Below are positions 1-51,261 of a DNA stretch of 51,261 bases, piece by piece; position 1 is the stretch's first letter, and each line of letters starts with the position of its first letter. The position numbers and the translations under genes were made by a program. This DNA is from an uncultured Lachnospiraceae bacterium (GTDB lineage: Bacteria > Bacillota > Clostridia > Lachnospirales > Lachnospiraceae), in NCBI GenBank assembly GCA_947628955.1, contig CANRBX010000016.1, positions 1 through 51,261 of the forward strand. The letters run 5' to 3'. Below the pieces are notes generated by a model. It was given only the letters and a program-made list of their open reading frames with translations. It made no database searches and was not told the origin of the DNA.

Positions 1-512
1 AACAACAGGCCGAATACTTGTGCCCTGATGATATGTTTATTGTTTTATTATTATGTTCTGATAATCCAATAACATAACGGAAATGCTGGTCAACAGCGCC
101 GTCATCGAGAAGAAGGAAACAAAATATGAGTACAGGGTGAATTTCACTATGGCTGCACATATCTGCAGGGTCTTTCTCCGTCTGACCACGGAGAAAGACC
201 GGTACAATGTGATGCTCCTGCTGCAGAGAGAACTGATCCCCATACGGAACGAACGCCAGTACCCAAGACTGCAGACAGCTCATTTCCGTAAGCCGCGATA
301 CTTTATCTACAGGGCAGCTTAAGCACCTATATCATTATACTACTTTTCAGGCAGATGGTAAATCTGTCTATTTTGCATGCTTCAAATGCGCCCGCAACCG
401 CCAGTATCAGGCTATAGGAAAGCCGGGCATGCTGCTTTAGCCGTATTTTCGCAGTAGGCCTTATGTTGCTGGGGTTAACTTAATGACATTGGGGTCTGAA
501 CAGTAATCCTTT
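1..512. other. Non-coding or decayed stretch, no supported gene
   Basis: I can support no gene here. Short open frames exist on both strands (83-322 plus, 37-243 minus), but neither has a convincing ribosome binding site or a recognisable product. The minus frame is hydrophobic in part and could be the remnant of a membrane protein. The only clear structure is the hairpin at 169-200. The stretch may be the decayed continuation of the sugar-isomerase locus to its right, but that is inference. Confidence 0.4.
169..200. other. Perfect 13-bp inverted repeat, 6-nt loop
   Basis: The arms 169-181 (GGTCTTTCTCCGT) and 188-200 (ACGGAGAAAGACC) are fully complementary and flank the loop ctgacc. No T-run follows on either strand, so it is not a classic intrinsic terminator. 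It could be a protein site, an RNA-processing structure or part of a decayed mobile element. Confidence 0.6.
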
Positions 513-1199
513 TTATTCCTCCGCCTTCGGGTATTCTGTGCAGAGCAGGCGGTATGGGGCTTCATCTTCCTCTATGTCCGGGAAGCGGCCCATCGGCTCA
601 TAAAAACGGTTGTCGTTTTCATCGTCGTTGCACATGGAGACCTCGCCGAGAAGCACCGGCCCTGTCCCCGGCTCCACCTCGAAATCATGGTACATATACT
701 TGTAGACCGTGATGCTCTCTCCCGGACGGAGCTTCACCTGCGTCCCTGCAGGCACCGCCATCTCGCGCCCGTCGCAGTGGACTGTGACATCCGTATCTGC
801 AAAACCGCCGTCCTCCGTGGAATTGTAGACGCGGATCAGCACGTTCCCGCCTCCCCGGTTGATGATATCCTCCATCTTGTTCCAGTGGAAGTGCATGGGT
901 GCCTTCTGCCCTTCTCCCAGGTACAGCAGCTTTTCCGCATACGTTTTCGTGTACTTATCCGGCATTTTGACATTGCCGTTGCGCAGCGTGATCAGAGAAA
1001 AGCCTATTTCGCCGAATTTCCCAAGGCCGAAATCCGTGATGTCCCAGCCCAGCATGTTCTCGCGGATCTCATCATAATCATGGCCCTTTTCTTTCCAGTC
1101 CTCCGGCGTAAAATGGCAGAACGGAGGCAGCTTAAAGCGGCACTCACTGATCATAGCTTCCATTTCCCTTAACGCGGCATTAATTTCAGAACGTTTCAT
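513..1199 (-). CDS. D-lyxose ketol-isomerase
   Basis: A 228-residue protein of the D-lyxose/D-mannose isomerase family (cupin fold), which interconverts D-lyxose with D-xylulose, and often D-mannose with D-fructose, in the cytoplasm. The metal-site pattern is visible as MHFHWNKMEDI (two His plus Glu) and a later His in YMYHDFEVEPG. Length and N-terminus (MKRSEINAALREME) match the family. I chose the ATG at 1199 because GGGAGG lies just upstream; a longer in-frame start at 1235 lacks a site. It lies just downstream of a broken ketose 3-epimerase and an AraC-type sensor, which fits a rare-sugar locus that has lost genes. The exact physiological sugar cannot be told from sequence. Confidence 0.88.
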   Translation of the reverse strand: MKRSEINAALREMEAMISECRFKLPPFCHFTPEDWKEKGHDYDEIRENMLGWDITDFGLGKFGEIGFSLITLRNGNVKMPDKYTKTYAEKLLYLGEGQKAPMHFHWNKMEDIINRGGGNVLIRVYNSTEDGGFADTDVTVHCDGREMAVPAGTQVKLRPGESITVYKYMYHDFEVEPGTGPVLLGEVSMCNDDENDNRFYEPMGRFPDIEEDEAPYRLLCTEYPKAEE

Positions 1200-1236
1200 T
1201 GTTACCCTCCCTGTATTGTTCGTGACTCCTGGCATA

Positions 1237-1279
1237 CAGCCGTGTGCACTGTACAGTTGCAGCCGTGTGCACTGTACAG
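1237..1279. repeat. 20-bp direct repeat with palindromic cores
   Basis: The sequence CAGCCGTGTGCACTGTACAG occurs at 1237-1256 and again at 1260-1279, a 23-bp period. Each copy contains the palindromes GTGCAC and CTGTACAG. It sits between the epimerase fragment and the lyxose isomerase start, so a regulator-binding role is possible, but a chance tandem duplication explains it equally well. Confidence 0.7.
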
Positions 1280-1316
1280 ATTACACCCGTCTGCTCTGAT
1301 CTACGCAGTCCGGCGC

Positions 1317-1826
1317 TCAGGCCATCCCGTATTTCTTCAGCATATCCTGTTCATATTTCAGAAGATAGGCCGCCTCCTTATCCCGGTACTCCGGCGACAT
1401 GTCCTCCTCGAGATCGCGCCAGACAAAGATATCCTTTCCTACCTCCCCGCCCTTCGCCACAAACGGCTCAGACACGATGCGCCCGGTATAGTGGATGTCC
1501 GCAAGCGCCTGGAAGATCTCGTCAAAATTGATGTGGCCGCGCCCCGGACAGCGGCGGTTGTTGTCGCCCGTGTGGAAATTCACCAGGCGGTCCCCTGCAA
1601 GATGGATCGCCGCCGGAATGCTGTCCTCCTCGATGTTCATATGGTATGTGTCAAGCAGGATACCGATGTTCAGGGAATCAACCGCTTCCACATAGGCCAG
1701 CGCTTCCTTCGCCGTGTTGATCAGGCAGCCCTCAAACCGGTTGACCGCCTCCACACAGTAGGTGACGCCGCAGTCTTCGGCCACCCGTATGATCTCCCGC
1801 ATAGACTTCAGAGTTTTGTGTATCGA
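1317..1826 (-). pseudogene. Ketose 3-epimerase (tagatose/psicose epimerase family), 5'-truncated
   Basis: The remaining ~168 residues are the C-terminal half of a D-tagatose/D-psicose 3-epimerase-type TIM barrel (intact members ~290 residues). All four recognisable catalytic/metal segments of that half are present: CVEAVNRFE (Glu), LDTYHMNIEE (Asp), NFHTGDNNRR (His, Arg) and VSEPF (Glu). The N-terminal half is absent. Homology appears to start near 1820, and the open frame continues to 1922 only through unrelated, Lys/Tyr/Cys-rich sequence without a convincing ribosome binding site. A deletion that joined the 3' part to foreign sequence is the simplest reading. The barrel would be incomplete, so activity is unlikely. 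Confidence 0.8.
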
Positions 1827-1940
1827 TATGTTTTTCGGAATTTTCTGAACACCGCAATAATAATACGATTTTATCTGTTTTCGCAACAGACACATCTTAC
1901 ATCGGGTATACAATTTGTGCATGGTGCCATTTTTCCCGCA

Positions 1941-4244
1941 TTAATCCGGCGTTTTTGGGTCATTTTGCAGCTTTCCGAAATCGCTCGGCGCAATGCCGAC
2001 TACACGCTTGAACGCGCGGCGGAAGGAATAATCGCTGCCGTACCCAACCATCTCGGCCGTGTCCCGGACGGCGGTTCCCTCCCGGAGAAGCTCACAGGCG
2101 TGCTTCATCCGGCACTGCTCCAGATATGCGCTGAATGTCAGCCCGAAGCACAGCTTGAAATCATTGTACGTCTTCCGCTCCGCCTCGCCGAGCCACTCCG
2201 CCAGCATCGCGAGATTCAGGTTCGGATCTCCGTAATGCTCCTCTATATACGCGGCAGCTTTGTCCCGGTCCATGTCCGGCGCCGTATTTTCCTTCTCCTG
2301 CGCGCTGAGAGCACAGTACTGCCTCGTCTCACGCAGCAGCGCAAAGATCTCCCCGCTGCTCTGCGCGTGGCGGGCCGTCTCACGCAGGCCGTCTGCCGCG
2401 CCGGCCTCCCTGCCGCACATGCTGATGCTGCGGAAAACAGCGCTCCGCAGCGCCTCTACCGTGTGACGGTACGTATACCGGCTGTTTCCGGGCCGGAAAT
2501 AGACCTCGTCGATCTGCGCGATCAGTTCTTCCAGCTGCTCCTCTGTCCCGGTGCGCAGAAGCTGCAGCAGCTTAAGCTCCATATCCATCGGGAAGACCAG
2601 CGGCCTGTCGCTGAGCTCCTCCTCCGGGACGTCCGAAGGAAATACCGGGAAATGCATGCCATGGTAGCGGGCGATCTCTGCCAGCCGGTACGCCGTATCG
2701 AACTGGCCGGACAGCTTCTCGATGTCCCCGGAGCCCTGCCCGAGCCCGACATAGCTGTGGACCTTCAGCTGGCTGTTCACACGGTAGCTCATCTGCCCGA
2801 AAGCGTCCTTCAATTCCTCATCCTCCGGATCCCTGCAGACGACGAGCAGGGCATAGGCCAGATTGCTCACCTGGTATACGTAATAATCCCACTTGATGCA
2901 GTCCTCAAAATATCTCTCCATCATCGCGGAGAAGTCCTCCCCCGAATAGTCCAGGCCGCCCTTCACCGGATTTTCAAGCTCGATATACGCGACATAATAC
3001 CATCCGCTGCTGATATCGACATCCGCCTGAGCGGCTTCCTCCTCCAGTTCCCGGAGCGAGCCATACTCTCCCCCGGAAAATAATTTCCGCAAAAAGAGGT
3101 CGCGGAGCCTTATCTTCTGCAGCTCAAGCGTGTCCCACATCTGATTTACATCCCCGAGGAAATTTCTCAGGATCTCCCAGAAGCGGAAGCTCTTATCGGA
3201 AACTCCCATGCGGTCCCGCAGGAGCAGGTACTGTTCCACGACGTTCCTCCTCTGGTACCAGTAGGTCAGGCTGATCAGCAGCCCGATCAGAAGCGACAGC
3301 AGACAGACGATCGCCACCACGTAGCGGCTCGTCCCTGCGCTGCCTGTCAGAATGTTCTCCGGTACCGCTACCGCCACCTGCCAGTTGTCATTGTCAGAGT
3401 ATTCCACGCGCCTCACGACAGATCTCTTTCCAAATCCGCTCTCCGCCAGATACTCCTCCCAGGACAGCCCGCACTCCGGATATTCCCCGGCAGAGCCGGA
3501 AGCGTTCCTCACACACGTGAGGATTCTCCCATTCTCGTCCAGAAGCGCCGCCGCGCCGTCCTGTCCTGCCAGCATCCCCGCAAGGATCTCGTCAATCTGT
3601 TCCCAGTCCAGCATCACGACCACGACGCTTCTCTCCGTCCGCATACGGTGCGCCACGCGGCTCGCCAGAAACAGGATTCTCCTCCCGCTCTCTTCCTCAT
3701 ATATATGCAGCGTGCGGGAAGGATTCTGGGAAGAAAAATATTCCATAAATTTTTCATAGCTTTCAAAAGGAAAATCGCTCAGGGTAGAGATTCCCAGATC
3801 CGTCTGCGGGATCACCTGCGGGATCTTCATGACATAGCTGCTGTCGGCGATCAGCACATAAATGTCCTGGATCAGCTGATTCATCATATTATAGTTCGGA
3901 TAACTCTGAGCAACAGTGTACAGGGAAAAATATTCATTTTTCAGACTGCCTGTGTCCTTCTGGCTGAGGTATTCCTGCAGCCTCTGTTCGCTGCTCACAT
4001 AATACCCCACATTCTCTGCCCGCTGGACCTCGCGGTCAAAGGTCTGTCTCGCCTCGCCGAGCATATTCGTAAGTCTCCCTTCCTGTACGTCTGAGAATGC
4101 GCTTGCCGCCATAAAATACACCGCCACAACTGCCGCCGCGGGGACGATAAGGATCATCAGATACGAGAAAAGAAGATTCAGTGAGATGCGGTTTCTGCGA
4201 ATTTTTTTCAGACAATTTTTCTTTTTAGCAGTCTTTTTTCCCAT
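1941..4244 (-). CDS. Membrane sensor AraC-family transcriptional regulator
   Basis: A 767-residue regulator with a basic N-terminus (many Lys), a first membrane helix at about residues 20-45, a large extracytoplasmic sensor region (Cache-like, inferred from layout), a second helix near residue 310, a cytoplasmic linker, and a C-terminal AraC-type double helix-turn-helix in the last ~105 residues (AAYIEEHYGDPNLNLAMLAE followed by the MVGYGSDYSFRRAFKRVVGI segment). Such one-component membrane regulators usually sense extracellular sugars and activate neighbouring uptake or degradation genes. Start chosen at 4244 (MGKKTAKKK) because of the AGGAG 11 nt upstream. Its expected targets are the epimerase/isomerase genes downstream, which are damaged, so it may be orphaned. 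The signal sensed is unknown. Confidence 0.85.
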   Translation of the reverse strand: MGKKTAKKKNCLKKIRRNRISLNLLFSYLMILIVPAAAVVAVYFMAASAFSDVQEGRLTNMLGEARQTFDREVQRAENVGYYVSSEQRLQEYLSQKDTGSLKNEYFSLYTVAQSYPNYNMMNQLIQDIYVLIADSSYVMKIPQVIPQTDLGISTLSDFPFESYEKFMEYFSSQNPSRTLHIYEEESGRRILFLASRVAHRMRTERSVVVVMLDWEQIDEILAGMLAGQDGAAALLDENGRILTCVRNASGSAGEYPECGLSWEEYLAESGFGKRSVVRRVEYSDNDNWQVAVAVPENILTGSAGTSRYVVAIVCLLSLLIGLLISLTYWYQRRNVVEQYLLLRDRMGVSDKSFRFWEILRNFLGDVNQMWDTLELQKIRLRDLFLRKLFSGGEYGSLRELEEEAAQADVDISSGWYYVAYIELENPVKGGLDYSGEDFSAMMERYFEDCIKWDYYVYQVSNLAYALLVVCRDPEDEELKDAFGQMSYRVNSQLKVHSYVGLGQGSGDIEKLSGQFDTAYRLAEIARYHGMHFPVFPSDVPEEELSDRPLVFPMDMELKLLQLLRTGTEEQLEELIAQIDEVYFRPGNSRYTYRHTVEALRSAVFRSISMCGREAGAADGLRETARHAQSSGEIFALLRETRQYCALSAQEKENTAPDMDRDKAAAYIEEHYGDPNLNLAMLAEWLGEAERKTYNDFKLCFGLTFSAYLEQCRMKHACELLREGTAVRDTAEMVGYGSDYSFRRAFKRVVGIAPSDFGKLQNDPKTPD

Positions 4245-4353
4245 TTGCTTGTTTTCTCCTTGTTTTCTGTTGTAAAATGTAGTTAAGATGTAGTAAGTAA
4301 GCAAAAAACAATTTCTGTGGTTTACCAGTTATTTATTAAGGAGGTGTCCGTCC

Positions 4354-4647
4354 ATGCTGTTCCATAAGAAAACGCCTGTTCTCCCGCGCGTGCGCGTCAG
4401 CGCGGATCATACCGTGCTCTACGAGGGGGAGCTGAAAGCGCTTCCGATAAAAGAGTCTGTTATCATTGAAAAAAGCATTTTTTATTTCGACGATCCGGAG
4501 CCGTGCTTTATCCACCGCAACGCCGTGTGCGTCCGGCTCGCCGAAGAGCTGTACCGGGAGCTGCTCGCAGCACCCGACGGCTGTGCCGGCCCTCTGCTTC
4601 TCGCATGGGCCGACTTTGACAGGATCACATGCGCGGCGCTGGTCTGA
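4354..4647 (+). CDS. Small hypothetical protein, 97 aa
   Basis: I do not recognise this protein. It is supported by a strong ribosome binding site (AAGGAGGTG, 7-8 nt before the ATG) and by an intergenic position, divergent from the sensor-regulator gene and convergent with the thiol-redox gene 13 bp away. The sequence is soluble and of mixed composition: an N-terminal basic stretch (MLFHKKTPVLPRVRV), then an acidic segment with DDPEP, and a C-terminal part with three Cys in total. No signal peptide or membrane helix is evident. It might be a cytoplasmic partner of either neighbour; this is a guess. Confidence 0.6.
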   Translation: MLFHKKTPVLPRVRVSADHTVLYEGELKALPIKESVIIEKSIFYFDDPEPCFIHRNAVCVRLAEELYRELLAAPDGCAGPLLLAWADFDRITCAALV

Positions 4648-4660
4648 AGAAGATCTAGGG

Positions 4661-6388
4661 TTAAAACAGGAAAAAGTACAGCGCGTACAGCGTGAAAAGC
4701 ACGGCGTTCAGCAGTTTGACCGCGCCGAGGTGCCTCAGCATAAAGTCTGACACCCGGCCGGTCGCTTTTGTAACGTGTATGACCAGAAGGGCCGCGGCGG
4801 CAGGAATACTCATTGCCGTCACATACACCAGCAGGTACACGAAATTTCTCACCTGCCCTCCGCCCGGGCTGCGCAGCAGATAGAGGATCGACGCCATGTA
4901 AATCTGCCCGGTACAGAAAAACTCTCCGATCGAGACAGCGGCCCCGAGCCCCAGGACCAGAAACGCCAGTGCAGCGCCCTCCGCCCGTCCCGCCCGCTTC
5001 AGCAGCGTATGGTTGAACCGGCGCAGCCTCTTCGGGAGCTGCATGCGCACCTTTCCGTACTCTTCTTTCCTCACGTTCAGAAAATCCATAAAGTTCAGCG
5101 CGGCCGCCACGAAAAACAGCACAGCCAGCACGATGTCCAGAGCCGAGCTGTATCTTGAGAGCAGGCCCTGGTCAAATCCGGACGCCGCAAAGCAGGCCGC
5201 ACATCCGATCCCCAGGTATGTCACATATTTCGCCGCGAGCCAGAGCAGGCCGTTTTTCAGCACAGACGCGTGCGCGGTGATCAGGATGGAGAGCAGCATC
5301 AGCGTCATCGAGATCATGCACGGATTCCAGCCCGCCAGAAAGCCTGCCCCAAAGGCCGATGCCAGTTCAGGCCCCCACGCTTCCTCCGGCGCAGAAGCCC
5401 CCAGCCGTTCCTTCAAAACCGAAGCCGGCGCTTCGCCCTCCTTGAGAAGCGCGCCAAGCCCCTGCCTGATCTCCTCCTCCCCGAGCAGCACATGTTCTCC
5501 CGCGAACACAGCCGGCACCTTTCCCTCTTCCTGTGTCCGTCCATACTGCGCGAGCAGCGATTTAAACGTCTCAATATTCCCGCCCTCGGCAATGCTGCAC
5601 TCTGTCACCTCAAAATCCAGCTCCTCCTGCAGCGCCCTGATCTCATCCTTCGCCCGGTCGCAGTCCGCGCACGAGTACGTCGTGAAGAGCAGGACCGCAG
5701 GGGCGTCGTCCGCGGCAGTAATCACAGGACGCGACGTGTCCGCCGGTGTCTCCGGCAGTTCCGAACCCTCCTGCGACTCCGGCTGTCCCTGGCTCTCCAG
5801 CGGCTCCTGCTGTTCAGGGCTCTCCTGCGACTCCGGCTTGTCCGACATTGCCTCTGCGCCCGCTAAAGGCTCCTGCTGTCCCGGGCTCTCCTGCAGCTCC
5901 TGCTGTCCCGGGCTCTCCTGCAGCTCCTGCCGCCCCAGTGTCTCTGGCCGCCCTGAACTCTCCGCCAGCTCCTGCCCCGGCATGTCGGTTTCCTCCGCCG
6001 GCGTCCCATCCCCGAACAGAAGTCCGTGCAGCTTCGCCTCCATCGTCTCATATCCGCTCAGCCACACACCGTCAACGATCAGCACCGGCAGCTCCACATC
6101 CGCTTTTTCTTTTCCAGCATCAGCCAGGCGCTGCTCATACGCCGCCATCACAGTGTCCAGGAACGTATTATATGTACGGATCTCACAGGAGATCGTCTTC
6201 TTTTCCTCATCCGAGATACAGCGGTCATACAGTTCGTATATATTGGCCTCCTCATGGCAGGAAGCGCAGACATTAAAATAGAAGAAATCAAGCGTATGTT
6301 TTTCTTCTTCGCCCGCGCAGATCTCCTCGGTCGCAGATATTGTCAGAAGCAGGCAGACTATGGCTATTATCAGTCTTTTTATTTTCAT
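4661..6388 (-). CDS. CcdA/DsbD-like thiol-disulfide membrane protein with two CxxC domains
   Basis: A 575-residue protein that begins with a signal peptide (residues 1-25). A first redox motif CASC (C41/C44) is followed by a thioredoxin-like segment. Residues ~127-220 are a Gln/Glu/Ser/Pro-rich linker built of short repeats. A second glutaredoxin-like domain carries CADC (C240/C243). From ~345 the C-terminal half is a polytopic CcdA/DsbD-type transmembrane domain with its two expected membrane cysteines, in NPC (C357) and FFCTGQ (C492). The family relays electrons across the membrane to extracytoplasmic thiol proteins; here electron donor and acceptor domains seem fused to the relay. AGGAGG precedes the ATG. 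The substrate is unknown. The neighbours give no operon partner. Confidence 0.82.
   Translation of the reverse strand: MKIKRLIIAIVCLLLTISATEEICAGEEEKHTLDFFYFNVCASCHEEANIYELYDRCISDEEKKTISCEIRTYNTFLDTVMAAYEQRLADAGKEKADVELPVLIVDGVWLSGYETMEAKLHGLLFGDGTPAEETDMPGQELAESSGRPETLGRQELQESPGQQELQESPGQQEPLAGAEAMSDKPESQESPEQQEPLESQGQPESQEGSELPETPADTSRPVITAADDAPAVLLFTTYSCADCDRAKDEIRALQEELDFEVTECSIAEGGNIETFKSLLAQYGRTQEEGKVPAVFAGEHVLLGEEEIRQGLGALLKEGEAPASVLKERLGASAPEEAWGPELASAFGAGFLAGWNPCMISMTLMLLSILITAHASVLKNGLLWLAAKYVTYLGIGCAACFAASGFDQGLLSRYSSALDIVLAVLFFVAAALNFMDFLNVRKEEYGKVRMQLPKRLRRFNHTLLKRAGRAEGAALAFLVLGLGAAVSIGEFFCTGQIYMASILYLLRSPGGGQVRNFVYLLVYVTAMSIPAAAALLVIHVTKATGRVSDFMLRHLGAVKLLNAVLFTLYALYFFLF
5870..5923. 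repeat. 27-bp perfect tandem repeat in linker of the redox protein
   Basis: Two identical 27-bp copies (5870-5896, 5897-5923), followed by a degenerate third, encode the 9-residue unit ESPGQQELQ. The surrounding 130 bp contain looser QES/QEP repeats. The unit is in frame, so copy-number change would only alter linker length. Confidence 0.85.
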
Positions 6389-6487
6389 GGCATTATCCTC
6401 CTTTCGGAAACATTTTTATAAAGCCGCTTATGCTTCCATGCCTTCCCGCGCTGCTTCCAACCCTGCGATCAGACAACTCTATATTTT

Positions 6488-7066
6488 TCATTCCAGGTTA
6501 GCATGCCACTTCCAGAGGCTTTTCAGGTCCGTATTTTGATCATCTACTATCATCTTTGCTATCACATCCCCCAAAAGAAGCAGAACCTGTTCAAAAAGAG
6601 AAGTCATAATCTGCTGAGAATCAATTTCATCTTCTAAATATAATCTTGTTCTGGCAGGAATACGCACCATATAATCTATATAGTTTCTGACAGCACCATT
6701 GGGGTTGGAGCCAATATGTACAACTTTCGCATCAAATTCTTTTGCCTTTTTAGCAATTACAACGGGAATTATAGATTCTCCGCTTCCAGACCCGACAATA
6801 AGCAGATCTGTATTTTTGATTGCAGGTTCCGTAATATCACCGACGCATTGTGCCTTAATTCCCAGGTGAGTAAGTCTTTTGCAAAAGGACTGAAGAGAAA
6901 GCATAACTCTTCCTACTCCTATAAAAAACACATCATCTGCCGCAAGAATATCATTTACAAGTGTTTCAACAGCTTCCGTATCTGTTCCCGCTAATGCACC
7001 TTCAATCTCACTTAGAATCATTCTACAGGTTTCCTCATACTTTTTCCCAAAACTGTCCATCATCAT
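6488..7066 (-). CDS. SIS-domain protein, 6-phospho-3-hexuloisomerase-like
   Basis: A 192-residue SIS-fold sugar-phosphate isomerase resembling 6-phospho-3-hexuloisomerase (PHI/HxlB): FFIGVGRVMLSLQSF, RLTHLG, VGDITEPAI and the SIS signature GSGSGES are all at the expected places. PHI interconverts D-arabino-hex-3-ulose 6-phosphate and fructose 6-phosphate in the cytoplasm. The start codon overlaps the stop of the upstream epimerase gene (ATGA), so the two are translationally coupled. Unlike canonical ribulose-monophosphate pairs, the partner is a ribulose-phosphate-3-epimerase homologue rather than hexulose-phosphate synthase. The true substrate is therefore uncertain. The pair is clearly more AT-rich than its neighbours, which suggests transfer. 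Confidence 0.8.
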   Translation of the reverse strand: MMMDSFGKKYEETCRMILSEIEGALAGTDTEAVETLVNDILAADDVFFIGVGRVMLSLQSFCKRLTHLGIKAQCVGDITEPAIKNTDLLIVGSGSGESIIPVVIAKKAKEFDAKVVHIGSNPNGAVRNYIDYMVRIPARTRLYLEDEIDSQQIMTSLFEQVLLLLGDVIAKMIVDDQNTDLKSLWKWHANLE

Positions 7067-7764
7067 TCCCCCAGAACCTTCCTTCTAAGCTCCATAGTCT
7101 TTCTTACACTGCCGGAAATATTATTCCTTGAAATACACGTTGTTCCCGCGACAAAAATATCAACAGTTCCATTGCCGAGATCTTCTATATTTTTAAGCGA
7201 AACCCGCCCGTCCATAATAATCTTTGTATCGAGTCCCCGATCATGAACCATTTCCCGCAATTCTTTTATTTTCCTGTAAGAATATGGAACTGTTTTTTCC
7301 CCCCTGCTTGAAGCATAACCCGGATTTATCTGCATCAATAATACTGAATCACACTTTTCAAGTTCATATTCGAGCACAGAAAGCGGTGTGGCCGGTTTTA
7401 ATGCAAGACCTGCGCGAACTCCGGCATTGTGTATCCGGTTAATCATCCCATCCACATGAGATGCCGTTTCCTGATGAAATGTAATTTGCTGAACTCCGAT
7501 GCCTAACAGTTCATCAATAAAATATTCAGGTTTCTCAGCCATCACATGACATTCAAATGAAAGATCCGTAATTTTTCTTAATTGAATTAATGTTTCAAAG
7601 CCCAGAGGCATACTTGGACTAAAATGTCCGTCTATAATGTCCACATGAAGCATTTCGATTCCGCTGGCTTCAAGCTGTCTGATCTGATCCTCCAGGCGAA
7701 GCATATCAAGACATATAAGGGATGGGGATAAGATACACTTTTTATTCCAGATGTCCATACACAT
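7063..7764 (-). CDS. Ribulose-phosphate/allulose-phosphate 3-epimerase family protein
   Basis: A 233-residue TIM barrel of the ribulose-phosphate 3-epimerase family. Diagnostic segments are SPSLICLD, HVDIIDGHFSP (catalytic Asp), CHVMAEKPE, LALKPATPL, MQINPGY, IIMDGRVS (second Asp) and FVAGTTCI (phosphate loop). Family members epimerise C3 of D-ribulose 5-phosphate, D-allulose 6-phosphate or related ketose phosphates. The pairing with a 6-phospho-3-hexuloisomerase-like gene, rather than with pentose-pathway genes, favours a ketohexose phosphate, but this is inference. GAGGAG lies upstream of the ATG at 7764, and a promoter candidate lies ~90 bp further upstream. Confidence 0.82.
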   Translation of the reverse strand: MCMDIWNKKCILSPSLICLDMLRLEDQIRQLEASGIEMLHVDIIDGHFSPSMPLGFETLIQLRKITDLSFECHVMAEKPEYFIDELLGIGVQQITFHQETASHVDGMINRIHNAGVRAGLALKPATPLSVLEYELEKCDSVLLMQINPGYASSRGEKTVPYSYRKIKELREMVHDRGLDTKIIMDGRVSLKNIEDLGNGTVDIFVAGTTCISRNNISGSVRKTMELRRKVLGE

Positions 7765-7836
7765 AATTATCTGTTCTCCTCAAACGTAATTTCATTGCCT
7801 TTCCATTCTGCTTCAAACAGGTCTTTAACAATCAAT

Positions 7837-7864
7837 TATTTTATACCAATTATTTTATATCAAT
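7837..7864. repeat. 14-bp tandem repeat overlapping promoter
   Basis: On the minus strand the unit ATTGRTATAAAATA occurs twice in tandem (7851-7864, then 7837-7850). The first copy contains the predicted -10 box of the epimerase operon, so the repeat creates a second -10-like element 14 bp downstream. It might be an operator or simply a duplication. Confidence 0.6.
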
Positions 7865-7882
7865 TTTTATCTGTATTTACAA
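7854..7882 (-). promoter_or_regulatory. Promoter candidate for the epimerase-SIS operon
   Basis: Minus strand TTGTAA (7882-7877), 17-bp spacer, TATAAA (7859-7854) in an AT-rich stretch ~90 bp before the epimerase start. The rest of 7883-8110 shows only low-complexity AT-rich sequence, with a repeated ATCGCCG/TTTTTT pattern at about 7995-8038. Confidence 0.5.
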
Positions 7883-8110
7883 CAAACATATTCTCCACAC
7901 AACATACAGTTTTTCCAGTGAATTGTATAAAATTGTATTTACAGCTGTTTTCGTATGAAACGTTTTTTGCGCAGCAGGGAACACTTTCGTGTTTTCTTTT
8001 ATCGCCGATTTTTTATCGCCGTTTTTTATCGACGATCTTTTCCTTCGACATATCCCTTTCTTCTCGTCAATCATCTGAGAAATCCGATTTAATAAATCTC
8101 TGCGTTCCGC

Positions 8111-8368
8111 TCAGCCGCATTTCTTGCGCACCTCGTCCTCGTCCACGTCAACCAGGATGATATCGCTGCCAATCTGTACAATGCATTTCCAGGGAACCAC
8201 ATACTCAAATTCCCGTCCGAGAAACCAGCACAGCCTGCCGGGCCCCGGAATGATCAGCGCGAGGATGCAGCCGCTTCTGCAGTCAATGTCCAGGTCGCTG
8301 ACACATCCAAGCGCCCGGCAGGAGCGGATGTTGATCACTTCCTTCTGTTTCAGGTCATAGAATCTCAC
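8111..8368 (-). CDS. YlmC/YmxH-family PRC-barrel protein (sporulation-associated)
   Basis: An 85-residue PRC-barrel protein of the YlmC/YmxH family. The pattern DLKQKEVINI, ALGCVSDLDID, ILALIIPG, VVPWKCIVQIGSDIILVD is characteristic. Members are small, conserved in endospore formers and of unclear biochemical role; some are part of the mother-cell sporulation programme. I chose the GTG at 8368 because a perfect AGGAGG lies 8 nt upstream and because the family begins just before this DLK motif. A longer in-frame ATG at 8467 would add an unconserved extension. The gene is divergent from nrdR, a common arrangement in Clostridia. Confidence 0.88.
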   Translation of the reverse strand: MRFYDLKQKEVINIRSCRALGCVSDLDIDCRSGCILALIIPGPGRLCWFLGREFEYVVPWKCIVQIGSDIILVDVDEDEVRKKCG

Positions 8369-8428
8369 GCCGCCATCCTCCTGTCCGCCACCTGTGCAGA
8401 TATTGCTGTTCACTTTGTGACCAGCAAT

Positions 8429-8474
8429 GAGCAGTTTGGGCATACAAATTCGCTTTGCGAAGTCCAAACTGCTC
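8429..8474. other. Inverted repeat upstream of ylmC
   Basis: The arms GAGCAGTTTGG (8429-8439) and CCAAACTGCTC (8464-8474) are perfectly complementary, and the interior holds a second palindrome, TTCGCTTTGCGAA. On the minus strand it would lie in the ylmC leader, 60-105 nt before the start. No T-run follows it, so I do not call it a terminator. Confidence 0.55.
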
Positions 8475-8567
8475 CCTGAATCACTTTCTTACGGCCTCAG
8501 CAGCAAGTGCTTCGGCCTGGTCTGAACACGCACAGATTGGCTCTTTTCCTTAATATATGATTTTCGA

Positions 8568-8597
8568 TTGACAGTGTGCCTCCTCATCCTTTATACT
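8568..8597 (+). promoter_or_regulatory. Sigma-A-type promoter of nrdR
   Basis: TTGACA (8568-8573), an 18-bp spacer and TATACT (8592-8597) give a near-consensus housekeeping promoter. Transcription would start near 8604, about 135 nt before nrdR. I saw no clear pair of NrdR boxes here. Confidence 0.75.
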
Positions 8598-8609
8598 GAA
8601 ACCGGCGAT

Positions 8610-8636
8610 AAACCCGCATGCCAGGCAGGCGGGTTT
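8610..8636 (+). terminator. Leader hairpin before nrdR (attenuator-like)
   Basis: AAACCCGC (8610-8617) pairs with GCGGGTTT (8629-8636) around an 11-nt loop, right at the predicted 5' end of the nrdR transcript. The following cttaataat is only weakly U-rich. It may be a 5' stabiliser or a weak attenuator rather than a true terminator. Confidence 0.45.
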
Positions 8637-8737
8637 CTTAATAATGAGATCACTTATCCCGGCAGGCCGGATTGTCTTTCTCCGGCAGGAGCGCCGCGCA
8701 AGGCCGCCGCTTTCCGGGAAGATTGGGGGGAACTTCC

Positions 8738-9187
8738 ATGAAATGTCCGTTTTGCAATCAGGATAACTCGCGGGTGGTCGATTCCAGGCCCGCGGATGAG
8801 AACAGCTCGATCCGCAGAAGACGGCTGTGCGACGCCTGCGGAAAACGCTTTACCACATACGAGAAGGTCGAGACGATGCCTCTGATCGTGATCAAAAAGG
8901 ATCAGACGAGGGAGCAGTACGACCGCGGCAAGATCGAGGCCGGCGTGATGCGCGCCTGCTACAAGAGGCCGATCCCTGTCCAGCGGATCCGGGAAATGAT
9001 CGACGCAGTCGAGATGGAGATTTTCAATCTGGAAGAAAAAGAGATTGAGAGCAAGGTGATCGGAGAGATCGTGATGGACAAGCTCAAGGATCTCGAGGCC
9101 GTCGCCTATGTGCGCTTTGCCTCCGTGTACCGGGAATTTAAGGACGTCAACACCTTCCTGAACGAGCTGAAAAAAATCCTTGAATAG
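8738..9187 (+). CDS. nrdR: Transcriptional repressor NrdR
   Basis: A 149-residue repressor of ribonucleotide reductase genes that senses ATP/dATP. The N-terminal zinc ribbon has CPFC (C3, C6) and CDAC (C31, C34) with the invariant VVDSRPADENSSIRRRR stretch between them. The ATP-cone domain follows from about residue 49 (PLIVIKKD, YDRGKIEAGVMRAC). Length is typical. Start at 8738 is fixed by family conservation (MKCPFC); a longer in-frame ATG at 8672 is not conserved. GGGGGG precedes the ATG. Its targets (nrd genes) are not in this window. Confidence 0.97.
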   Translation: MKCPFCNQDNSRVVDSRPADENSSIRRRRLCDACGKRFTTYEKVETMPLIVIKKDQTREQYDRGKIEAGVMRACYKRPIPVQRIREMIDAVEMEIFNLEEKEIESKVIGEIVMDKLKDLEAVAYVRFASVYREFKDVNTFLNELKKILE

Positions 9188-9239
9188 AAGGCGGTTCTGT
9201 GGCGCTGCCTGGCGGCCCGCAGACGCCTCTTCATTAAAA

Positions 9240-9286
9240 TACGCCGGTGATTTGCTGTACGTTTCCATACAACAAATACCGGCGTA
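9240..9286. terminator. Bidirectional terminator between nrdR and the Gfo/Idh gene
   Basis: TACGCCGGT (9240-9248) pairs with ACCGGCGTA (9278-9286), and the inner arms TTTGCTGTA/TACAACAAA extend the stem. It lies between convergent genes. Read on the minus strand it is followed by TTTTAATGA, and on the plus strand by CTCTTTGA, so it can serve both transcripts. Confidence 0.75.
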
Positions 9287-9390
9287 CTCTTTGAAATACA
9301 TTTCTGGTTTCCCGTACGTTTCGGTACGGTAACCGGCTTACTGCTCTTTACACTGTCCGGCAGCCTTCGCTGCCGCGGAACCGCCCCATC

Positions 9391-10677
9391 TTACATGGCA
9401 GCGCCGTTATAGTCGTCGAAGTCGTACTTGATGGTGCCGAATGGAGTCTCCTGCTCGCGCAGAGCGATGGATCTGGCCATAGCTTTGATCTCGTCGGCGC
9501 TCACGCTGCGGCCCAGTTTGCTGGAGAGCACAATGCCCTCAGACAGGAACGCAGTCTGCATCGCGATGTACGGGGAGTCGATGCGCGTCTCGTCGGTAAG
9601 CTCGCCCCGCAGGTAGGAGTACCACTGGAGCTGGTTGTCGTTGTACATTGCCATCTCCGGGTGAATGAGCAGCTCCTGCATGCCGGTGACATCGTCAATG
9701 GCACAGTTCAGCTGGGTCTCGAAGAGCTGGTTGTTCTCATCCACGCCATAGTAGGTGAGTCTTGGCTTCTGCAGGTCGCCGCCGCCCACGATACGGCCGC
9801 CCTCGGGAACCGCCATCGGGCCGCCGGTCTGATCCACATCGGTGAATTTCAGGCCGCCCAGAGAACCGGCGATGAAGCTGCTGCCGATGTCCTCCATATG
9901 AATCGCCCAGTCCTCATAGATGTCCATGCAGATGCCGCCCTTGAAGCGTGCCATGCCCACACCCAGGTCCTCCACGGGAGCGGTGCGGCCGACCAGTTTG
10001 TCGATGGCCGGATGGGTCCAGTAATCACAGCTCTGGAAGCCATAGACGCTCTCCAGCTCCGGCATGCCCAGAACATACAGCATCTGAGCCAGATGATAGA
10101 TGCCAAGATCGAACAGCGGGCCATGGACGCCAACGTTCGGATCGATGAAATCCCTGCTGAAGAAAGGCATGTCGTAGCCCGGACGGCCCTGACGGCGGTG
10201 ACCCACGCTGCGGACATGGTAGACCTTGCCCAGCCTGCCCTCAGCGATCATGCGTTTGGCGATGCGGGTCTGGGGATTATAAATAGAACTGATCTGGATG
10301 GCCAGCTTCTTGCCATACTTGGCCTGTGCGTCATACAGGATCTTGGCGTCCGCATAGCTGGCGGCCATGGGCTTCTCGGAGTAGCAGTCGAAGCCTGCTG
10401 CCATGACGGCGGTAGCAACGCTGGTGTGCAGATTGTTATGAACGCAGACCTCCACCTCGTCAATGTCGTCACGCTTCAGCATCTCACGGAAGTCCTGATA
10501 CAGATCCTTCTCAGCAATGCCATACTGCCTGCCGAAGGCCTCCAGCTTGGCCTTGTCGATCTCTGCGGCTGCCACAACAGTCAGGTTCTGGCCCCGCTTT
10601 TTCAGGTTGTTGATGACGGTCATGTGACGGTGAGAGATCATGCCGCATCCGATGATGGCAATACGAATTTCCTTCAT
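9391..10677 (-). CDS. Gfo/Idh/MocA-family NAD(P)-dependent oxidoreductase
   Basis: A 428-residue oxidoreductase. The N-terminal Rossmann motif is IAIIGCGMISHRHM; the family EKP motif is present as CYSEKPMA, and the C-terminal dehydratase-like fold includes GPLFDLGIYHLAQML, with the conserved Asp and His. It is longer than many members (~350-370). In C-glycoside (puerarin-type) degradation, a Gfo/Idh enzyme oxidises the sugar 3-OH to a 3-oxo-glycoside before cleavage, and other family members reduce the released 3-oxo-sugar. Either role fits here. Start at 10677 is preceded by AAAGGAG; upstream in-frame ATGs lie inside the intergenic hairpin region. It is the last gene of the cluster. Confidence 0.85.
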   Translation of the reverse strand: MKEIRIAIIGCGMISHRHMTVINNLKKRGQNLTVVAAAEIDKAKLEAFGRQYGIAEKDLYQDFREMLKRDDIDEVEVCVHNNLHTSVATAVMAAGFDCYSEKPMAASYADAKILYDAQAKYGKKLAIQISSIYNPQTRIAKRMIAEGRLGKVYHVRSVGHRRQGRPGYDMPFFSRDFIDPNVGVHGPLFDLGIYHLAQMLYVLGMPELESVYGFQSCDYWTHPAIDKLVGRTAPVEDLGVGMARFKGGICMDIYEDWAIHMEDIGSSFIAGSLGGLKFTDVDQTGGPMAVPEGGRIVGGGDLQKPRLTYYGVDENNQLFETQLNCAIDDVTGMQELLIHPEMAMYNDNQLQWYSYLRGELTDETRIDSPYIAMQTAFLSEGIVLSSKLGRSVSADEIKAMARSIALREQETPFGTIKYDFDDYNGAAM

Positions 10678-10720
10678 ATACTTTGCTCCTTTCAAATAAT
10701 CAGGTGTTGATTTATACTGT

Positions 10721-10780
10721 GCGGGGCGGCTTATAGCAAACGTTAAATAAATTTTCCGTTTCCTATAGGAATCGCCCCGC
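10721..10780 (-). other. Intergenic inverted repeat with inner palindrome
   Basis: GCGGGGCG (10721-10728) pairs with CGCCCCGC (10773-10780), and the interior contains the perfect 12-bp palindrome TTCCTATAGGAA (10760-10771). It separates the TIM-barrel gene from the Gfo/Idh gene and could modulate readthrough or mRNA processing inside the operon. Confidence 0.5.
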
Positions 10781-10796
10781 GAACCCTGCAGAGGAT

Positions 10797-11636
10797 TTAC
10801 CAGCCAAGGATCTTCAGGTACTCGCGGCTTCTGCGGGCGCACTCCAGGGGATCCGTCTCATAGTGCTCGTCCTGCTCCACCACGACCCACTTTGCGCCGG
10901 CGTCCAGAGCGGCGGGGAGAATATCCTCCCAGATCATCTGGCCGAAGCCCACGGGACGGAAGCCGAAGTAGCCGGTGTCGCCCTCAGACTCCTCGGTGTC
11001 GATGCCGATGAGCTTGTACATGTTCTTGACTTCGCCCTTTTTGATGTAGTCCTTCAGATGGACAACCGGAATACGGTCGGTGTACTTGCGGATGAAGCCC
11101 GCGGCGTCGCCGGTGGCCACGTCGCACCAGCAGGTGTCCAGTTCAGACATCAGGTTGTCGTGAGGAATGGCCTCGAACATGGCGTCATAGCCCCAGCGGC
11201 CGTCAGCCAGCTTAACGAACTCGAAGTCATGGTTGTGATACAGGAAGGTCATGCCGGCTGCGTGAATCTTCGCGCCGACCTCGTTTAACATAGGCAGGAA
11301 TTTCTGGAATCCCTCGGCGTTCACAGGCCGGTATTCCTCTGCCATGTAGGGCATGACCAGGTACTTCACGCCGATGACGGAATAGTCCTCGATGACCTTG
11401 TCCAGATCCTCCATCATATCAGCGAACGGCACATGCGCGCTGATGGGGACCAGGCCGATCTCGGCCAGAGTCTCTTTGATATAGCCCGGCTCCAGGCCAT
11501 AGGTGCCGGCCAGCTCCACGCCGTCATAGCCCAGATCCTTCACCTGCTGCATGACCGACCTGAAGTTCTCAGGGGTGTTCTCCAGCAGATCCCGAAGGCC
11601 ATATACCTGAATTGCTACCGGAAGTTTCTTACACAT
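10797..11636 (-). CDS. Sugar phosphate isomerase/epimerase-type TIM barrel (AP endonuclease 2 fold)
   Basis: A 279-residue xylose-isomerase-like TIM barrel. Visible metal/substrate segments are YHNHDFEF, MSELDTCWCDVATGD (Asp), VHLKDY (His) and VVVEQDEHYE (Glu near the C-terminus). The start MCKKLPVAIQVYGLRD and AAAGGAGG upstream are typical. Proteins of this type next to Gfo/Idh enzymes commonly act on keto-sugars (inosose dehydratase, 3-oxo-glucose or hydroxyglucal-type conversions). In this cluster it is a candidate for processing the 3-keto sugar released by the deglycosidase. Its codon use, like that of the adjacent Gfo/Idh gene, is more GC-rich than the next two genes upstream. Confidence 0.8.
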   Translation of the reverse strand: MCKKLPVAIQVYGLRDLLENTPENFRSVMQQVKDLGYDGVELAGTYGLEPGYIKETLAEIGLVPISAHVPFADMMEDLDKVIEDYSVIGVKYLVMPYMAEEYRPVNAEGFQKFLPMLNEVGAKIHAAGMTFLYHNHDFEFVKLADGRWGYDAMFEAIPHDNLMSELDTCWCDVATGDAAGFIRKYTDRIPVVHLKDYIKKGEVKNMYKLIGIDTEESEGDTGYFGFRPVGFGQMIWEDILPAALDAGAKWVVVEQDEHYETDPLECARRSREYLKILGW

Positions 11637-11734
11637 AATGAGTCCTCCTTTATTCTGATCTCTGCATTCCCGCTAAAACCCGGGCTGTGCAGAAGACTTC
11701 ATACTCTTTCAGCATCGCGGAAACTGACACGGGA

Positions 11735-12175
11735 TCACACGATCAGCAGTCTTCTGCTGTTAATATGATGTCCGAATTCCGGCATGATGAACGGAGGGTC
11801 CTGATCAGGGTCCATATTCGCCTGCATGATCGGCGGCATATAAGAGGATGTGAAGCAGAATCCAAACTTCAGGTCATGGAATCCCTGCTCTAATCCGCCG
11901 TCCAGCTTCACCTTGATAACTGCCGGCTCTGTCACCGCCCAGTGCGTCTCTCTGTCGCTCACCATTTCCTCTGCGGTGCGGTCCTTACCATTTATGTTCC
12001 AGGTCATCTCTTCCTTCTCAAATTTCTTTCCGTCCACCCAAAGGGATCCCGGTCTTAACTGGCAGAGGAATATTCCACGGTAGTACGGAATTCTCACTTT
12101 GAACTGGAATCCGGTCACTTTGCCATCTTCTTTGATGTTTCTAAATCCAACGGACTGAATTACTTCTTTCTCCAT
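11735..12175 (-). CDS. C-glycoside deglycosidase beta subunit family (DUF6379)
   Basis: A 146-residue protein that matches, from memory, the DUF6379/C-deglycosidase beta-subunit family. It starts MEKEVIQSVGFRNIKEDGKV, has FQFKVRIPYYRGIFLCQL and WVDGKKFE in the centre and ends with FGHHINSRRLL. In characterised C-glycoside-cleaving enzymes a protein of this type forms a hetero-oligomer with a metal-dependent TIM-barrel alpha subunit. The gene lies 10 nt after the alpha-type gene, and its AGGAGGAG site overlaps that gene's end, consistent with stoichiometric production. Alone the protein has no known catalysis. Identification rests on sequence pattern and gene order, not on a search. Confidence 0.8.
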   Translation of the reverse strand: MEKEVIQSVGFRNIKEDGKVTGFQFKVRIPYYRGIFLCQLRPGSLWVDGKKFEKEEMTWNINGKDRTAEEMVSDRETHWAVTEPAVIKVKLDGGLEQGFHDLKFGFCFTSSYMPPIMQANMDPDQDPPFIMPEFGHHINSRRLLIV

Positions 12176-12185
12176 TTTGCTCCTC

Positions 12186-13058
12186 CTAACCTCCCAGATA
12201 GCGTTTTAACATGATATGCTGTTTTCTGAGTGTCTGTCCGACTTCATACCCCGGATCATATTTATCGCGGCCTTCATACTCGCTCAGCAGGTATCCGTCC
12301 CAGTTATGCTCTTTCATGATGTCGATAACCTCTTTGTACGGGATGGTGGTCTCCTCGAATTCATCACTCATATTGTTGAATTTCGCATGGCAGCAGTATA
12401 CATACGGAAGCAGCGGAATGATCTCCTCCGGCTTGCTTCCCATGAAGTTATTGTGATGTGCCGGCTCGCCTTCAAAATTGTTCCGGAACACGCCAAAATC
12501 AATGTTTAATCCAAAGTTTTTCGTCCCGGTCTCTTCGATGAATTCGACATAATTGCGGACCATCCGGCTGTCAAGGTTTGTCGGTGCGTGAATCTCCGGG
12601 CACATTTTGATGTTGCATTCCTCTGCTAACGGCAGTGCCATCTTAATGATCTCTCTCCAGTTCTCAACCGGATCCAGCTCACTTGTAATAACCGGCATCT
12701 TTGTTCTCATCACCGTGAATCCCAGCTTCTTTGCAAGACGGATATCTCTCGCGAGGAGCTCATAGGATTCCTCTGTTGTCAGGTCGCGGTATCCCAGCAT
12801 ATGGGAATCGATCCAGTTGCCGTATTCCACCGGTACAATTTCATATTTGTCCAGCAGCCGGAACCATTCCTCAATCCATTTCTCCGAAGGATTCGGATAA
12901 TTTTCGATATGCGTGTTGGCAAGGATCTCCAGTCCATGGGCACCCATGTCATACATATCCTCAAAACAATCTTCCAGGTTCTTTGTAATCCCAAACTCTG
13001 CGGAATAGCTGTAAAGCGCGATCCCTCTTTTGGGTCCTTTTCTGTCATACTGATACAT
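12186..13058 (-). CDS. C-glycoside deglycosidase alpha subunit-like TIM barrel
   Basis: A 290-residue xylose-isomerase-like TIM barrel resembling the catalytic alpha subunits of C-deglycosidases (DfgA/DgpC/CarB type). The four expected metal ligands can be placed at E155 (MCPEIHAPT), D187 (LNIDFGVF), H224 (CCHAKFN) and E260 (LLSEYEG). Such enzymes split the C-C or C-O bond of a 3-oxo-glycoside, releasing aglycone and a 1,5-anhydro-enol or keto sugar. AAGGAGG precedes the start. It is immediately followed by the DUF6379 partner. The aglycone specificity (flavone, isoflavone, polyketide, or a simple O-glycoside) cannot be read from sequence. Confidence 0.82.
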
Positions 13059-13094
13059 ATGCTTCCTCCTTATATGCAGCGAACTCTCTCGCTT

Positions 13095-14459
13095 TTATTC
13101 TGCCTGTGCATTCCTTATCTTAACCTGTTCTCTCATCTCATCCGCTTCTTTGTCTGTCAGTTTCCACAGGAGCATCGGAATGAGCGCCGCGATCAAATGC
13201 AGGATACCGCAGACCAGATTCGTTGCGATGTTGATACCGTTCTGTGCCTGCGGCGTAACAGCCTGCCCAGCCACATAGCCGAACATCGTCATAAGCATGA
13301 TCCCCATGGAGCTGCCGACCGCGCTGCCAAGCTTGGTCGAGAGACCGTGAAACGCGAACGCAATACCGTCCGGGCGAACGCCTGTTTTGGCATCCTGATA
13401 GTCGATGGCGTCTGCGATCATGGACAGCGTCGGACCGAAGCCGAAACCGGCAAGCGCATTCACGGCATGCGCAACGATATTCATCGTAATGTTCTCAAAA
13501 GGAATCATGAAGATCCAGATAAAGGTGAGGCCCTTGAGCGCCATGGAAAGCGCCACCACGTTGCGGTTGCCGTGCTTGCCGAGATGCTTTACCAGGAACG
13601 GCGTAAAGAAGTTGCCTACCAGAGCGCCGATCGCCGGGATGGTCATCAGGATGGACATATACCGGAAATCACCCAGGCAGTGGTTTACATAAAAGGCCAT
13701 GGTGGCCATACGTCCCATATAAGCAATGTTGCTGATCACAGATACTGCCACAACGATCATCAGATACTTATTGGACGCGATCACCTTCAGAGAGGTCTTG
13801 ATCGAAACTTTTTCCTTGCTGGTATTCGGTACGATGACTTCCTTTGAATTCTTAAAAACGGCGTAGAACAGCGGCACGGAGATAACGGAAAAAATCAGGG
13901 CCACGACGGTATAGCTTATGCCGGTAATATGCTGCGGATCGCCGGAAATCTGCGCCATGATGAGCGCCGCACCGGAACTGACAACCATGATGCCGACCTG
14001 CATGCCGACGCCTCTGGCGGCATTCAGTTTCGTACGGTCGTCATTGTGTGTCGTCATAACGCCTGCCAGCGCGCCATAAGGAATATTTACCAGTGTGTAG
14101 AGCATGCCTGCTCCAATGTAGGTAACCGTCGCCCATATGGCTCCTGCGGCTCCGTTGCCAAACGGGGAGGTAAATGTCAGGACACCGAATATGGCAAGTA
14201 ACGGCGCGCCATACAGAATATACGGCCTGAAGCGTCCGTGCTTTGAATTCGTACGCTCACAGATCGCGCCCATCATAGGATCATTCACTGCGTCCCACAC
14301 TCTTGCGACCAGCATGATTGTTGAAGCAACAATCGGTGCAAGTCCGACTACATCGAGGTAATATGCTGTCAGATACATGCCGACAAACGTCCACACAAGC
14401 TGACTTGCCAGATCACCCAATGCATAGCTGAAAATGCTTTTTTTAGATAATTTGTCCAT
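13095..14459 (-). CDS. GPH-family sugar/glycoside:cation symporter (MFS)
   Basis: A 454-residue transporter with 12 predicted membrane helices. The family signatures are the N-terminal LSKKSIFSYALGDLASQ, DAVNDPMMGAICERT between helices 2 and 3 with GRFRPYILYGAP, and a late TGVRPDGIAFAFHGLSTKLG. Glycoside-pentoside-hexuronide symporters import glycosides or sugars with H+ or Na+. As first structural gene of the cluster it probably brings in the glycoside that the downstream enzymes oxidise and cleave. I chose the ATG at 14459 (AAAGGAAG upstream). An in-frame ATG at 14522, overlapping the stop of a small leader frame, would add 21 residues and remains possible. Confidence 0.88.
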   Translation of the reverse strand: MDKLSKKSIFSYALGDLASQLVWTFVGMYLTAYYLDVVGLAPIVASTIMLVARVWDAVNDPMMGAICERTNSKHGRFRPYILYGAPLLAIFGVLTFTSPFGNGAAGAIWATVTYIGAGMLYTLVNIPYGALAGVMTTHNDDRTKLNAARGVGMQVGIMVVSSGAALIMAQISGDPQHITGISYTVVALIFSVISVPLFYAVFKNSKEVIVPNTSKEKVSIKTSLKVIASNKYLMIVVAVSVISNIAYMGRMATMAFYVNHCLGDFRYMSILMTIPAIGALVGNFFTPFLVKHLGKHGNRNVVALSMALKGLTFIWIFMIPFENITMNIVAHAVNALAGFGFGPTLSMIADAIDYQDAKTGVRPDGIAFAFHGLSTKLGSAVGSSMGIMLMTMFGYVAGQAVTPQAQNGINIATNLVCGILHLIAALIPMLLWKLTDKEADEMREQVKIRNAQAE

Positions 14460-14518
14460 TTCTGTACTTCCTTTCTCTGTTCGTTTCGCTGAGAGTTCTT
14501 CCATAACGTCAACTCCGC

Positions 14519-14596
14519 TCATTTCCTGTTTCCTGTAAATTCAGCCGCATGCCCGCTTTCCGGCTGCACCGGCTTTTTCGGCTTCCGCCTCTTCAT
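14519..14596 (-). CDS. Possible leader peptide, 25 aa
   Basis: A short frame with AAAGGAGGGT directly before its ATG, encoding a very basic, Pro-rich peptide (MKRRKPKKPVQPE and onward). Its TGA overlaps the ATG at 14522, which is in frame with the symporter (ATGA). Translation of this frame could couple to or regulate symporter synthesis. The spacing between Shine-Dalgarno and ATG is short (2-4 nt), and there is no other evidence for it. Confidence 0.3.
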   Translation of the reverse strand: MKRRKPKKPVQPESGHAAEFTGNRK

Positions 14597-14638
14597 ACCC
14601 TCCTTTCGCAGTGATGTTCTTGTTTTTTCTTTAAATTT

Positions 14639-14660
14639 AGTATATTGCCGCCCGGGCAAT
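14639..14660 (-). promoter_or_regulatory. Operator/promoter candidate of the deglycosidase operon
   Basis: A perfect inverted repeat ATTGCC-N5-GGCAAT (14644-14660) lies directly upstream of, and shares one base with, a TATACT -10 box on the minus strand (14644-14639). No consensus -35 is present at the right distance, as expected for an activator-dependent promoter. The AraC-type regulator encoded just upstream is the obvious candidate ligand-responsive activator. Transcription would give a leader of roughly 170 nt before the symporter. Confidence 0.5.
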
Positions 14661-14715
14661 GCCGCTTTCCATAAACTATTTTTTTCTGTTCCTATTTTAT
14701 AATTTCAGAGACATG

Positions 14716-14768
14716 CAGGAAGGCCATGTGCAAAAAATGACAGCCGTTTTTTGCACATGGCCTTCCTG
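14716..14768 (-). terminator. 22-bp perfect inverted repeat downstream of the AraC-GH39 gene
   Basis: The arms 14716-14737 and 14747-14768 are perfectly complementary over 22 bp (outer CAGGAAGGCC, inner six A/six T), with a 9-nt loop. It lies between the end of the regulator gene and the promoter of the deglycosidase operon, so it most likely terminates regulator transcription. The T-run is inside the stem rather than after it, which is atypical. Confidence 0.6.
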
Positions 14769-14770
14769 TA

Positions 14771-14802
14771 TTCGTCTGATTTTTCCTTCGTCTGATTTTT
14801 CC
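14771..14802. repeat. 16-bp tandem repeat
   Basis: TTCGTCTGATTTTTCC occurs twice in tandem (14771-14786, 14787-14802), with a partial third copy, directly beside the 22-bp inverted repeat. Confidence 0.75.
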
Positions 14803-14831
14803 TTCGTCCTCCGCCGCAGCCGGTTCTGCCA

Positions 14832-17204
14832 TTAATACGGAGAAATGTGTATGAGTCTTATCTCATGAGGCTCCAGCTCAATGCGGAATCTCAGCTTGCC
14901 CTCCACACAGATGAAATTTTTCATGTAGATCCTCGGTATACAGATGCTTTTCAGGTACTGTATTTCCGGCTTCCCGAGTTCTTCCTGGTTTCCCAGTATC
15001 TTCCACTCGTCCTGAATGCTCCCGCTGCTGCTGTTAACCACTTCTTCCTTGATCAGATATTCTCCGTCCCTCTCCATATCTGTGATCTCAAACTCCAGAA
15101 TCACTTTTTCTTCGCTCTGAAATAATTTCGATAAATCCTTATGCTCGGTCTCGTTCTTGAAATAATAAAAGCAGCTGTATTCTCTTTTATTATAGAAGAG
15201 ACAGACAATCCTTTCAGAAGAATCTCTGGTGATGATGTAGTTGTTCCCGATTTTCAAAAGCTTTCCGCCCAGCCGGTTTAAAAACTGGAACGCATAAAAG
15301 CTCGGCTTTTTAATGCCGTCTTTGGTGAGCAGTCCTCCGCCCCCGTAGATCAGTTTTTTCGTGTCGTAAAAAACATCTATGGCATCCGTCCCGTGCCAGA
15401 ATCCCATCATATCGACTAATTCTGACATTCCCGATACAAAGTTGATAACCGTCGTCCCTCTCGCGCAGCTGTCCTGGATCATCGTTCTGTTTGACACACT
15501 GTTTGACCACTCTGATATGCAGAACTCGCATGCCAGGCCCTCGTCCCTGACCATTTTTACGATTCTCTCAACGAACTGTCTGGCGTACAGGAAATCATGT
15601 TCCTTCTGATAGACCACATCCTTCATGAGCTGCGGCTCCAGATCCATGAAAACCCGCATGGTCACGATGTCCGGGAAAATGTTTTCTTTCTTCAACTGCC
15701 GGATCACGTCCAGAAGCTGCGCCTCGTTCACCGCGATATTCGGGCAGAGGCCAGCCACCTTCGCGTCCTTCACAGCATCCCTGACGATCCTTCTGCCTGC
15801 GCTGTATGCACTTACATAATCATACGCTTCCTGATAATACGGCTCGAGATGCCACGGAAACTCAAAAATCCATTTTTCCAGCACGGTCTTTCCGTATCTT
15901 CGTATAAGATGCAGCATAAAATGCCTGAGCAGGTTTTCCCACTGCCTGATATTGCAGGGTTTGTGGTGCTCCCTTTCCGAGTGCAGCTCGCTCGTGCTCG
16001 TCGCCATAATGACGCGCTTTCTCTCTCCCAGATCCAGAAACAGCGCGATGTCGTTCTGCACAAAAAAATCTAAAACACTGTCCAGATAGAAGAAATTGAA
16101 GCTGTCGCCGTCAAAATCCGTTGTGATCATAAACTTATCCGAGAAAAGATTCCAGATGCGGAAGTACGAGAACTCCAGCTCGTTTTTCAGAAAAATGACG
16201 TGCTTTTGTATTTCCGCGTCGCATACCGCAGTAGTTTCTCCGATGTTGATAATGATATTTTTATTCACCCAGTTCGTCTCGCCGGGAAGCGCGCTCACCT
16301 TTACGGCCTTTGTTTTTGCTTCCCTGTTTGATTCCAGCTCCATTTTTCCGCTGATCTGCTGCTGGATTTCCTCGATTTTTCCTTCGGCGATTTCCAGGCT
16401 CTCCCTGCTTTTTATCATCTCATTCCGATACTCTGACGGCGTCCTGCCGAATTTTTTCCTGAAATGGCGGTTGAGGACGGAGGGCGTCGAAAACCCATTG
16501 TCGAGCGCTATCTCGGTGACAGAATGATCGGTCTGGCACAGATCAAATGCCGCATTCTGGATCCGGACATCGTTCAGATATGTCAGATAGTTTTTCCCGA
16601 CCTTTTCTTTAAAATAACGCGATATATAGGCCTCTGAGATATTAAAGTATTCTGCCAGGTCCGGCAGGTTCAGCGTCTCAAAATAGTGCAGATGGATGTA
16701 ATTCAGAATCCGGTCTATTCTGACCCCCTGATACTTTTTGGAGTACTGCCCGATCTTGTCCCGGTCAACCTTATAGCTTTCAAACAGTTCATGGATGATC
16801 TGAAACAAAATGCTGCCAAGTTCGCTCAGATCAGCCAGGTCCAGATTTAAATACCTGAGCACCAGCCGTTCCACCAGGCGCACAAGGCCGCTGTAATTGC
16901 TGGCTGTATATAATGCGGAATTGCACTGGAAGAAAATGTATTCATCCGAAGACAGCTTTCCCAGCAAACGATAAGGTATCAGCAGGCGGAATACGATGGC
17001 GTTCCGGTCACACTTTAATGCGTGCTCCTCGCCCGAATTAAAAACCACAATATCATTTTCCTTCAATTTAAACGAAGCGTCGGTCTGAATTTCCACCTCA
17101 TTATCGATCATATACAAAATCTCTATATCCTGATGAGCATGCTTCGGCTCATTCATCAGATATATCAGCTCCATTTTGCATTCCTGAATCTCTATTCGCT
17201 GCAT
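14832..17204 (-). CDS. AraC-family regulator fused to a GH39-like domain
   Basis: A 790-residue regulator with three parts. Residues ~15-90 are a cupin-like sensing domain with AraC-type HxxxE character. Residues ~163-265 are the AraC DNA-binding domain (LNLPDLAEYFNISEAYISRY and VTEIALDNGFSTPSVLNRHF). Residues ~310-700 resemble a glycoside hydrolase family 39 barrel. In the last part an ISEWSNS segment (E565) matches the nucleophile region, but the acid/base NEP motif appears as WHLEP, so hydrolysis is doubtful and the domain may be a sugar sensor. It probably controls the deglycosidase operon beginning ~370 bp downstream. The start ATG has a GGGAAG site close by; M11 is an alternative. Confidence 0.85.
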   Translation of the reverse strand: MQRIEIQECKMELIYLMNEPKHAHQDIEILYMIDNEVEIQTDASFKLKENDIVVFNSGEEHALKCDRNAIVFRLLIPYRLLGKLSSDEYIFFQCNSALYTASNYSGLVRLVERLVLRYLNLDLADLSELGSILFQIIHELFESYKVDRDKIGQYSKKYQGVRIDRILNYIHLHYFETLNLPDLAEYFNISEAYISRYFKEKVGKNYLTYLNDVRIQNAAFDLCQTDHSVTEIALDNGFSTPSVLNRHFRKKFGRTPSEYRNEMIKSRESLEIAEGKIEEIQQQISGKMELESNREAKTKAVKVSALPGETNWVNKNIIINIGETTAVCDAEIQKHVIFLKNELEFSYFRIWNLFSDKFMITTDFDGDSFNFFYLDSVLDFFVQNDIALFLDLGERKRVIMATSTSELHSEREHHKPCNIRQWENLLRHFMLHLIRRYGKTVLEKWIFEFPWHLEPYYQEAYDYVSAYSAGRRIVRDAVKDAKVAGLCPNIAVNEAQLLDVIRQLKKENIFPDIVTMRVFMDLEPQLMKDVVYQKEHDFLYARQFVERIVKMVRDEGLACEFCISEWSNSVSNRTMIQDSCARGTTVINFVSGMSELVDMMGFWHGTDAIDVFYDTKKLIYGGGGLLTKDGIKKPSFYAFQFLNRLGGKLLKIGNNYIITRDSSERIVCLFYNKREYSCFYYFKNETEHKDLSKLFQSEEKVILEFEITDMERDGEYLIKEEVVNSSSGSIQDEWKILGNQEELGKPEIQYLKSICIPRIYMKNFICVEGKLRFRIELEPHEIRLIHISPY

Positions 17205-17440
17205 GTTCTTCCCACGCTTCCTTCCCCGGTTACTTATCAGGAAGCTGCAGACGCCGGTTATCCCCGAACACTTTCTCAGACCGCCTGATGAAACTCATTG
17301 TATCACAATACAACACAGAATTCTACCAGATTTCGTCTGAGTGGGTGCTCTGGTGCGAGCCGATGCAGTCCGATGCGGTCCGGGGTTCCGGATATTCCGG
17401 TTCTCCGTCTGCTCCGGCTGTTCCGGCTGTTGTCTTCTTA

Positions 17441-17648
17441 TTCAAAGCGAACAATGGTTCCTGCGCAGACGTTTGATGATGCGCTTTTCCAGCCTGGAAA
17501 GATCCTCTCATTCAAAGCGCACGATATCCCTGCGCAGCCGCTTGATGATGCGCTTTTCCAGTCTGGAAAGATCCTCTCACTCAAAACGCACAATATCCCT
17601 GCGCAGCCGCTTGATGATGCGCTTTTCCAGCCTGGAAATGTAGGACTG
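17441..17648. repeat. 69-bp tandem triplication of the sigE 3' end
   Basis: Three successive copies: 17441-17510 (70 bp, diverged, one indel), 17511-17579 (69 bp) and the genuine sigE end from 17580. The shared core ttgatgatgcg starts at 17473, 17542 and 17611. On the minus strand each copy encodes a C-terminus [18 protein letters not shown] and the middle copy keeps the stop codon. The distal copy has drifted to RLRRNHCSL-stop. Confidence 0.92.
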
Positions 17649-18317
17649 CGAAATGCCGAGCAGATCCGCCACCTCCTTCTGCGTTTTCTCCTCGCCGTCC
17701 CGGGTGTTGATCCCGAAGCGCAGGTGAATGATCGTCTGTTCCCGCTTGGAGAGCCTGGAAATCGCGGCGAGCAGAAGGTTCCGCTCCGCCTCATCCTCCA
17801 TATCGCGGGAAATCACATCCTCATCCGTCCCCAGAATATCCGAGAGAAGCAGCTCATTTCCGTCCCAGTCCACATTCAGCGGCTCATCTATGGACACCTC
17901 CATCTTATTTTTGCTGTTACGGCGCAGGTACATCAGGATCTCATTTTCGATGCAGCGCGACGCATACGTCGCCAGCTTGATCTTCTTGTCCGGATTAAAG
18001 GTGTTGATCGCTTTGATCAGCCCGATCGTCCCGATGGAGATCAGATCCTCAACCCCGACCCCGGTATTGTCAAATTTTTTTGCTATGTACACGACCAGCC
18101 GCAGATTGTGCTCGATCAGCCGGCTTCTGGCCTTCGCATCCCCCTCCTTGCCGAACATATCCAGCAGCTCCTTCTCCTGCTCCGGCTCAAGCGGCGCAGG
18201 CAGGACCTCCGTCCCCCCGATATAATGCGTATCACACGGCTTCCGAAAGAGAACATCCCCAAACCCCGCCGCCATCTTAAACTGAAAACGCTGTGGCACA
18301 GCAATCTTAACAATCAT
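17577..18317 (-). CDS. sigE: RNA polymerase sporulation sigma factor SigE
   Basis: A 246-residue early mother-cell sigma factor of endospore formation, made as pro-sigma-E and cut by SpoIIGA. Sigma-70 region 2 is visible ([53 protein letters not shown]) and region 4 holds [18 protein letters not shown] and [20 protein letters not shown]. The N-terminal ~25 residues are the hydrophobic/basic pro-sequence. The start at 18317 has GGAGAAGGA upstream and overlaps the spoIIGA stop by 11 nt (coupled). The gene's last 69 bp are repeated twice more just downstream. sigG, often the next gene, is not seen here. Confidence 0.96.
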
Positions 18318-19416
18318 TTTCCTTCTCCCCTCTTTTATCCTGTCCGCCCGGAGTGTTCCGGTTTTCCGGGCCTTCCTGCTCATCCGCCCTGTCCGGGCCA
18401 CTCTGCTTATCCGCCCTGGCACATGGATCCGCTCTCTTCGGGCCATCCGGTTCCGCATGGTCAGCTGGCGGCCCTGCCTCATCTGGCCCATCACATGAAT
18501 CCGCTCTCTTCGGGCCATCCGGTTCCGCATGGTCAGCTGGCTGCCCCGCCTCATCTGGCCCGCCACATGGATCCGCTCTGCCTGGAACGTCTGATTCCGC
18601 ACGGTCAGCTGGCATCCTCACCAAATCCGGGCCGCCTCGTCCGCAGGATACGTGCAGCGGATGCAGGATCATCTGATATCTGTTTTGGACGCTGACCCGG
18701 CTTTCGCAGATTGCCAGAACCGGCCGCTCCACAACCATCTTCGCGTCCTGCAGTTCCACAACCATGCGGTCGATCGTCACCCCGCGCATCCATCCCTTCT
18801 CCGTGCCGATGCTGTGGTAGGGGATCAGATAAAATCCCCTTCGCCCCTCCCATTCACTGCCGAGCAGGCGTTTTGCGAGCGGTGCATCCACAATGCTGAC
18901 CGGCCGTCCGGTCAGCGGCTCTTCCAGGTGGTTTCCCGTATCGAGCAGACCGCAGACCGTCTCCGAACGCCCCTCCCACTGCAGATGCACGGTCGCCAGA
19001 CCTGTCCGCAGTGCTTTCTGCCTGGCCAGCGCACGTCCCACGATTCCGAGCAGGCCCGCGGCGGCCACACTCCCCGCCATCAGCGGAAAACCGGACAGGT
19101 TCATCAGGAGTTCCAGAATCCCTCCGAAGCAGACGGTCATAAGCAAAAGAAAAAACAGACCTGACAGCCACACTGCGGCCCCCTGCCCGCTGTACAGAAC
19201 CAGGCTGGCAAAAAACAGTCCCGTCAGGTACCACCCGCCTCCTGGCCGCCTCAGACACACCAGAAGCGTCACTGTCGCCGCATTGACCAGGCTTCCGGCA
19301 ATCCTCCGGATCCACGAAAGCTTCTTTCTCTGCACATACGATGCCGCCGTGATCAGCAGGAAGCCTGTAAGAAGGTGTTCCAGAAAAAACTGATCTATGT
19401 AAAATTCATAAAACAC
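18307..19416 (-). CDS. spoIIGA: Sigma-E processing peptidase SpoIIGA, with repeat-bearing C-terminal tail
   Basis: A 369-residue membrane aspartic protease that cleaves pro-sigma-E at the sporulation septum. About five N-terminal membrane helices (residues 8-130) are followed by a protease domain with the catalytic motif LLDTGN (D159), LTGRPVSIV, and the typical [13 protein letters not shown] and ILHPLH segments. The family normally ends near residue ~260-310. Here residues ~258-369 form a hydrophilic tail rich in Asp, Pro, Gly, Ala and Cys, built on a 24-residue repeat. The start has AGGGGGTG upstream. It overlaps sigE, the normal spoIIG operon order. Confidence 0.94.
18400..18612. repeat. 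72-bp tandem repeat inside spoIIGA
   Basis: About 2.7 copies of a 72-bp, 24-codon unit; the copies of gctctcttcgggcc at 18431 and 18503 are exactly 72 bp apart. The encoded unit begins [16 protein letters not shown] and ends GPDEAG. It stays in frame, so unit gain or loss would change only tail length. Confidence 0.9.
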
Positions 19417-19446
19417 AAAACACCCCCTGCGGAAGCAACTGAAATC

Positions 19447-19479
19447 AGTATACTCCGCAGAGGGTGCTCATTTTGTCAA
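19447..19479 (-). promoter_or_regulatory. spoIIG-type promoter with long spacer
   Basis: On the minus strand TTGACA (19479-19474) and TATACT (19452-19447) are separated by 21 bp, far longer than the usual 17. The Bacillus spoIIG promoter is known for an abnormal 22-bp spacer and Spo0A dependence. The -35 overlaps TTTTGTCAAA, one mismatch from a 0A box, and a TGTCGTT lies just upstream (19487-19493). Transcription would start near 19440, about 25 nt before spoIIGA. Confidence 0.6.
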
Positions 19480-19674
19480 ATACAGGTGTCGTTTTCGTTG
19501 TTTTCATCGACTCCCTGTGACAGATATTCAATTATTCAGGCAATTTCCGCCCTTGTGCGCCGCAAAAACCAATCCTTTTCCATTCATCGCAGGATTCCGA
19601 CGGCGTTTTCATTCTGCCCGCCGACAGCGTTCCCAATATTTTTCATGTACGCAGCATTTCTCCGGATGTCCGGG

Positions 19675-19851
19675 ACTTCTCAGATGCTCAGCATCTTCCA
19701 GATATCTGCCACTTCTCAGATGCTCAGCACCTTTCAGATATCCGCACTTCTCAGATGCTCAGCACCTTCCGAATATCTGCCACTTCTCAGATGCTCAACA
19801 CCTTCCGGATATCCGCACTTCTCAGATGTCCGACGTCTCCCGGGCATCCGT
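19675..19851. repeat. Intergenic minisatellite, alternating 36/35-bp units
   Basis: Five copies of a unit starting acttctcagatg begin at 19675, 19711, 19746, 19782 and 19817. Spacings alternate 36, 35, 36, 35, because odd units end GATATCTGCC and even units end GATATCCGC, giving a 71-bp higher-order period. It fills most of the space between aroD and the spoIIG promoter. I see no gene in 19480-19879. Confidence 0.9.
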
Positions 19852-19879
19852 CATCTCCCTGATATTTTGCCGCAAAGTA

Positions 19880-20644
19880 TCATCCCTGGAGAAGTGGAAG
19901 GATCTGCGCCACAAGTCCCGCATCCATCTGGCCCGGCGCGGAAGCCCTCCCGGCCGTCGCAAACGTGACCGCCGACCCGGTCAGCGCACCTGCCAGGCGG
20001 CTTACCATCCCCAGACGCCCCATCGACATCGTGATATACGGGCGGTCCGCATATTGCCGCTTCATCTGTACGGATGCTGCCAGAAGCGCCGTCACATCTT
20101 CCTCTGTCTGCGGCATAACAGCCGCTTTCGTAATATCCGCTCCCAGGGACTGCATCCTGCACAGGATTTCCACGATCGCCTCTGCTCCGGGAGTCCCATG
20201 AAAATCATGGTAAGACCCGATCACACCGCAGCCCAGAGCGTGCACCCGCTCCGCCATCCTGCGCAGACGTTCCTCCCCCCGGTTCAGTTCCAGATCGACC
20301 AGATCCGCCAGCCCGGAAGCTGCAGCCCGCTCATTCAGCGCATCGTACTCTTCCAGCGGAATCGTCCGCTCTCCGCCTTCCTCACCGGTGCGGAATGTGA
20401 AGAGAAGCGGCCGCTCCCCGAGCGTCTTCCGCAAAAACGCAAGCGCCTGCTCCAGCCAGCCGTTCTGCTTCGTTTCTTCAAAAAAATCGGCCCGCCATTC
20501 CACCATATCGCAGGGACACTGCAGAACCGCTTCCGCCTGCTGCCCCAGCTCTTCCATATTCCGGGCAGTCAGCGGAACACAGATTTTAGGAATCCCGTCC
20601 CCAAACACTATACCACGCACTTCCGTCTTCCTTTTGTCCGGCAT
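19880..20644 (-). CDS. aroD: Type I 3-dehydroquinate dehydratase
   Basis: A 254-residue class I dehydroquinase that converts 3-dehydroquinate to 3-dehydroshikimate through a Schiff base. The active-site residues are visible: K173 in DITKAAVMP, H146 in GSYHDFHG, and the substrate-binding EWRAD (E49, R51). Start at 20644 was chosen because AGGAG stands 8 nt upstream and the length then equals the family norm. In-frame upstream ATGs (20722 and inside) would add an unconserved basic extension. It is divergent from aroE, with no other shikimate gene nearby. Confidence 0.93.
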   Translation of the reverse strand: MPDKRKTEVRGIVFGDGIPKICVPLTARNMEELGQQAEAVLQCPCDMVEWRADFFEETKQNGWLEQALAFLRKTLGERPLLFTFRTGEEGGERTIPLEEYDALNERAAASGLADLVDLELNRGEERLRRMAERVHALGCGVIGSYHDFHGTPGAEAIVEILCRMQSLGADITKAAVMPQTEEDVTALLAASVQMKRQYADRPYITMSMGRLGMVSRLAGALTGSAVTFATAGRASAPGQMDAGLVAQILPLLQG

Positions 20645-20981
20645 TTTCGCTTCTCCTGCTGTTTTCTTCACTTCCATCGTCTCCTTCTCTCTCACTATTT
20701 TCGTTGCTTTCGCAATCCCCATTGATTACACTGCTTTTCTGCCCCGTCATTTTCTCTGTTTCCATATAAATCTCTATTCCATCGCCTTTCAGTTGGCAGC
20801 ACAAACAGCGATGAAAATCCTTTTTTTACATTAATCTCGCATCCGTCCGTAAGCATAGCACGGCGGCACATGCGCTGTCCAGCAGAATCTGTCCGGCAGA
20901 ACATTTCTCCGCGATATATCATGCACCGCCATACCGTACCCGCTTTTTCTGCAAAAGAATTCCGGCGCCTCATTCAAACGA
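20645..20981. other. Divergent aroD-aroE intergenic stretch, no gene seen
   Basis: Short overlapping frames exist on the minus strand (to about 20973) but are Arg/Ser/Cys-rich, without good ribosome binding sites or recognisable features. I treat the stretch as regulatory or as leader of the divergent genes. Confidence 0.5.
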
Positions 20982-21010
20982 TTGTAAAAACAAACCGCGC
21001 ATGTTATACT
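20982..21010 (+). promoter_or_regulatory. Promoter of aroE
   Basis: TTGTAA (20982-20987), a 17-bp spacer and TATACT (21005-21010) form a good housekeeping promoter ~110 bp before the aroE start. Confidence 0.65.
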
Positions 21011-21122
21011 TGGGGAAATAAGTCGATGGCAGGCCATCCTCAGAGCCGCTCTCCGGCAGGGGAGGGGGCTGATGGCTGAACGATCTGACTTCACGATTTT
21101 TGTCCTATCCGGAGGTATTAAA

Positions 21123-21989
21123 ATGGCATATGAGATCACAGGCCATACGCGCCTCGGCTGCCTGCTCGGTTCGCCGGTAGCCCACAGTCTTTCCCCGATG
21201 ATGTACAATGAGTCCTTCCGCCTGCTCGGAATCGACTGGGTCTATCTCTGTTTTGACACCGCAGACGCCGATCTCGGCGAGATCGTACAGTCTCTGCGCA
21301 AAATGAACGTCTTCGGCTTCAATCTCACCATGCCGGACAAGGAGCACATCCTCCCATATCTGGATGAGATCACACCGGCGGCCCGGATGATCGGCGCGGT
21401 CAATACAGTCAAACATGAGAATGGAAAGCTGGTCGGGCACAACACGGACGGCATCGGCTACATGCGATCCGTGACCGAAGCCGGCTGCGATCCGTCCTCC
21501 TGTGAGATGACGCTGCTCGGCGCCGGCGGGGCCGCGGCATCGATCGCAGTCCAGGCAGCGCTCGACGGCATCCCGGTCCTCCACCTCGTCAGCCGCCGCG
21601 GCCGTTCCTGGGCCAAGGCAGAACGTCTCGTGGCCGCGATCAACAGCGAGACCGCCTGTCAGGCCAGCCTCACCGACATGGCCGATACCGCAGCCGTATA
21701 TGACTGCATCCGCAAAAGCAGTCTTCTGACCAACGCCACCTCCATCGGCATGGCGCCGGACACTGACGCGACACCCGTCACGGATACCTCCTGTTTCCAT
21801 GACGGCCTGCTCGTCTCCGATATCATCTATAATCCGCGCCAGACCCGGCTCCTGCGCGAGGCTGAGGCACACGGCTGCCGCACTACAAACGGCATGCGCA
21901 TGCTGCTCTACCAGGGCGCCGCAGCATTCTCCATCTGGACCGGGCAGGAAATGCCGGTCGATGAGGTTCGCAAAAAATACTTCGAATAA
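21123..21989 (+). CDS. aroE: Shikimate dehydrogenase (AroE family)
   Basis: A 288-residue NAD(P)-dependent shikimate dehydrogenase. The N-terminal substrate domain has GSPVAHSLSPMMYN and FNLTMPDKEH (catalytic K73); HNTDGIG carries the catalytic Asp (D109); the Rossmann dinucleotide loop is LGAGGAAAS (133-140). It reduces 3-dehydroshikimate to shikimate. The ATG at 21123 has GGAGG 7-8 nt upstream. Paired divergently with aroD, it covers two successive shikimate steps, or could work in quinate/shikimate use. Confidence 0.93.
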   Translation: MAYEITGHTRLGCLLGSPVAHSLSPMMYNESFRLLGIDWVYLCFDTADADLGEIVQSLRKMNVFGFNLTMPDKEHILPYLDEITPAARMIGAVNTVKHENGKLVGHNTDGIGYMRSVTEAGCDPSSCEMTLLGAGGAAASIAVQAALDGIPVLHLVSRRGRSWAKAERLVAAINSETACQASLTDMADTAAVYDCIRKSSLLTNATSIGMAPDTDATPVTDTSCFHDGLLVSDIIYNPRQTRLLREAEAHGCRTTNGMRMLLYQGAAAFSIWTGQEMPVDEVRKKYFE

Positions 21990-22256
21990 AATGAGCCCCA
22001 GGCGAAGCCCCGGCAGAGCGCCTTCACACAAAATGAGTTCCGGCGGAGCAGCTTCCTGCACAGCAAGCCAGGCAAACGGGCTCACGCAGAACAGGCCCCG
22101 GGCAGAACGAAAACCGCCGCAGAATACCGTCAGAATGTCACACCTCTTTTTATCCATTCTCCGGTAGTTTCTGCAGCGGTCTCTTTCTCACTCTTTATCC
22201 GGCAGCAGCAATTTATCGCAGGCGCCTCGCCTCATAAAATCAGCTGTCTGCTCCGC

Positions 22257-23198
22257 TCAAAAATCAATCTCCTTCAGATACCGCTCCACGGCATCCTGCC
22301 AGGACGGAAGCGGGGTAAATCCGTTCGCCGTCAGCTTACTTTTGTCCAAGCGCGAGTTAAACGGGCGCCTTGCCTTCGACTCCCCATACTCAGCCGTCGT
22401 AACCGGGATCACCTTCAGGCGGTCCTCGCCGTACTCTGCTCTGCCCATCGCGGCCGCCCGGCGGAAGATTTCCTTCGTAAAATCGTACCAGCTGATATAG
22501 CCGCCCTCATTCGTCACATGGTAATATCCATACTTTTCCGTCTCGATCATGTCAACAAGCAGGCGCGCCAGATCGTACGTGTAGGTCGGCGTACCGACCT
22601 GATCGTTCACCACGCGGATCGTGTCATGCGTTTTCCCCAGATTCAGCATGGTCTTGATAAAATTCCTGCCGTTCACGCCAAATACCCAGGCGATGCGGAC
22701 AATAAAATATCTGTCCAGATTCCCGGATACGGCCAGCTCACCCTCAAGCTTCGTCTGCCCATAGACATTCAGGGGCCTGTAATCCTTACAGTCCGGCTGC
22801 CACGGCTCCTCGCCCTGCCCGTCAAACACATAGTCCGTCGACAGGTAGACCATCTTGCATCCCAGCCTCCTGCAGGCCAGCGCAATATTCCGGGTTCCGC
22901 CCGCATTGACCGCGCGCACCTTCTCCACCTTATCGTCATCCTCCGCCAGATCCACCGCAGTCCACGCAGCACAGTGCACCACCACATCCGGCGCAGCGTC
23001 TGAGAGGACGCGCTCCACCGAAGCGCTGTCCGTAATGTCCATCTGCACGTAGGGCATCCCCGTCACAGCTGTTCCGTCCGCAATCCCGCTGTAGGCCGGC
23101 GCGATATCCGAGCCGATCCCCTCATAACTCCGCTTTGCAAGTTCATTCATCACATCGTGGCCGAGCTGGCCCGCGACGCCGGTGACCAAAACCTTCAT
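22257..23198 (-). CDS. rfbD: dTDP-4-dehydrorhamnose reductase
   Basis: A 313-residue extended short-chain dehydrogenase that reduces dTDP-4-dehydro-L-rhamnose to dTDP-L-rhamnose with NAD(P)H. Visible are the N-terminal VTGVAGQLGHDV loop, HCAAWTAVDLAE, the catalytic LSTDYVFDG and NVYGQTKLEGE (YxxxK), and QVGTPTYTYDLA. The start at 23198 has AAGGAG upstream. The other rml genes (A, B, C) are absent from this window. It follows the phosphohexomutase gene by ~100 bp in the same direction, so both may contribute sugar nucleotides to the glycan operon on their right. Confidence 0.93.
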   Translation of the reverse strand: MKVLVTGVAGQLGHDVMNELAKRSYEGIGSDIAPAYSGIADGTAVTGMPYVQMDITDSASVERVLSDAAPDVVVHCAAWTAVDLAEDDDKVEKVRAVNAGGTRNIALACRRLGCKMVYLSTDYVFDGQGEEPWQPDCKDYRPLNVYGQTKLEGELAVSGNLDRYFIVRIAWVFGVNGRNFIKTMLNLGKTHDTIRVVNDQVGTPTYTYDLARLLVDMIETEKYGYYHVTNEGGYISWYDFTKEIFRRAAAMGRAEYGEDRLKVIPVTTAEYGESKARRPFNSRLDKSKLTANGFTPLPSWQDAVERYLKEIDF

Positions 23199-23299
23199 TT
23201 CAGCTTCTCCTTTACGCATTCATCGCTTTCTCATTTCAGTTTCCATCCAGCCGCCTTCCGGCCGGCAGCACAGGTAATCATAAACTATTACGTTTCACA

Positions 23300-25027
23300 T
23301 TATACGCCTGCATACTCCAGCACCGCGGCACGAAGCTCTTCTAACTTCTTAGCAGAATCCTCCAGATTCTCACCCCGGATTCCCATATAAAACTTGATCT
23401 TCGGCTCCGTCCCGGACGGCCTTGCGCAGCACCAGGAATTGTTCTCCAGCTTGTAATACAGAACATTGGATTTCGGGAGCCCTGTCGGACGAACCACACC
23501 GGTCCGCATATCCCGCACGGTATCCTCCTGGTAATCCCGCACCTCCAGCACCTTCAGTCCTGCAAAGGCCTCCGGCGCGCAGCCGCGCATGCGCTCCATC
23601 ATGTCCCGGATCCGCTGGCTTCCGTCAATTCCCTTCAGCGTCACGGATTCCAGGCCCTCCCGGAAATATCCGTAGGTCTCATACAATTCAATCATCTGAT
23701 CCCACAGAGTCTTTCCGCGGCTTCTGCACCAGGCGGCCGCCTCGCAGAGCGCCATCACCGCCACACACGCATCCTTATCGCGGGCGTGTGTGCCGACCAG
23801 GCAGCCATAGCTTTCCTCCATGCCAAACAGATACTCATAGGAGTGCTGCTGCTCAAAGAATTTGATCTGCTCCCCGATATACTTAAATCCGGTCAGCACC
23901 TCGATCAGCTTTACCTGATAGTTTTCCGCGATCACATCCGCCATGTCGGTCGTCACGATCGTCTTTACGAGAGCTCCGTTCTCCGGCAGCGTACCGTTTT
24001 CCTTACGGCGGGCAAGAATATACTCTGCGATGATCATCCCCGACATATTGCCCGTGAACGGCATGTATTCCCCGGTCGCAGAGTCCTTCGCATAGACTCC
24101 GAGGCGGTCAGCATCCGGATCCGTCGCCAGCACAATATCCGCATTCACCTTCTCTGCAAGGGCAAGCGCAAGCGCAAACGCCTTCGGATCCTCCGGATTC
24201 GGGTAGGATACCGTCGGGAAATCGCCGTCCGGCTTCTCCTGTTCCGGAACCACATAAACCTTCCGGAAACCAAGCTCACGCAGCACTCTCCTTACAGGAA
24301 GATTTCCCGTGCCGTGGAGCGGCGTGTAGACGATCGTCATATCGTCCGCCACCGATCTGATGACCTCCGGGTGAAGGATCAGTTTCTTCAGTTCTTCGAT
24401 ATAACGGTCGTCAATTTCTTTTCCGATAACCTGATACAGGCCGGCGTCCTCCGCGGCCTCCCGCGTCATTGTCTTCACAGCCGCAAAGTCTGTAACCTTA
24501 TTGACCTCGGAAATAATCTCCTTGTCCTTTGGAAATGTGATCTGCGCGCCGTCCTCCCAGTACACCTTGTAGCCGTTGTACTCCGGCGGGTTGTGGCTCG
24601 CCGTGATCACAATGCCGGCAATGCAGCCAAGCTCGCGCACTGCGAACGAAAGCTCCGGCGTCGGACGCAGAGATTCAAATATATATGCCTTTATCCCGTT
24701 GGCAGCCATACACCGCGCCGCCTCATCTGCAAACTCCGGGGACATCCTGCGGGAATCATACGCGATCGCCACGCCCTTCTCCTGCCCCTGTTCCATGCGG
24801 ATAAAATTTGCCAGCCCCTGTGTAGCCCTGCGCACCGTATAGACATTCATACGGTTTGTCCCCGCGCCGATCACGCCGCGCAGGCCGCCCGTCCCAAAAG
24901 ACAGATCTTTATAAAAGCGGTCTTCTATCTCCGCCTCATTCCCTGCAATGTCTCTCAGCTCAGCCTTTGTGTTCTCATCAAAGTAGCTGTCCGTACACCA
25001 AAATGCATACTTTTCCCTGTAATCCAT
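23300..25027 (-). CDS. Phospho-sugar mutase (phosphoglucomutase/phosphomannomutase)
   Basis: A 575-residue alpha-D-phosphohexomutase, the long PgcA-like type. Markers: LSFGTGGLRGVIGAGTNRMN at the N-terminus, the phosphoserine loop VITASHNPPEYNGYK, the metal loop ATDPDADRLG, the sugar-binding GMEESYGCL and the C-terminal phosphate site RPSGTEPKIKFY. It interconverts glucose 6- and 1-phosphate (possibly mannose phosphates), feeding glucose 1-phosphate to RfbF and RmlA. Start at 25027 with GGAGGAG upstream. Confidence 0.93.
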   Translation of the reverse strand: MDYREKYAFWCTDSYFDENTKAELRDIAGNEAEIEDRFYKDLSFGTGGLRGVIGAGTNRMNVYTVRRATQGLANFIRMEQGQEKGVAIAYDSRRMSPEFADEAARCMAANGIKAYIFESLRPTPELSFAVRELGCIAGIVITASHNPPEYNGYKVYWEDGAQITFPKDKEIISEVNKVTDFAAVKTMTREAAEDAGLYQVIGKEIDDRYIEELKKLILHPEVIRSVADDMTIVYTPLHGTGNLPVRRVLRELGFRKVYVVPEQEKPDGDFPTVSYPNPEDPKAFALALALAEKVNADIVLATDPDADRLGVYAKDSATGEYMPFTGNMSGMIIAEYILARRKENGTLPENGALVKTIVTTDMADVIAENYQVKLIEVLTGFKYIGEQIKFFEQQHSYEYLFGMEESYGCLVGTHARDKDACVAVMALCEAAAWCRSRGKTLWDQMIELYETYGYFREGLESVTLKGIDGSQRIRDMMERMRGCAPEAFAGLKVLEVRDYQEDTVRDMRTGVVRPTGLPKSNVLYYKLENNSWCCARPSGTEPKIKFYMGIRGENLEDSAKKLEELRAAVLEYAGV

Positions 25028-25120
25028 GGCGTTCTTCTCCTCCAGAATCAAAAGATGTTGGGGTCAAATGATGCCATACGGATTGTTCCGTGCTGCGCCG
25101 TCTTCGCTCCGCTTCGGTCG

Positions 25121-25151
25121 GTGCTGGATGAGCGCCACTGGCGCTCAGCAC
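25121..25151 (-). other. Two-step hairpin between membrane-protein and mutase genes
   Basis: GTGCT...AGCAC encloses GAGCGCC...GGCGCTC with a 3-nt loop. It lies ~35 bp after the membrane-protein stop. No T-run follows, so it may be an intergenic processing or partial termination element. Confidence 0.5.
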
Positions 25152-25185
25152 CCCACAATCCCGGCATCATTCTTGTCTTGTATCT

Positions 25186-27210
25186 TCATTGCGCAGGCAG
25201 CTCCTTTTGCAGCTCCATGACAAACTCCAGCTTTACCGGGACCCCATTCTCATAGCAGACCCGGTACAGCGAATTGCTGTATATCTCATCACACGCCATC
25301 AGCGCCGGCAGCTGCGACGACAAATACCGGTCCGTATTGTATACCCAGACATACGTATAATTCTGCTGTCCCAGAATCCCCACAAAGTCATTCAGGGTTA
25401 CGGCAGAGTTCTCCAGCCTCACTACGCTTCCCTCACTCGTATATTTCCAGGGAAGCGCCAGATAATTGCTGACCTGATCCTCCATATAATACAGGACTGC
25501 GGCATTCACTGTTTCGATCCCGGACAGATCGCTCGAAGAATACTGGTTGATAAAATATACCCTGTCTGTCTCGTTCAGAACAGACTTTACCTGGGCAATC
25601 TGCGCTGCAGTCTCAGAAATCTTAGTGTAACCGGAGATATTTTCCTTGTCTATCGCCGTCGCATTCGGCAGAAAGCTGTTGTTCAGCCCAAGGGTCAGGA
25701 ACACCAGAATCCCCAGCGAAACGTACGAGGCACGCTCCTGGCTCTTTCTCCTGACAGATCTGTCCTCCCGCAGCAGCACGGCAAGCAGGATCACAAAAAG
25801 ATAGATACAGTAAATCGAAAAATACCGGGACGCCGAACGCAGCTCAACGCTGAGCTCATAGGCAAACATGAAAATATAGGAGAAGAGCACCGCGACAGAG
25901 AACGCAATCCCCGCGAGGACCGAATACCACATGTAGACGCAGTACTCTTTTCTCTTCCCGAAACAGTCGCCGCAGATCCGAAACAGAAACAGGATCAGCA
26001 CCAAAAACGTGACAAACGACAGCTTCAGATTTGACCTGGACGCAAGCGGCGAGCCCGTCACCTTCGTCAGGAACGTCCCCAGGGTTTTCTGCGTCTTGTC
26101 AGGGGACAGCTGCACCGTCCCGAACAGATCCGCAAGGCCTTTCGGCACCTTTATCCCCGTCTCCGCAATCGTCCAGTCCTGCCCGGCCGGCACTGTTCCG
26201 TCCGGCAGCGCCTGCATTCCCTCAGCAGTCAGGGCTGCTGCTTCATCCGTCACCGGATGCAGGCTGAACGCCATCCAGGTCAGCAGGCCGCTTCCGACAC
26301 ATATCAGGATCCCGGCGATCACGGCTGCAAGCGACAGTCGCTTTTGGCCGATACTGCTGAAGATTATCCCTTTCTCAAACGCAAAGGTATGCAGCGCCAG
26401 AAAAGCAAGCATCAGAAGCGCCATCAAAAGGCCCGCCGACTGCTTGAAAAAATGCAGCATCAGAAATCCTGACACAACGATCAGCAGGTTCGCCCGCTTC
26501 TTTCTCCGGCCCATCCACCAGGCCGCGATCCCCCCTGCCCAGGCCGCCGTCGGGACATCCACATACATGCTCTTCGGGCCATAGGTATACAGGGTAAACA
26601 GGCCGATGTAGATGATCCCGACATACACGGCAACCTTCTTCCAGCTTTTCTGCCTAAAGTGAGAAAACGGGAGCAGGAAGCCGATCGCCGCCAGCAGCAT
26701 GGAGGAAACATACATATTCTGCTCGCTGTACCCGGATATTTTCTGGAAAAACAGGTGGAACAGGCTGGTCGCAAAGCCATACTGCCCGCCGCCCCCGACA
26801 AAATCATACCCCGTCGGCATCCGGTCCTTCTCGAGCATATATCTGACAGCCGCCGCCCACTGGTGAAACTCATCAATATGCTGGATAAAATCATTGTGCA
26901 GGAGAAGCAGCCAGCAGATATAAAGCAGCAGTAGTGCCAGAAACGCCGGCGCGGCAAACATAGAAAAAGACTTCCCGCGCGTCCCCACAAGACTGACCGC
27001 CCACAGAAATATCCCGACCGCCGCAGCCACAAAGATCACATACATCCCATACGAAAAAGTTCCCAGCAGGCTGCTCAGATACAGGAGCAGCACAATCGCA
27101 GAAGCAGACAGCACCATCCCCTCCACGATATTCATTCGGAGAGTGCCGCTGAACAGCAGGGCAATCCCGCACAAAATCACAAACGCAAGTATCATCCAGA
27201 CAAAATTCAT
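25186..27210 (-). CDS. Large polytopic membrane protein, GT-C-like, unknown function
   Basis: A 674-residue protein with roughly 11-13 hydrophobic helices and a C-terminal soluble domain of ~170 residues after the last helix (with a TEL-like stretch SVLNETDRVYFINQYSSSDL). The first large loop contains IDEFHQWAAAVRYMLEKDRM, acidic and aromatic as in GT-C glycosyltransferases that use lipid-linked donors, but I recognise no named family. The start at 27210 has AAGGAG 12 nt upstream; a longer start at 27321 lies inside the promoter region. It is followed by the phosphohexomutase and rfbD, so a role in surface glycan assembly is likely. Confidence 0.75.
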   Translation of the reverse strand: MNFVWMILAFVILCGIALLFSGTLRMNIVEGMVLSASAIVLLLYLSSLLGTFSYGMYVIFVAAAVGIFLWAVSLVGTRGKSFSMFAAPAFLALLLLYICWLLLLHNDFIQHIDEFHQWAAAVRYMLEKDRMPTGYDFVGGGGQYGFATSLFHLFFQKISGYSEQNMYVSSMLLAAIGFLLPFSHFRQKSWKKVAVYVGIIYIGLFTLYTYGPKSMYVDVPTAAWAGGIAAWWMGRRKKRANLLIVVSGFLMLHFFKQSAGLLMALLMLAFLALHTFAFEKGIIFSSIGQKRLSLAAVIAGILICVGSGLLTWMAFSLHPVTDEAAALTAEGMQALPDGTVPAGQDWTIAETGIKVPKGLADLFGTVQLSPDKTQKTLGTFLTKVTGSPLASRSNLKLSFVTFLVLILFLFRICGDCFGKRKEYCVYMWYSVLAGIAFSVAVLFSYIFMFAYELSVELRSASRYFSIYCIYLFVILLAVLLREDRSVRRKSQERASYVSLGILVFLTLGLNNSFLPNATAIDKENISGYTKISETAAQIAQVKSVLNETDRVYFINQYSSSDLSGIETVNAAVLYYMEDQVSNYLALPWKYTSEGSVVRLENSAVTLNDFVGILGQQNYTYVWVYNTDRYLSSQLPALMACDEIYSNSLYRVCYENGVPVKLEFVMELQKELPAQ

Positions 27211-27292
27211 AGGTTGGTAAAACTCCTTCCTGCCCGATCGCAAACTCTCCCCGGCACAGACAAATGCACCCTTCCCCGGAACTATAGCACAT

Positions 27293-27321
27293 ATTTTACT
27301 ACAGTTGGGAAAAAGGTGCAA
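27293..27321 (-). promoter_or_regulatory. Promoter candidate for the membrane protein-mutase-rfbD group
   Basis: Minus strand TTGCAC (27321-27316), 17-bp spacer, TAAAAT (27298-27293), ~80 bp before the start at 27210. It would separate this group from the upstream glycan operon, after which I see no clear terminator. Confidence 0.5.
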
Positions 27322-27401
27322 GGAATGGTTTTAGCTTTCCCTCTCAATGTTTGTGTACAAATCAGGTTCATTAATCAAGATTTGACAGACAATTAGCCAC
27401 A

Positions 27402-28124
27402 TTACAAACGCATTCCTCCATTTACATCAATGACAGTCCCGGTAATATAAGAAGCCGCATCACTTGCCAAAAATGTGATAACTTCTGCAATCTCCTCCGG
27501 CTTCCCCAAACGCTTCAGCATAGTCATCCCTGCAAATTTCTCTAACAAGTGCTCAGGAACTGTTTTGAGCATATCTGTCATGATATAGCCTGGTGCTATC
27601 GCATTAACACGCACCTGGCTGCCTTTTCTCGCAAACTCCTTCGCCCAGGACTTGCACATCGCAATAACTCCGGCCTTTGAGGCTGCATAATTCGCCTGTC
27701 CGATATTTCCATATTCTCCCACAACGCTGCCCACAGCGATAATTGATCCATGTCCCTGCGTCTCCATATATGGCCCGATCAGACGCACTATCTGAAATAC
27801 TCCTTTCAGATTCGTATCAATTACATCTGAGAACGCCTCATCCGTCATGTTCTTAGTCAGTGCATCCCTTGTAATTCCGGCATCCGCAACCAGGATATCG
27901 ATCTTCCCCTGCTCCGCCATTACGTCTTCATATAAATTCATACACGAACCAGCATCTGTTACATCCAGATAGTGATATCGGACAGCTGATGTCTCAAATT
28001 TCCTTCCATGTCTTGCACAAGCATAGACAACGGCTCCCTCTTCTGCCATTTTAAGGGCTGTCGCATAACCTATCCCTGAAGTACCCCCGGTAATTACAGC
28101 AATTTTATTCTCCAATGATCCCAT
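27402..28124 (-). CDS. FabG/PhaB-like short-chain dehydrogenase
   Basis: A 240-residue classical SDR of the 3-oxoacyl-ACP/acetoacetyl-CoA reductase type. The cofactor loop is ITGGTSGIGY; the catalytic triad/tetrad is N105 (DTNLKG), S133, Y146 and K150 (QANYAASKAG); the ending NAIAPGYIMTDML plus TGTVIDVNGGM is typical of FabG/PhaB. The usual NNAG is ADAG. The start at 28124 (GAGGGTGG upstream) overlaps the thiolase gene by 20 bp, so the two are coupled. A thiolase-reductase pair of this kind makes (R)-3-hydroxybutyryl-CoA from acetyl-CoA. Inside a glycan operon this suggests acyl donor synthesis rather than storage polymer. It is the last gene of the long operon. Confidence 0.88.
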   Translation of the reverse strand: MGSLENKIAVITGGTSGIGYATALKMAEEGAVVYACARHGRKFETSAVRYHYLDVTDAGSCMNLYEDVMAEQGKIDILVADAGITRDALTKNMTDEAFSDVIDTNLKGVFQIVRLIGPYMETQGHGSIIAVGSVVGEYGNIGQANYAASKAGVIAMCKSWAKEFARKGSQVRVNAIAPGYIMTDMLKTVPEHLLEKFAGMTMLKRLGKPEEIAEVITFLASDAASYITGTVIDVNGGMRL

Positions 28125-29334
28125 TTTTATCCACCCTCTCCAGAAGAAGCGCGGCCCCCATTCCTCCTCCGATGCAAAGAGAGGCAACGCCATATTTCGC
28201 CATGCCTTTCGTCATAATATGAGCAAGCGTCGTCGTTATCCTTGCGCCACTGGCTCCAAGTGGATGCCCCAATCCCAGGCCAGAGCCGTATATATTACTT
28301 CTCTCTATAATTCTTTCCACAGAAGTGTTGTATTCTTCTGCGAGCAGCTTATAGCAGCCAAGAACCTGTGCAGCAAACGCTTCATTAATTTCAAAAACAT
28401 CGATTTCGTCGAATGCAACTCCCGTTTTATCCAGCAGTTTCCTTATTGCATAATATGGACCTAATCCCATGTATTGCGGATCACAGCCCACCGTTACTGC
28501 CGCTTTAAGTTCCGCCATCGGCACAAGTTTGTTCCGGCGGCAATAGTCTTCTGATGCAATTGCCAGAAATGCCGCCCCGTCATTAATCCCCGAAGCTGTC
28601 CCGGCGGTAATTGTGCCCGTACCATCTTTAATAAAAGTCGGTTTCAGGGAATTCAGCTTCTCCAAACTTGTATTTCGGTTTGGAAATTCATCCGTTTCAA
28701 ACACATACTCTCTTCCCCTGTAATCTTTCAAATGCACCGGTACAATTTCCTCTTTAAATTTTCCCGTATCAACAGCCTCAATCGCCCGCATTTGCGAATA
28801 ATAAGAATACTCATCTTGTTCTTCCCGGGTGATCCTATATTTGCGGGCAATATTTTCCGCCGTGATACCCATGTGGACGCCACTGAAGGAATCAGTCAGT
28901 CCATCATGCGTCATAAGATCTGTCATGGTGAAATCACCAAATTTCTTTCCAAGACGAATATAACTGTTTGTCGCAAACGGAATATTGGACATAAACTCAA
29001 ATCCACCGCACAAGACAAGAGCACTGCCACATTTTATCTCGTTGAAACCATTGTATATCGCCTGCATTCCAGAGCCGCAAACCATATTGACCGAATATGC
29101 CGGGACATGCTCCGGTATGCCTGCCGTTATCGCGATTTTTCTCGCTATTCCCTGACCAGTGCCTGCAGATATCACGTTTCCAATAATAACACTTTCTATA
29201 TCATCAAGGTTTATTTGCACTTTCCCAATCACCTGGGCGCAGACATCTGCAGGATCCATCTCGTAAAGAGCCCCTAAAAACTTGCCAATTGCAGATCTTT
29301 TTGCATCAATTATATACACTTTCCTATCCTGCAT
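28105..29334 (-). CDS. Thiolase (acetyl-CoA acetyltransferase family)
   Basis: A 409-residue thiolase that condenses two acetyl-CoA to acetoacetyl-CoA, or works in reverse. Catalytic residues: C86 in VNMVCGSGMQA, the NEAFAAQ motif, His in GLGLGHPLGASG, and the second Cys in SLCIGGGMG. Length and motifs are complete. It overlaps the downstream reductase gene. The upstream neighbour is a GNAT. In butyrate-forming Clostridia thiolase normally sits with hbd, crt and bcd; here it stands among sugar-nucleotide genes, which points to production of an acyl-CoA for glycan decoration. Confidence 0.92.
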   Translation of the reverse strand: MQDRKVYIIDAKRSAIGKFLGALYEMDPADVCAQVIGKVQINLDDIESVIIGNVISAGTGQGIARKIAITAGIPEHVPAYSVNMVCGSGMQAIYNGFNEIKCGSALVLCGGFEFMSNIPFATNSYIRLGKKFGDFTMTDLMTHDGLTDSFSGVHMGITAENIARKYRITREEQDEYSYYSQMRAIEAVDTGKFKEEIVPVHLKDYRGREYVFETDEFPNRNTSLEKLNSLKPTFIKDGTGTITAGTASGINDGAAFLAIASEDYCRRNKLVPMAELKAAVTVGCDPQYMGLGPYYAIRKLLDKTGVAFDEIDVFEINEAFAAQVLGCYKLLAEEYNTSVERIIERSNIYGSGLGLGHPLGASGARITTTLAHIMTKGMAKYGVASLCIGGGMGAALLLERVDKNGIIGE

Positions 29335-29358
29335 TAATTCCCTCCCGCAACCTATATA

Positions 29359-29916
29359 TCACTTCATTTCTATCTGTCTGACAAAAGGGTTGATATCCAT
29401 CAAACGTTTCTCATCTATTTCCAGTTCATCTTCAATCCCTCCTGTTGGAGCACTATGCGCTCCAACTATTTGGAATCCTACTCTCATATCATTTACATGA
29501 GCGGCAATGTTCTCGCGATGGACAGAACCTACTATTTTTCTTAAGCCAAGTTTTTGGAATCCAATCCACATCGCCATAACCAAACTCTTCCGACCAATTC
29601 CACAACCATTTGCTTCACTGTCTCCGATCTGAATTTTGCCCACCTCTGCTGTACTGCCATTAAAATTATATAAAGTGACACTCCCTACAATCCGATTCAA
29701 TCGTTCCGTCTCATCAATCGCAAACGTAATCTCATCCGGATTCGACAAATAATTTTCAAACCACGCCTCCTGCATCTTTGGCGTAATCTCTCCAATTGAG
29801 CGGAGAAACTGCGTCTTTGAAGCATCATTTCTCCACACGCGCAATTTCTCTATATCATCTTTCACCAGTGGACGTATCCTGACATTCTCAAAAACCGCTT
29901 CATAATTATGGTCCAT
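29359..29916 (-). CDS. GNAT-family N-acyltransferase
   Basis: A 185-residue GNAT (RimJ/PseH-like). N-terminal VRIRPLVKDDIEKLRVWRND followed by ITPKMQEAWFENYL is the pattern of GNATs that acylate amino-sugar nucleotides, and the acyl-CoA loop is visible as GCGIGRKSLVMAM. I infer transfer of an acyl group to the amine of a 3-amino-3,6-dideoxyhexose made by the FdtA/FdtB-like pair of the same operon. With the adjacent thiolase and reductase, 3-hydroxybutyryl is the favoured acyl group. The start at 29916 or 29919 is favoured because GGAGG lies just before it; the ATG at 29928 lacks a site. Confidence 0.8.
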   Translation of the reverse strand: MDHNYEAVFENVRIRPLVKDDIEKLRVWRNDASKTQFLRSIGEITPKMQEAWFENYLSNPDEITFAIDETERLNRIVGSVTLYNFNGSTAEVGKIQIGDSEANGCGIGRKSLVMAMWIGFQKLGLRKIVGSVHRENIAAHVNDMRVGFQIVGAHSAPTGGIEDELEIDEKRLMDINPFVRQIEMK

Positions 29917-29931
29917 CATGTCCTCCATCTT

Positions 29932-30429
29932 TTATTTATTTCTAAATGCCCACAATTTATTTAAAAGAAAATTCAATGGTATCGTTATCAATAAATTAAC
30001 AAGAGGGGCAATAACCTTCGACCAGCCCAAGACGTTCACCTGAAAATATAGCAAAATATTATTCAAAACCAGGCCTGTCCCTGCATAGGCAACAAACGTC
30101 CTGCAAAAGCTTTTCCATAGATTTCTTTGCGTCGTATCGTCAGCAGCAAAAACATATTTATTGTTCCAGTAAAATGAATGAATGACGCTAACGACAAATC
30201 CCAGAATACTTGCCGCCAGATAATATAGCCCCACAGAAATACCTATTACATATGTCAGATATGAAATAAGCGTGTTAGATGCCCCAACTATTCCAAATTT
30301 CACAAACTGCATAAAGGATGCAAACACCTCATCCGGCAGCTCTCTGCCGATCACATGGAACACTGCGCCTAATACTCCATGGGCGATTTTTTCAATAAAA
30401 TTCCACAGGGCTTTCGCTATTTTATCCAT
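29932..30429 (-). CDS. GtrA-family membrane protein
   Basis: A 165-residue protein with four membrane helices (from about residue 40: FVKFGIVGASNTLISYLTY; then NKYVF; and the final PLNFLLNKLWAFRNK), the standard GtrA layout. GtrA proteins are thought to flip undecaprenyl-phosphate-linked monosaccharides across the membrane and usually work with a GtrB-type glycosyltransferase; two such transferases are in this operon. The N-terminal ~35 residues precede the typical start of the family and form an amphipathic stretch. Confidence 0.88.
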   Translation of the reverse strand: MDKIAKALWNFIEKIAHGVLGAVFHVIGRELPDEVFASFMQFVKFGIVGASNTLISYLTYVIGISVGLYYLAASILGFVVSVIHSFYWNNKYVFAADDTTQRNLWKSFCRTFVAYAGTGLVLNNILLYFQVNVLGWSKVIAPLVNLLITIPLNFLLNKLWAFRNK

Positions 30430-30454
30430 CAGTCTGATCCCACCCGTCTGCCAA

Positions 30455-31519
30455 TTATATATTCAGGAACTCTTTTATCTGGCACTCCATACAGGATACT
30501 ACATCTCCTCCGTCCAGATATATCCTGTACCACTCCACAATTTTCTCCATCGCAGCCGGCACATTCCAGCGAGGCTTCCATCCGAACACGGATTTTATTC
30601 TGGAGCAGTCCAGTTTCAGGAAGTTCGCCTCATGAGGACCGCCATCATGGACATTTTTCCATGCCACATCCATACCCGTCGCCTGATTCCACTTTTCGCA
30701 GAACAGATCCACCAGAGCGCCAGTCGTCCAGCAGTCCGTATCGTCCGGTCCCACATTATAGCTTGCTGCCAGGGCCATGTCTTCATACTGCCGCTGTGCA
30801 ATCATCAGATACGCAGCCACAGGTTCCAGAACATGCTGATACGGCCTTGTTGAATACGGATTGCGAACGATGATCTCCCTTCCATCGCGAACTGCCCGGA
30901 AACAGTCCGGAATAATCCGGTCATTTGCGAAATCACCCCCGCCCAACACGTTTCCTGCACGCGCAGTAGAGATCGCCACATCTCTGTCCAGGAAAAAAGA
31001 ATTCCTGTAACTGCCGGTTACAAGCTCCGAACAGGATTTGGAATTCGAGTACGGATCATATCCGTTCAGCTCCTCATTCTCCCGGTATCCCCACGCCCAT
31101 TCTCTGTTCAGATATACCTTATCCGTCGTTACATTGACAAAAGATTTTACTGAATCCGACAGGCGAATACATTCCAGTATATTCACTGTCCCCATAACAT
31201 TCACATCATATGTGTACACCGGATCCCTGTATGCATCCCGCACGATCGGCTGTGCCGCCATGTGGATTACAATCTCCGGCCGTACCGCCTCAAATAATGT
31301 CTTCAGCTTTTTCAGATCCCGAATATCACCAATCACAGAATTCATCTGTTCCGATAAGCCGCACAGGTCGAAAAGGCCCGGATCCGTCGGCGGTTCCAGA
31401 GCATATCCCGTCACATCCGCTCCGGCATCGGTCAGCAGCTTGCACATCCAGCTTCCCTTAAATCCAGTGTGTCCTGTAATCAGCACTTTCCTTCCATTCC
31501 AAAACTCTCTGTTAAACAT
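30455..31519 (-). CDS. rfbG: CDP-glucose 4,6-dehydratase
   Basis: A 354-residue extended SDR that converts CDP-glucose to CDP-4-dehydro-6-deoxyglucose. Characteristic segments: KVLITGHTGFKGSW, HMAAQPIVRDAYRDP, TTDKVYLNREWAWGYRE, PYSNSKSCSEL (YxxxK) and RAGNVLGGGDFANDRIIPD. With rfbF and rfbH in the same operon it forms the first three steps toward CDP-3,6-dideoxyhexoses. The start at 31519 (MFNREFWNGR) has GGAGAG 7-8 nt upstream; an in-frame ATG at 31534 is weaker. Confidence 0.95.
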   Translation of the reverse strand: MFNREFWNGRKVLITGHTGFKGSWMCKLLTDAGADVTGYALEPPTDPGLFDLCGLSEQMNSVIGDIRDLKKLKTLFEAVRPEIVIHMAAQPIVRDAYRDPVYTYDVNVMGTVNILECIRLSDSVKSFVNVTTDKVYLNREWAWGYRENEELNGYDPYSNSKSCSELVTGSYRNSFFLDRDVAISTARAGNVLGGGDFANDRIIPDCFRAVRDGREIIVRNPYSTRPYQHVLEPVAAYLMIAQRQYEDMALAASYNVGPDDTDCWTTGALVDLFCEKWNQATGMDVAWKNVHDGGPHEANFLKLDCSRIKSVFGWKPRWNVPAAMEKIVEWYRIYLDGGDVVSCMECQIKEFLNI

Positions 31520-31637
31520 AAGTTTTCTCTCCATCAGCTTTTCTCAATATCATGTCTCTTTATATATCTGCGTCCTCCGCCGCAGAGCGGCGTCATAGTC
31601 ACGTTCCCGTTCCGGGTTTTCATAGAATGCCCTGCTT

Positions 31638-32558
31638 TCAGAGATCAGAATTTTCTGCCCATGCAATTGTCCTGCGGATTCCTTCCTCAAACTCCGTCTC
31701 CGGGCAAAATCCCGTATCCTCCTGCAGTTCCCGTATATCAGCACACAGATACATCACTTGATTCTCTGTATAAGGAATTGCTCCCAGTTTTAACGGTAAA
31801 GATGGATCTACTGCATCACGCAGCTGTGTGATATATTCTGCCAGCTGCCGCGTCTTTCCGCTCCCGAGACAGTAGACCGCTCCGTCCTTCCCGCGTTCTC
31901 CTATCAGCTGCATCGCTCTGGCAGCATCCCCGCTGTACAGATAATCCCACTGCTGCTCCCCCTTTGTAAACTCCGGAACCTCGCCGCGCAGAAGCTTCCT
32001 GATCGTAGAAATGACCATTGTCTTCTCCCCGTCATACGGTCCATATACACTGAGGATCCTTGTCCAGATATGCCGCATTCCAAGCTGTCTGCACAGGATT
32101 CTCGTCATCTGACCGGCACACAATTTCGCAATCCCATACCCATTTTCCGGAAAGACCGGGGTTTCTGCCGACAGGCGGCCATGCACACGCCCATACTCAG
32201 CCTGTGAGCCGGCGCCTACAAACGTATGGCATCCAAGACGCGCCGCAAGCCTGACTGCCTCCAGAGCATATCCGATATTTTCATGCTGCAGCCTCATATC
32301 ATTTCTCGCATCACCGATCGTCCCATTCCAGGCCAGATGGTAAAATACATCATAGCTTTTCCGGGAATCCTCCGGCATGAAATCTGCATATTCATCCAGA
32401 CTCAGCTCCAGAATTCTGGCAAGCGGCGAAGCCGGAATCCTGCTGACCCTTCTGGAGCCTCTGTGACAGATAACCAGAATCTCATATCCTTTATTAATAC
32501 ACTGCTCAACCAGGGCAATTCCGATTGCACCAGTCGCCCCTGATATGACAACCCGCAT
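31638..32558 (-). CDS. NAD-dependent epimerase/reductase for a CDP-keto-deoxysugar
   Basis: A 306-residue extended SDR: VVISGATGAIG cofactor loop, YHLAWNGT, VGAGSQAEYG and NGYGIAKLCAG (YxxxK), then RILSVYGPYDG. It resembles the CDP-abequose/paratose synthase (RfbJ/RfbS) type and YerF-like reductases that reduce the 4-keto or branched-keto group of CDP-3,6-dideoxyhexoses. The neighbouring rfbG and the distal rfbF and rfbH support a CDP-linked substrate. Which product it makes depends on whether the TPP enzyme acts before it. The start at 32558 has AGGAGAGG upstream. Confidence 0.8.
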   Translation of the reverse strand: MRVVISGATGAIGIALVEQCINKGYEILVICHRGSRRVSRIPASPLARILELSLDEYADFMPEDSRKSYDVFYHLAWNGTIGDARNDMRLQHENIGYALEAVRLAARLGCHTFVGAGSQAEYGRVHGRLSAETPVFPENGYGIAKLCAGQMTRILCRQLGMRHIWTRILSVYGPYDGEKTMVISTIRKLLRGEVPEFTKGEQQWDYLYSGDAARAMQLIGERGKDGAVYCLGSGKTRQLAEYITQLRDAVDPSLPLKLGAIPYTENQVMYLCADIRELQEDTGFCPETEFEEGIRRTIAWAENSDL

Positions 32559-32583
32559 TTTTATTTTGTCCTCTCCTGTGAAT

Positions 32584-33516
32584 CTAAAAATTAATCCGTT
32601 CCTCTTCAATCACCAGCGGCCGGTTCATAACTCTCTGATTGATACTGCTCACATATTCTCCGATAAATCCGATAAAGAAAAGCTGCAGCGATCCCAGCAT
32701 AAACATTCCGATCAGCACCGGGGCCATTCCCGCAGCGAAACGATCCCACCAGATCAGCTTAAAAATCAGATATAATATACCAAAGAAAGCACTCAGGAAA
32801 CCGCAGAACATCCCTATAAATGTGCAAAGCCTCAATCCGATCTTCGTATATGAAGTAACGCTCAGCATTGCCGCATCATAAAGACTGTAAAAATTATTTT
32901 TGCTTTTTCCCGCCCTGCGCTTTGGCTGCTCATAAGGGATCTCTTTTCTCTTGTAACCTAATTCTGCAACAATCCCCCGCAGAAACGGAGTCGGATCTTT
33001 CAGTTCGCGGAGAACCTGAATAAAATCCTTATCATATAGTCCAGAACCTGTAAAATGTTCGATCTGCTCTATATCCGAAAATTTTTTCACCAGATGATAG
33101 TACAGACTTCTCAGGCCATACATAATCCGGCTCTCCTGGCTGCTGGTCTTAATGCCGATCACAATCTTGTAGCCCTTTTCCCATTCGGCAACATATTGAG
33201 GAATCAATTCGACCGGATCCTGGAAATCACAGACCATCGTAATCGTGCAGTCTCCGGTTGTCTGCAGCATTCCATAATACGGAGAATTAAACTGTCCGAA
33301 ATTCTTAGCATTAAATATCGCTTTTATCCTCGGATTCTGTGCGCAAATCTGTCTGAGTTTCTCTCGAGTAGTATCCTTAGAGTCATTATCAATAAAAATC
33401 AGTTCATAATCATAAGAAGACAATTCTTTTTCAAATATATCAGTTATCGCCTCACTCATAGGGATAACATTATCCTCTTCATTATAACAGGGAATCAATA
33501 CACTGATCTTTTTCAT
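32584..33516 (-). CDS. GT2 polyisoprenyl-phosphate glycosyltransferase (GtrB-like)
   Basis: A 310-residue family 2 transferase with ISVLIPCYNEEDNV at the N-terminus, the DxD-region segment MVCDFQDPVEL, and two C-terminal membrane helices (TFIGMFCGFLSAFFGILYL and the LIGMFMLGSLQLFFIGFIG segment). This architecture is that of GtrB/Dpm1-type enzymes that load a sugar onto undecaprenyl phosphate at the cytoplasmic face. The ATG shares one base with the stop of the TPP-enzyme gene (TGATG). The sugar could be the CDP-derived product of the neighbouring genes. Confidence 0.88.
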   Translation of the reverse strand: MKKISVLIPCYNEEDNVIPMSEAITDIFEKELSSYDYELIFIDNDSKDTTREKLRQICAQNPRIKAIFNAKNFGQFNSPYYGMLQTTGDCTITMVCDFQDPVELIPQYVAEWEKGYKIVIGIKTSSQESRIMYGLRSLYYHLVKKFSDIEQIEHFTGSGLYDKDFIQVLRELKDPTPFLRGIVAELGYKRKEIPYEQPKRRAGKSKNNFYSLYDAAMLSVTSYTKIGLRLCTFIGMFCGFLSAFFGILYLIFKLIWWDRFAAGMAPVLIGMFMLGSLQLFFIGFIGEYVSSINQRVMNRPLVIEEERINF

Positions 33517-35321
33517 CAAAACACCCTCTTATTCTCCTCATATTCCTCACGCGGCAGAAATGGAAACATATCATCAATCTCCGGCGAGACAATCCGTCCG
33601 TCCGGCAAGACCTTCGAAGACAGCTTCGGAGCGAAGTTCTGTGTTTCGTCCAGAATTACTTCACACAGAACCGGACCCTCGACAGCTTTTATTTCCCGTA
33701 TTACATCCAAAATATGTTCTGCATCATCAATTCTCCTGTAGGGAAGATTAAAACCATATGCAATACGTTCAAAATCAGGAAAACTCAGCCCATTTCCATC
33801 GCATACACCAACCAGCGGCCGATCTTTGAACAGATTTGTCTGTGTCTGCCGGATAGAATGGTATCCATTATTATTCAAAATAAAAAGCTTGATATTCAAA
33901 TGATTATAAACCACTGTCTGGAGTTCCTGCATGTTCATCATAAAGCTTCCGTCACCATCCAGGCAAATCGTAATTTCATTGCCTGATGCGACATCAGCTC
34001 CTATGGCTGCCGGAAATCCATATCCCATCGCCGCACATCCTGAATTAGTAAACAGGCGCTGTCCTTTCTTCAGCTTCAGGGCCTGAAAAGAAATCACACA
34101 GGCACTTCCATTACCACAGATTATCTTATCCCCTTCATCCAGCGCTTCCGATAGTTTCGACATGAATACATATGGATTAATCGGTGTTTTGTTGTTATAA
34201 TACTCAGGCAGAGTCGCAGGATATCTTCCATTTATATTCCTGGCCCAATCTAACCATTCTGGTTTTCCTGTAATCAGGCCCTGTGCTTCTATTTGCAGGT
34301 TTAAATCATGCATCACATCTGCCACGTTCGCCCAGACAGGAAAATCAACATGAACCGTCGGTTTTTCCAATTCTGCCCTATCAATATCAACAACAATTTT
34401 ATACGCATACGGGGCAAATTCTTTATAATTATAGCTTATCTGGCGAATATTCAGCCTGCATCCAAGCACCAGAAGCAAATCGCTGTTTTGTACCACAAAA
34501 TTTCCGCCGCGTGTTCCTACCGTACCGGGACGACCGCAGAACAACGGATGCTCATCCCACAGCAAATCGTGAGCATTCCAGGCTGTAACAACCGGTATAT
34601 TCAATTTTTCTATTAATCTGAGGAATTCATCATATGCCCCGGATAATCTGATCCCTGTTCCTGCAAAGACGACAGGTCTTTCCGCTTCTGCTATTTTAGA
34701 TAAAATTATCTGGGAATCGGACGGATTATATACCGGGCATTCTCCTGCTGATAATTCCGCCGTATCAAAAGAGCACAATTTCTCTGTCTCCACAACCGCT
34801 GCCTGCACATCCAACGGTATATCCAGCCAGACCGGGCCGCCCCGGCCATTCTGACATAACCACCAGGCTTTTTCCAAATGATAACGTATTGAATCCGGGT
34901 CGGTAACCATATATGCATATTTAGTCATCGTTTTAACACAGTCTACAATTTGGAATTCCTGATCCCCAAGCTGGCGCAGCGGCACATTCGTCGACCATGT
35001 AGTCGTTTCCCGTTTGACCTGTCCGGAAATTATAAACATTGGAATAGAATCAAGCCATCCGCCGAGGACTCCTGTGATCGCATTTGTTCCGCCGGGCCCA
35101 CTGGTCACGCATATGGATGCAACTCTGCCGCTCAGTCTGGCGTAAGCCTCCGCCGCTATTGCACACGCCTGTTCATGGTGATTATAAATGCTCTCCAGGC
35201 CCTCTTTATGCCCCAATGCATCATTCAAATGCATTGCCCCGCCGCCGGTCACTGTAAAATTATGGGTCACACCATGTGCCACTAAAAAGTCAGCTATATA
35301 CTCTGCAACTTTTTTTTTCAT
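33516..35321 (-). CDS. Thiamine-diphosphate-dependent enzyme, acetolactate synthase/YerE-like
   Basis: A 601-residue ThDP enzyme of the acetolactate synthase superfamily. The cofactor-activating Glu (E50, HHEQACAIAAEAYAR), SGPGGTNAITGV, and the C-terminal ThDP motif ICLDGDGSFMMN...NNNGY are all present. Size and domain order match catalytic subunits, but a branched-chain amino acid role is unlikely in this position. In yersiniose synthesis, YerE, a relative, transfers a two-carbon unit from pyruvate to C4 of CDP-3,6-dideoxy-hexos-4-ulose. A similar C-branching step is inferred here because rfbF/G/H provide exactly that acceptor. GGGAGG precedes the start. Confidence 0.85.
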   Translation of the reverse strand: MKKKVAEYIADFLVAHGVTHNFTVTGGGAMHLNDALGHKEGLESIYNHHEQACAIAAEAYARLSGRVASICVTSGPGGTNAITGVLGGWLDSIPMFIISGQVKRETTTWSTNVPLRQLGDQEFQIVDCVKTMTKYAYMVTDPDSIRYHLEKAWWLCQNGRGGPVWLDIPLDVQAAVVETEKLCSFDTAELSAGECPVYNPSDSQIILSKIAEAERPVVFAGTGIRLSGAYDEFLRLIEKLNIPVVTAWNAHDLLWDEHPLFCGRPGTVGTRGGNFVVQNSDLLLVLGCRLNIRQISYNYKEFAPYAYKIVVDIDRAELEKPTVHVDFPVWANVADVMHDLNLQIEAQGLITGKPEWLDWARNINGRYPATLPEYYNNKTPINPYVFMSKLSEALDEGDKIICGNGSACVISFQALKLKKGQRLFTNSGCAAMGYGFPAAIGADVASGNEITICLDGDGSFMMNMQELQTVVYNHLNIKLFILNNNGYHSIRQTQTNLFKDRPLVGVCDGNGLSFPDFERIAYGFNLPYRRIDDAEHILDVIREIKAVEGPVLCEVILDETQNFAPKLSSKVLPDGRIVSPEIDDMFPFLPREEYEENKRVF

Positions 35322-35332
35322 TGTCAGCCTCC

Positions 35333-35995
35333 CTATTCCTTCTCAAAAAACTGTACTATATCCATCGGAGTTTCTGCATAGCCAATCGCTCCAAACTGCA
35401 TAACATCTTGCTGTGATTTAAAATCAAATCCATAGGTAACACCTAAAAAAGGCATCTGCATCTGCTGTGCACCCACTGCGTCATGCGAACTGTCGCCGAT
35501 CATAACTGCCTGCCTGAAATCATGGCACCCCAAATCTTCCATGCATTTTCTTATGATATCTGCTTTTTTTAACTTATTATAAAAATCGGCACCATATATT
35601 ATGTCAGAATAATGATCAAATTTAAAATGCTTCATAATTGCCTCTGCATAATCCTGACGTTTATAAGTAGCAATCGCTATCTTTACTCCGAGCTTTGCGA
35701 TCCTGTCCATTGCCTCATAAATCCCGTCATAAGGCGAGGCCAGAAACAGGTATTCATTTTTATAATGATTCCGAAAACAATCTGCAAGCTCCTGAAGAAC
35801 CGCCCCACTAAGACCATAAACTCTGGCAAATGAGTCATGGATCGGCGGGCCGATAAATGTAAGCAGTTGATCCTCCCTCAATGGAGCAAGGCCCTTATCC
35901 TGTATTGTCCGTTTTACTGAAGCAATCACTCCTTCCGTAGTATCCAGCAATGTGCCATCCACATCAAATACAGCAATTTTATACTTATCATTCAT
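35333..35995 (-). CDS. HAD-superfamily phosphatase (phosphoglycolate phosphatase-like)
   Basis: A 220-residue HAD hydrolase with the nucleophile motif FDVDGTLLDT, the helical cap, IAIATYKR (motif II), the Lys of motif III near LKKADIIRKC, and MIGDSSHDAVGA (motif IV). It probably removes a phosphate from a small sugar or acid phosphate. It lies 3 nt after the aldolase gene and 11 nt before the ThDP-enzyme gene, so it probably belongs to the same biosynthetic step series; its substrate is unknown. Confidence 0.82.
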   Translation of the reverse strand: MNDKYKIAVFDVDGTLLDTTEGVIASVKRTIQDKGLAPLREDQLLTFIGPPIHDSFARVYGLSGAVLQELADCFRNHYKNEYLFLASPYDGIYEAMDRIAKLGVKIAIATYKRQDYAEAIMKHFKFDHYSDIIYGADFYNKLKKADIIRKCMEDLGCHDFRQAVMIGDSSHDAVGAQQMQMPFLGVTYGFDFKSQQDVMQFGAIGYAETPMDIVQFFEKE

Positions 35996-35998
35996 TCT

Positions 35999-37615
35999 TC
36001 AACTTATCTCGCTTTCTGTATAAAAACTATCCGTAATAAATTCAACCTGTAATTGCTCTGCCACACTCTTTAAATACGTCCTGACATATCCGTTCAGATA
36101 ATCCGCCTGCCGTCTGGAAAACCAGTATTCCATCCTTGGATTATAATAATTACATTCTGTCTGCGAATAGCCATCCAGCCCTGCGCAGGCAGCACTGTCA
36201 ATTTTCAGCATCACAAGTACCTTCAGCAGCATCACGAATGAATTATCTACAATCTTTGCTTCCTGATCCAAAAGCCTGCCATTATTCAGCGTAAACTGAA
36301 AGCTTCCGCCCTTTGTCCTTGTCACATTCGAAGTTGCGATTATCCTGACATTACTGTTCTTACACTCACGCAGTGCATTATTTACACAATTATACCTTCT
36401 GCTGTTGCAGAGAAATACATAATCCACGTGAAAAGCGCCCGGAATATAATTTATGGATATCACAGTCGGATGCTCACAGTCAATATAGTCCCTGACACGC
36501 TGTTCCTGAAGCTGAATATTCTTTCCGGGGCCGAGTATCAATAATTTCTTCTCCGACAGTTCCTGCCGCAAATGCTCCAGGTCAGCCCTGTCGTCGCACT
36601 CTGTTCTCTGATATTGAAAATACAGTTCTTCAATATGCTTCTGGCTGTACAACAGTCTTTTCTCATACTCAATCTCACTCAGGATCTCATTAATCGATTT
36701 GACCGACAATGTATGCTTGTCCATCAGGAACTTCACATAGTTCGGATGGCAGTTATTAGACGCAGCAAGATAATAAAACAAGTTATAACCCCACGGGCTT
36801 TTCTTGTATTCCTGCATAATATTCCCGTCAATTGCCTCGAGGATCTGACTGATGTCATAATTTTTTCCGTATTGCTCGTTCAGATGCATCGCCAGAAGTT
36901 CAATCGGAGTGTTTCCGGCGCTCTTTCCCATTCCATACAGCGTTGCATCCACAACAACTGCATGTCTGGCATTTGCCTTCAGCATTTCAATACAGTTGGC
37001 GTATCCAAGCTGAAAATTATTATGAGAATGATAACCAATCTGGATTTCCGGCAGCACGTGTTCATCAAGCATTTCATAATAATGCATCAGGCTGTTCTGG
37101 TGCAGAAGGCCATATGTATCTACCATTGACACTGCAAACGGCCTGAGATCATTGACGAGGCCGATCAGCTCCATCAATTCACCGTCAGAATAGCTGGTAA
37201 TCGAAACAAGCTGCACAAACACCTTGTAACCCAGTTCCTTTACCTGGCGGCAAAAATCAATCGCCTCGTGCATGATATGTTTCTTAAAAATCACCCGTAT
37301 CCCATCAAGGTAACTGTCCTCACATCGTGTAAGATGGCTTATTCCGCAGGTTCCATAGTCGATCATGCCTACTACCATAGCCCGCTTTGCATCTACACTG
37401 CCATAAATTTTGCGCACACAATCCGTATCCGGCATAATGCTGCGGTTGATATCAAAGTCTCTTCTCTCATCCAGAAAACCGATCTCAATGATATCGACAT
37501 TACTGCTCACAAGCCGCTCAAACATACTGATCAGGTTTTCATGGCCGAACTCCCAGTCGTTCACATATCCGCCGTCGCGCAATGTGCAGTCAAGCAGACT
37601 GATTCTTTTTTCCAT
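35999..37615 (-). CDS. DRE-TIM (HMG-CoA lyase-like) aldolase with extra C-terminal domain
   Basis: A 538-residue protein. Residues 1-~300 are an HMGL-like/4-hydroxy-2-oxovalerate aldolase-type barrel: LLDCTLRDGGY (R13, D14), metal-binding HSH (H196, H198) and LYGMGKSAGNTPIELL. Residues ~335-538 form an additional domain with ILGPGKNIQ, PTVISINYIP and DYVFLCNSRRY, reminiscent of a Rossmann-like glycan-biosynthesis domain, which I cannot name. The chemistry would be aldol addition or cleavage involving pyruvate. Tight packing with the ThDP enzyme, the HAD phosphatase and RfbH suggests it makes the 2-oxo acid donor, or acts on the keto-sugar itself. GAGGAGG precedes the start. Confidence 0.82.
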   Translation of the reverse strand: MEKRISLLDCTLRDGGYVNDWEFGHENLISMFERLVSSNVDIIEIGFLDERRDFDINRSIMPDTDCVRKIYGSVDAKRAMVVGMIDYGTCGISHLTRCEDSYLDGIRVIFKKHIMHEAIDFCRQVKELGYKVFVQLVSITSYSDGELMELIGLVNDLRPFAVSMVDTYGLLHQNSLMHYYEMLDEHVLPEIQIGYHSHNNFQLGYANCIEMLKANARHAVVVDATLYGMGKSAGNTPIELLAMHLNEQYGKNYDISQILEAIDGNIMQEYKKSPWGYNLFYYLAASNNCHPNYVKFLMDKHTLSVKSINEILSEIEYEKRLLYSQKHIEELYFQYQRTECDDRADLEHLRQELSEKKLLILGPGKNIQLQEQRVRDYIDCEHPTVISINYIPGAFHVDYVFLCNSRRYNCVNNALRECKNSNVRIIATSNVTRTKGGSFQFTLNNGRLLDQEAKIVDNSFVMLLKVLVMLKIDSAACAGLDGYSQTECNYYNPRMEYWFSRRQADYLNGYVRTYLKSVAEQLQVEFITDSFYTESEIS

Positions 37616-37624
37616 AAGCCCTCC

Positions 37625-38965
37625 TCAGGCATTCACCGCCTCAATAATGACTCTTGCCATATAATCTATCATTTCGTCTGTCATTCCCGGATAAACTCCT
37701 ACCCAGAAAGTGTCGTTCATAATACGGTCAGTATTTTTCAGATCACCGATAATGCGATATCCTCTTCCCTGTGCCCGCATCTGGTCAAAGCAGGGGTGCT
37801 TTGTAAGGTTTCCCGCAAAAAGCATTCGCGTCTGAACGCCATGTTTCTCCACATAATCCACTATCCTGCCGCGCTGTACCCCTTCCCTGCATGTAAGCAG
37901 GAATCCAAACCAGCTTGGCTGCGAATTTTCGCATGCCACCGGAAGAATCAGTCTGTCTTCTGCAGGCTTCAGCGCATTCAGCAGCCGTTCAAAATTATGG
38001 CGCCTGCGTTCCACAAACGAAGGGAACTTCTCGATCTGGGCACATCCGATTGCTGCCTGCATGTCCGTTGCTTTCAAATTATAGCCAAAATGAGAATAAA
38101 CATATTTGTGATCATAGCCTAAGGGAAGCTCCCCATACTGCCGGTCAAATCTGTGGCCACACAGATTGTCCTGTCCGGACGCACATACGCAGTCCCTGCC
38201 CCAGTCACGGAAGGAGCGAATGCACCTGTTCAGAAGCGGATTATTCGTATACACTGCACCTCCCTCACCCATCGTCATATGATGAGGCGGATAAAAACTG
38301 GATGTCCCGATATCTCCGACCGTGCCTGTAAACTTTTCCTCACCGTCAATTACATATTTCGTGCCGAGTGCATCACAGTTATCCTCAATCAGCCACAGAT
38401 TATGCCTGTCGCAGAATTCTCTGACTGCAGCCAGATCAAAAGGATTGCCCAGTGTATGCGCAGCCATCACCAGCTTTGTCTTATCTGACAATGCCATTTC
38501 CAATTGTGTGACATCCAGATTATACTGGGGAATCGTCACGTCAATAAATACCGGAACCACCCCATACTGAATTGCCGGAGTTACCGTGGTCGGAAACCCG
38601 GCAGCTACTGTGATCATCTCATCCCCCGGGCGCACCTGGCGATCCCCAAGCAAAGGAGATGTAAGCGCCATGAATGCACACAGATTCGCAGAAGAACCTG
38701 AATTCACCAACGAGCAGTGTTTCACCTTAAGATAATCTGCAAATTTCTTTTCAAACTCCTTCGTATACCTTCCGGAAGTCAGCCAGAACTCCAACGCGGA
38801 ATCTACCAGATTCATCATCTCAGCTCTGTCATACACCCTGGAAGCGTACGGAATTCTCTGCCCCTCCACAAACGCCTTCTTCTGATTATGATACGTGTCG
38901 CAGTATTCTCCCACCATCTCCAGAATCTGCGTCTTTGCCTGCTGCTCCGTCATGTTCTTAAACAT
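37625..38965 (-). CDS. rfbH: CDP-4-dehydro-6-deoxyglucose 3-dehydratase
   Basis: A 446-residue PMP/[2Fe-2S] enzyme that removes the 3-OH of CDP-4-dehydro-6-deoxyglucose, together with a separate reductase. The diagnostic change from aminotransferases is present: His replaces the PLP-binding Lys in SSFYPPHHMTMGEGG (H228/H229). The iron-sulfur cysteines can be placed at C197, C259, C261 and C269 (DCVCASGQDNLCG), spaced as in Yersinia E1. AGGAGAAGG precedes the start. The partner reductase (E3/ddhD) is not in the window. The product is the 3,6-dideoxy-4-keto sugar on which C4-branching or reduction acts. Confidence 0.95.
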   Translation of the reverse strand: MFKNMTEQQAKTQILEMVGEYCDTYHNQKKAFVEGQRIPYASRVYDRAEMMNLVDSALEFWLTSGRYTKEFEKKFADYLKVKHCSLVNSGSSANLCAFMALTSPLLGDRQVRPGDEMITVAAGFPTTVTPAIQYGVVPVFIDVTIPQYNLDVTQLEMALSDKTKLVMAAHTLGNPFDLAAVREFCDRHNLWLIEDNCDALGTKYVIDGEEKFTGTVGDIGTSSFYPPHHMTMGEGGAVYTNNPLLNRCIRSFRDWGRDCVCASGQDNLCGHRFDRQYGELPLGYDHKYVYSHFGYNLKATDMQAAIGCAQIEKFPSFVERRRHNFERLLNALKPAEDRLILPVACENSQPSWFGFLLTCREGVQRGRIVDYVEKHGVQTRMLFAGNLTKHPCFDQMRAQGRGYRIIGDLKNTDRIMNDTFWVGVYPGMTDEMIDYMARVIIEAVNA

Positions 38966-39022
38966 TATCCTTCTCCTTTCACCTCTTTTATCCCAAATCT
39001 CATCGTCAAAAGCTTCTCTGTA

Positions 39023-40087
39023 CTATTCGGTTTCCTTCAAAACGCAGTGTACTATCTTTCCGCAATAGCGAACAACACTAACTCCTGCTACCGGCAAAAT
39101 AACCATTCCCCAGAAAACAATCCCTCTTCTCAGCCATATATTACTATTTAATACAGGGAATAAATTCAGCAGCACATCCCTTACCAGAAGATGATACATA
39201 AATGTATATAAAGTATTTTTTCCAAGAAGAGTTATCATATTAACTAATTTTTCCAGCCAGCTGACCTGTATGTTGCTGACCATTGTAAACACGGAAAACA
39301 GAAGAAACAGCGTGATGAGCGCATACACCATAAGCTCTATGCTGGGCGGATTCAGGCCATCCCCCCAATAGGCCAGCATCCATTTGTCAAATGGTAATCT
39401 TCCATATAGCCTCAGCCGCAGCCAGACACCCCAGATACAGCCTGCAAGCCCAGCACACGTCAAATATTCCCACAGCTTTTTTAAATGCAGAACTCTGCTG
39501 TTCGATAATATGATGCCCATATAAAACAGCAATAAATAAGTTCCTCCAAAAAGATACTGACCGCCTCCATAAACAGGGAGGATGTATGTCTTTTGTATAA
39601 AAACATAAGAAAAATATCCCAGAGCAAGCAAACTGGCAGCGTGCCATACCGCGGCATATTTCTGTTTTATACAAAATTTATACCAGCTCAGCAGGAAAGG
39701 TGATATCAGCATAATCTGCAAAAAGAAAAGTAAATAATAAAATGGCGGCTGAATATCGAAGCTAATTATATGGTTAACGTACGTTCTTAAATCCAGACAT
39801 CCCGAATAATACGCTTGTATTATCAAAGTTGCTGCTGCGTATTGGCCAAACAGTCTTCCACATTTTTTCAGCTGATATGTATAGGGCTTTCGGCGCTGAC
39901 AGGACAGCCCGGCCGAAATTCCGGATAATAATATAAACAGGCTCACAGAAAAATAGGTCGTCTGCGCAAATAATTGATCATTATAACAAAAACCACAGCA
40001 ATGATTCACGACAACTGCAATGATTGCTATAGCCTTTGCACAATCGATCCATTTTATCCTGCCTGATACAGTATTCCTTTCTCTCAT
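39023..40087 (-). CDS. Acyltransferase-3 family membrane protein
   Basis: A 354-residue integral membrane protein with about ten helices, starting IKWIDCAKAIAIIAVVVNHCC, the acyltransferase-3 entry motif with the conserved His (VNHC). Proteins of this family O-acetylate or O-acylate surface polysaccharides or lipids on the outer face. GGAGAG precedes the start. One of three such genes in the operon, so the glycan is probably acylated at several places. Confidence 0.82.
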   Translation of the reverse strand: MRERNTVSGRIKWIDCAKAIAIIAVVVNHCCGFCYNDQLFAQTTYFSVSLFILLSGISAGLSCQRRKPYTYQLKKCGRLFGQYAAATLIIQAYYSGCLDLRTYVNHIISFDIQPPFYYLLFFLQIMLISPFLLSWYKFCIKQKYAAVWHAASLLALGYFSYVFIQKTYILPVYGGGQYLFGGTYLLLFYMGIILSNSRVLHLKKLWEYLTCAGLAGCIWGVWLRLRLYGRLPFDKWMLAYWGDGLNPPSIELMVYALITLFLLFSVFTMVSNIQVSWLEKLVNMITLLGKNTLYTFMYHLLVRDVLLNLFPVLNSNIWLRRGIVFWGMVILPVAGVSVVRYCGKIVHCVLKETE

Positions 40088-40105
40088 ATTCTCTCCGTAT
40101 TTTAA

Positions 40106-41203
40106 TCAGACATAAAATTCATTCAGGCTGTCAATTACATATTGCTGTTCTTCTTCTGTCATCCCATTATAAAGCGGTAAAGAAAGTACCTCATCTGCAA
40201 ACCGCTCTGTAATTGGAAGTGCTCCGCGCTGTATATTCAGATATCTGTATGCCTCTGAGAGGTGCGGAGGGATCGGGTAATGAATAGTCGTCCCAATTTC
40301 CCGTTCATTTAAATACTCTATTAATTTATCCCGCGCTCCACAATGAATCACATACTGGTGCCATACTGTCGTGGCTCCTTCTCGAATCTCGGGTAATTTT
40401 ATTACAGGATTAGTCAACTGCTCAGAATAAGTTCTGCATAACCTTCTTCTTTCTTCCGTGAGATCATGCAAATGTGTCAGGCGTACTCTCAAAAGACCGG
40501 CCTGCAGTTCATCTAATCTGGAGTTTGCTCCGACAACTTTATTATAGTATCTTTTCTCACTGCCATAATTCCGAAAAATTCTAACGGCTTCTGCGATCGC
40601 CGCGTCATCTGTCACTATGGCTCCCGCATCTCCAAAAGCACCCAGGTTTTTGGATGGATAAAACGAAAAACATCCAATATCGCCAAATGTACCCGTCATT
40701 TTACCATTAAAGGACGCCCCGTGCGACTGAGCACAGTCCTCCACAAGACGCAGATTATATTTTCGGGCCAGTTCCACAATCGGTGCCATATTAGAAGCCT
40801 GTCCATATAAATGAACGACCAGAATGGCTTTTGTCTTACTGGTTATCTTCTCTTCTATTTTGGATGCATCGATATTATTGTATTCATCCGGTTCAACAAA
40901 AACCGGTGTAGCCCCATTTATTGTGATCCCCATCACGCTTGCAATGTACGTATTTCCCTGCACAATTACTTCATCACCAGGCCCGATCTTCAGTACACGA
41001 AAAGCTATCCACAATGCATCCAGTCCGCTGGCCAAACCCACACAATATTTTGAGCTCAGATATTGCGCAAATTCTTCTTCAAATGATCGGACTTCTTTTC
41101 CCAAAATATACCAGCCCGATCTAAGCACCTGAAGGGCTTTCTCTTCGTATTCTTTCTGATACATTTCAAATCCGCGGTCCATGCGGTTCGGCATTATCTT
41201 CAT
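40106..41203 (-). CDS. DegT-family 3-keto sugar aminotransferase (FdtB/QdtB-like)
   Basis: A 365-residue PLP aminotransferase of the sugar-nucleotide type. PLP-binding Lys is K185 (SFYPSKNLGAFGDAG), with the conserved DCAQSHGA before it. The closest pattern I recall is FdtB/QdtB, which aminates dTDP-3-dehydro-6-deoxyhexose to dTDP-3-amino-3,6-dideoxyhexose (Fuc3N or Qui3N). A FdtA-like ketoisomerase two genes upstream supports this. The start at 41203 with AGGAGAGG lies inside the end of the upstream transferase gene (38-bp overlap). RmlA and RmlB are expected elsewhere. Confidence 0.88.
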   Translation of the reverse strand: MKIMPNRMDRGFEMYQKEYEEKALQVLRSGWYILGKEVRSFEEEFAQYLSSKYCVGLASGLDALWIAFRVLKIGPGDEVIVQGNTYIASVMGITINGATPVFVEPDEYNNIDASKIEEKITSKTKAILVVHLYGQASNMAPIVELARKYNLRLVEDCAQSHGASFNGKMTGTFGDIGCFSFYPSKNLGAFGDAGAIVTDDAAIAEAVRIFRNYGSEKRYYNKVVGANSRLDELQAGLLRVRLTHLHDLTEERRRLCRTYSEQLTNPVIKLPEIREGATTVWHQYVIHCGARDKLIEYLNEREIGTTIHYPIPPHLSEAYRYLNIQRGALPITERFADEVLSLPLYNGMTEEEQQYVIDSLNEFYV

Positions 41204-42155
41204 CGCTTTGCCTCTCCTTTTCTTCTTTTCCGACAATCTGATTCTCATTTTCTATAATGTAAGTCGGCCGGTTTCTTGAAGCATCAAATGTACGCCAAAG
41301 GTATCCGCCCAAAATGCCAAGCGTCATCATAATTACCCCAAAGCTAAACAGATTGAAAATAAACAGAGTTGTCCAGCCATTTACCTGAATCATCCCCATA
41401 AGCTTAAATATAAAAACAATTATCCCCCATATTACCGCTCCCACAATTGATATCGTTCCAACTATGGATACCAGCGTGATGGGAAAGGTTGAAAAACTAA
41501 ATAATGTGTCTGACACAAGGCGGATTTTCTTTCTCAAAGTCCATTTGCTGGTACCTATCTCACGTGCCAATCTGACATATGGTATCTGTTCCGTCTTAAA
41601 ACCACTCCAGAGTATTTGTCCCGTTAACGCGCTATTCCTTTCATCCAGAGCCAGCAGCACCCGGATCACTTTCCGATCCAGCAAATATACATCAAAGCCT
41701 CCCTTGGGCATATTGGCAAGCGCTGTCTTTCTGACCATCCAGTAATACATATTAGCAAACAGTCTCTGGTTAAATTTTTCCTCACGTCCCTGTCTTACAG
41801 CCAAAACAACATTATTCCCTCTTTTCCAGCTTTCTACCATCTCCAGGATTAATTCCGTAGGCTCCTGCAAATCTGCAGCCTTAATCACCGCACAGTCCCC
41901 TGTACATTTTTCCAGTCCACATAAAATTGCAGCATGCGAACCGAAATTGCGGGAAAGGCTGACAATTTTTATATTAGAATCCAGAGCTGTCAGCTCTTTC
42001 ATCACATCATAGCTCTTATCTTTCGACCCGTCATTTACCATGACTATTTCATAATCACAATCAATCACCGCAATAAATTTCTTCCGGATGTCCTCATAAA
42101 GCAGGCGAAGGTTGTCCTCATTATAGTACACTGGTATCACAATCGATATTTTCAT
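41166..42155 (-). CDS. GT2 polyisoprenyl-phosphate glycosyltransferase (GtrB-like), second copy
   Basis: A 329-residue family 2 transferase: ISIVIPVYYNEDNLR, MVNDGSKDKSYD, AADLQEPTELI, then two C-terminal helices and a charged tail. Same architecture as the transferase at 32584-33516 but clearly divergent in sequence, so probably a different sugar donor. The start overlaps the FdtA-like stop (ATGA), and its end overlaps the aminotransferase start by 38 bp. This tight coupling suggests it handles the amino-deoxyhexose. Confidence 0.88.
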   Translation of the reverse strand: MKISIVIPVYYNEDNLRLLYEDIRKKFIAVIDCDYEIVMVNDGSKDKSYDVMKELTALDSNIKIVSLSRNFGSHAAILCGLEKCTGDCAVIKAADLQEPTELILEMVESWKRGNNVVLAVRQGREEKFNQRLFANMYYWMVRKTALANMPKGGFDVYLLDRKVIRVLLALDERNSALTGQILWSGFKTEQIPYVRLAREIGTSKWTLRKKIRLVSDTLFSFSTFPITLVSIVGTISIVGAVIWGIIVFIFKLMGMIQVNGWTTLFIFNLFSFGVIMMTLGILGGYLWRTFDASRNRPTYIIENENQIVGKEEKERQSDEDNAEPHGPRI

Positions 42156-42592
42156 AATTGTATTTCCCCAGCTTTCACTTTTTCTGCCACTATTTTTTCA
42201 AAATGATCATAATCCCTGATGTACTCATCGGGATCATAATGTTCGCTCGCCAGCACTAAAAGCACAGAATCAGCGCTGAAATCATACATATCTTTCCATA
42301 CCATCCTTGGCAGATAAATTCCCGTGTGCGGACGATTCAGAGAAAATACCGCTTCATTTCCCAGACCATCTTTCACTCTTACTTTACTTTTCCCTGCAAC
42401 ATTTATAAGTACGAACTCACTTCGCAAATTCGCATGCTGTCCTCTGACCACGCAGGCGTCGGATCCATAAATGTAAAAAATACGCTTTATATCAAAAGGA
42501 ATATCCTGTGCTCCTTCTACAATCACCAGGTGTCCCCGCTCATCGCCATGCTGCGGAAATTCCAGCATGTGTACACTAGTTTTCAGATTCAT
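42152..42592 (-). CDS. FdtA-like sugar 3,4-ketoisomerase (WxcM-type cupin)
   Basis: A 146-residue cupin of the FdtA/QdtA/WxcM family: RIFYIYGSDACVVRGQHANL, then EFVLINVAGKSKVKV-like and YLPRMVWKDMYDFS. The family isomerises dTDP-4-dehydro-6-deoxyglucose to the 3-keto form used by FdtB. The first active-site His is present (H53), but the second position of the usual HAH motif is Asn (HAN), so catalysis may differ. The start at 42592 overlaps the upstream stop (ATGA) and has GGAGGTGG. An upstream ATG at 42685 lies inside the preceding gene and is not favoured. Confidence 0.82.
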   Translation of the reverse strand: MNLKTSVHMLEFPQHGDERGHLVIVEGAQDIPFDIKRIFYIYGSDACVVRGQHANLRSEFVLINVAGKSKVRVKDGLGNEAVFSLNRPHTGIYLPRMVWKDMYDFSADSVLLVLASEHYDPDEYIRDYDHFEKIVAEKVKAGEIQL

Positions 42593-43827
42593 CTGTCCAC
42601 CTCCAGTTCTTTCACCTGATTTCTGTGCCGCAGATAGCCCTTCAATTCGCCCGCCGATACACAAACCGCTTCTATAATGAGACAAATATACATAACCATG
42701 CCAACAGTATTTGCAACCCTTGGCTGTGTCAGTATCAAAGGGCCAACATGAATTTCATACTGCAGCGGTGTCAGCATCAATATAAATCCAAAACCATACA
42801 GCCAATCTTTCCAATTGTAATCTGAATCCAAAAATAAAACAACTGGATAAAAAAGATAAAGCAGGGAATAAAAGCCTTGTTGGCTTGTCACATAAATAAT
42901 CGCCAACGATATCATCAATATTTTTTTCCAGTTCTCTTTCAGGCGCCAGGCCAATAATACCGCTGCGGCACTTAAAAAATATGGAAGCATATTATGAATC
43001 TTTAATCCATCAGAAATAATGTTGGGGGCCAGTAATCCTAAGTCCTCAATCACTTTCATTGTGGTGTACTGCCGCATAGCTTTAACAAATAATGAAAAAT
43101 TTTGTACCGCTCCGCCCTCCAGCCAGAAAAAAGGAAGAAAGGCAGCCATTATCCCATAAAGTATAGTAACAAATGCATCTTTGTATCTCTTTTTATATAA
43201 AAGCAGCACACCAAAAACTGCAGGATATATCTTCATCGCTGCTGATATGGCAAGACATATAAAACCTATATGGTTTAATACCCTTCTTTTCGAATCGTAC
43301 GTCATCAAAAATACGCACAACAAGGCAACTGCTAAAATCAATTCATTGGCCCTGTCAAAGCTAAAGATTGTCACACCTGATACAAAAAGTGCCAGTAAAA
43401 CGCCTAATTTTTCAAATTCAGTCCCTTTGCTCTTTTTATATAAGCAATAGAACAGGCTTCCAAAGGAAATCACCAAAAAAACGCCTACGGCGATTCCTGA
43501 CAATTGACTGTACCTCGCAACATACGCTGTAAGACCGTCATTAATATCATACGGATATAAAAATGAAAATGGATATAAGATCAAATAGGAAATCGGAAGG
43601 TAGTTCCTTGCCGGAATAAATCCCCACGAATAAGGATTTCTCCCAACAGAAAAATAAACAACATTATAGAAATCCATAAACCAGTCATTTGCATTCTCAA
43701 AAAAAATATTTCTCTGCATACCATCGACATCTGAAAGAAATAAATATATCCATAATATAAAACCGAAAAAACTTGCCAGAATAAATACATGTTTAATTAT
43801 TTTTTTCTTATTACACCTATTGCGCAT
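42589..43827 (-). CDS. GT-C/GT87-like mannosyltransferase-type membrane protein
   Basis: A 412-residue protein with about 10 helices. The first extracytoplasmic loop carries the acidic/aromatic MDFYNVVYFSVGRNPYSWGF stretch, and AMKIYPAVFGVLLLYKKRYKDA is the segment that GT87/DUF2029 proteins share. Such GT-C enzymes transfer a sugar from a polyprenyl-phosphate donor on the outer face. It fits as acceptor-side partner of the GtrB-GtrA system. GAGAGG precedes the start. Confidence 0.75.
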   Translation of the reverse strand: MRNRCNKKKIIKHVFILASFFGFILWIYLFLSDVDGMQRNIFFENANDWFMDFYNVVYFSVGRNPYSWGFIPARNYLPISYLILYPFSFLYPYDINDGLTAYVARYSQLSGIAVGVFLVISFGSLFYCLYKKSKGTEFEKLGVLLALFVSGVTIFSFDRANELILAVALLCVFLMTYDSKRRVLNHIGFICLAISAAMKIYPAVFGVLLLYKKRYKDAFVTILYGIMAAFLPFFWLEGGAVQNFSLFVKAMRQYTTMKVIEDLGLLAPNIISDGLKIHNMLPYFLSAAAVLLAWRLKENWKKILMISLAIIYVTSQQGFYSLLYLFYPVVLFLDSDYNWKDWLYGFGFILMLTPLQYEIHVGPLILTQPRVANTVGMVMYICLIIEAVCVSAGELKGYLRHRNQVKELEVDR

Positions 43828-43879
43828 GCAAAATCCTCTCTTTGTCCTTCACTTTCATGAAATAACAATACTTTCCTTC

Positions 43880-44653
43880 TTACCAAACTTTCCATGGCGC
43901 TTTCCCGCTATTCCACAAAGCCTCCAGCTTTTCCATCTCTCGTTTTGTATCCATGCATTGCCAGAATCCATTATGTTTGTAAGCTTTCAATTCTCCCATT
44001 GCAGAAACATATTCAAGCGGTTCTTTCTCAAAAACTGTTGAATCTCCTTCAATGATATCAAAAATCGCAGGCTCCAACACCATAAAGCCGGCATTAATAC
44101 GGCTCCCATCGCCCTCCGATTTTTCCCGAAAACTCAAAATCGTATCCTTTTCATCAATACCCAGAACTCCGAATCGCTGTGCGACTGTAACTGCCGAAAG
44201 AGTTGCAGTTCTTCCATGGGATTTGTGGAATTTTAAAAGATCCGATATATTAATATCTGATACCGCATCACCATACGTCAGCATAAAAGTTTCATTTCCC
44301 ACATATTTCTGTACACGTTTTACCCTGCCGCCGGTCATCGTATTCAACCCGGTATCTACAAGAGTCACCTTCCATGGCTCCGCTTCACTGCTGTGAACTG
44401 TCATCTCATTCCCATTGGCAAAGTCAAACGTTACATCACAGTTATAAAGATAATAATCCGCAAACCATTCCTTAATAATATGCTGCTTATATCCACAGCA
44501 GATAATAAACTCATTAAACCCGTAAAACGAATATTGTTTCATAATATGCCAGAGAATTGGTTTTCCTCCAATCTCTATCATTGGTTTCGGCTTTAAATGA
44601 CTTTCCTCACTGATACGGGTACCAAAGCCGCCTGCCAGAATAATTACTTTCAT
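43880..44653 (-). CDS. rfbF: Glucose-1-phosphate cytidylyltransferase
   Basis: A 257-residue nucleotidyltransferase that makes CDP-glucose from glucose 1-phosphate and CTP. The N-terminal VIILAGGFGTRISEESHLKP is the RfbF form of the nucleotide-binding loop. IGGKPILWHIMKQYS, LTYGDAVSDINI and INAGFMVLEP complete the pattern. Full length. AAGGAG precedes the start. It supplies RfbG and RfbH of the same operon. Confidence 0.96.
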   Translation of the reverse strand: MKVIILAGGFGTRISEESHLKPKPMIEIGGKPILWHIMKQYSFYGFNEFIICCGYKQHIIKEWFADYYLYNCDVTFDFANGNEMTVHSSEAEPWKVTLVDTGLNTMTGGRVKRVQKYVGNETFMLTYGDAVSDINISDLLKFHKSHGRTATLSAVTVAQRFGVLGIDEKDTILSFREKSEGDGSRINAGFMVLEPAIFDIIEGDSTVFEKEPLEYVSAMGELKAYKHNGFWQCMDTKREMEKLEALWNSGKAPWKVW

Positions 44654-44756
44654 TTTACATCTCTCCTTCCATCAACGAGAGAATCTCTTGTCATATGCGC
44701 AGTCCTCTTGCTTTATTATTTAATAAACTTTGCTTAAAATAGGCACTCCACTCCTT

Positions 44757-46616
44757 TTAACTATTTTCGAGAACGTCTATTGTATAACAAAGATATCTGC
44801 CATTACGTTCAATTTTCTGATCAATAAAGTCATTTTCTATAATTATATCTACCATCTCATTGGCGGGAAGCAGCAAATCGATGTCTTTAAGCTGGGAATC
44901 CATAACAAACTCAGTTGTCACTTGTCCATTAACATATATCCGTCCTGTACGCGTATTCCAATTTTCTTCGGGCGTACTATTAGTATAAAACCGAAGTGTC
45001 ACTTTTCCATTTGGTCCCGTGTATAATGAAAAATGTGCCTTCTCAGAAATCCAGCCATCTGGCTCAATTCCTTCATATATCGTCATTGTTGTCCTTTCAT
45101 ATATTGTAAAATAATCTGTAATATTATTAAACTGATTACCCTCATAAGTAAGGCCAATCAAATCCTCACAATTTCTATCAAACACAATATTTCTTGGATT
45201 ATTGCACAAATCAATTTTATTCTCAAAATGATTCATAACAGGATCATATGTCGATATTTCTCGTCTTATATCAGAAATCAGGTTATCATCGTTTGCAGAC
45301 GTTATTACTAAAATCTGTTTATCTGCCAAATTATCTCCATATTTTTTGTATGTTTCCATATACAGGGAATCAGCAGCATCTTTACCAATCTGATAGTACA
45401 TATTTCCCCAACCATCTCTCGCCAGAAAGTCAAGTAAAAACGCGGTCCATACAAAAACCATAACAGAAATTTTACCAATATTTTTAGTCTTTTTTCCTGC
45501 ATTTTTCATTAAAGGCCACAGGCTTGCAATATAAAGGATAAGTGCTGCATAGGAAGTGTAAATCCATCTTAATTCAACTCGTATAGTTGTGCTTGAACTT
45601 CCTATACACATACTAATGAATATAATGAATAAAAATGTGTTCTTTAAAAATTGCCCTAGTTTTTCTTTCTCCTTTACTGCGCAGTAAATTCCTGTTATAA
45701 ATGCCGTTATAAAAGCAATATCCATTACAATTGCAATAGTAATCAGTTTATAATTATAATCTAATATCGATATTCCATTCAAATACCCTGGTCCCACATT
45801 CCATCCAAGTAAATAAAACACTTGTGAAAATGCAAACAGTACTGCCTGTCTGACAGAAAAGGTATCAAGAATATCAGTTCCTCCTGTTCCATCCCAAATT
45901 CGCCCTCCCAAAATAGCACTTCTTATACCTATGATAATAAAAAACAATAGTACAGATAGCAATACATGCCACACTTTTCTGCGTAGCGGCTCATCTAAAA
46001 TCAAAGACAAGTATATCATTACAGGAAACAAGAACATGTAACGTTCATGGGCAAAAGCGGCTAATACATATAATAGGAAAATACATCCCCACAATTTTCT
46101 TTTATCTGCGTCCATTTTGTTCAGCATACTGTATCCACAATAAAGAAGCGCAACTGAAAAAAATAATGCGCATGTTTCCATAATACCCAAAAACTGTGTT
46201 GTCTGATAATACGCAAACCTTGATATCGCATAAAGCAGAGACAAACCTGCTGCCAACACATAATTGCCAGAAACTTTTTTCGCCAATGTATATATAAAAA
46301 TAGTAATTAAACCATGCAAAATCAGAAGATCGAGCCCTAAAATATCCGGTCGTTTCCCACATAATAGCCAAAATATATACAAACAGAAATTGGATACAGG
46401 TCGGAATTTGTTAGCTACTGTGTTTATTGTAAAGTTCCAAATAGTGCTTCCCTCTGCCAGCTCCCATGTTCCCAGGTCATCCAAATATACCGCGATAAGT
46501 CTCTCATCATAACATACGAAAATCGCTATTATAAATAATAATGCCATCAAAAGCAATTCCATGGCAGTCTCATACCGTTTATCCGTTTTCCATAAGGCCT
46601 CTCTGTTAGTTCTCAT
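44757..46616 (-). CDS. Polytopic membrane protein with extracytoplasmic C-terminal domain
   Basis: A 619-residue protein with ~11 helices in residues ~20-400 and a soluble C-terminal part of ~220 residues. The first loop contains AVYLDDLGTWELAEG, as in GT-C fold glycosyltransferases. The tail includes an apparent nucleoside/phosphate-neutral segment, then a beta-rich module beginning near EPDGWISEKAHFSLYTG and containing IYVNGQV. A similar module ends the protein at 47822-49507. I would call it a probable GT-C glycosyltransferase; no named family is certain. AAGGAG lies 12 nt before the start. Confidence 0.65.
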   Translation of the reverse strand: MRTNREALWKTDKRYETAMELLLMALLFIIAIFVCYDERLIAVYLDDLGTWELAEGSTIWNFTINTVANKFRPVSNFCLYIFWLLCGKRPDILGLDLLILHGLITIFIYTLAKKVSGNYVLAAGLSLLYAISRFAYYQTTQFLGIMETCALFFSVALLYCGYSMLNKMDADKRKLWGCIFLLYVLAAFAHERYMFLFPVMIYLSLILDEPLRRKVWHVLLSVLLFFIIIGIRSAILGGRIWDGTGGTDILDTFSVRQAVLFAFSQVFYLLGWNVGPGYLNGISILDYNYKLITIAIVMDIAFITAFITGIYCAVKEKEKLGQFLKNTFLFIIFISMCIGSSSTTIRVELRWIYTSYAALILYIASLWPLMKNAGKKTKNIGKISVMVFVWTAFLLDFLARDGWGNMYYQIGKDAADSLYMETYKKYGDNLADKQILVITSANDDNLISDIRREISTYDPVMNHFENKIDLCNNPRNIVFDRNCEDLIGLTYEGNQFNNITDYFTIYERTTMTIYEGIEPDGWISEKAHFSLYTGPNGKVTLRFYTNSTPEENWNTRTGRIYVNGQVTTEFVMDSQLKDIDLLLPANEMVDIIIENDFIDQKIERNGRYLCYTIDVLENS

Positions 46617-46675
46617 TTTGACTATTCACTCCTTATATTTCACTATAATCCAGATATGTTTTGCTGAAAACCATT

Positions 46676-47767
46676 CTAATTCCTGCCGATCAGAATATTA
46701 GCTATTCTATTTGAGAATATAATACCCGGCGTAATAACGTAATCATCCAGCACTTTAGCTGCAAATAAAATCATGCAGCTGGTCAGCGCAAAATCTGTAA
46801 GGATCAATAGGGTATTATCAATTCTGCCATGCATAAACAGATAATAGGCGCAGGAAAAGCTTTCAATAACCGGCCAGTGAACCAGATAAATCGCAAAGGA
46901 CCATTTTCCGATACGCCGAAACACCGCTTTATCTCCCAGCCAGGCAACCCACTGCAATGATATCAGCGTCAAAAACATTACTGACACTATAACTGCAAAG
47001 ATTATATAGGAATATGGTCCTGAATCAATATCTGAAGCCATGGCGACATAAGAAAAAGAAATACCCAATATAATTGATGACAAATATCTGTTCTTCAGTA
47101 TTTTCTGAAGAAAATTCAGATCTTTGTCACAATACAGTTCACAAACAAGCATTCCAACAGCAAAATATGCGTAATAACCCCTGAACACGCAAATAAATAC
47201 TATATAAAACAAATAGCGCAGTCTCTTTTTACGCAATACAGACAATACCGCCAGCACCAGCAAAGAACCATACATCTCATATTTCATAGTCCATAATGGT
47301 CCTACATATGCATTACCGCCTTCGAACAGATTACCAAATATCCCTTCCCTCAGGCATAACCACAAATTGGGTTCAAACACATTAAACAATCCAAGAAAAT
47401 CCGCAGATCCTGTGAGCGACGCAGTCTCCTGATTGAACATCATGCCAAATTCCATCAGAAACCAGGCAAGAAAATCAACCACTAAAAGTGCCGGCATCAA
47501 CCGGAAATATCGTTTTATCACATCTTTGGTCACATCCATGGAACCGTGATCATCAGATATATATTTATAACTGAGCACAAATCCACTGATCACAAACATA
47601 ATCCTTACAAACGTATTTCCGGAAAACATAATGTTTAATGGCGTTCTGCACATCTGCGCCACTATTTCTGAATTTGGGGAAAAACTCCCCTTAAAATGAC
47701 ACAAAAATACACCTATACAGGCTAATGCCCTTAACACCTCAATATTGCTTATTTTATTTTTCTTCAT
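46676..47767 (-). CDS. Acyltransferase-3 family membrane protein
   Basis: A 363-residue protein with the family entry ISNIEVLRALACIGVFLCHF (catalytic-type His), RIMFVISGFVLSYKY and about ten helices. Likely O-acetylates or O-acylates a glycan or lipid on the cell surface. The start has GGAG ~11 nt upstream. Second of three related genes in the operon; sequence similarity among the three is low, which suggests distinct acceptors. Confidence 0.85.
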   Translation of the reverse strand: MKKNKISNIEVLRALACIGVFLCHFKGSFSPNSEIVAQMCRTPLNIMFSGNTFVRIMFVISGFVLSYKYISDDHGSMDVTKDVIKRYFRLMPALLVVDFLAWFLMEFGMMFNQETASLTGSADFLGLFNVFEPNLWLCLREGIFGNLFEGGNAYVGPLWTMKYEMYGSLLVLAVLSVLRKKRLRYLFYIVFICVFRGYYAYFAVGMLVCELYCDKDLNFLQKILKNRYLSSIILGISFSYVAMASDIDSGPYSYIIFAVIVSVMFLTLISLQWVAWLGDKAVFRRIGKWSFAIYLVHWPVIESFSCAYYLFMHGRIDNTLLILTDFALTSCMILFAAKVLDDYVITPGIIFSNRIANILIGRN

Positions 47768-47821
47768 AATAAAGAAGCTCCAAATTTTCTTTTACATAAC
47801 CAGAACATTTAATATTCTTTT

Positions 47822-49507
47822 TTAATTAAATTCAATTCTATTTATCAGTCCACTCAAATCTCTGACGTCAGCACTCTCAGCCTGATGAATATGAACTCCA
47901 TCAAAAACTATTGTTATTTTCATCTTCTCTCCTGCTGCGAGATTTTTAATATAATCCGTATACAGCTGCAAACTGCCATCCTCTGGCAGGCTAGTCTCAC
48001 ATACCTTATTGCCATTAATTAACAAGCCAACGCTGGAAACCTCACTAAACGTTTCCGGCACATATCCCATAACAGACAACGAATTCCACTTTTGCGTTTC
48101 CAACTCTATTGTTCCTTCCCCGCAAATCCACCTATAATCCTCATCCTCTCCCTGCCGTTGCCATCCTCCTTCAAATTTTACCAACTGCTCATCCTGATAA
48201 GGAAATTCTATTACTAACGGCTCGATCCGGTTTATCCAGGTGTTCAGCATATACCCTGATACCAGAATGCCCATAATGACCAGACCCGCGAAAATATTCT
48301 TTCTTTTAATAAAATAATAATTTTTCAGATCACCAATCAGTCTTAAAGATTCCTCATATTCATACTTAAAATTCTTTTCAATATACCTTCCTAATTGATT
48401 CCATTTACTTTCCCAAAAGGTTCTGTCGCCAAAAGCAAATCTGATGAACGGTATTTTCTGAAGCCCACACCATAATAGCATACTGACTATAATCGCGCAC
48501 AGGCTGATCACAAGCCACAGACTATCTCCCAAATTTTGATCCGGCGTAATATTCTGTATATACGATTGCGGAACTATGTTCTTAAAGAACATAATAAGAT
48601 AAATCAGTTTGAAAACCAGAAAATGAAATACAAGTATCCCAAAAGTGTTTGCTCCCATAAAAGAAAGCGGTACTTTTAATTTAAAATGTGTTCCGCTGAT
48701 CAGACTGGCTATACTCCACAGCAACACACTGCCTGCTGCTCCTGACACCATATTCAAAAAGAGGTTGCCAAATTGCCTGGAAGGAAAGTCTACTATAGCT
48801 GCAAAATATTTTTGACATAAATACAGCCAGGCAAAAGATGCCGCTGCTCCGATCACATACAGCCAGTGTGTCTTAAATAACTTTTCCGATTTATTATATC
48901 GTTTTAGCAGCTGTCCAAGGAAAAAATAGAACTGTCCTATTAAAGTTAAATCCAGCATCCTTTCTCTGCAAATTCCTGCCTTAACACAGTAGTATCCCAA
49001 AACATATAAACCAAAAGACAATAATGCATATATCCAATAGTTTCCTTTTAAGATATAATTTACACTATACAACAGTTTATGAAGCAATTCAACCTGAAAA
49101 AGCACACAAATAAACCAGGCGGCACCAAGCCACCATACATAATTATCACACGATACTAAAAAAGCTTTAATAATAGGAACAAATCCTAAATATGGATATG
49201 TATCCGTATCATACAGCAAGGGATATAGATGCGTCATATTTAGCACCGAAAACATCGCAGCCCCCAGTATAGTCAGGGATACTATTGGTATATACAAAGA
49301 ATAGCATTTTTTGTAAAAATAATGTCCAAATCCACCTTTTTGTAAATTAGTGCAATATCCCGATATAGCAAAAAATGCCGCCATATGAAATTGATATATA
49401 TAGGCATTATATTTACCTGTCGCATGTCCCACTACTACAAGGAAAATACCAATTGCTTTATAAATGTCAATCCATTCAATTCGTTTAGAGTTGTTCATAA
49501 GCTTCAT
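47822..49507 (-). CDS. Acyltransferase-3 membrane protein with extracytoplasmic C-terminal module
   Basis: About 561 residues. IEWIDIYKAIGIFLVVVGHATG and FHMAAFFAISGYC mark the acyltransferase-3 domain (about ten helices, to ~residue 360). After a cytoplasmic charged stretch, one more helix (residues ~410-430) is followed by a ~130-residue beta-rich outer domain with FEGGWQRQGEDEDYRW and LLINGNKVC. The start at 49507 (or 49498) is favoured because the predicted promoter -10 box lies at 49581-49586, so the ATG at 49582 would fall at the transcription start. No strong ribosome binding site is seen. It is the first gene of the glycan operon. Confidence 0.75.
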   Translation of the reverse strand: MKLMNNSKRIEWIDIYKAIGIFLVVVGHATGKYNAYIYQFHMAAFFAISGYCTNLQKGGFGHYFYKKCYSLYIPIVSLTILGAAMFSVLNMTHLYPLLYDTDTYPYLGFVPIIKAFLVSCDNYVWWLGAAWFICVLFQVELLHKLLYSVNYILKGNYWIYALLSFGLYVLGYYCVKAGICRERMLDLTLIGQFYFFLGQLLKRYNKSEKLFKTHWLYVIGAAASFAWLYLCQKYFAAIVDFPSRQFGNLFLNMVSGAAGSVLLWSIASLISGTHFKLKVPLSFMGANTFGILVFHFLVFKLIYLIMFFKNIVPQSYIQNITPDQNLGDSLWLVISLCAIIVSMLLWCGLQKIPFIRFAFGDRTFWESKWNQLGRYIEKNFKYEYEESLRLIGDLKNYYFIKRKNIFAGLVIMGILVSGYMLNTWINRIEPLVIEFPYQDEQLVKFEGGWQRQGEDEDYRWICGEGTIELETQKWNSLSVMGYVPETFSEVSSVGLLINGNKVCETSLPEDGSLQLYTDYIKNLAAGEKMKITIVFDGVHIHQAESADVRDLSGLINRIEFN

Positions 49508-49580
49508 ATTATCTAATCTACACACCCATCCAATGTATATCTGGTACCATAACAAATACATTTTTAGTCTTATCGGCATC

Positions 49581-49610
49581 ATTTTAAGATATCCAAAGTA
49601 TTCATGTCAA
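49581..49610 (-). promoter_or_regulatory. Promoter of the 22-kb glycan operon
   Basis: Minus strand TTGACA (49610-49605), 18-bp spacer, TAAAAT (49586-49581). Transcription would start near 49574. All genes from here to 27402 are co-directional, with gaps of at most ~120 bp. Confidence 0.65.
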
Positions 49611-50323
49611 CAGTTTTCGGCTAAAATATAGAAATATAGAATTCCCGCTTCATATCGTTATTCTGCTTTTCTCACTGGAAATAATACCCACAGCTGAAGG
49701 TTCCCTGAGTCTCTCATTTTACCCGCTTTAGTTCATATATGTCTGCTTCTCAGATTCGGGCTTAACACTCTTCTCTCCCTCAATCCGTCTCCCCTTTTCA
49801 CGGTTCATGTATTACACGTTGACAAGTTCCATGTCCTGGTATTCGCCGACATATCACAGCATATTTTCCTTCTGTATCTCAATGGCGCCATCCTGTATAT
49901 CGCTATGTGCGCTGCAACTCTACGATACCGCACTGTCCCCTTCCTTTCATTATCCGAACTCTCATCTTCTATTCCTTTATTTTTTATATTCTCATTATTG
50001 TTTCTATTTTATCTGTCTTCATGTGCAATTTCCAATAAAAATATCGTGATTTTATGCCGTCATTTACAATCCCAGTCACACTTGGAATCTCCACGCAATG
50101 CGGTGTGACTTTTCTGGCGGTGGATAACTTGCTACGAAACGTGGCAGCCTGCCGGAAACCACAGAGCATGGAGAGATTATAGGCTTGAAAATCACAGGGT
50201 TCAGCGATGGTTCGTTCCTAAGACCGCGGACTCTGAAGACCATTGATTTTGGACAAACCCGGGAAGGGAAGCATGGGCCCGGAGGCAATACTTCCCCGAA
50301 CGGTGTCACAACGGCGTTTTCAT

Positions 50324-50348
50324 CCGGGCTGTCCCTGGGACAGCCCGG
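50324..50348 (+). other. Perfect GC-rich inverted repeat (12 + 1 + 12)
   Basis: CCGGGCTGTCCC (50324-50335) and GGGACAGCCCGG (50337-50348) are perfectly complementary around one base. As RNA it forms a ~10-bp hairpin. No T-run follows, so it is a structure or a protein site rather than a clear terminator. Confidence 0.65.
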
Positions 50349-50366
50349 AATGGCGAAGCTATGCCT

Positions 50367-50427
50367 TGCCGACGGTGCCTGGGCAAACTATGATGACAAA
50401 GCTAGATTCTGTCGGCAGTACCCAGGC
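50367..50427 (+). ncRNA. Possible pseudoknot-type leader element
   Basis: Two complementary pairs interlock: TGCCGAC (50367-50373) with GTCGGCA (50411-50417), and GCCTGGG (50377-50383) with CCCAGGC (50421-50427). The order 1-2-1'-2' with equal 3-nt offsets means the stems would form either a pseudoknot or two mutually exclusive hairpins. It lies ~200 nt upstream of the antiterminator gene. No known riboswitch class was recognised. Confidence 0.35.
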
Positions 50428-50626
50428 AAACCAGAATGGCAAAACTTATATCCTGTTAGCAGCACATGCACAGATCAAAATGGAAAAGCAGGCTCTGCTT
50501 TTGTCGACAGTCAACAACGCATGGCAGTGATTTCGTTCATATGCAGACAGGTGGATCTTTCTTTTAAGATAGTCTGGCAGGTTCTGCGGGCTTGGATTAC
50601 GAGGCATACGGAAAGGGGCTGTTTGG

Positions 50627-51261
50627 ATGCTGCGCTGGTATATCATGCAGACTTATACCGGACAGGAGGAGAAGCTGGTGGAGATGGTACGCCGTGTTGT
50701 CCCCCGGGAATTCTATGATGACTGTTTCGTCATTTACCATGAGCAGCTTTGGAGACGCCACCAGGAGAACCAGATCCATATCCGGAGGGTGTTCCCGGGG
50801 TATGTGTTCATCACATCCGGGGATCCGGAGGGGCTGTTCCTCTGCCTGAAAAGGGTTCCGGCCATGTCGAGGCTGCTGGCAGACGGGATGCCGGCGGACA
50901 GCGGGCTTACATTCCTCCCGATGTATCCGGATGAGGCCGCTTTTCTGGGCAGTCTCCTGGACGAGGATCATATCATCCGGCTGTCCTATGTGGCGACGGA
51001 TGGAAAGGATCATGTCAATTATGTCTCCGGGCCGTTGAAATTGTGTGTTTCAAGGCATCCAGAGATTGATAGTCCCGAACATCTGAATAAATGTTGTTTT
51101 GGGCCCTCAAAGGAAGTTCCTTCCAGTCCTTCAGCTTTGGAAGCAGCTCTTTCTGAACAGTTAACACCGGACATCCAGTTAACACCGGACATCAGAAATA
51201 CTGTAAACCCACCGGTAAGCTACCGGTTCCGGAAGCGATACGCGGTCATCAGGGTACTGCT
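50627..51261 (+). CDS. NusG/LoaP-family transcription antiterminator, 3' end outside window
   Basis: The first 211 codons of a specialised NusG paralogue. The N-terminal NGN domain begins RWYIMQTYTGQEEKLVEMV and contains RRVFPGYVFI, the LoaP/UpxY pattern. The end of the window reaches YRFRKRYAVIRVL, which looks like the start of the KOW part. Between SGPL and YRFRKR an extra ~55 residues (Ser/Pro/Glu-rich, with the duplicated QLTPDI) interrupt the spacing usual in the family. These proteins travel with RNA polymerase to let it pass terminators in long polysaccharide or polyketide operons. AAAGGGG lies before the ATG. It is divergent from the glycan operon to its left; its own operon may lie to the right. 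Confidence 0.82.
   Translation, partial: MLRWYIMQTYTGQEEKLVEMVRRVVPREFYDDCFVIYHEQLWRRHQENQIHIRRVFPGYVFITSGDPEGLFLCLKRVPAMSRLLADGMPADSGLTFLPMYPDEAAFLGSLLDEDHIIRLSYVATDGKDHVNYVSGPLKLCVSRHPEIDSPEHLNKCCFGPSKEVPSSPSALEAALSEQLTPDIQLTPDIRNTVNPPVSYRFRKRYAVIRVL
51158..51193. repeat. 18-bp in-frame tandem repeat in the antiterminator gene
   Basis: CAGTTAACACCGGACATC occurs twice in tandem (51158-51175, 51176-51193), encoding QLTPDI twice inside the inserted segment. Confidence 0.9.

Follow-up and report, generated by a model that had tools for sequence, protein, structure and literature searches.

A clostridial CDP-sugar gene cluster with an aldolase and a YerE-like carboligase: a probable route to a 3,6-dideoxyhexose carrying a long hydroxylated branch

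The window analysed here is a 51,261-nt stretch (positions 1 to 51,261) of contig CANRBX010000016.1 (assembly GCA_947628955.1) from an uncultured Lachnospiraceae bacterium, in which every named gene within positions 30455..44653 lies on the minus strand. Three proteins for the synthesis of a deoxy-keto-sugar nucleotide score above the cut-offs of curated models and share a cluster with a ThDP enzyme: RfbF, glucose-1-phosphate cytidylyltransferase (43880..44653; TIGR02623, 394.8 bits, cut-off 300.25), RfbG, CDP-glucose 4,6-dehydratase (30455..31534; TIGR02622, 438.2 bits, cut-off 278.45), and RfbH, CDP-6-deoxy-4-keto-glucose 3-dehydratase (37625..38965; NF011936, 713.3 bits, cut-off 423). RfbH is followed by a DRE-TIM (HMGL-like) aldolase of 538 residues, here called ALDO (35999..37615; PF00682), a phosphoglycolate-phosphatase-like HAD phosphatase (35333..35995; PF13419), a YerE/JanthE-like ThDP carboligase (33516..35321; PF02776, PF00205, PF02775) and a GtrB-type GT2 protein (32584..33519; PF00535). 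The successive gaps are 9, 3 and 11 nt, and the last two genes overlap by 4 nt. The genes of the aldolase, the HAD and the ThDP enzyme are therefore packed between RfbH and GtrB as the earlier note described, and its account of rfbF, rfbG and rfbH in the same cluster is borne out.

Between GtrB and RfbG lies a NAD-dependent epimerase/reductase family protein (31638..32558; PF01370), whose start, judged by eye, is the ATG at 32558 with GGAGAGG in front, a TTG at 32609 being less good. We propose that it reduces the ketone of the branch, the model being YerF, presumably the yersiniose reductase. GtrB probably transfers the finished sugar to undecaprenyl phosphate, with a GtrA-type membrane protein (29932..30429, minus strand; PF04138) as its probable partner, and a GT87-type membrane glycosyltransferase (42589..43827; PF09594) is a possible user of the lipid-linked sugar. 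The cluster extends past the span, with GtrA, GNAT, thiolase and SDR genes at 27402-30429, and contains a second sugar route, FdtA (PF05523) with FdtB. No CMP-synthetase gene was found in the window's cluster, and a scan of 17 of its proteins showed no acylating aldehyde dehydrogenase.

ALDO comprises a barrel (residues ~1-330) and an unnamed Rossmann-like domain (~345-538), an extra C-terminal part that the earlier note did not mention. The motifs LDCTLRDG and HxHNN (H196/H198) are invariant in 30 of 30 aligned sequences; motif, HxH metal ligands and TIM-barrel fold match place the protein in the DRE-TIM metallolyase superfamily. The top fold matches of an AlphaFold2 model (pLDDT 88.7) are 3dxi and 4-hydroxy-2-oxovalerate aldolases. 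The C-terminal part gave Pfam matches of E 0.02 or worse only, each in a single one of 30 members, and Foldseek returned nothing below 1e-3 for this domain (best E 1.3e-3, SteA). Against curated aldolase models ALDO scores far below cut-off (94.9 bits with a cut-off of 229; 78.4 with 286). An assignment as 4-hydroxy-2-oxovalerate aldolase (DmpG) was rejected, because of the latter score and the absence of the paired acylating aldehyde dehydrogenase from the cluster proteins scanned.

We collected 121 ALDO loci, which were reduced to 115 by merging ALDOs of at least 95% identity; 8 with an ALDO shorter than 490 residues were set aside, leaving 107 non-redundant loci. A ThDP enzyme accompanies the full-length ALDO in 71 of these and a CMP-ulosonate-synthetase-like protein in 28, while none has both and 8 have neither (Fisher 6.7e-19, a value that treats related loci as independent). 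Among the loci with 5 kb or more on each flank the counts are 55, 23, 0 and 3. Two of the 8 short homologues (L025 and L137) carry both consumers. In a quick ALDO tree, the kind of partner must have changed at least 5 times. The recurrence of ALDO with the ThDP enzyme, in hosts that include Bacillota, Spirochaetota and Fibrobacterota, exceeds chance, and the two form a conserved unit, as the earlier note's reading requires; in the set of the best 80, the two matches lie at most 1 kb apart in 55 of the 65 loci with a ThDP match. Within the 55 long-flank ThDP-type loci, RfbH is found in the same stretch in 37 and is not nearby in 18. GtrB (at least 50% identity) is present in 31 of 55 ThDP-type versus 0 of 23 CMP-type loci, and the NAD-dependent reductase-like protein (at least 40% identity) in 37 of 55 versus 0 of 23. 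A control set of 35 RfbH neighbourhoods contained 5 with ThDP enzyme and ALDO, 10 with the ThDP enzyme without ALDO, 20 with neither and none with ALDO without the ThDP enzyme; 7 of the 20 genomes with RfbH but no ThDP enzyme nearby encode ALDO at another place.

The closest relative of the window's ALDO by identity (66%) belongs to a CMP-type locus with a HAD. Elsewhere, ALDO is fused in a single 760-residue frame to a KdsC-type phosphatase (L131; TIGR01670, 109.8 bits, cut-off 106.95), and in the sister locus (L127) it lies between KdsB-like and KdsC-like genes. KdsA (TIGR01362) was not found above cut-off in any of 18 CMP-type genomes searched, which account for 19 of the 28 CMP-type loci, nor in the window's genome; strong NeuB matches (> 200 bits) occur in 2 of the 18, on other contigs. 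Judged from these neighbourhoods, the ALDO-HAD pair that appears to supply the side chain can apparently also feed a different, CMP-ulosonate-type route in related bacteria. That ALDO is accompanied either by the ThDP enzyme or by a CMP-ulosonate-synthetase-like gene agrees with the earlier suggestion that the ThDP enzyme receives a longer 2-oxo acid made by the aldolase.

The best solved relative of the ThDP enzyme is JanthE (8rph, 406 bits), followed by an acetohydroxyacid synthase (AHAS, 248 bits). A profile of five sequences scored 577 bits with JanthE, 422 with 5ahk, probably PpYerE although its deposited name is acetolactate synthase, and 386 with E. coli AHAS I. The enzyme has the domains of the ThDP decarboxylase superfamily with the catalytic Glu and GDG-N motif: in an alignment of the window with 67 of the 71 ThDP-type loci, Glu50, Gly456, Gly458 and Asn484 are kept in 68 of 68 sequences and Asp457 in 66. 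The description as acetolactate-synthase-like stands at family level (acolac_lg, 341.4 bits, cut-off 538.35) but not for the closest relative, and of the AHAS models among the best 25 of 54 matches the enzyme reaches the cut-off of none. Thr493, conserved as Thr in 65 of 68, occupies the position of a Trp that we take to be a conserved acceptor-site residue of AHAS. The genome has another AHAS-like enzyme, with the Trp, on contig 76, where the neighbouring genes look by eye like leuB and ilvD. We therefore rejected an assignment as acetohydroxyacid synthase. Used as a query against plasmids, the ThDP enzyme matched 23 records, all below 60% identity, the annotated matches being acetolactate synthases.

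JanthE is reported to accept 4-hydroxy-2-oxovalerate (PMC12188165). The ThDP enzymes of RfbH loci without ALDO match that of the window, with Thr493 and Tyr297 in 7 of 8 full-length sequences and Lys566 in 8 of 8 (2 of 10 rows were dropped as too short); the ThDP enzyme alone is therefore no pointer to a long donor. Of the columns scored, position 268 best separated HAD-type loci (Val in 38 of 45) from loci with an AroB-related lyase (Val in 0 of 7). It was rejected as a donor signature, since the starred branches hold just 4 independent pairs (median p of 0.5 in a sign test), the JanthE paper ties Tyr268 to FAD stabilisation, and other pocket residues are common to the ALDO-less enzymes.

The HAD catalytic set D11, D13, K144, D168 and D172 (DxDGT, Lys, DD) is kept in all 63 aligned sequences, the window included. 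HADs accompany the aldolase, not RfbH alone, an observation that goes beyond the earlier note: a HAD lies on the same strand, no more than 5 kb away, in 48 of 71 ThDP-type and 22 of 28 CMP-type loci, against 0 of 20 RfbH loci without the ThDP enzyme and 1 of 10 RfbH loci with the ThDP enzyme but without ALDO. That single locus (L152) has an HpcH/HpaI-type aldolase (weak, over cut-off) and a different kind of HAD in the same place. ThDP-type loci that lack the HAD often carry an AroB-related sugar-phosphate phospholyase: of the 71, 46 have the HAD only, 7 the lyase only, 2 both and 16 neither (p 0.004); because of these 16 loci, the phosphate step is not general.

Most likely, the gene set assembles pyruvate and a small sugar into a side chain that is joined to another sugar for the cell surface. 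We hypothesize, with a probability of about 0.7, that it encodes a CDP-sugar pathway to a 4-C-branched 3,6-dideoxyhexose whose branch is long and hydroxylated. By family knowledge, RfbF, RfbG and RfbH would convert glucose-1-phosphate to CDP-3,6-dideoxyhexos-4-ulose. ALDO would then join pyruvate, as its enol, with an aldehyde, most probably that of a sugar phosphate, and the HAD would strip the phosphate from the 3-deoxy-2-ulosonate phosphate so formed. The ThDP enzyme would then decarboxylate the free 2-oxo acid and add the acyl anion to the C4 ketone, a type of reaction reported for ErwE. After reduction of the branch ketone by the NAD-dependent protein, GtrB/GtrA would attach the sugar to a lipid carrier that serves the glycosylation of the surface. 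Aldehydes of C3-C5 would yield branches of five to seven carbons, and the branch would be a decarboxylated 3-deoxy-ulosonic acid, the product thus consisting of two sugars joined via a carbon-carbon bond. We put at even odds the wider proposal that the full-length ALDO family is an unrecognised class of PEP-independent 3-deoxy-2-ulosonate (phosphate) synthases with two fates of the product, CMP-ulosonic acid or YerE-like decarboxylative coupling to a CDP-4-keto-sugar; here the ulosonic acid would be decarboxylated and C4-fused to a 3,6-dideoxyhexose, yielding a carbon-linked two-sugar unit of at least 10 carbons that Clostridia and others would carry at their surface.

The earlier note knew of no description of such a branched sugar, but the branch is not without precedent: ErwE is reported to form erwiniose by attaching 4-hydroxy-2-oxo acids to CDP-4-keto-3,6-dideoxyglucose (PMC12247030), and the 4-C branch of caryophyllose is a 1,3,4,5-tetrahydroxyhexyl chain (PMC5706390). 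Because of the ErwE precedent the branch chemistry is already known in kind, and what is new here is the comparative evidence on the origin of the donor. The literature searched gave no description of an HMGL-type aldolase that works for YerE-like enzymes or for CMP-ulosonate synthetases, though one may exist in the primary literature on ErwE and JanthE or in Krug 2024.

Several observations sit uneasily with the long branch: 10 of 15 RfbH loci with the ThDP enzyme lack ALDO nearby although their ThDP enzymes are alike, RfbH itself is missing near a share of the ThDP-type loci (18/55), and ALDO occurs without either consumer in 8 of 107 loci and, as a short homologue, with both in 2 of 8. The ALDO-less loci with the ThDP enzyme, 10 of the 35 around RfbH, also favour a plain yersiniose-type product, in which pyruvate supplies a two-carbon branch through the ThDP enzyme, and ALDO and the HAD serve another residue of the same polymer. 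YerE itself takes pyruvate and transfers a C3-chain at most (PMC12247030). Such a division of labour is improbable given the close spacing of ALDO and the ThDP enzyme (55/65) and the restriction of ALDO to RfbH neighbourhoods with the ThDP enzyme (5/15 versus 0/20), even though 7 of these 20 genomes have ALDO elsewhere; moreover, the 71 ThDP-type loci contain no CMP-ulosonate-synthetase-like gene and hence no other evident consumer of what ALDO makes.

A shorter, erwiniose-like route, which we consider unlikely but less so than the two-carbon branch, would have ALDO join pyruvate with acetaldehyde or similar, without phosphate, to 4-hydroxy-2-oxovalerate or similar, the HAD acting elsewhere. 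The nearest curated names and folds are indeed those of 4-hydroxy-2-oxovalerate aldolases, ErwE takes 4-hydroxy-2-oxo-butanoate, -pentanoate and -hexanoate (PMC12247030), and HAD and lyase are both absent from 16 of 71 ThDP-type loci. Against it stand the company that HADs keep with the aldolase in both fates, once as a fusion (L131) and once replaced along with the aldolase (L152), the low aldolase scores, and the lack of an acylating aldehyde dehydrogenase among the 17 proteins. An acetolactate synthase and a citramalate/isopropylmalate-type synthase of amino-acid metabolism, sitting in the cluster by chance, would explain the family-level resemblance to acolac_lg; the earlier note had named such a role as grounds for dismissing its idea. 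We regard it as very improbable in view of the sub-cut-off AHAS scores, the Thr in place of Trp, the AHAS-like enzyme beside the putative leuB and ilvD on contig 76, and the retention of the genes alongside CDP-sugar genes in many genomes.

The partner genes suggest a rule for predicting the branch, which would differ between loci with the ThDP enzyme alone, with aldolase and phosphatase, and with aldolase and AroB-related lyase. An aldolase acting as a non-PEP ulosonate synthase would account for ulosonic acid in bacteria that lack KdsA yet have genes like KdsB and KdsC, and the aldolase-carboligase pair would be on offer for carbon-carbon synthesis of higher sugars.

As in erwiniose synthesis by ErwE in Pectobacterium atrosepticum, a YerE-like ThDP enzyme, a CDP-4-keto-3,6-dideoxyglucose acceptor and a hydroxylated 2-oxo acid donor are expected here. 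An apparent difference from that system is the ALDO-HAD pair in the window's unit, which suggests a phosphorylated intermediate; the host also differs in belonging to the Clostridia. The rfbFGH-type CDP-sugar start, ThDP carboligase and reductase are shared with yersiniose synthesis by YerE, which needs neither aldolase nor HAD. With DmpG-type 4-hydroxy-2-oxovalerate aldolase and BVU_2661 (3dxi), ALDO has in common the DRE-TIM barrel, the HxH metal motif and, as expected, pyruvate aldol chemistry, but it differs in its C-terminal domain, sugar-cluster context, missing aldehyde dehydrogenase partner and sub-cut-off scores. Unlike the KdsA-KdsC-KdsB route to CMP-Kdo, the window's cluster has no CMP-synthetase, ALDO lies outside the PEP-dependent KdsA family, and the 18 CMP-type genomes searched have no KdsA over cut-off; ALDO between KdsB-like and KdsC-like genes in L127 and the ALDO-KdsC fusion in L131 nevertheless resemble that route. 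Caryophyllose of Mycobacterium marinum (MMAR_2332) offers a likeness that we deduce from the structure of the sugar: the deoxy carbon beside the former acyl carbon is where a pyruvate aldol would leave it.

The cluster lies on the minus strand of contig 16 of a 3.5 Mb genome in 136 contigs, and encodes RfbF, a GT87 protein, FdtA, GtrB, FdtB, an acyltransferase, RfbH, the HMGL-like DRE-TIM aldolase (ALDO, 538 residues, 35999-37615), the HAD phosphatase (35333-35995), the YerE-like carboligase (ThDP, 33516-35321), a second GtrB, an epimerase/reductase-family protein, RfbG and GtrA. RfbF, RfbG and RfbH pass curated cut-offs. The earlier note had described the aldolase, HAD and ThDP genes as tightly packed between RfbH and GtrB, which is borne out by successive intergenic distances of 9, 3, 11 and -4 nt from RfbH to the second GtrB. 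Observed gene identities, conservation, partner genes and an exclusion pattern give strong comparative support to a pathway in which ALDO and HAD would make a 3-deoxy-2-ulosonic acid, and ThDP would couple the decarboxylated acid onto CDP-3,6-dideoxyhexos-4-ulose.

FdtA and FdtB homologues are also present in the cluster (40106-42595), and its end (27402-29928) encodes a GNAT protein, a FabG/PhaB-like SDR and a thiolase that passes the TIGR01930 cut-off. Together they appear to form a 3-amino-3,6-dideoxyhexose route in which the cluster itself supplies 3-hydroxybutyryl-CoA for N-acylation. Elsewhere in the genome, contig 4 carries a separate NeuA-like and NeuB pair, close together (about 16344-17908), which makes it probable that the genome also has a classical PEP-dependent nonulosonate pathway in addition to the studied cluster.

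Scanning genome contigs with ALDO gave at least 533 confirmed relatives, from which the best 80 loci were retained; of 391 Clostridia genomes surveyed, 32 carry ALDO at E 1e-60 or better, the window's own among them, and 31 neighbourhoods were retrieved. With ten neighbourhoods of close relatives the set came to 121 loci, 115 after near-copy merging (the ALDOs of locus L041 and the same-genus genome G001 were so merged) and 107 with an ALDO of at least 490 residues. A ThDP homologue accompanies ALDO in 71 of the 107 and a CMP-ulosonate-synthetase-like gene in 28, with neither in eight and both in none; the loci were chosen by similarity to the window's ALDO, and these proportions are not population rates. 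The synthetase-like genes come from tblastn searches in which a KdsB-like and two NeuA-like sequences, each matching PF02348, served as queries; two KdsB-like hits passed KdsB subfamily cut-offs, and the one NeuA-like hit scanned scored far short of the PseF threshold. In a quick tree of 108 ALDO rows, the ThDP/CMP state switches at least five times, which indicates that the exclusion is not a single old split. The nearest ALDO to the window's among the collected loci (66% identity; Robinsoniella peoriensis) is of the CMP type, with a HAD. The CDP-sugar genes track the ThDP type and not the CMP type: among loci with at least 5 kb of flank on each side, RfbH and the reductase gene each occur in 37 of 55 ThDP-type loci and the second GtrB in 31, compared with none of 23 CMP-type loci for any of the three. 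ALDO and HAD also stand beside RfbG and RfbH in a Methanomassiliicoccaceae archaeon MAG (L094, 10001-11593), a case of either gene transfer into the archaeon or MAG contamination.

A CMP-ulosonate synthetase requires a free 3-deoxy-2-ulosonic acid and a YerE-like enzyme a 2-oxo acid, so a pyruvate aldol product of ALDO would serve both. In the CMP type, ALDO occupies the place expected for KdsA or NeuB. Two loci resemble the KdsA-KdsC-KdsB route, with the gene order KdsB, ALDO, KdsC in L127 and a natural fusion of ALDO to a KdsC-type phosphatase in L131 (1177-3459, a single 760-residue frame). A profile search covered 18 CMP-type genomes, one of them only 73% complete, which carry 19 of the 28 loci of this type; in none was KdsA over cut-off. 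PF03102 (NeuB) exceeded its low cut-off in 13 of the 18; only two matches were strong (266 and 225 bits), each on a contig other than that of ALDO, and the remainder, partial (28-48 bits) and mostly sharing a reading frame with KdsA matches below threshold, are taken to be putative DAHP synthases.

The LDCTLRDG and HxHNN motifs do not vary across 30 ALDO rows. The AlphaFold2 model of ALDO (mean pLDDT 88.7) best matches the folds of BVU_2661 (3dxi) and DmpG-type 4-hydroxy-2-oxovalerate aldolases, but the sequence scores far under the curated cut-offs for the latter. Its C-terminal 194 residues (35999-36583), kept in both types, are well folded when modelled alone (pLDDT 92.5); they had no convincing Pfam match and nothing under 1e-3 in Foldseek, where the top match was the distant SteA (E 1.3e-3, TM 0.50). 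The second half of a 1066-residue homologue in L026 (6466-9666) includes a glycosyltransferase 2 segment; its gene lies beside split transketolase genes and RfbH/ThDP.

Three kinds of HAD were counted when on the same strand and within 5 kb of ALDO (in controls, of RfbH); we found one in 48 of 71 ThDP-type and 22 of 28 CMP-type loci, and near RfbH in none of 20 loci without ThDP and one of ten RfbH+ThDP loci without ALDO, a few control stretches being short (e.g. L151, L166). In the sole exception, L152 (12233-13851), another aldolase (HpcH/HpaI-type, without an NCBIfam name; PF03328 at 29.8 bits against a cut-off of 25) and another phosphatase (NagD-type HAD), flanked by the ThDP and reductase genes, take the same position as ALDO and HAD. 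In L018 (13341-15094), L034, L048 and L056, the window-type HAD near ALDO/ThDP is replaced by an SDR and a sugar-phosphate phospholyase related to AroB (the one scanned, from L018, exceeds the TIGR04425 cut-off). Across ThDP-type loci, two have HAD and lyase, 46 HAD only, seven lyase only and 16 neither (p 0.004); with long flanks the counts are 2, 34, 5 and 14 (p 0.04). Two unrelated routes of phosphate removal point to a phosphorylated aldol product. Phosphate loss by elimination could conceivably give a terminal methyl, as in caryophyllose.

One alternative is that the window's ThDP serves branched-chain amino-acid synthesis. Its top solved relative is 8rph (JanthE) at 406 bits, compared with 248 for the best AHAS, and a profile from five relatives scored 577 bits for JanthE, 422 for 5ahk, which we take to be PpYerE, and 386 for E. 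coli AHAS I. Glu50 and the GDG motif are conserved in the ThDP alignment, and 65 of 68 sequences have Thr in place of the Trp of the AHAS acceptor site. The genome encodes, on contig 76, an AHAS-like enzyme that has this Trp and adjoins genes identified by eye as leuB and ilvD; taken together, these points make a branched-chain amino-acid role for the window's enzyme improbable. The YerE-like JanthE is reported to use donors ranging from pyruvate to 4-methyl-2-oxovalerate, and 4-hydroxy-2-oxovalerate when benzaldehyde is the acceptor (PMC12188165).

A control sample started from RfbH instead of ALDO comprised 36 of the 391 Clostridia genomes, own included (E 1e-110 or better). Fifteen of the 35 RfbH loci outside the window have a ThDP homologue; ALDO is in the neighbourhood of five of these, and of none of the 20 without ThDP (p 0.009). 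Anywhere in the genome, ALDO occurs in 12 of 35, seven of the 20 genomes whose RfbH locus lacks ThDP having it at another place; in G385 an ALDO-HAD-ThDP-reductase-GtrB unit is on contig 14 and RfbF/G/H on contig 5. These counts and separate locations suggest that ALDO is an accessory to the ThDP pathway and need not adjoin RfbH. None of the ten ALDO-less RfbH+ThDP loci comes from one of the 32 ALDO-positive genomes (G092 is just 76% complete), and these ten may represent plain yersiniose-type clusters. Their ThDP enzymes, however, have pocket residues in common with the window's, which counts against the donor arm proposed here.

The donor arm of ALDO and HAD, the either-or relation with CMP-ulosonate-synthetase-like genes, the fusion and the replacement had no description in the literature searched, the ErwE group's primary papers being outside its scope. 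The substrates, phosphate step, reaction order, chain length and sugar destination proposed here are predictions from gene content, and the chemistry of the branch addition is known in kind from erwiniose and caryophyllose, whereas the earlier note knew of no description of such a branched sugar. According to a review, ErwE of Pectobacterium atrosepticum prefers donors such as 4-hydroxy-2-oxo-butanoate, -pentanoate or -hexanoate to pyruvate and yields erwiniose, and caryophyllose, gastriose, ropiose and aurantose are further branched sugars (PMC12247030). Caryophyllose is given as 3,6-dideoxy-4-C-[D-altro-1,3,4,5-tetrahydroxyhexyl]-D-xylo-hexopyranose (PMC5706390); by our deduction its branch, with a hydroxyl at C1 and a CH2 at C2, is what would result if a pyruvate aldol were transferred with decarboxylation and then reduced.
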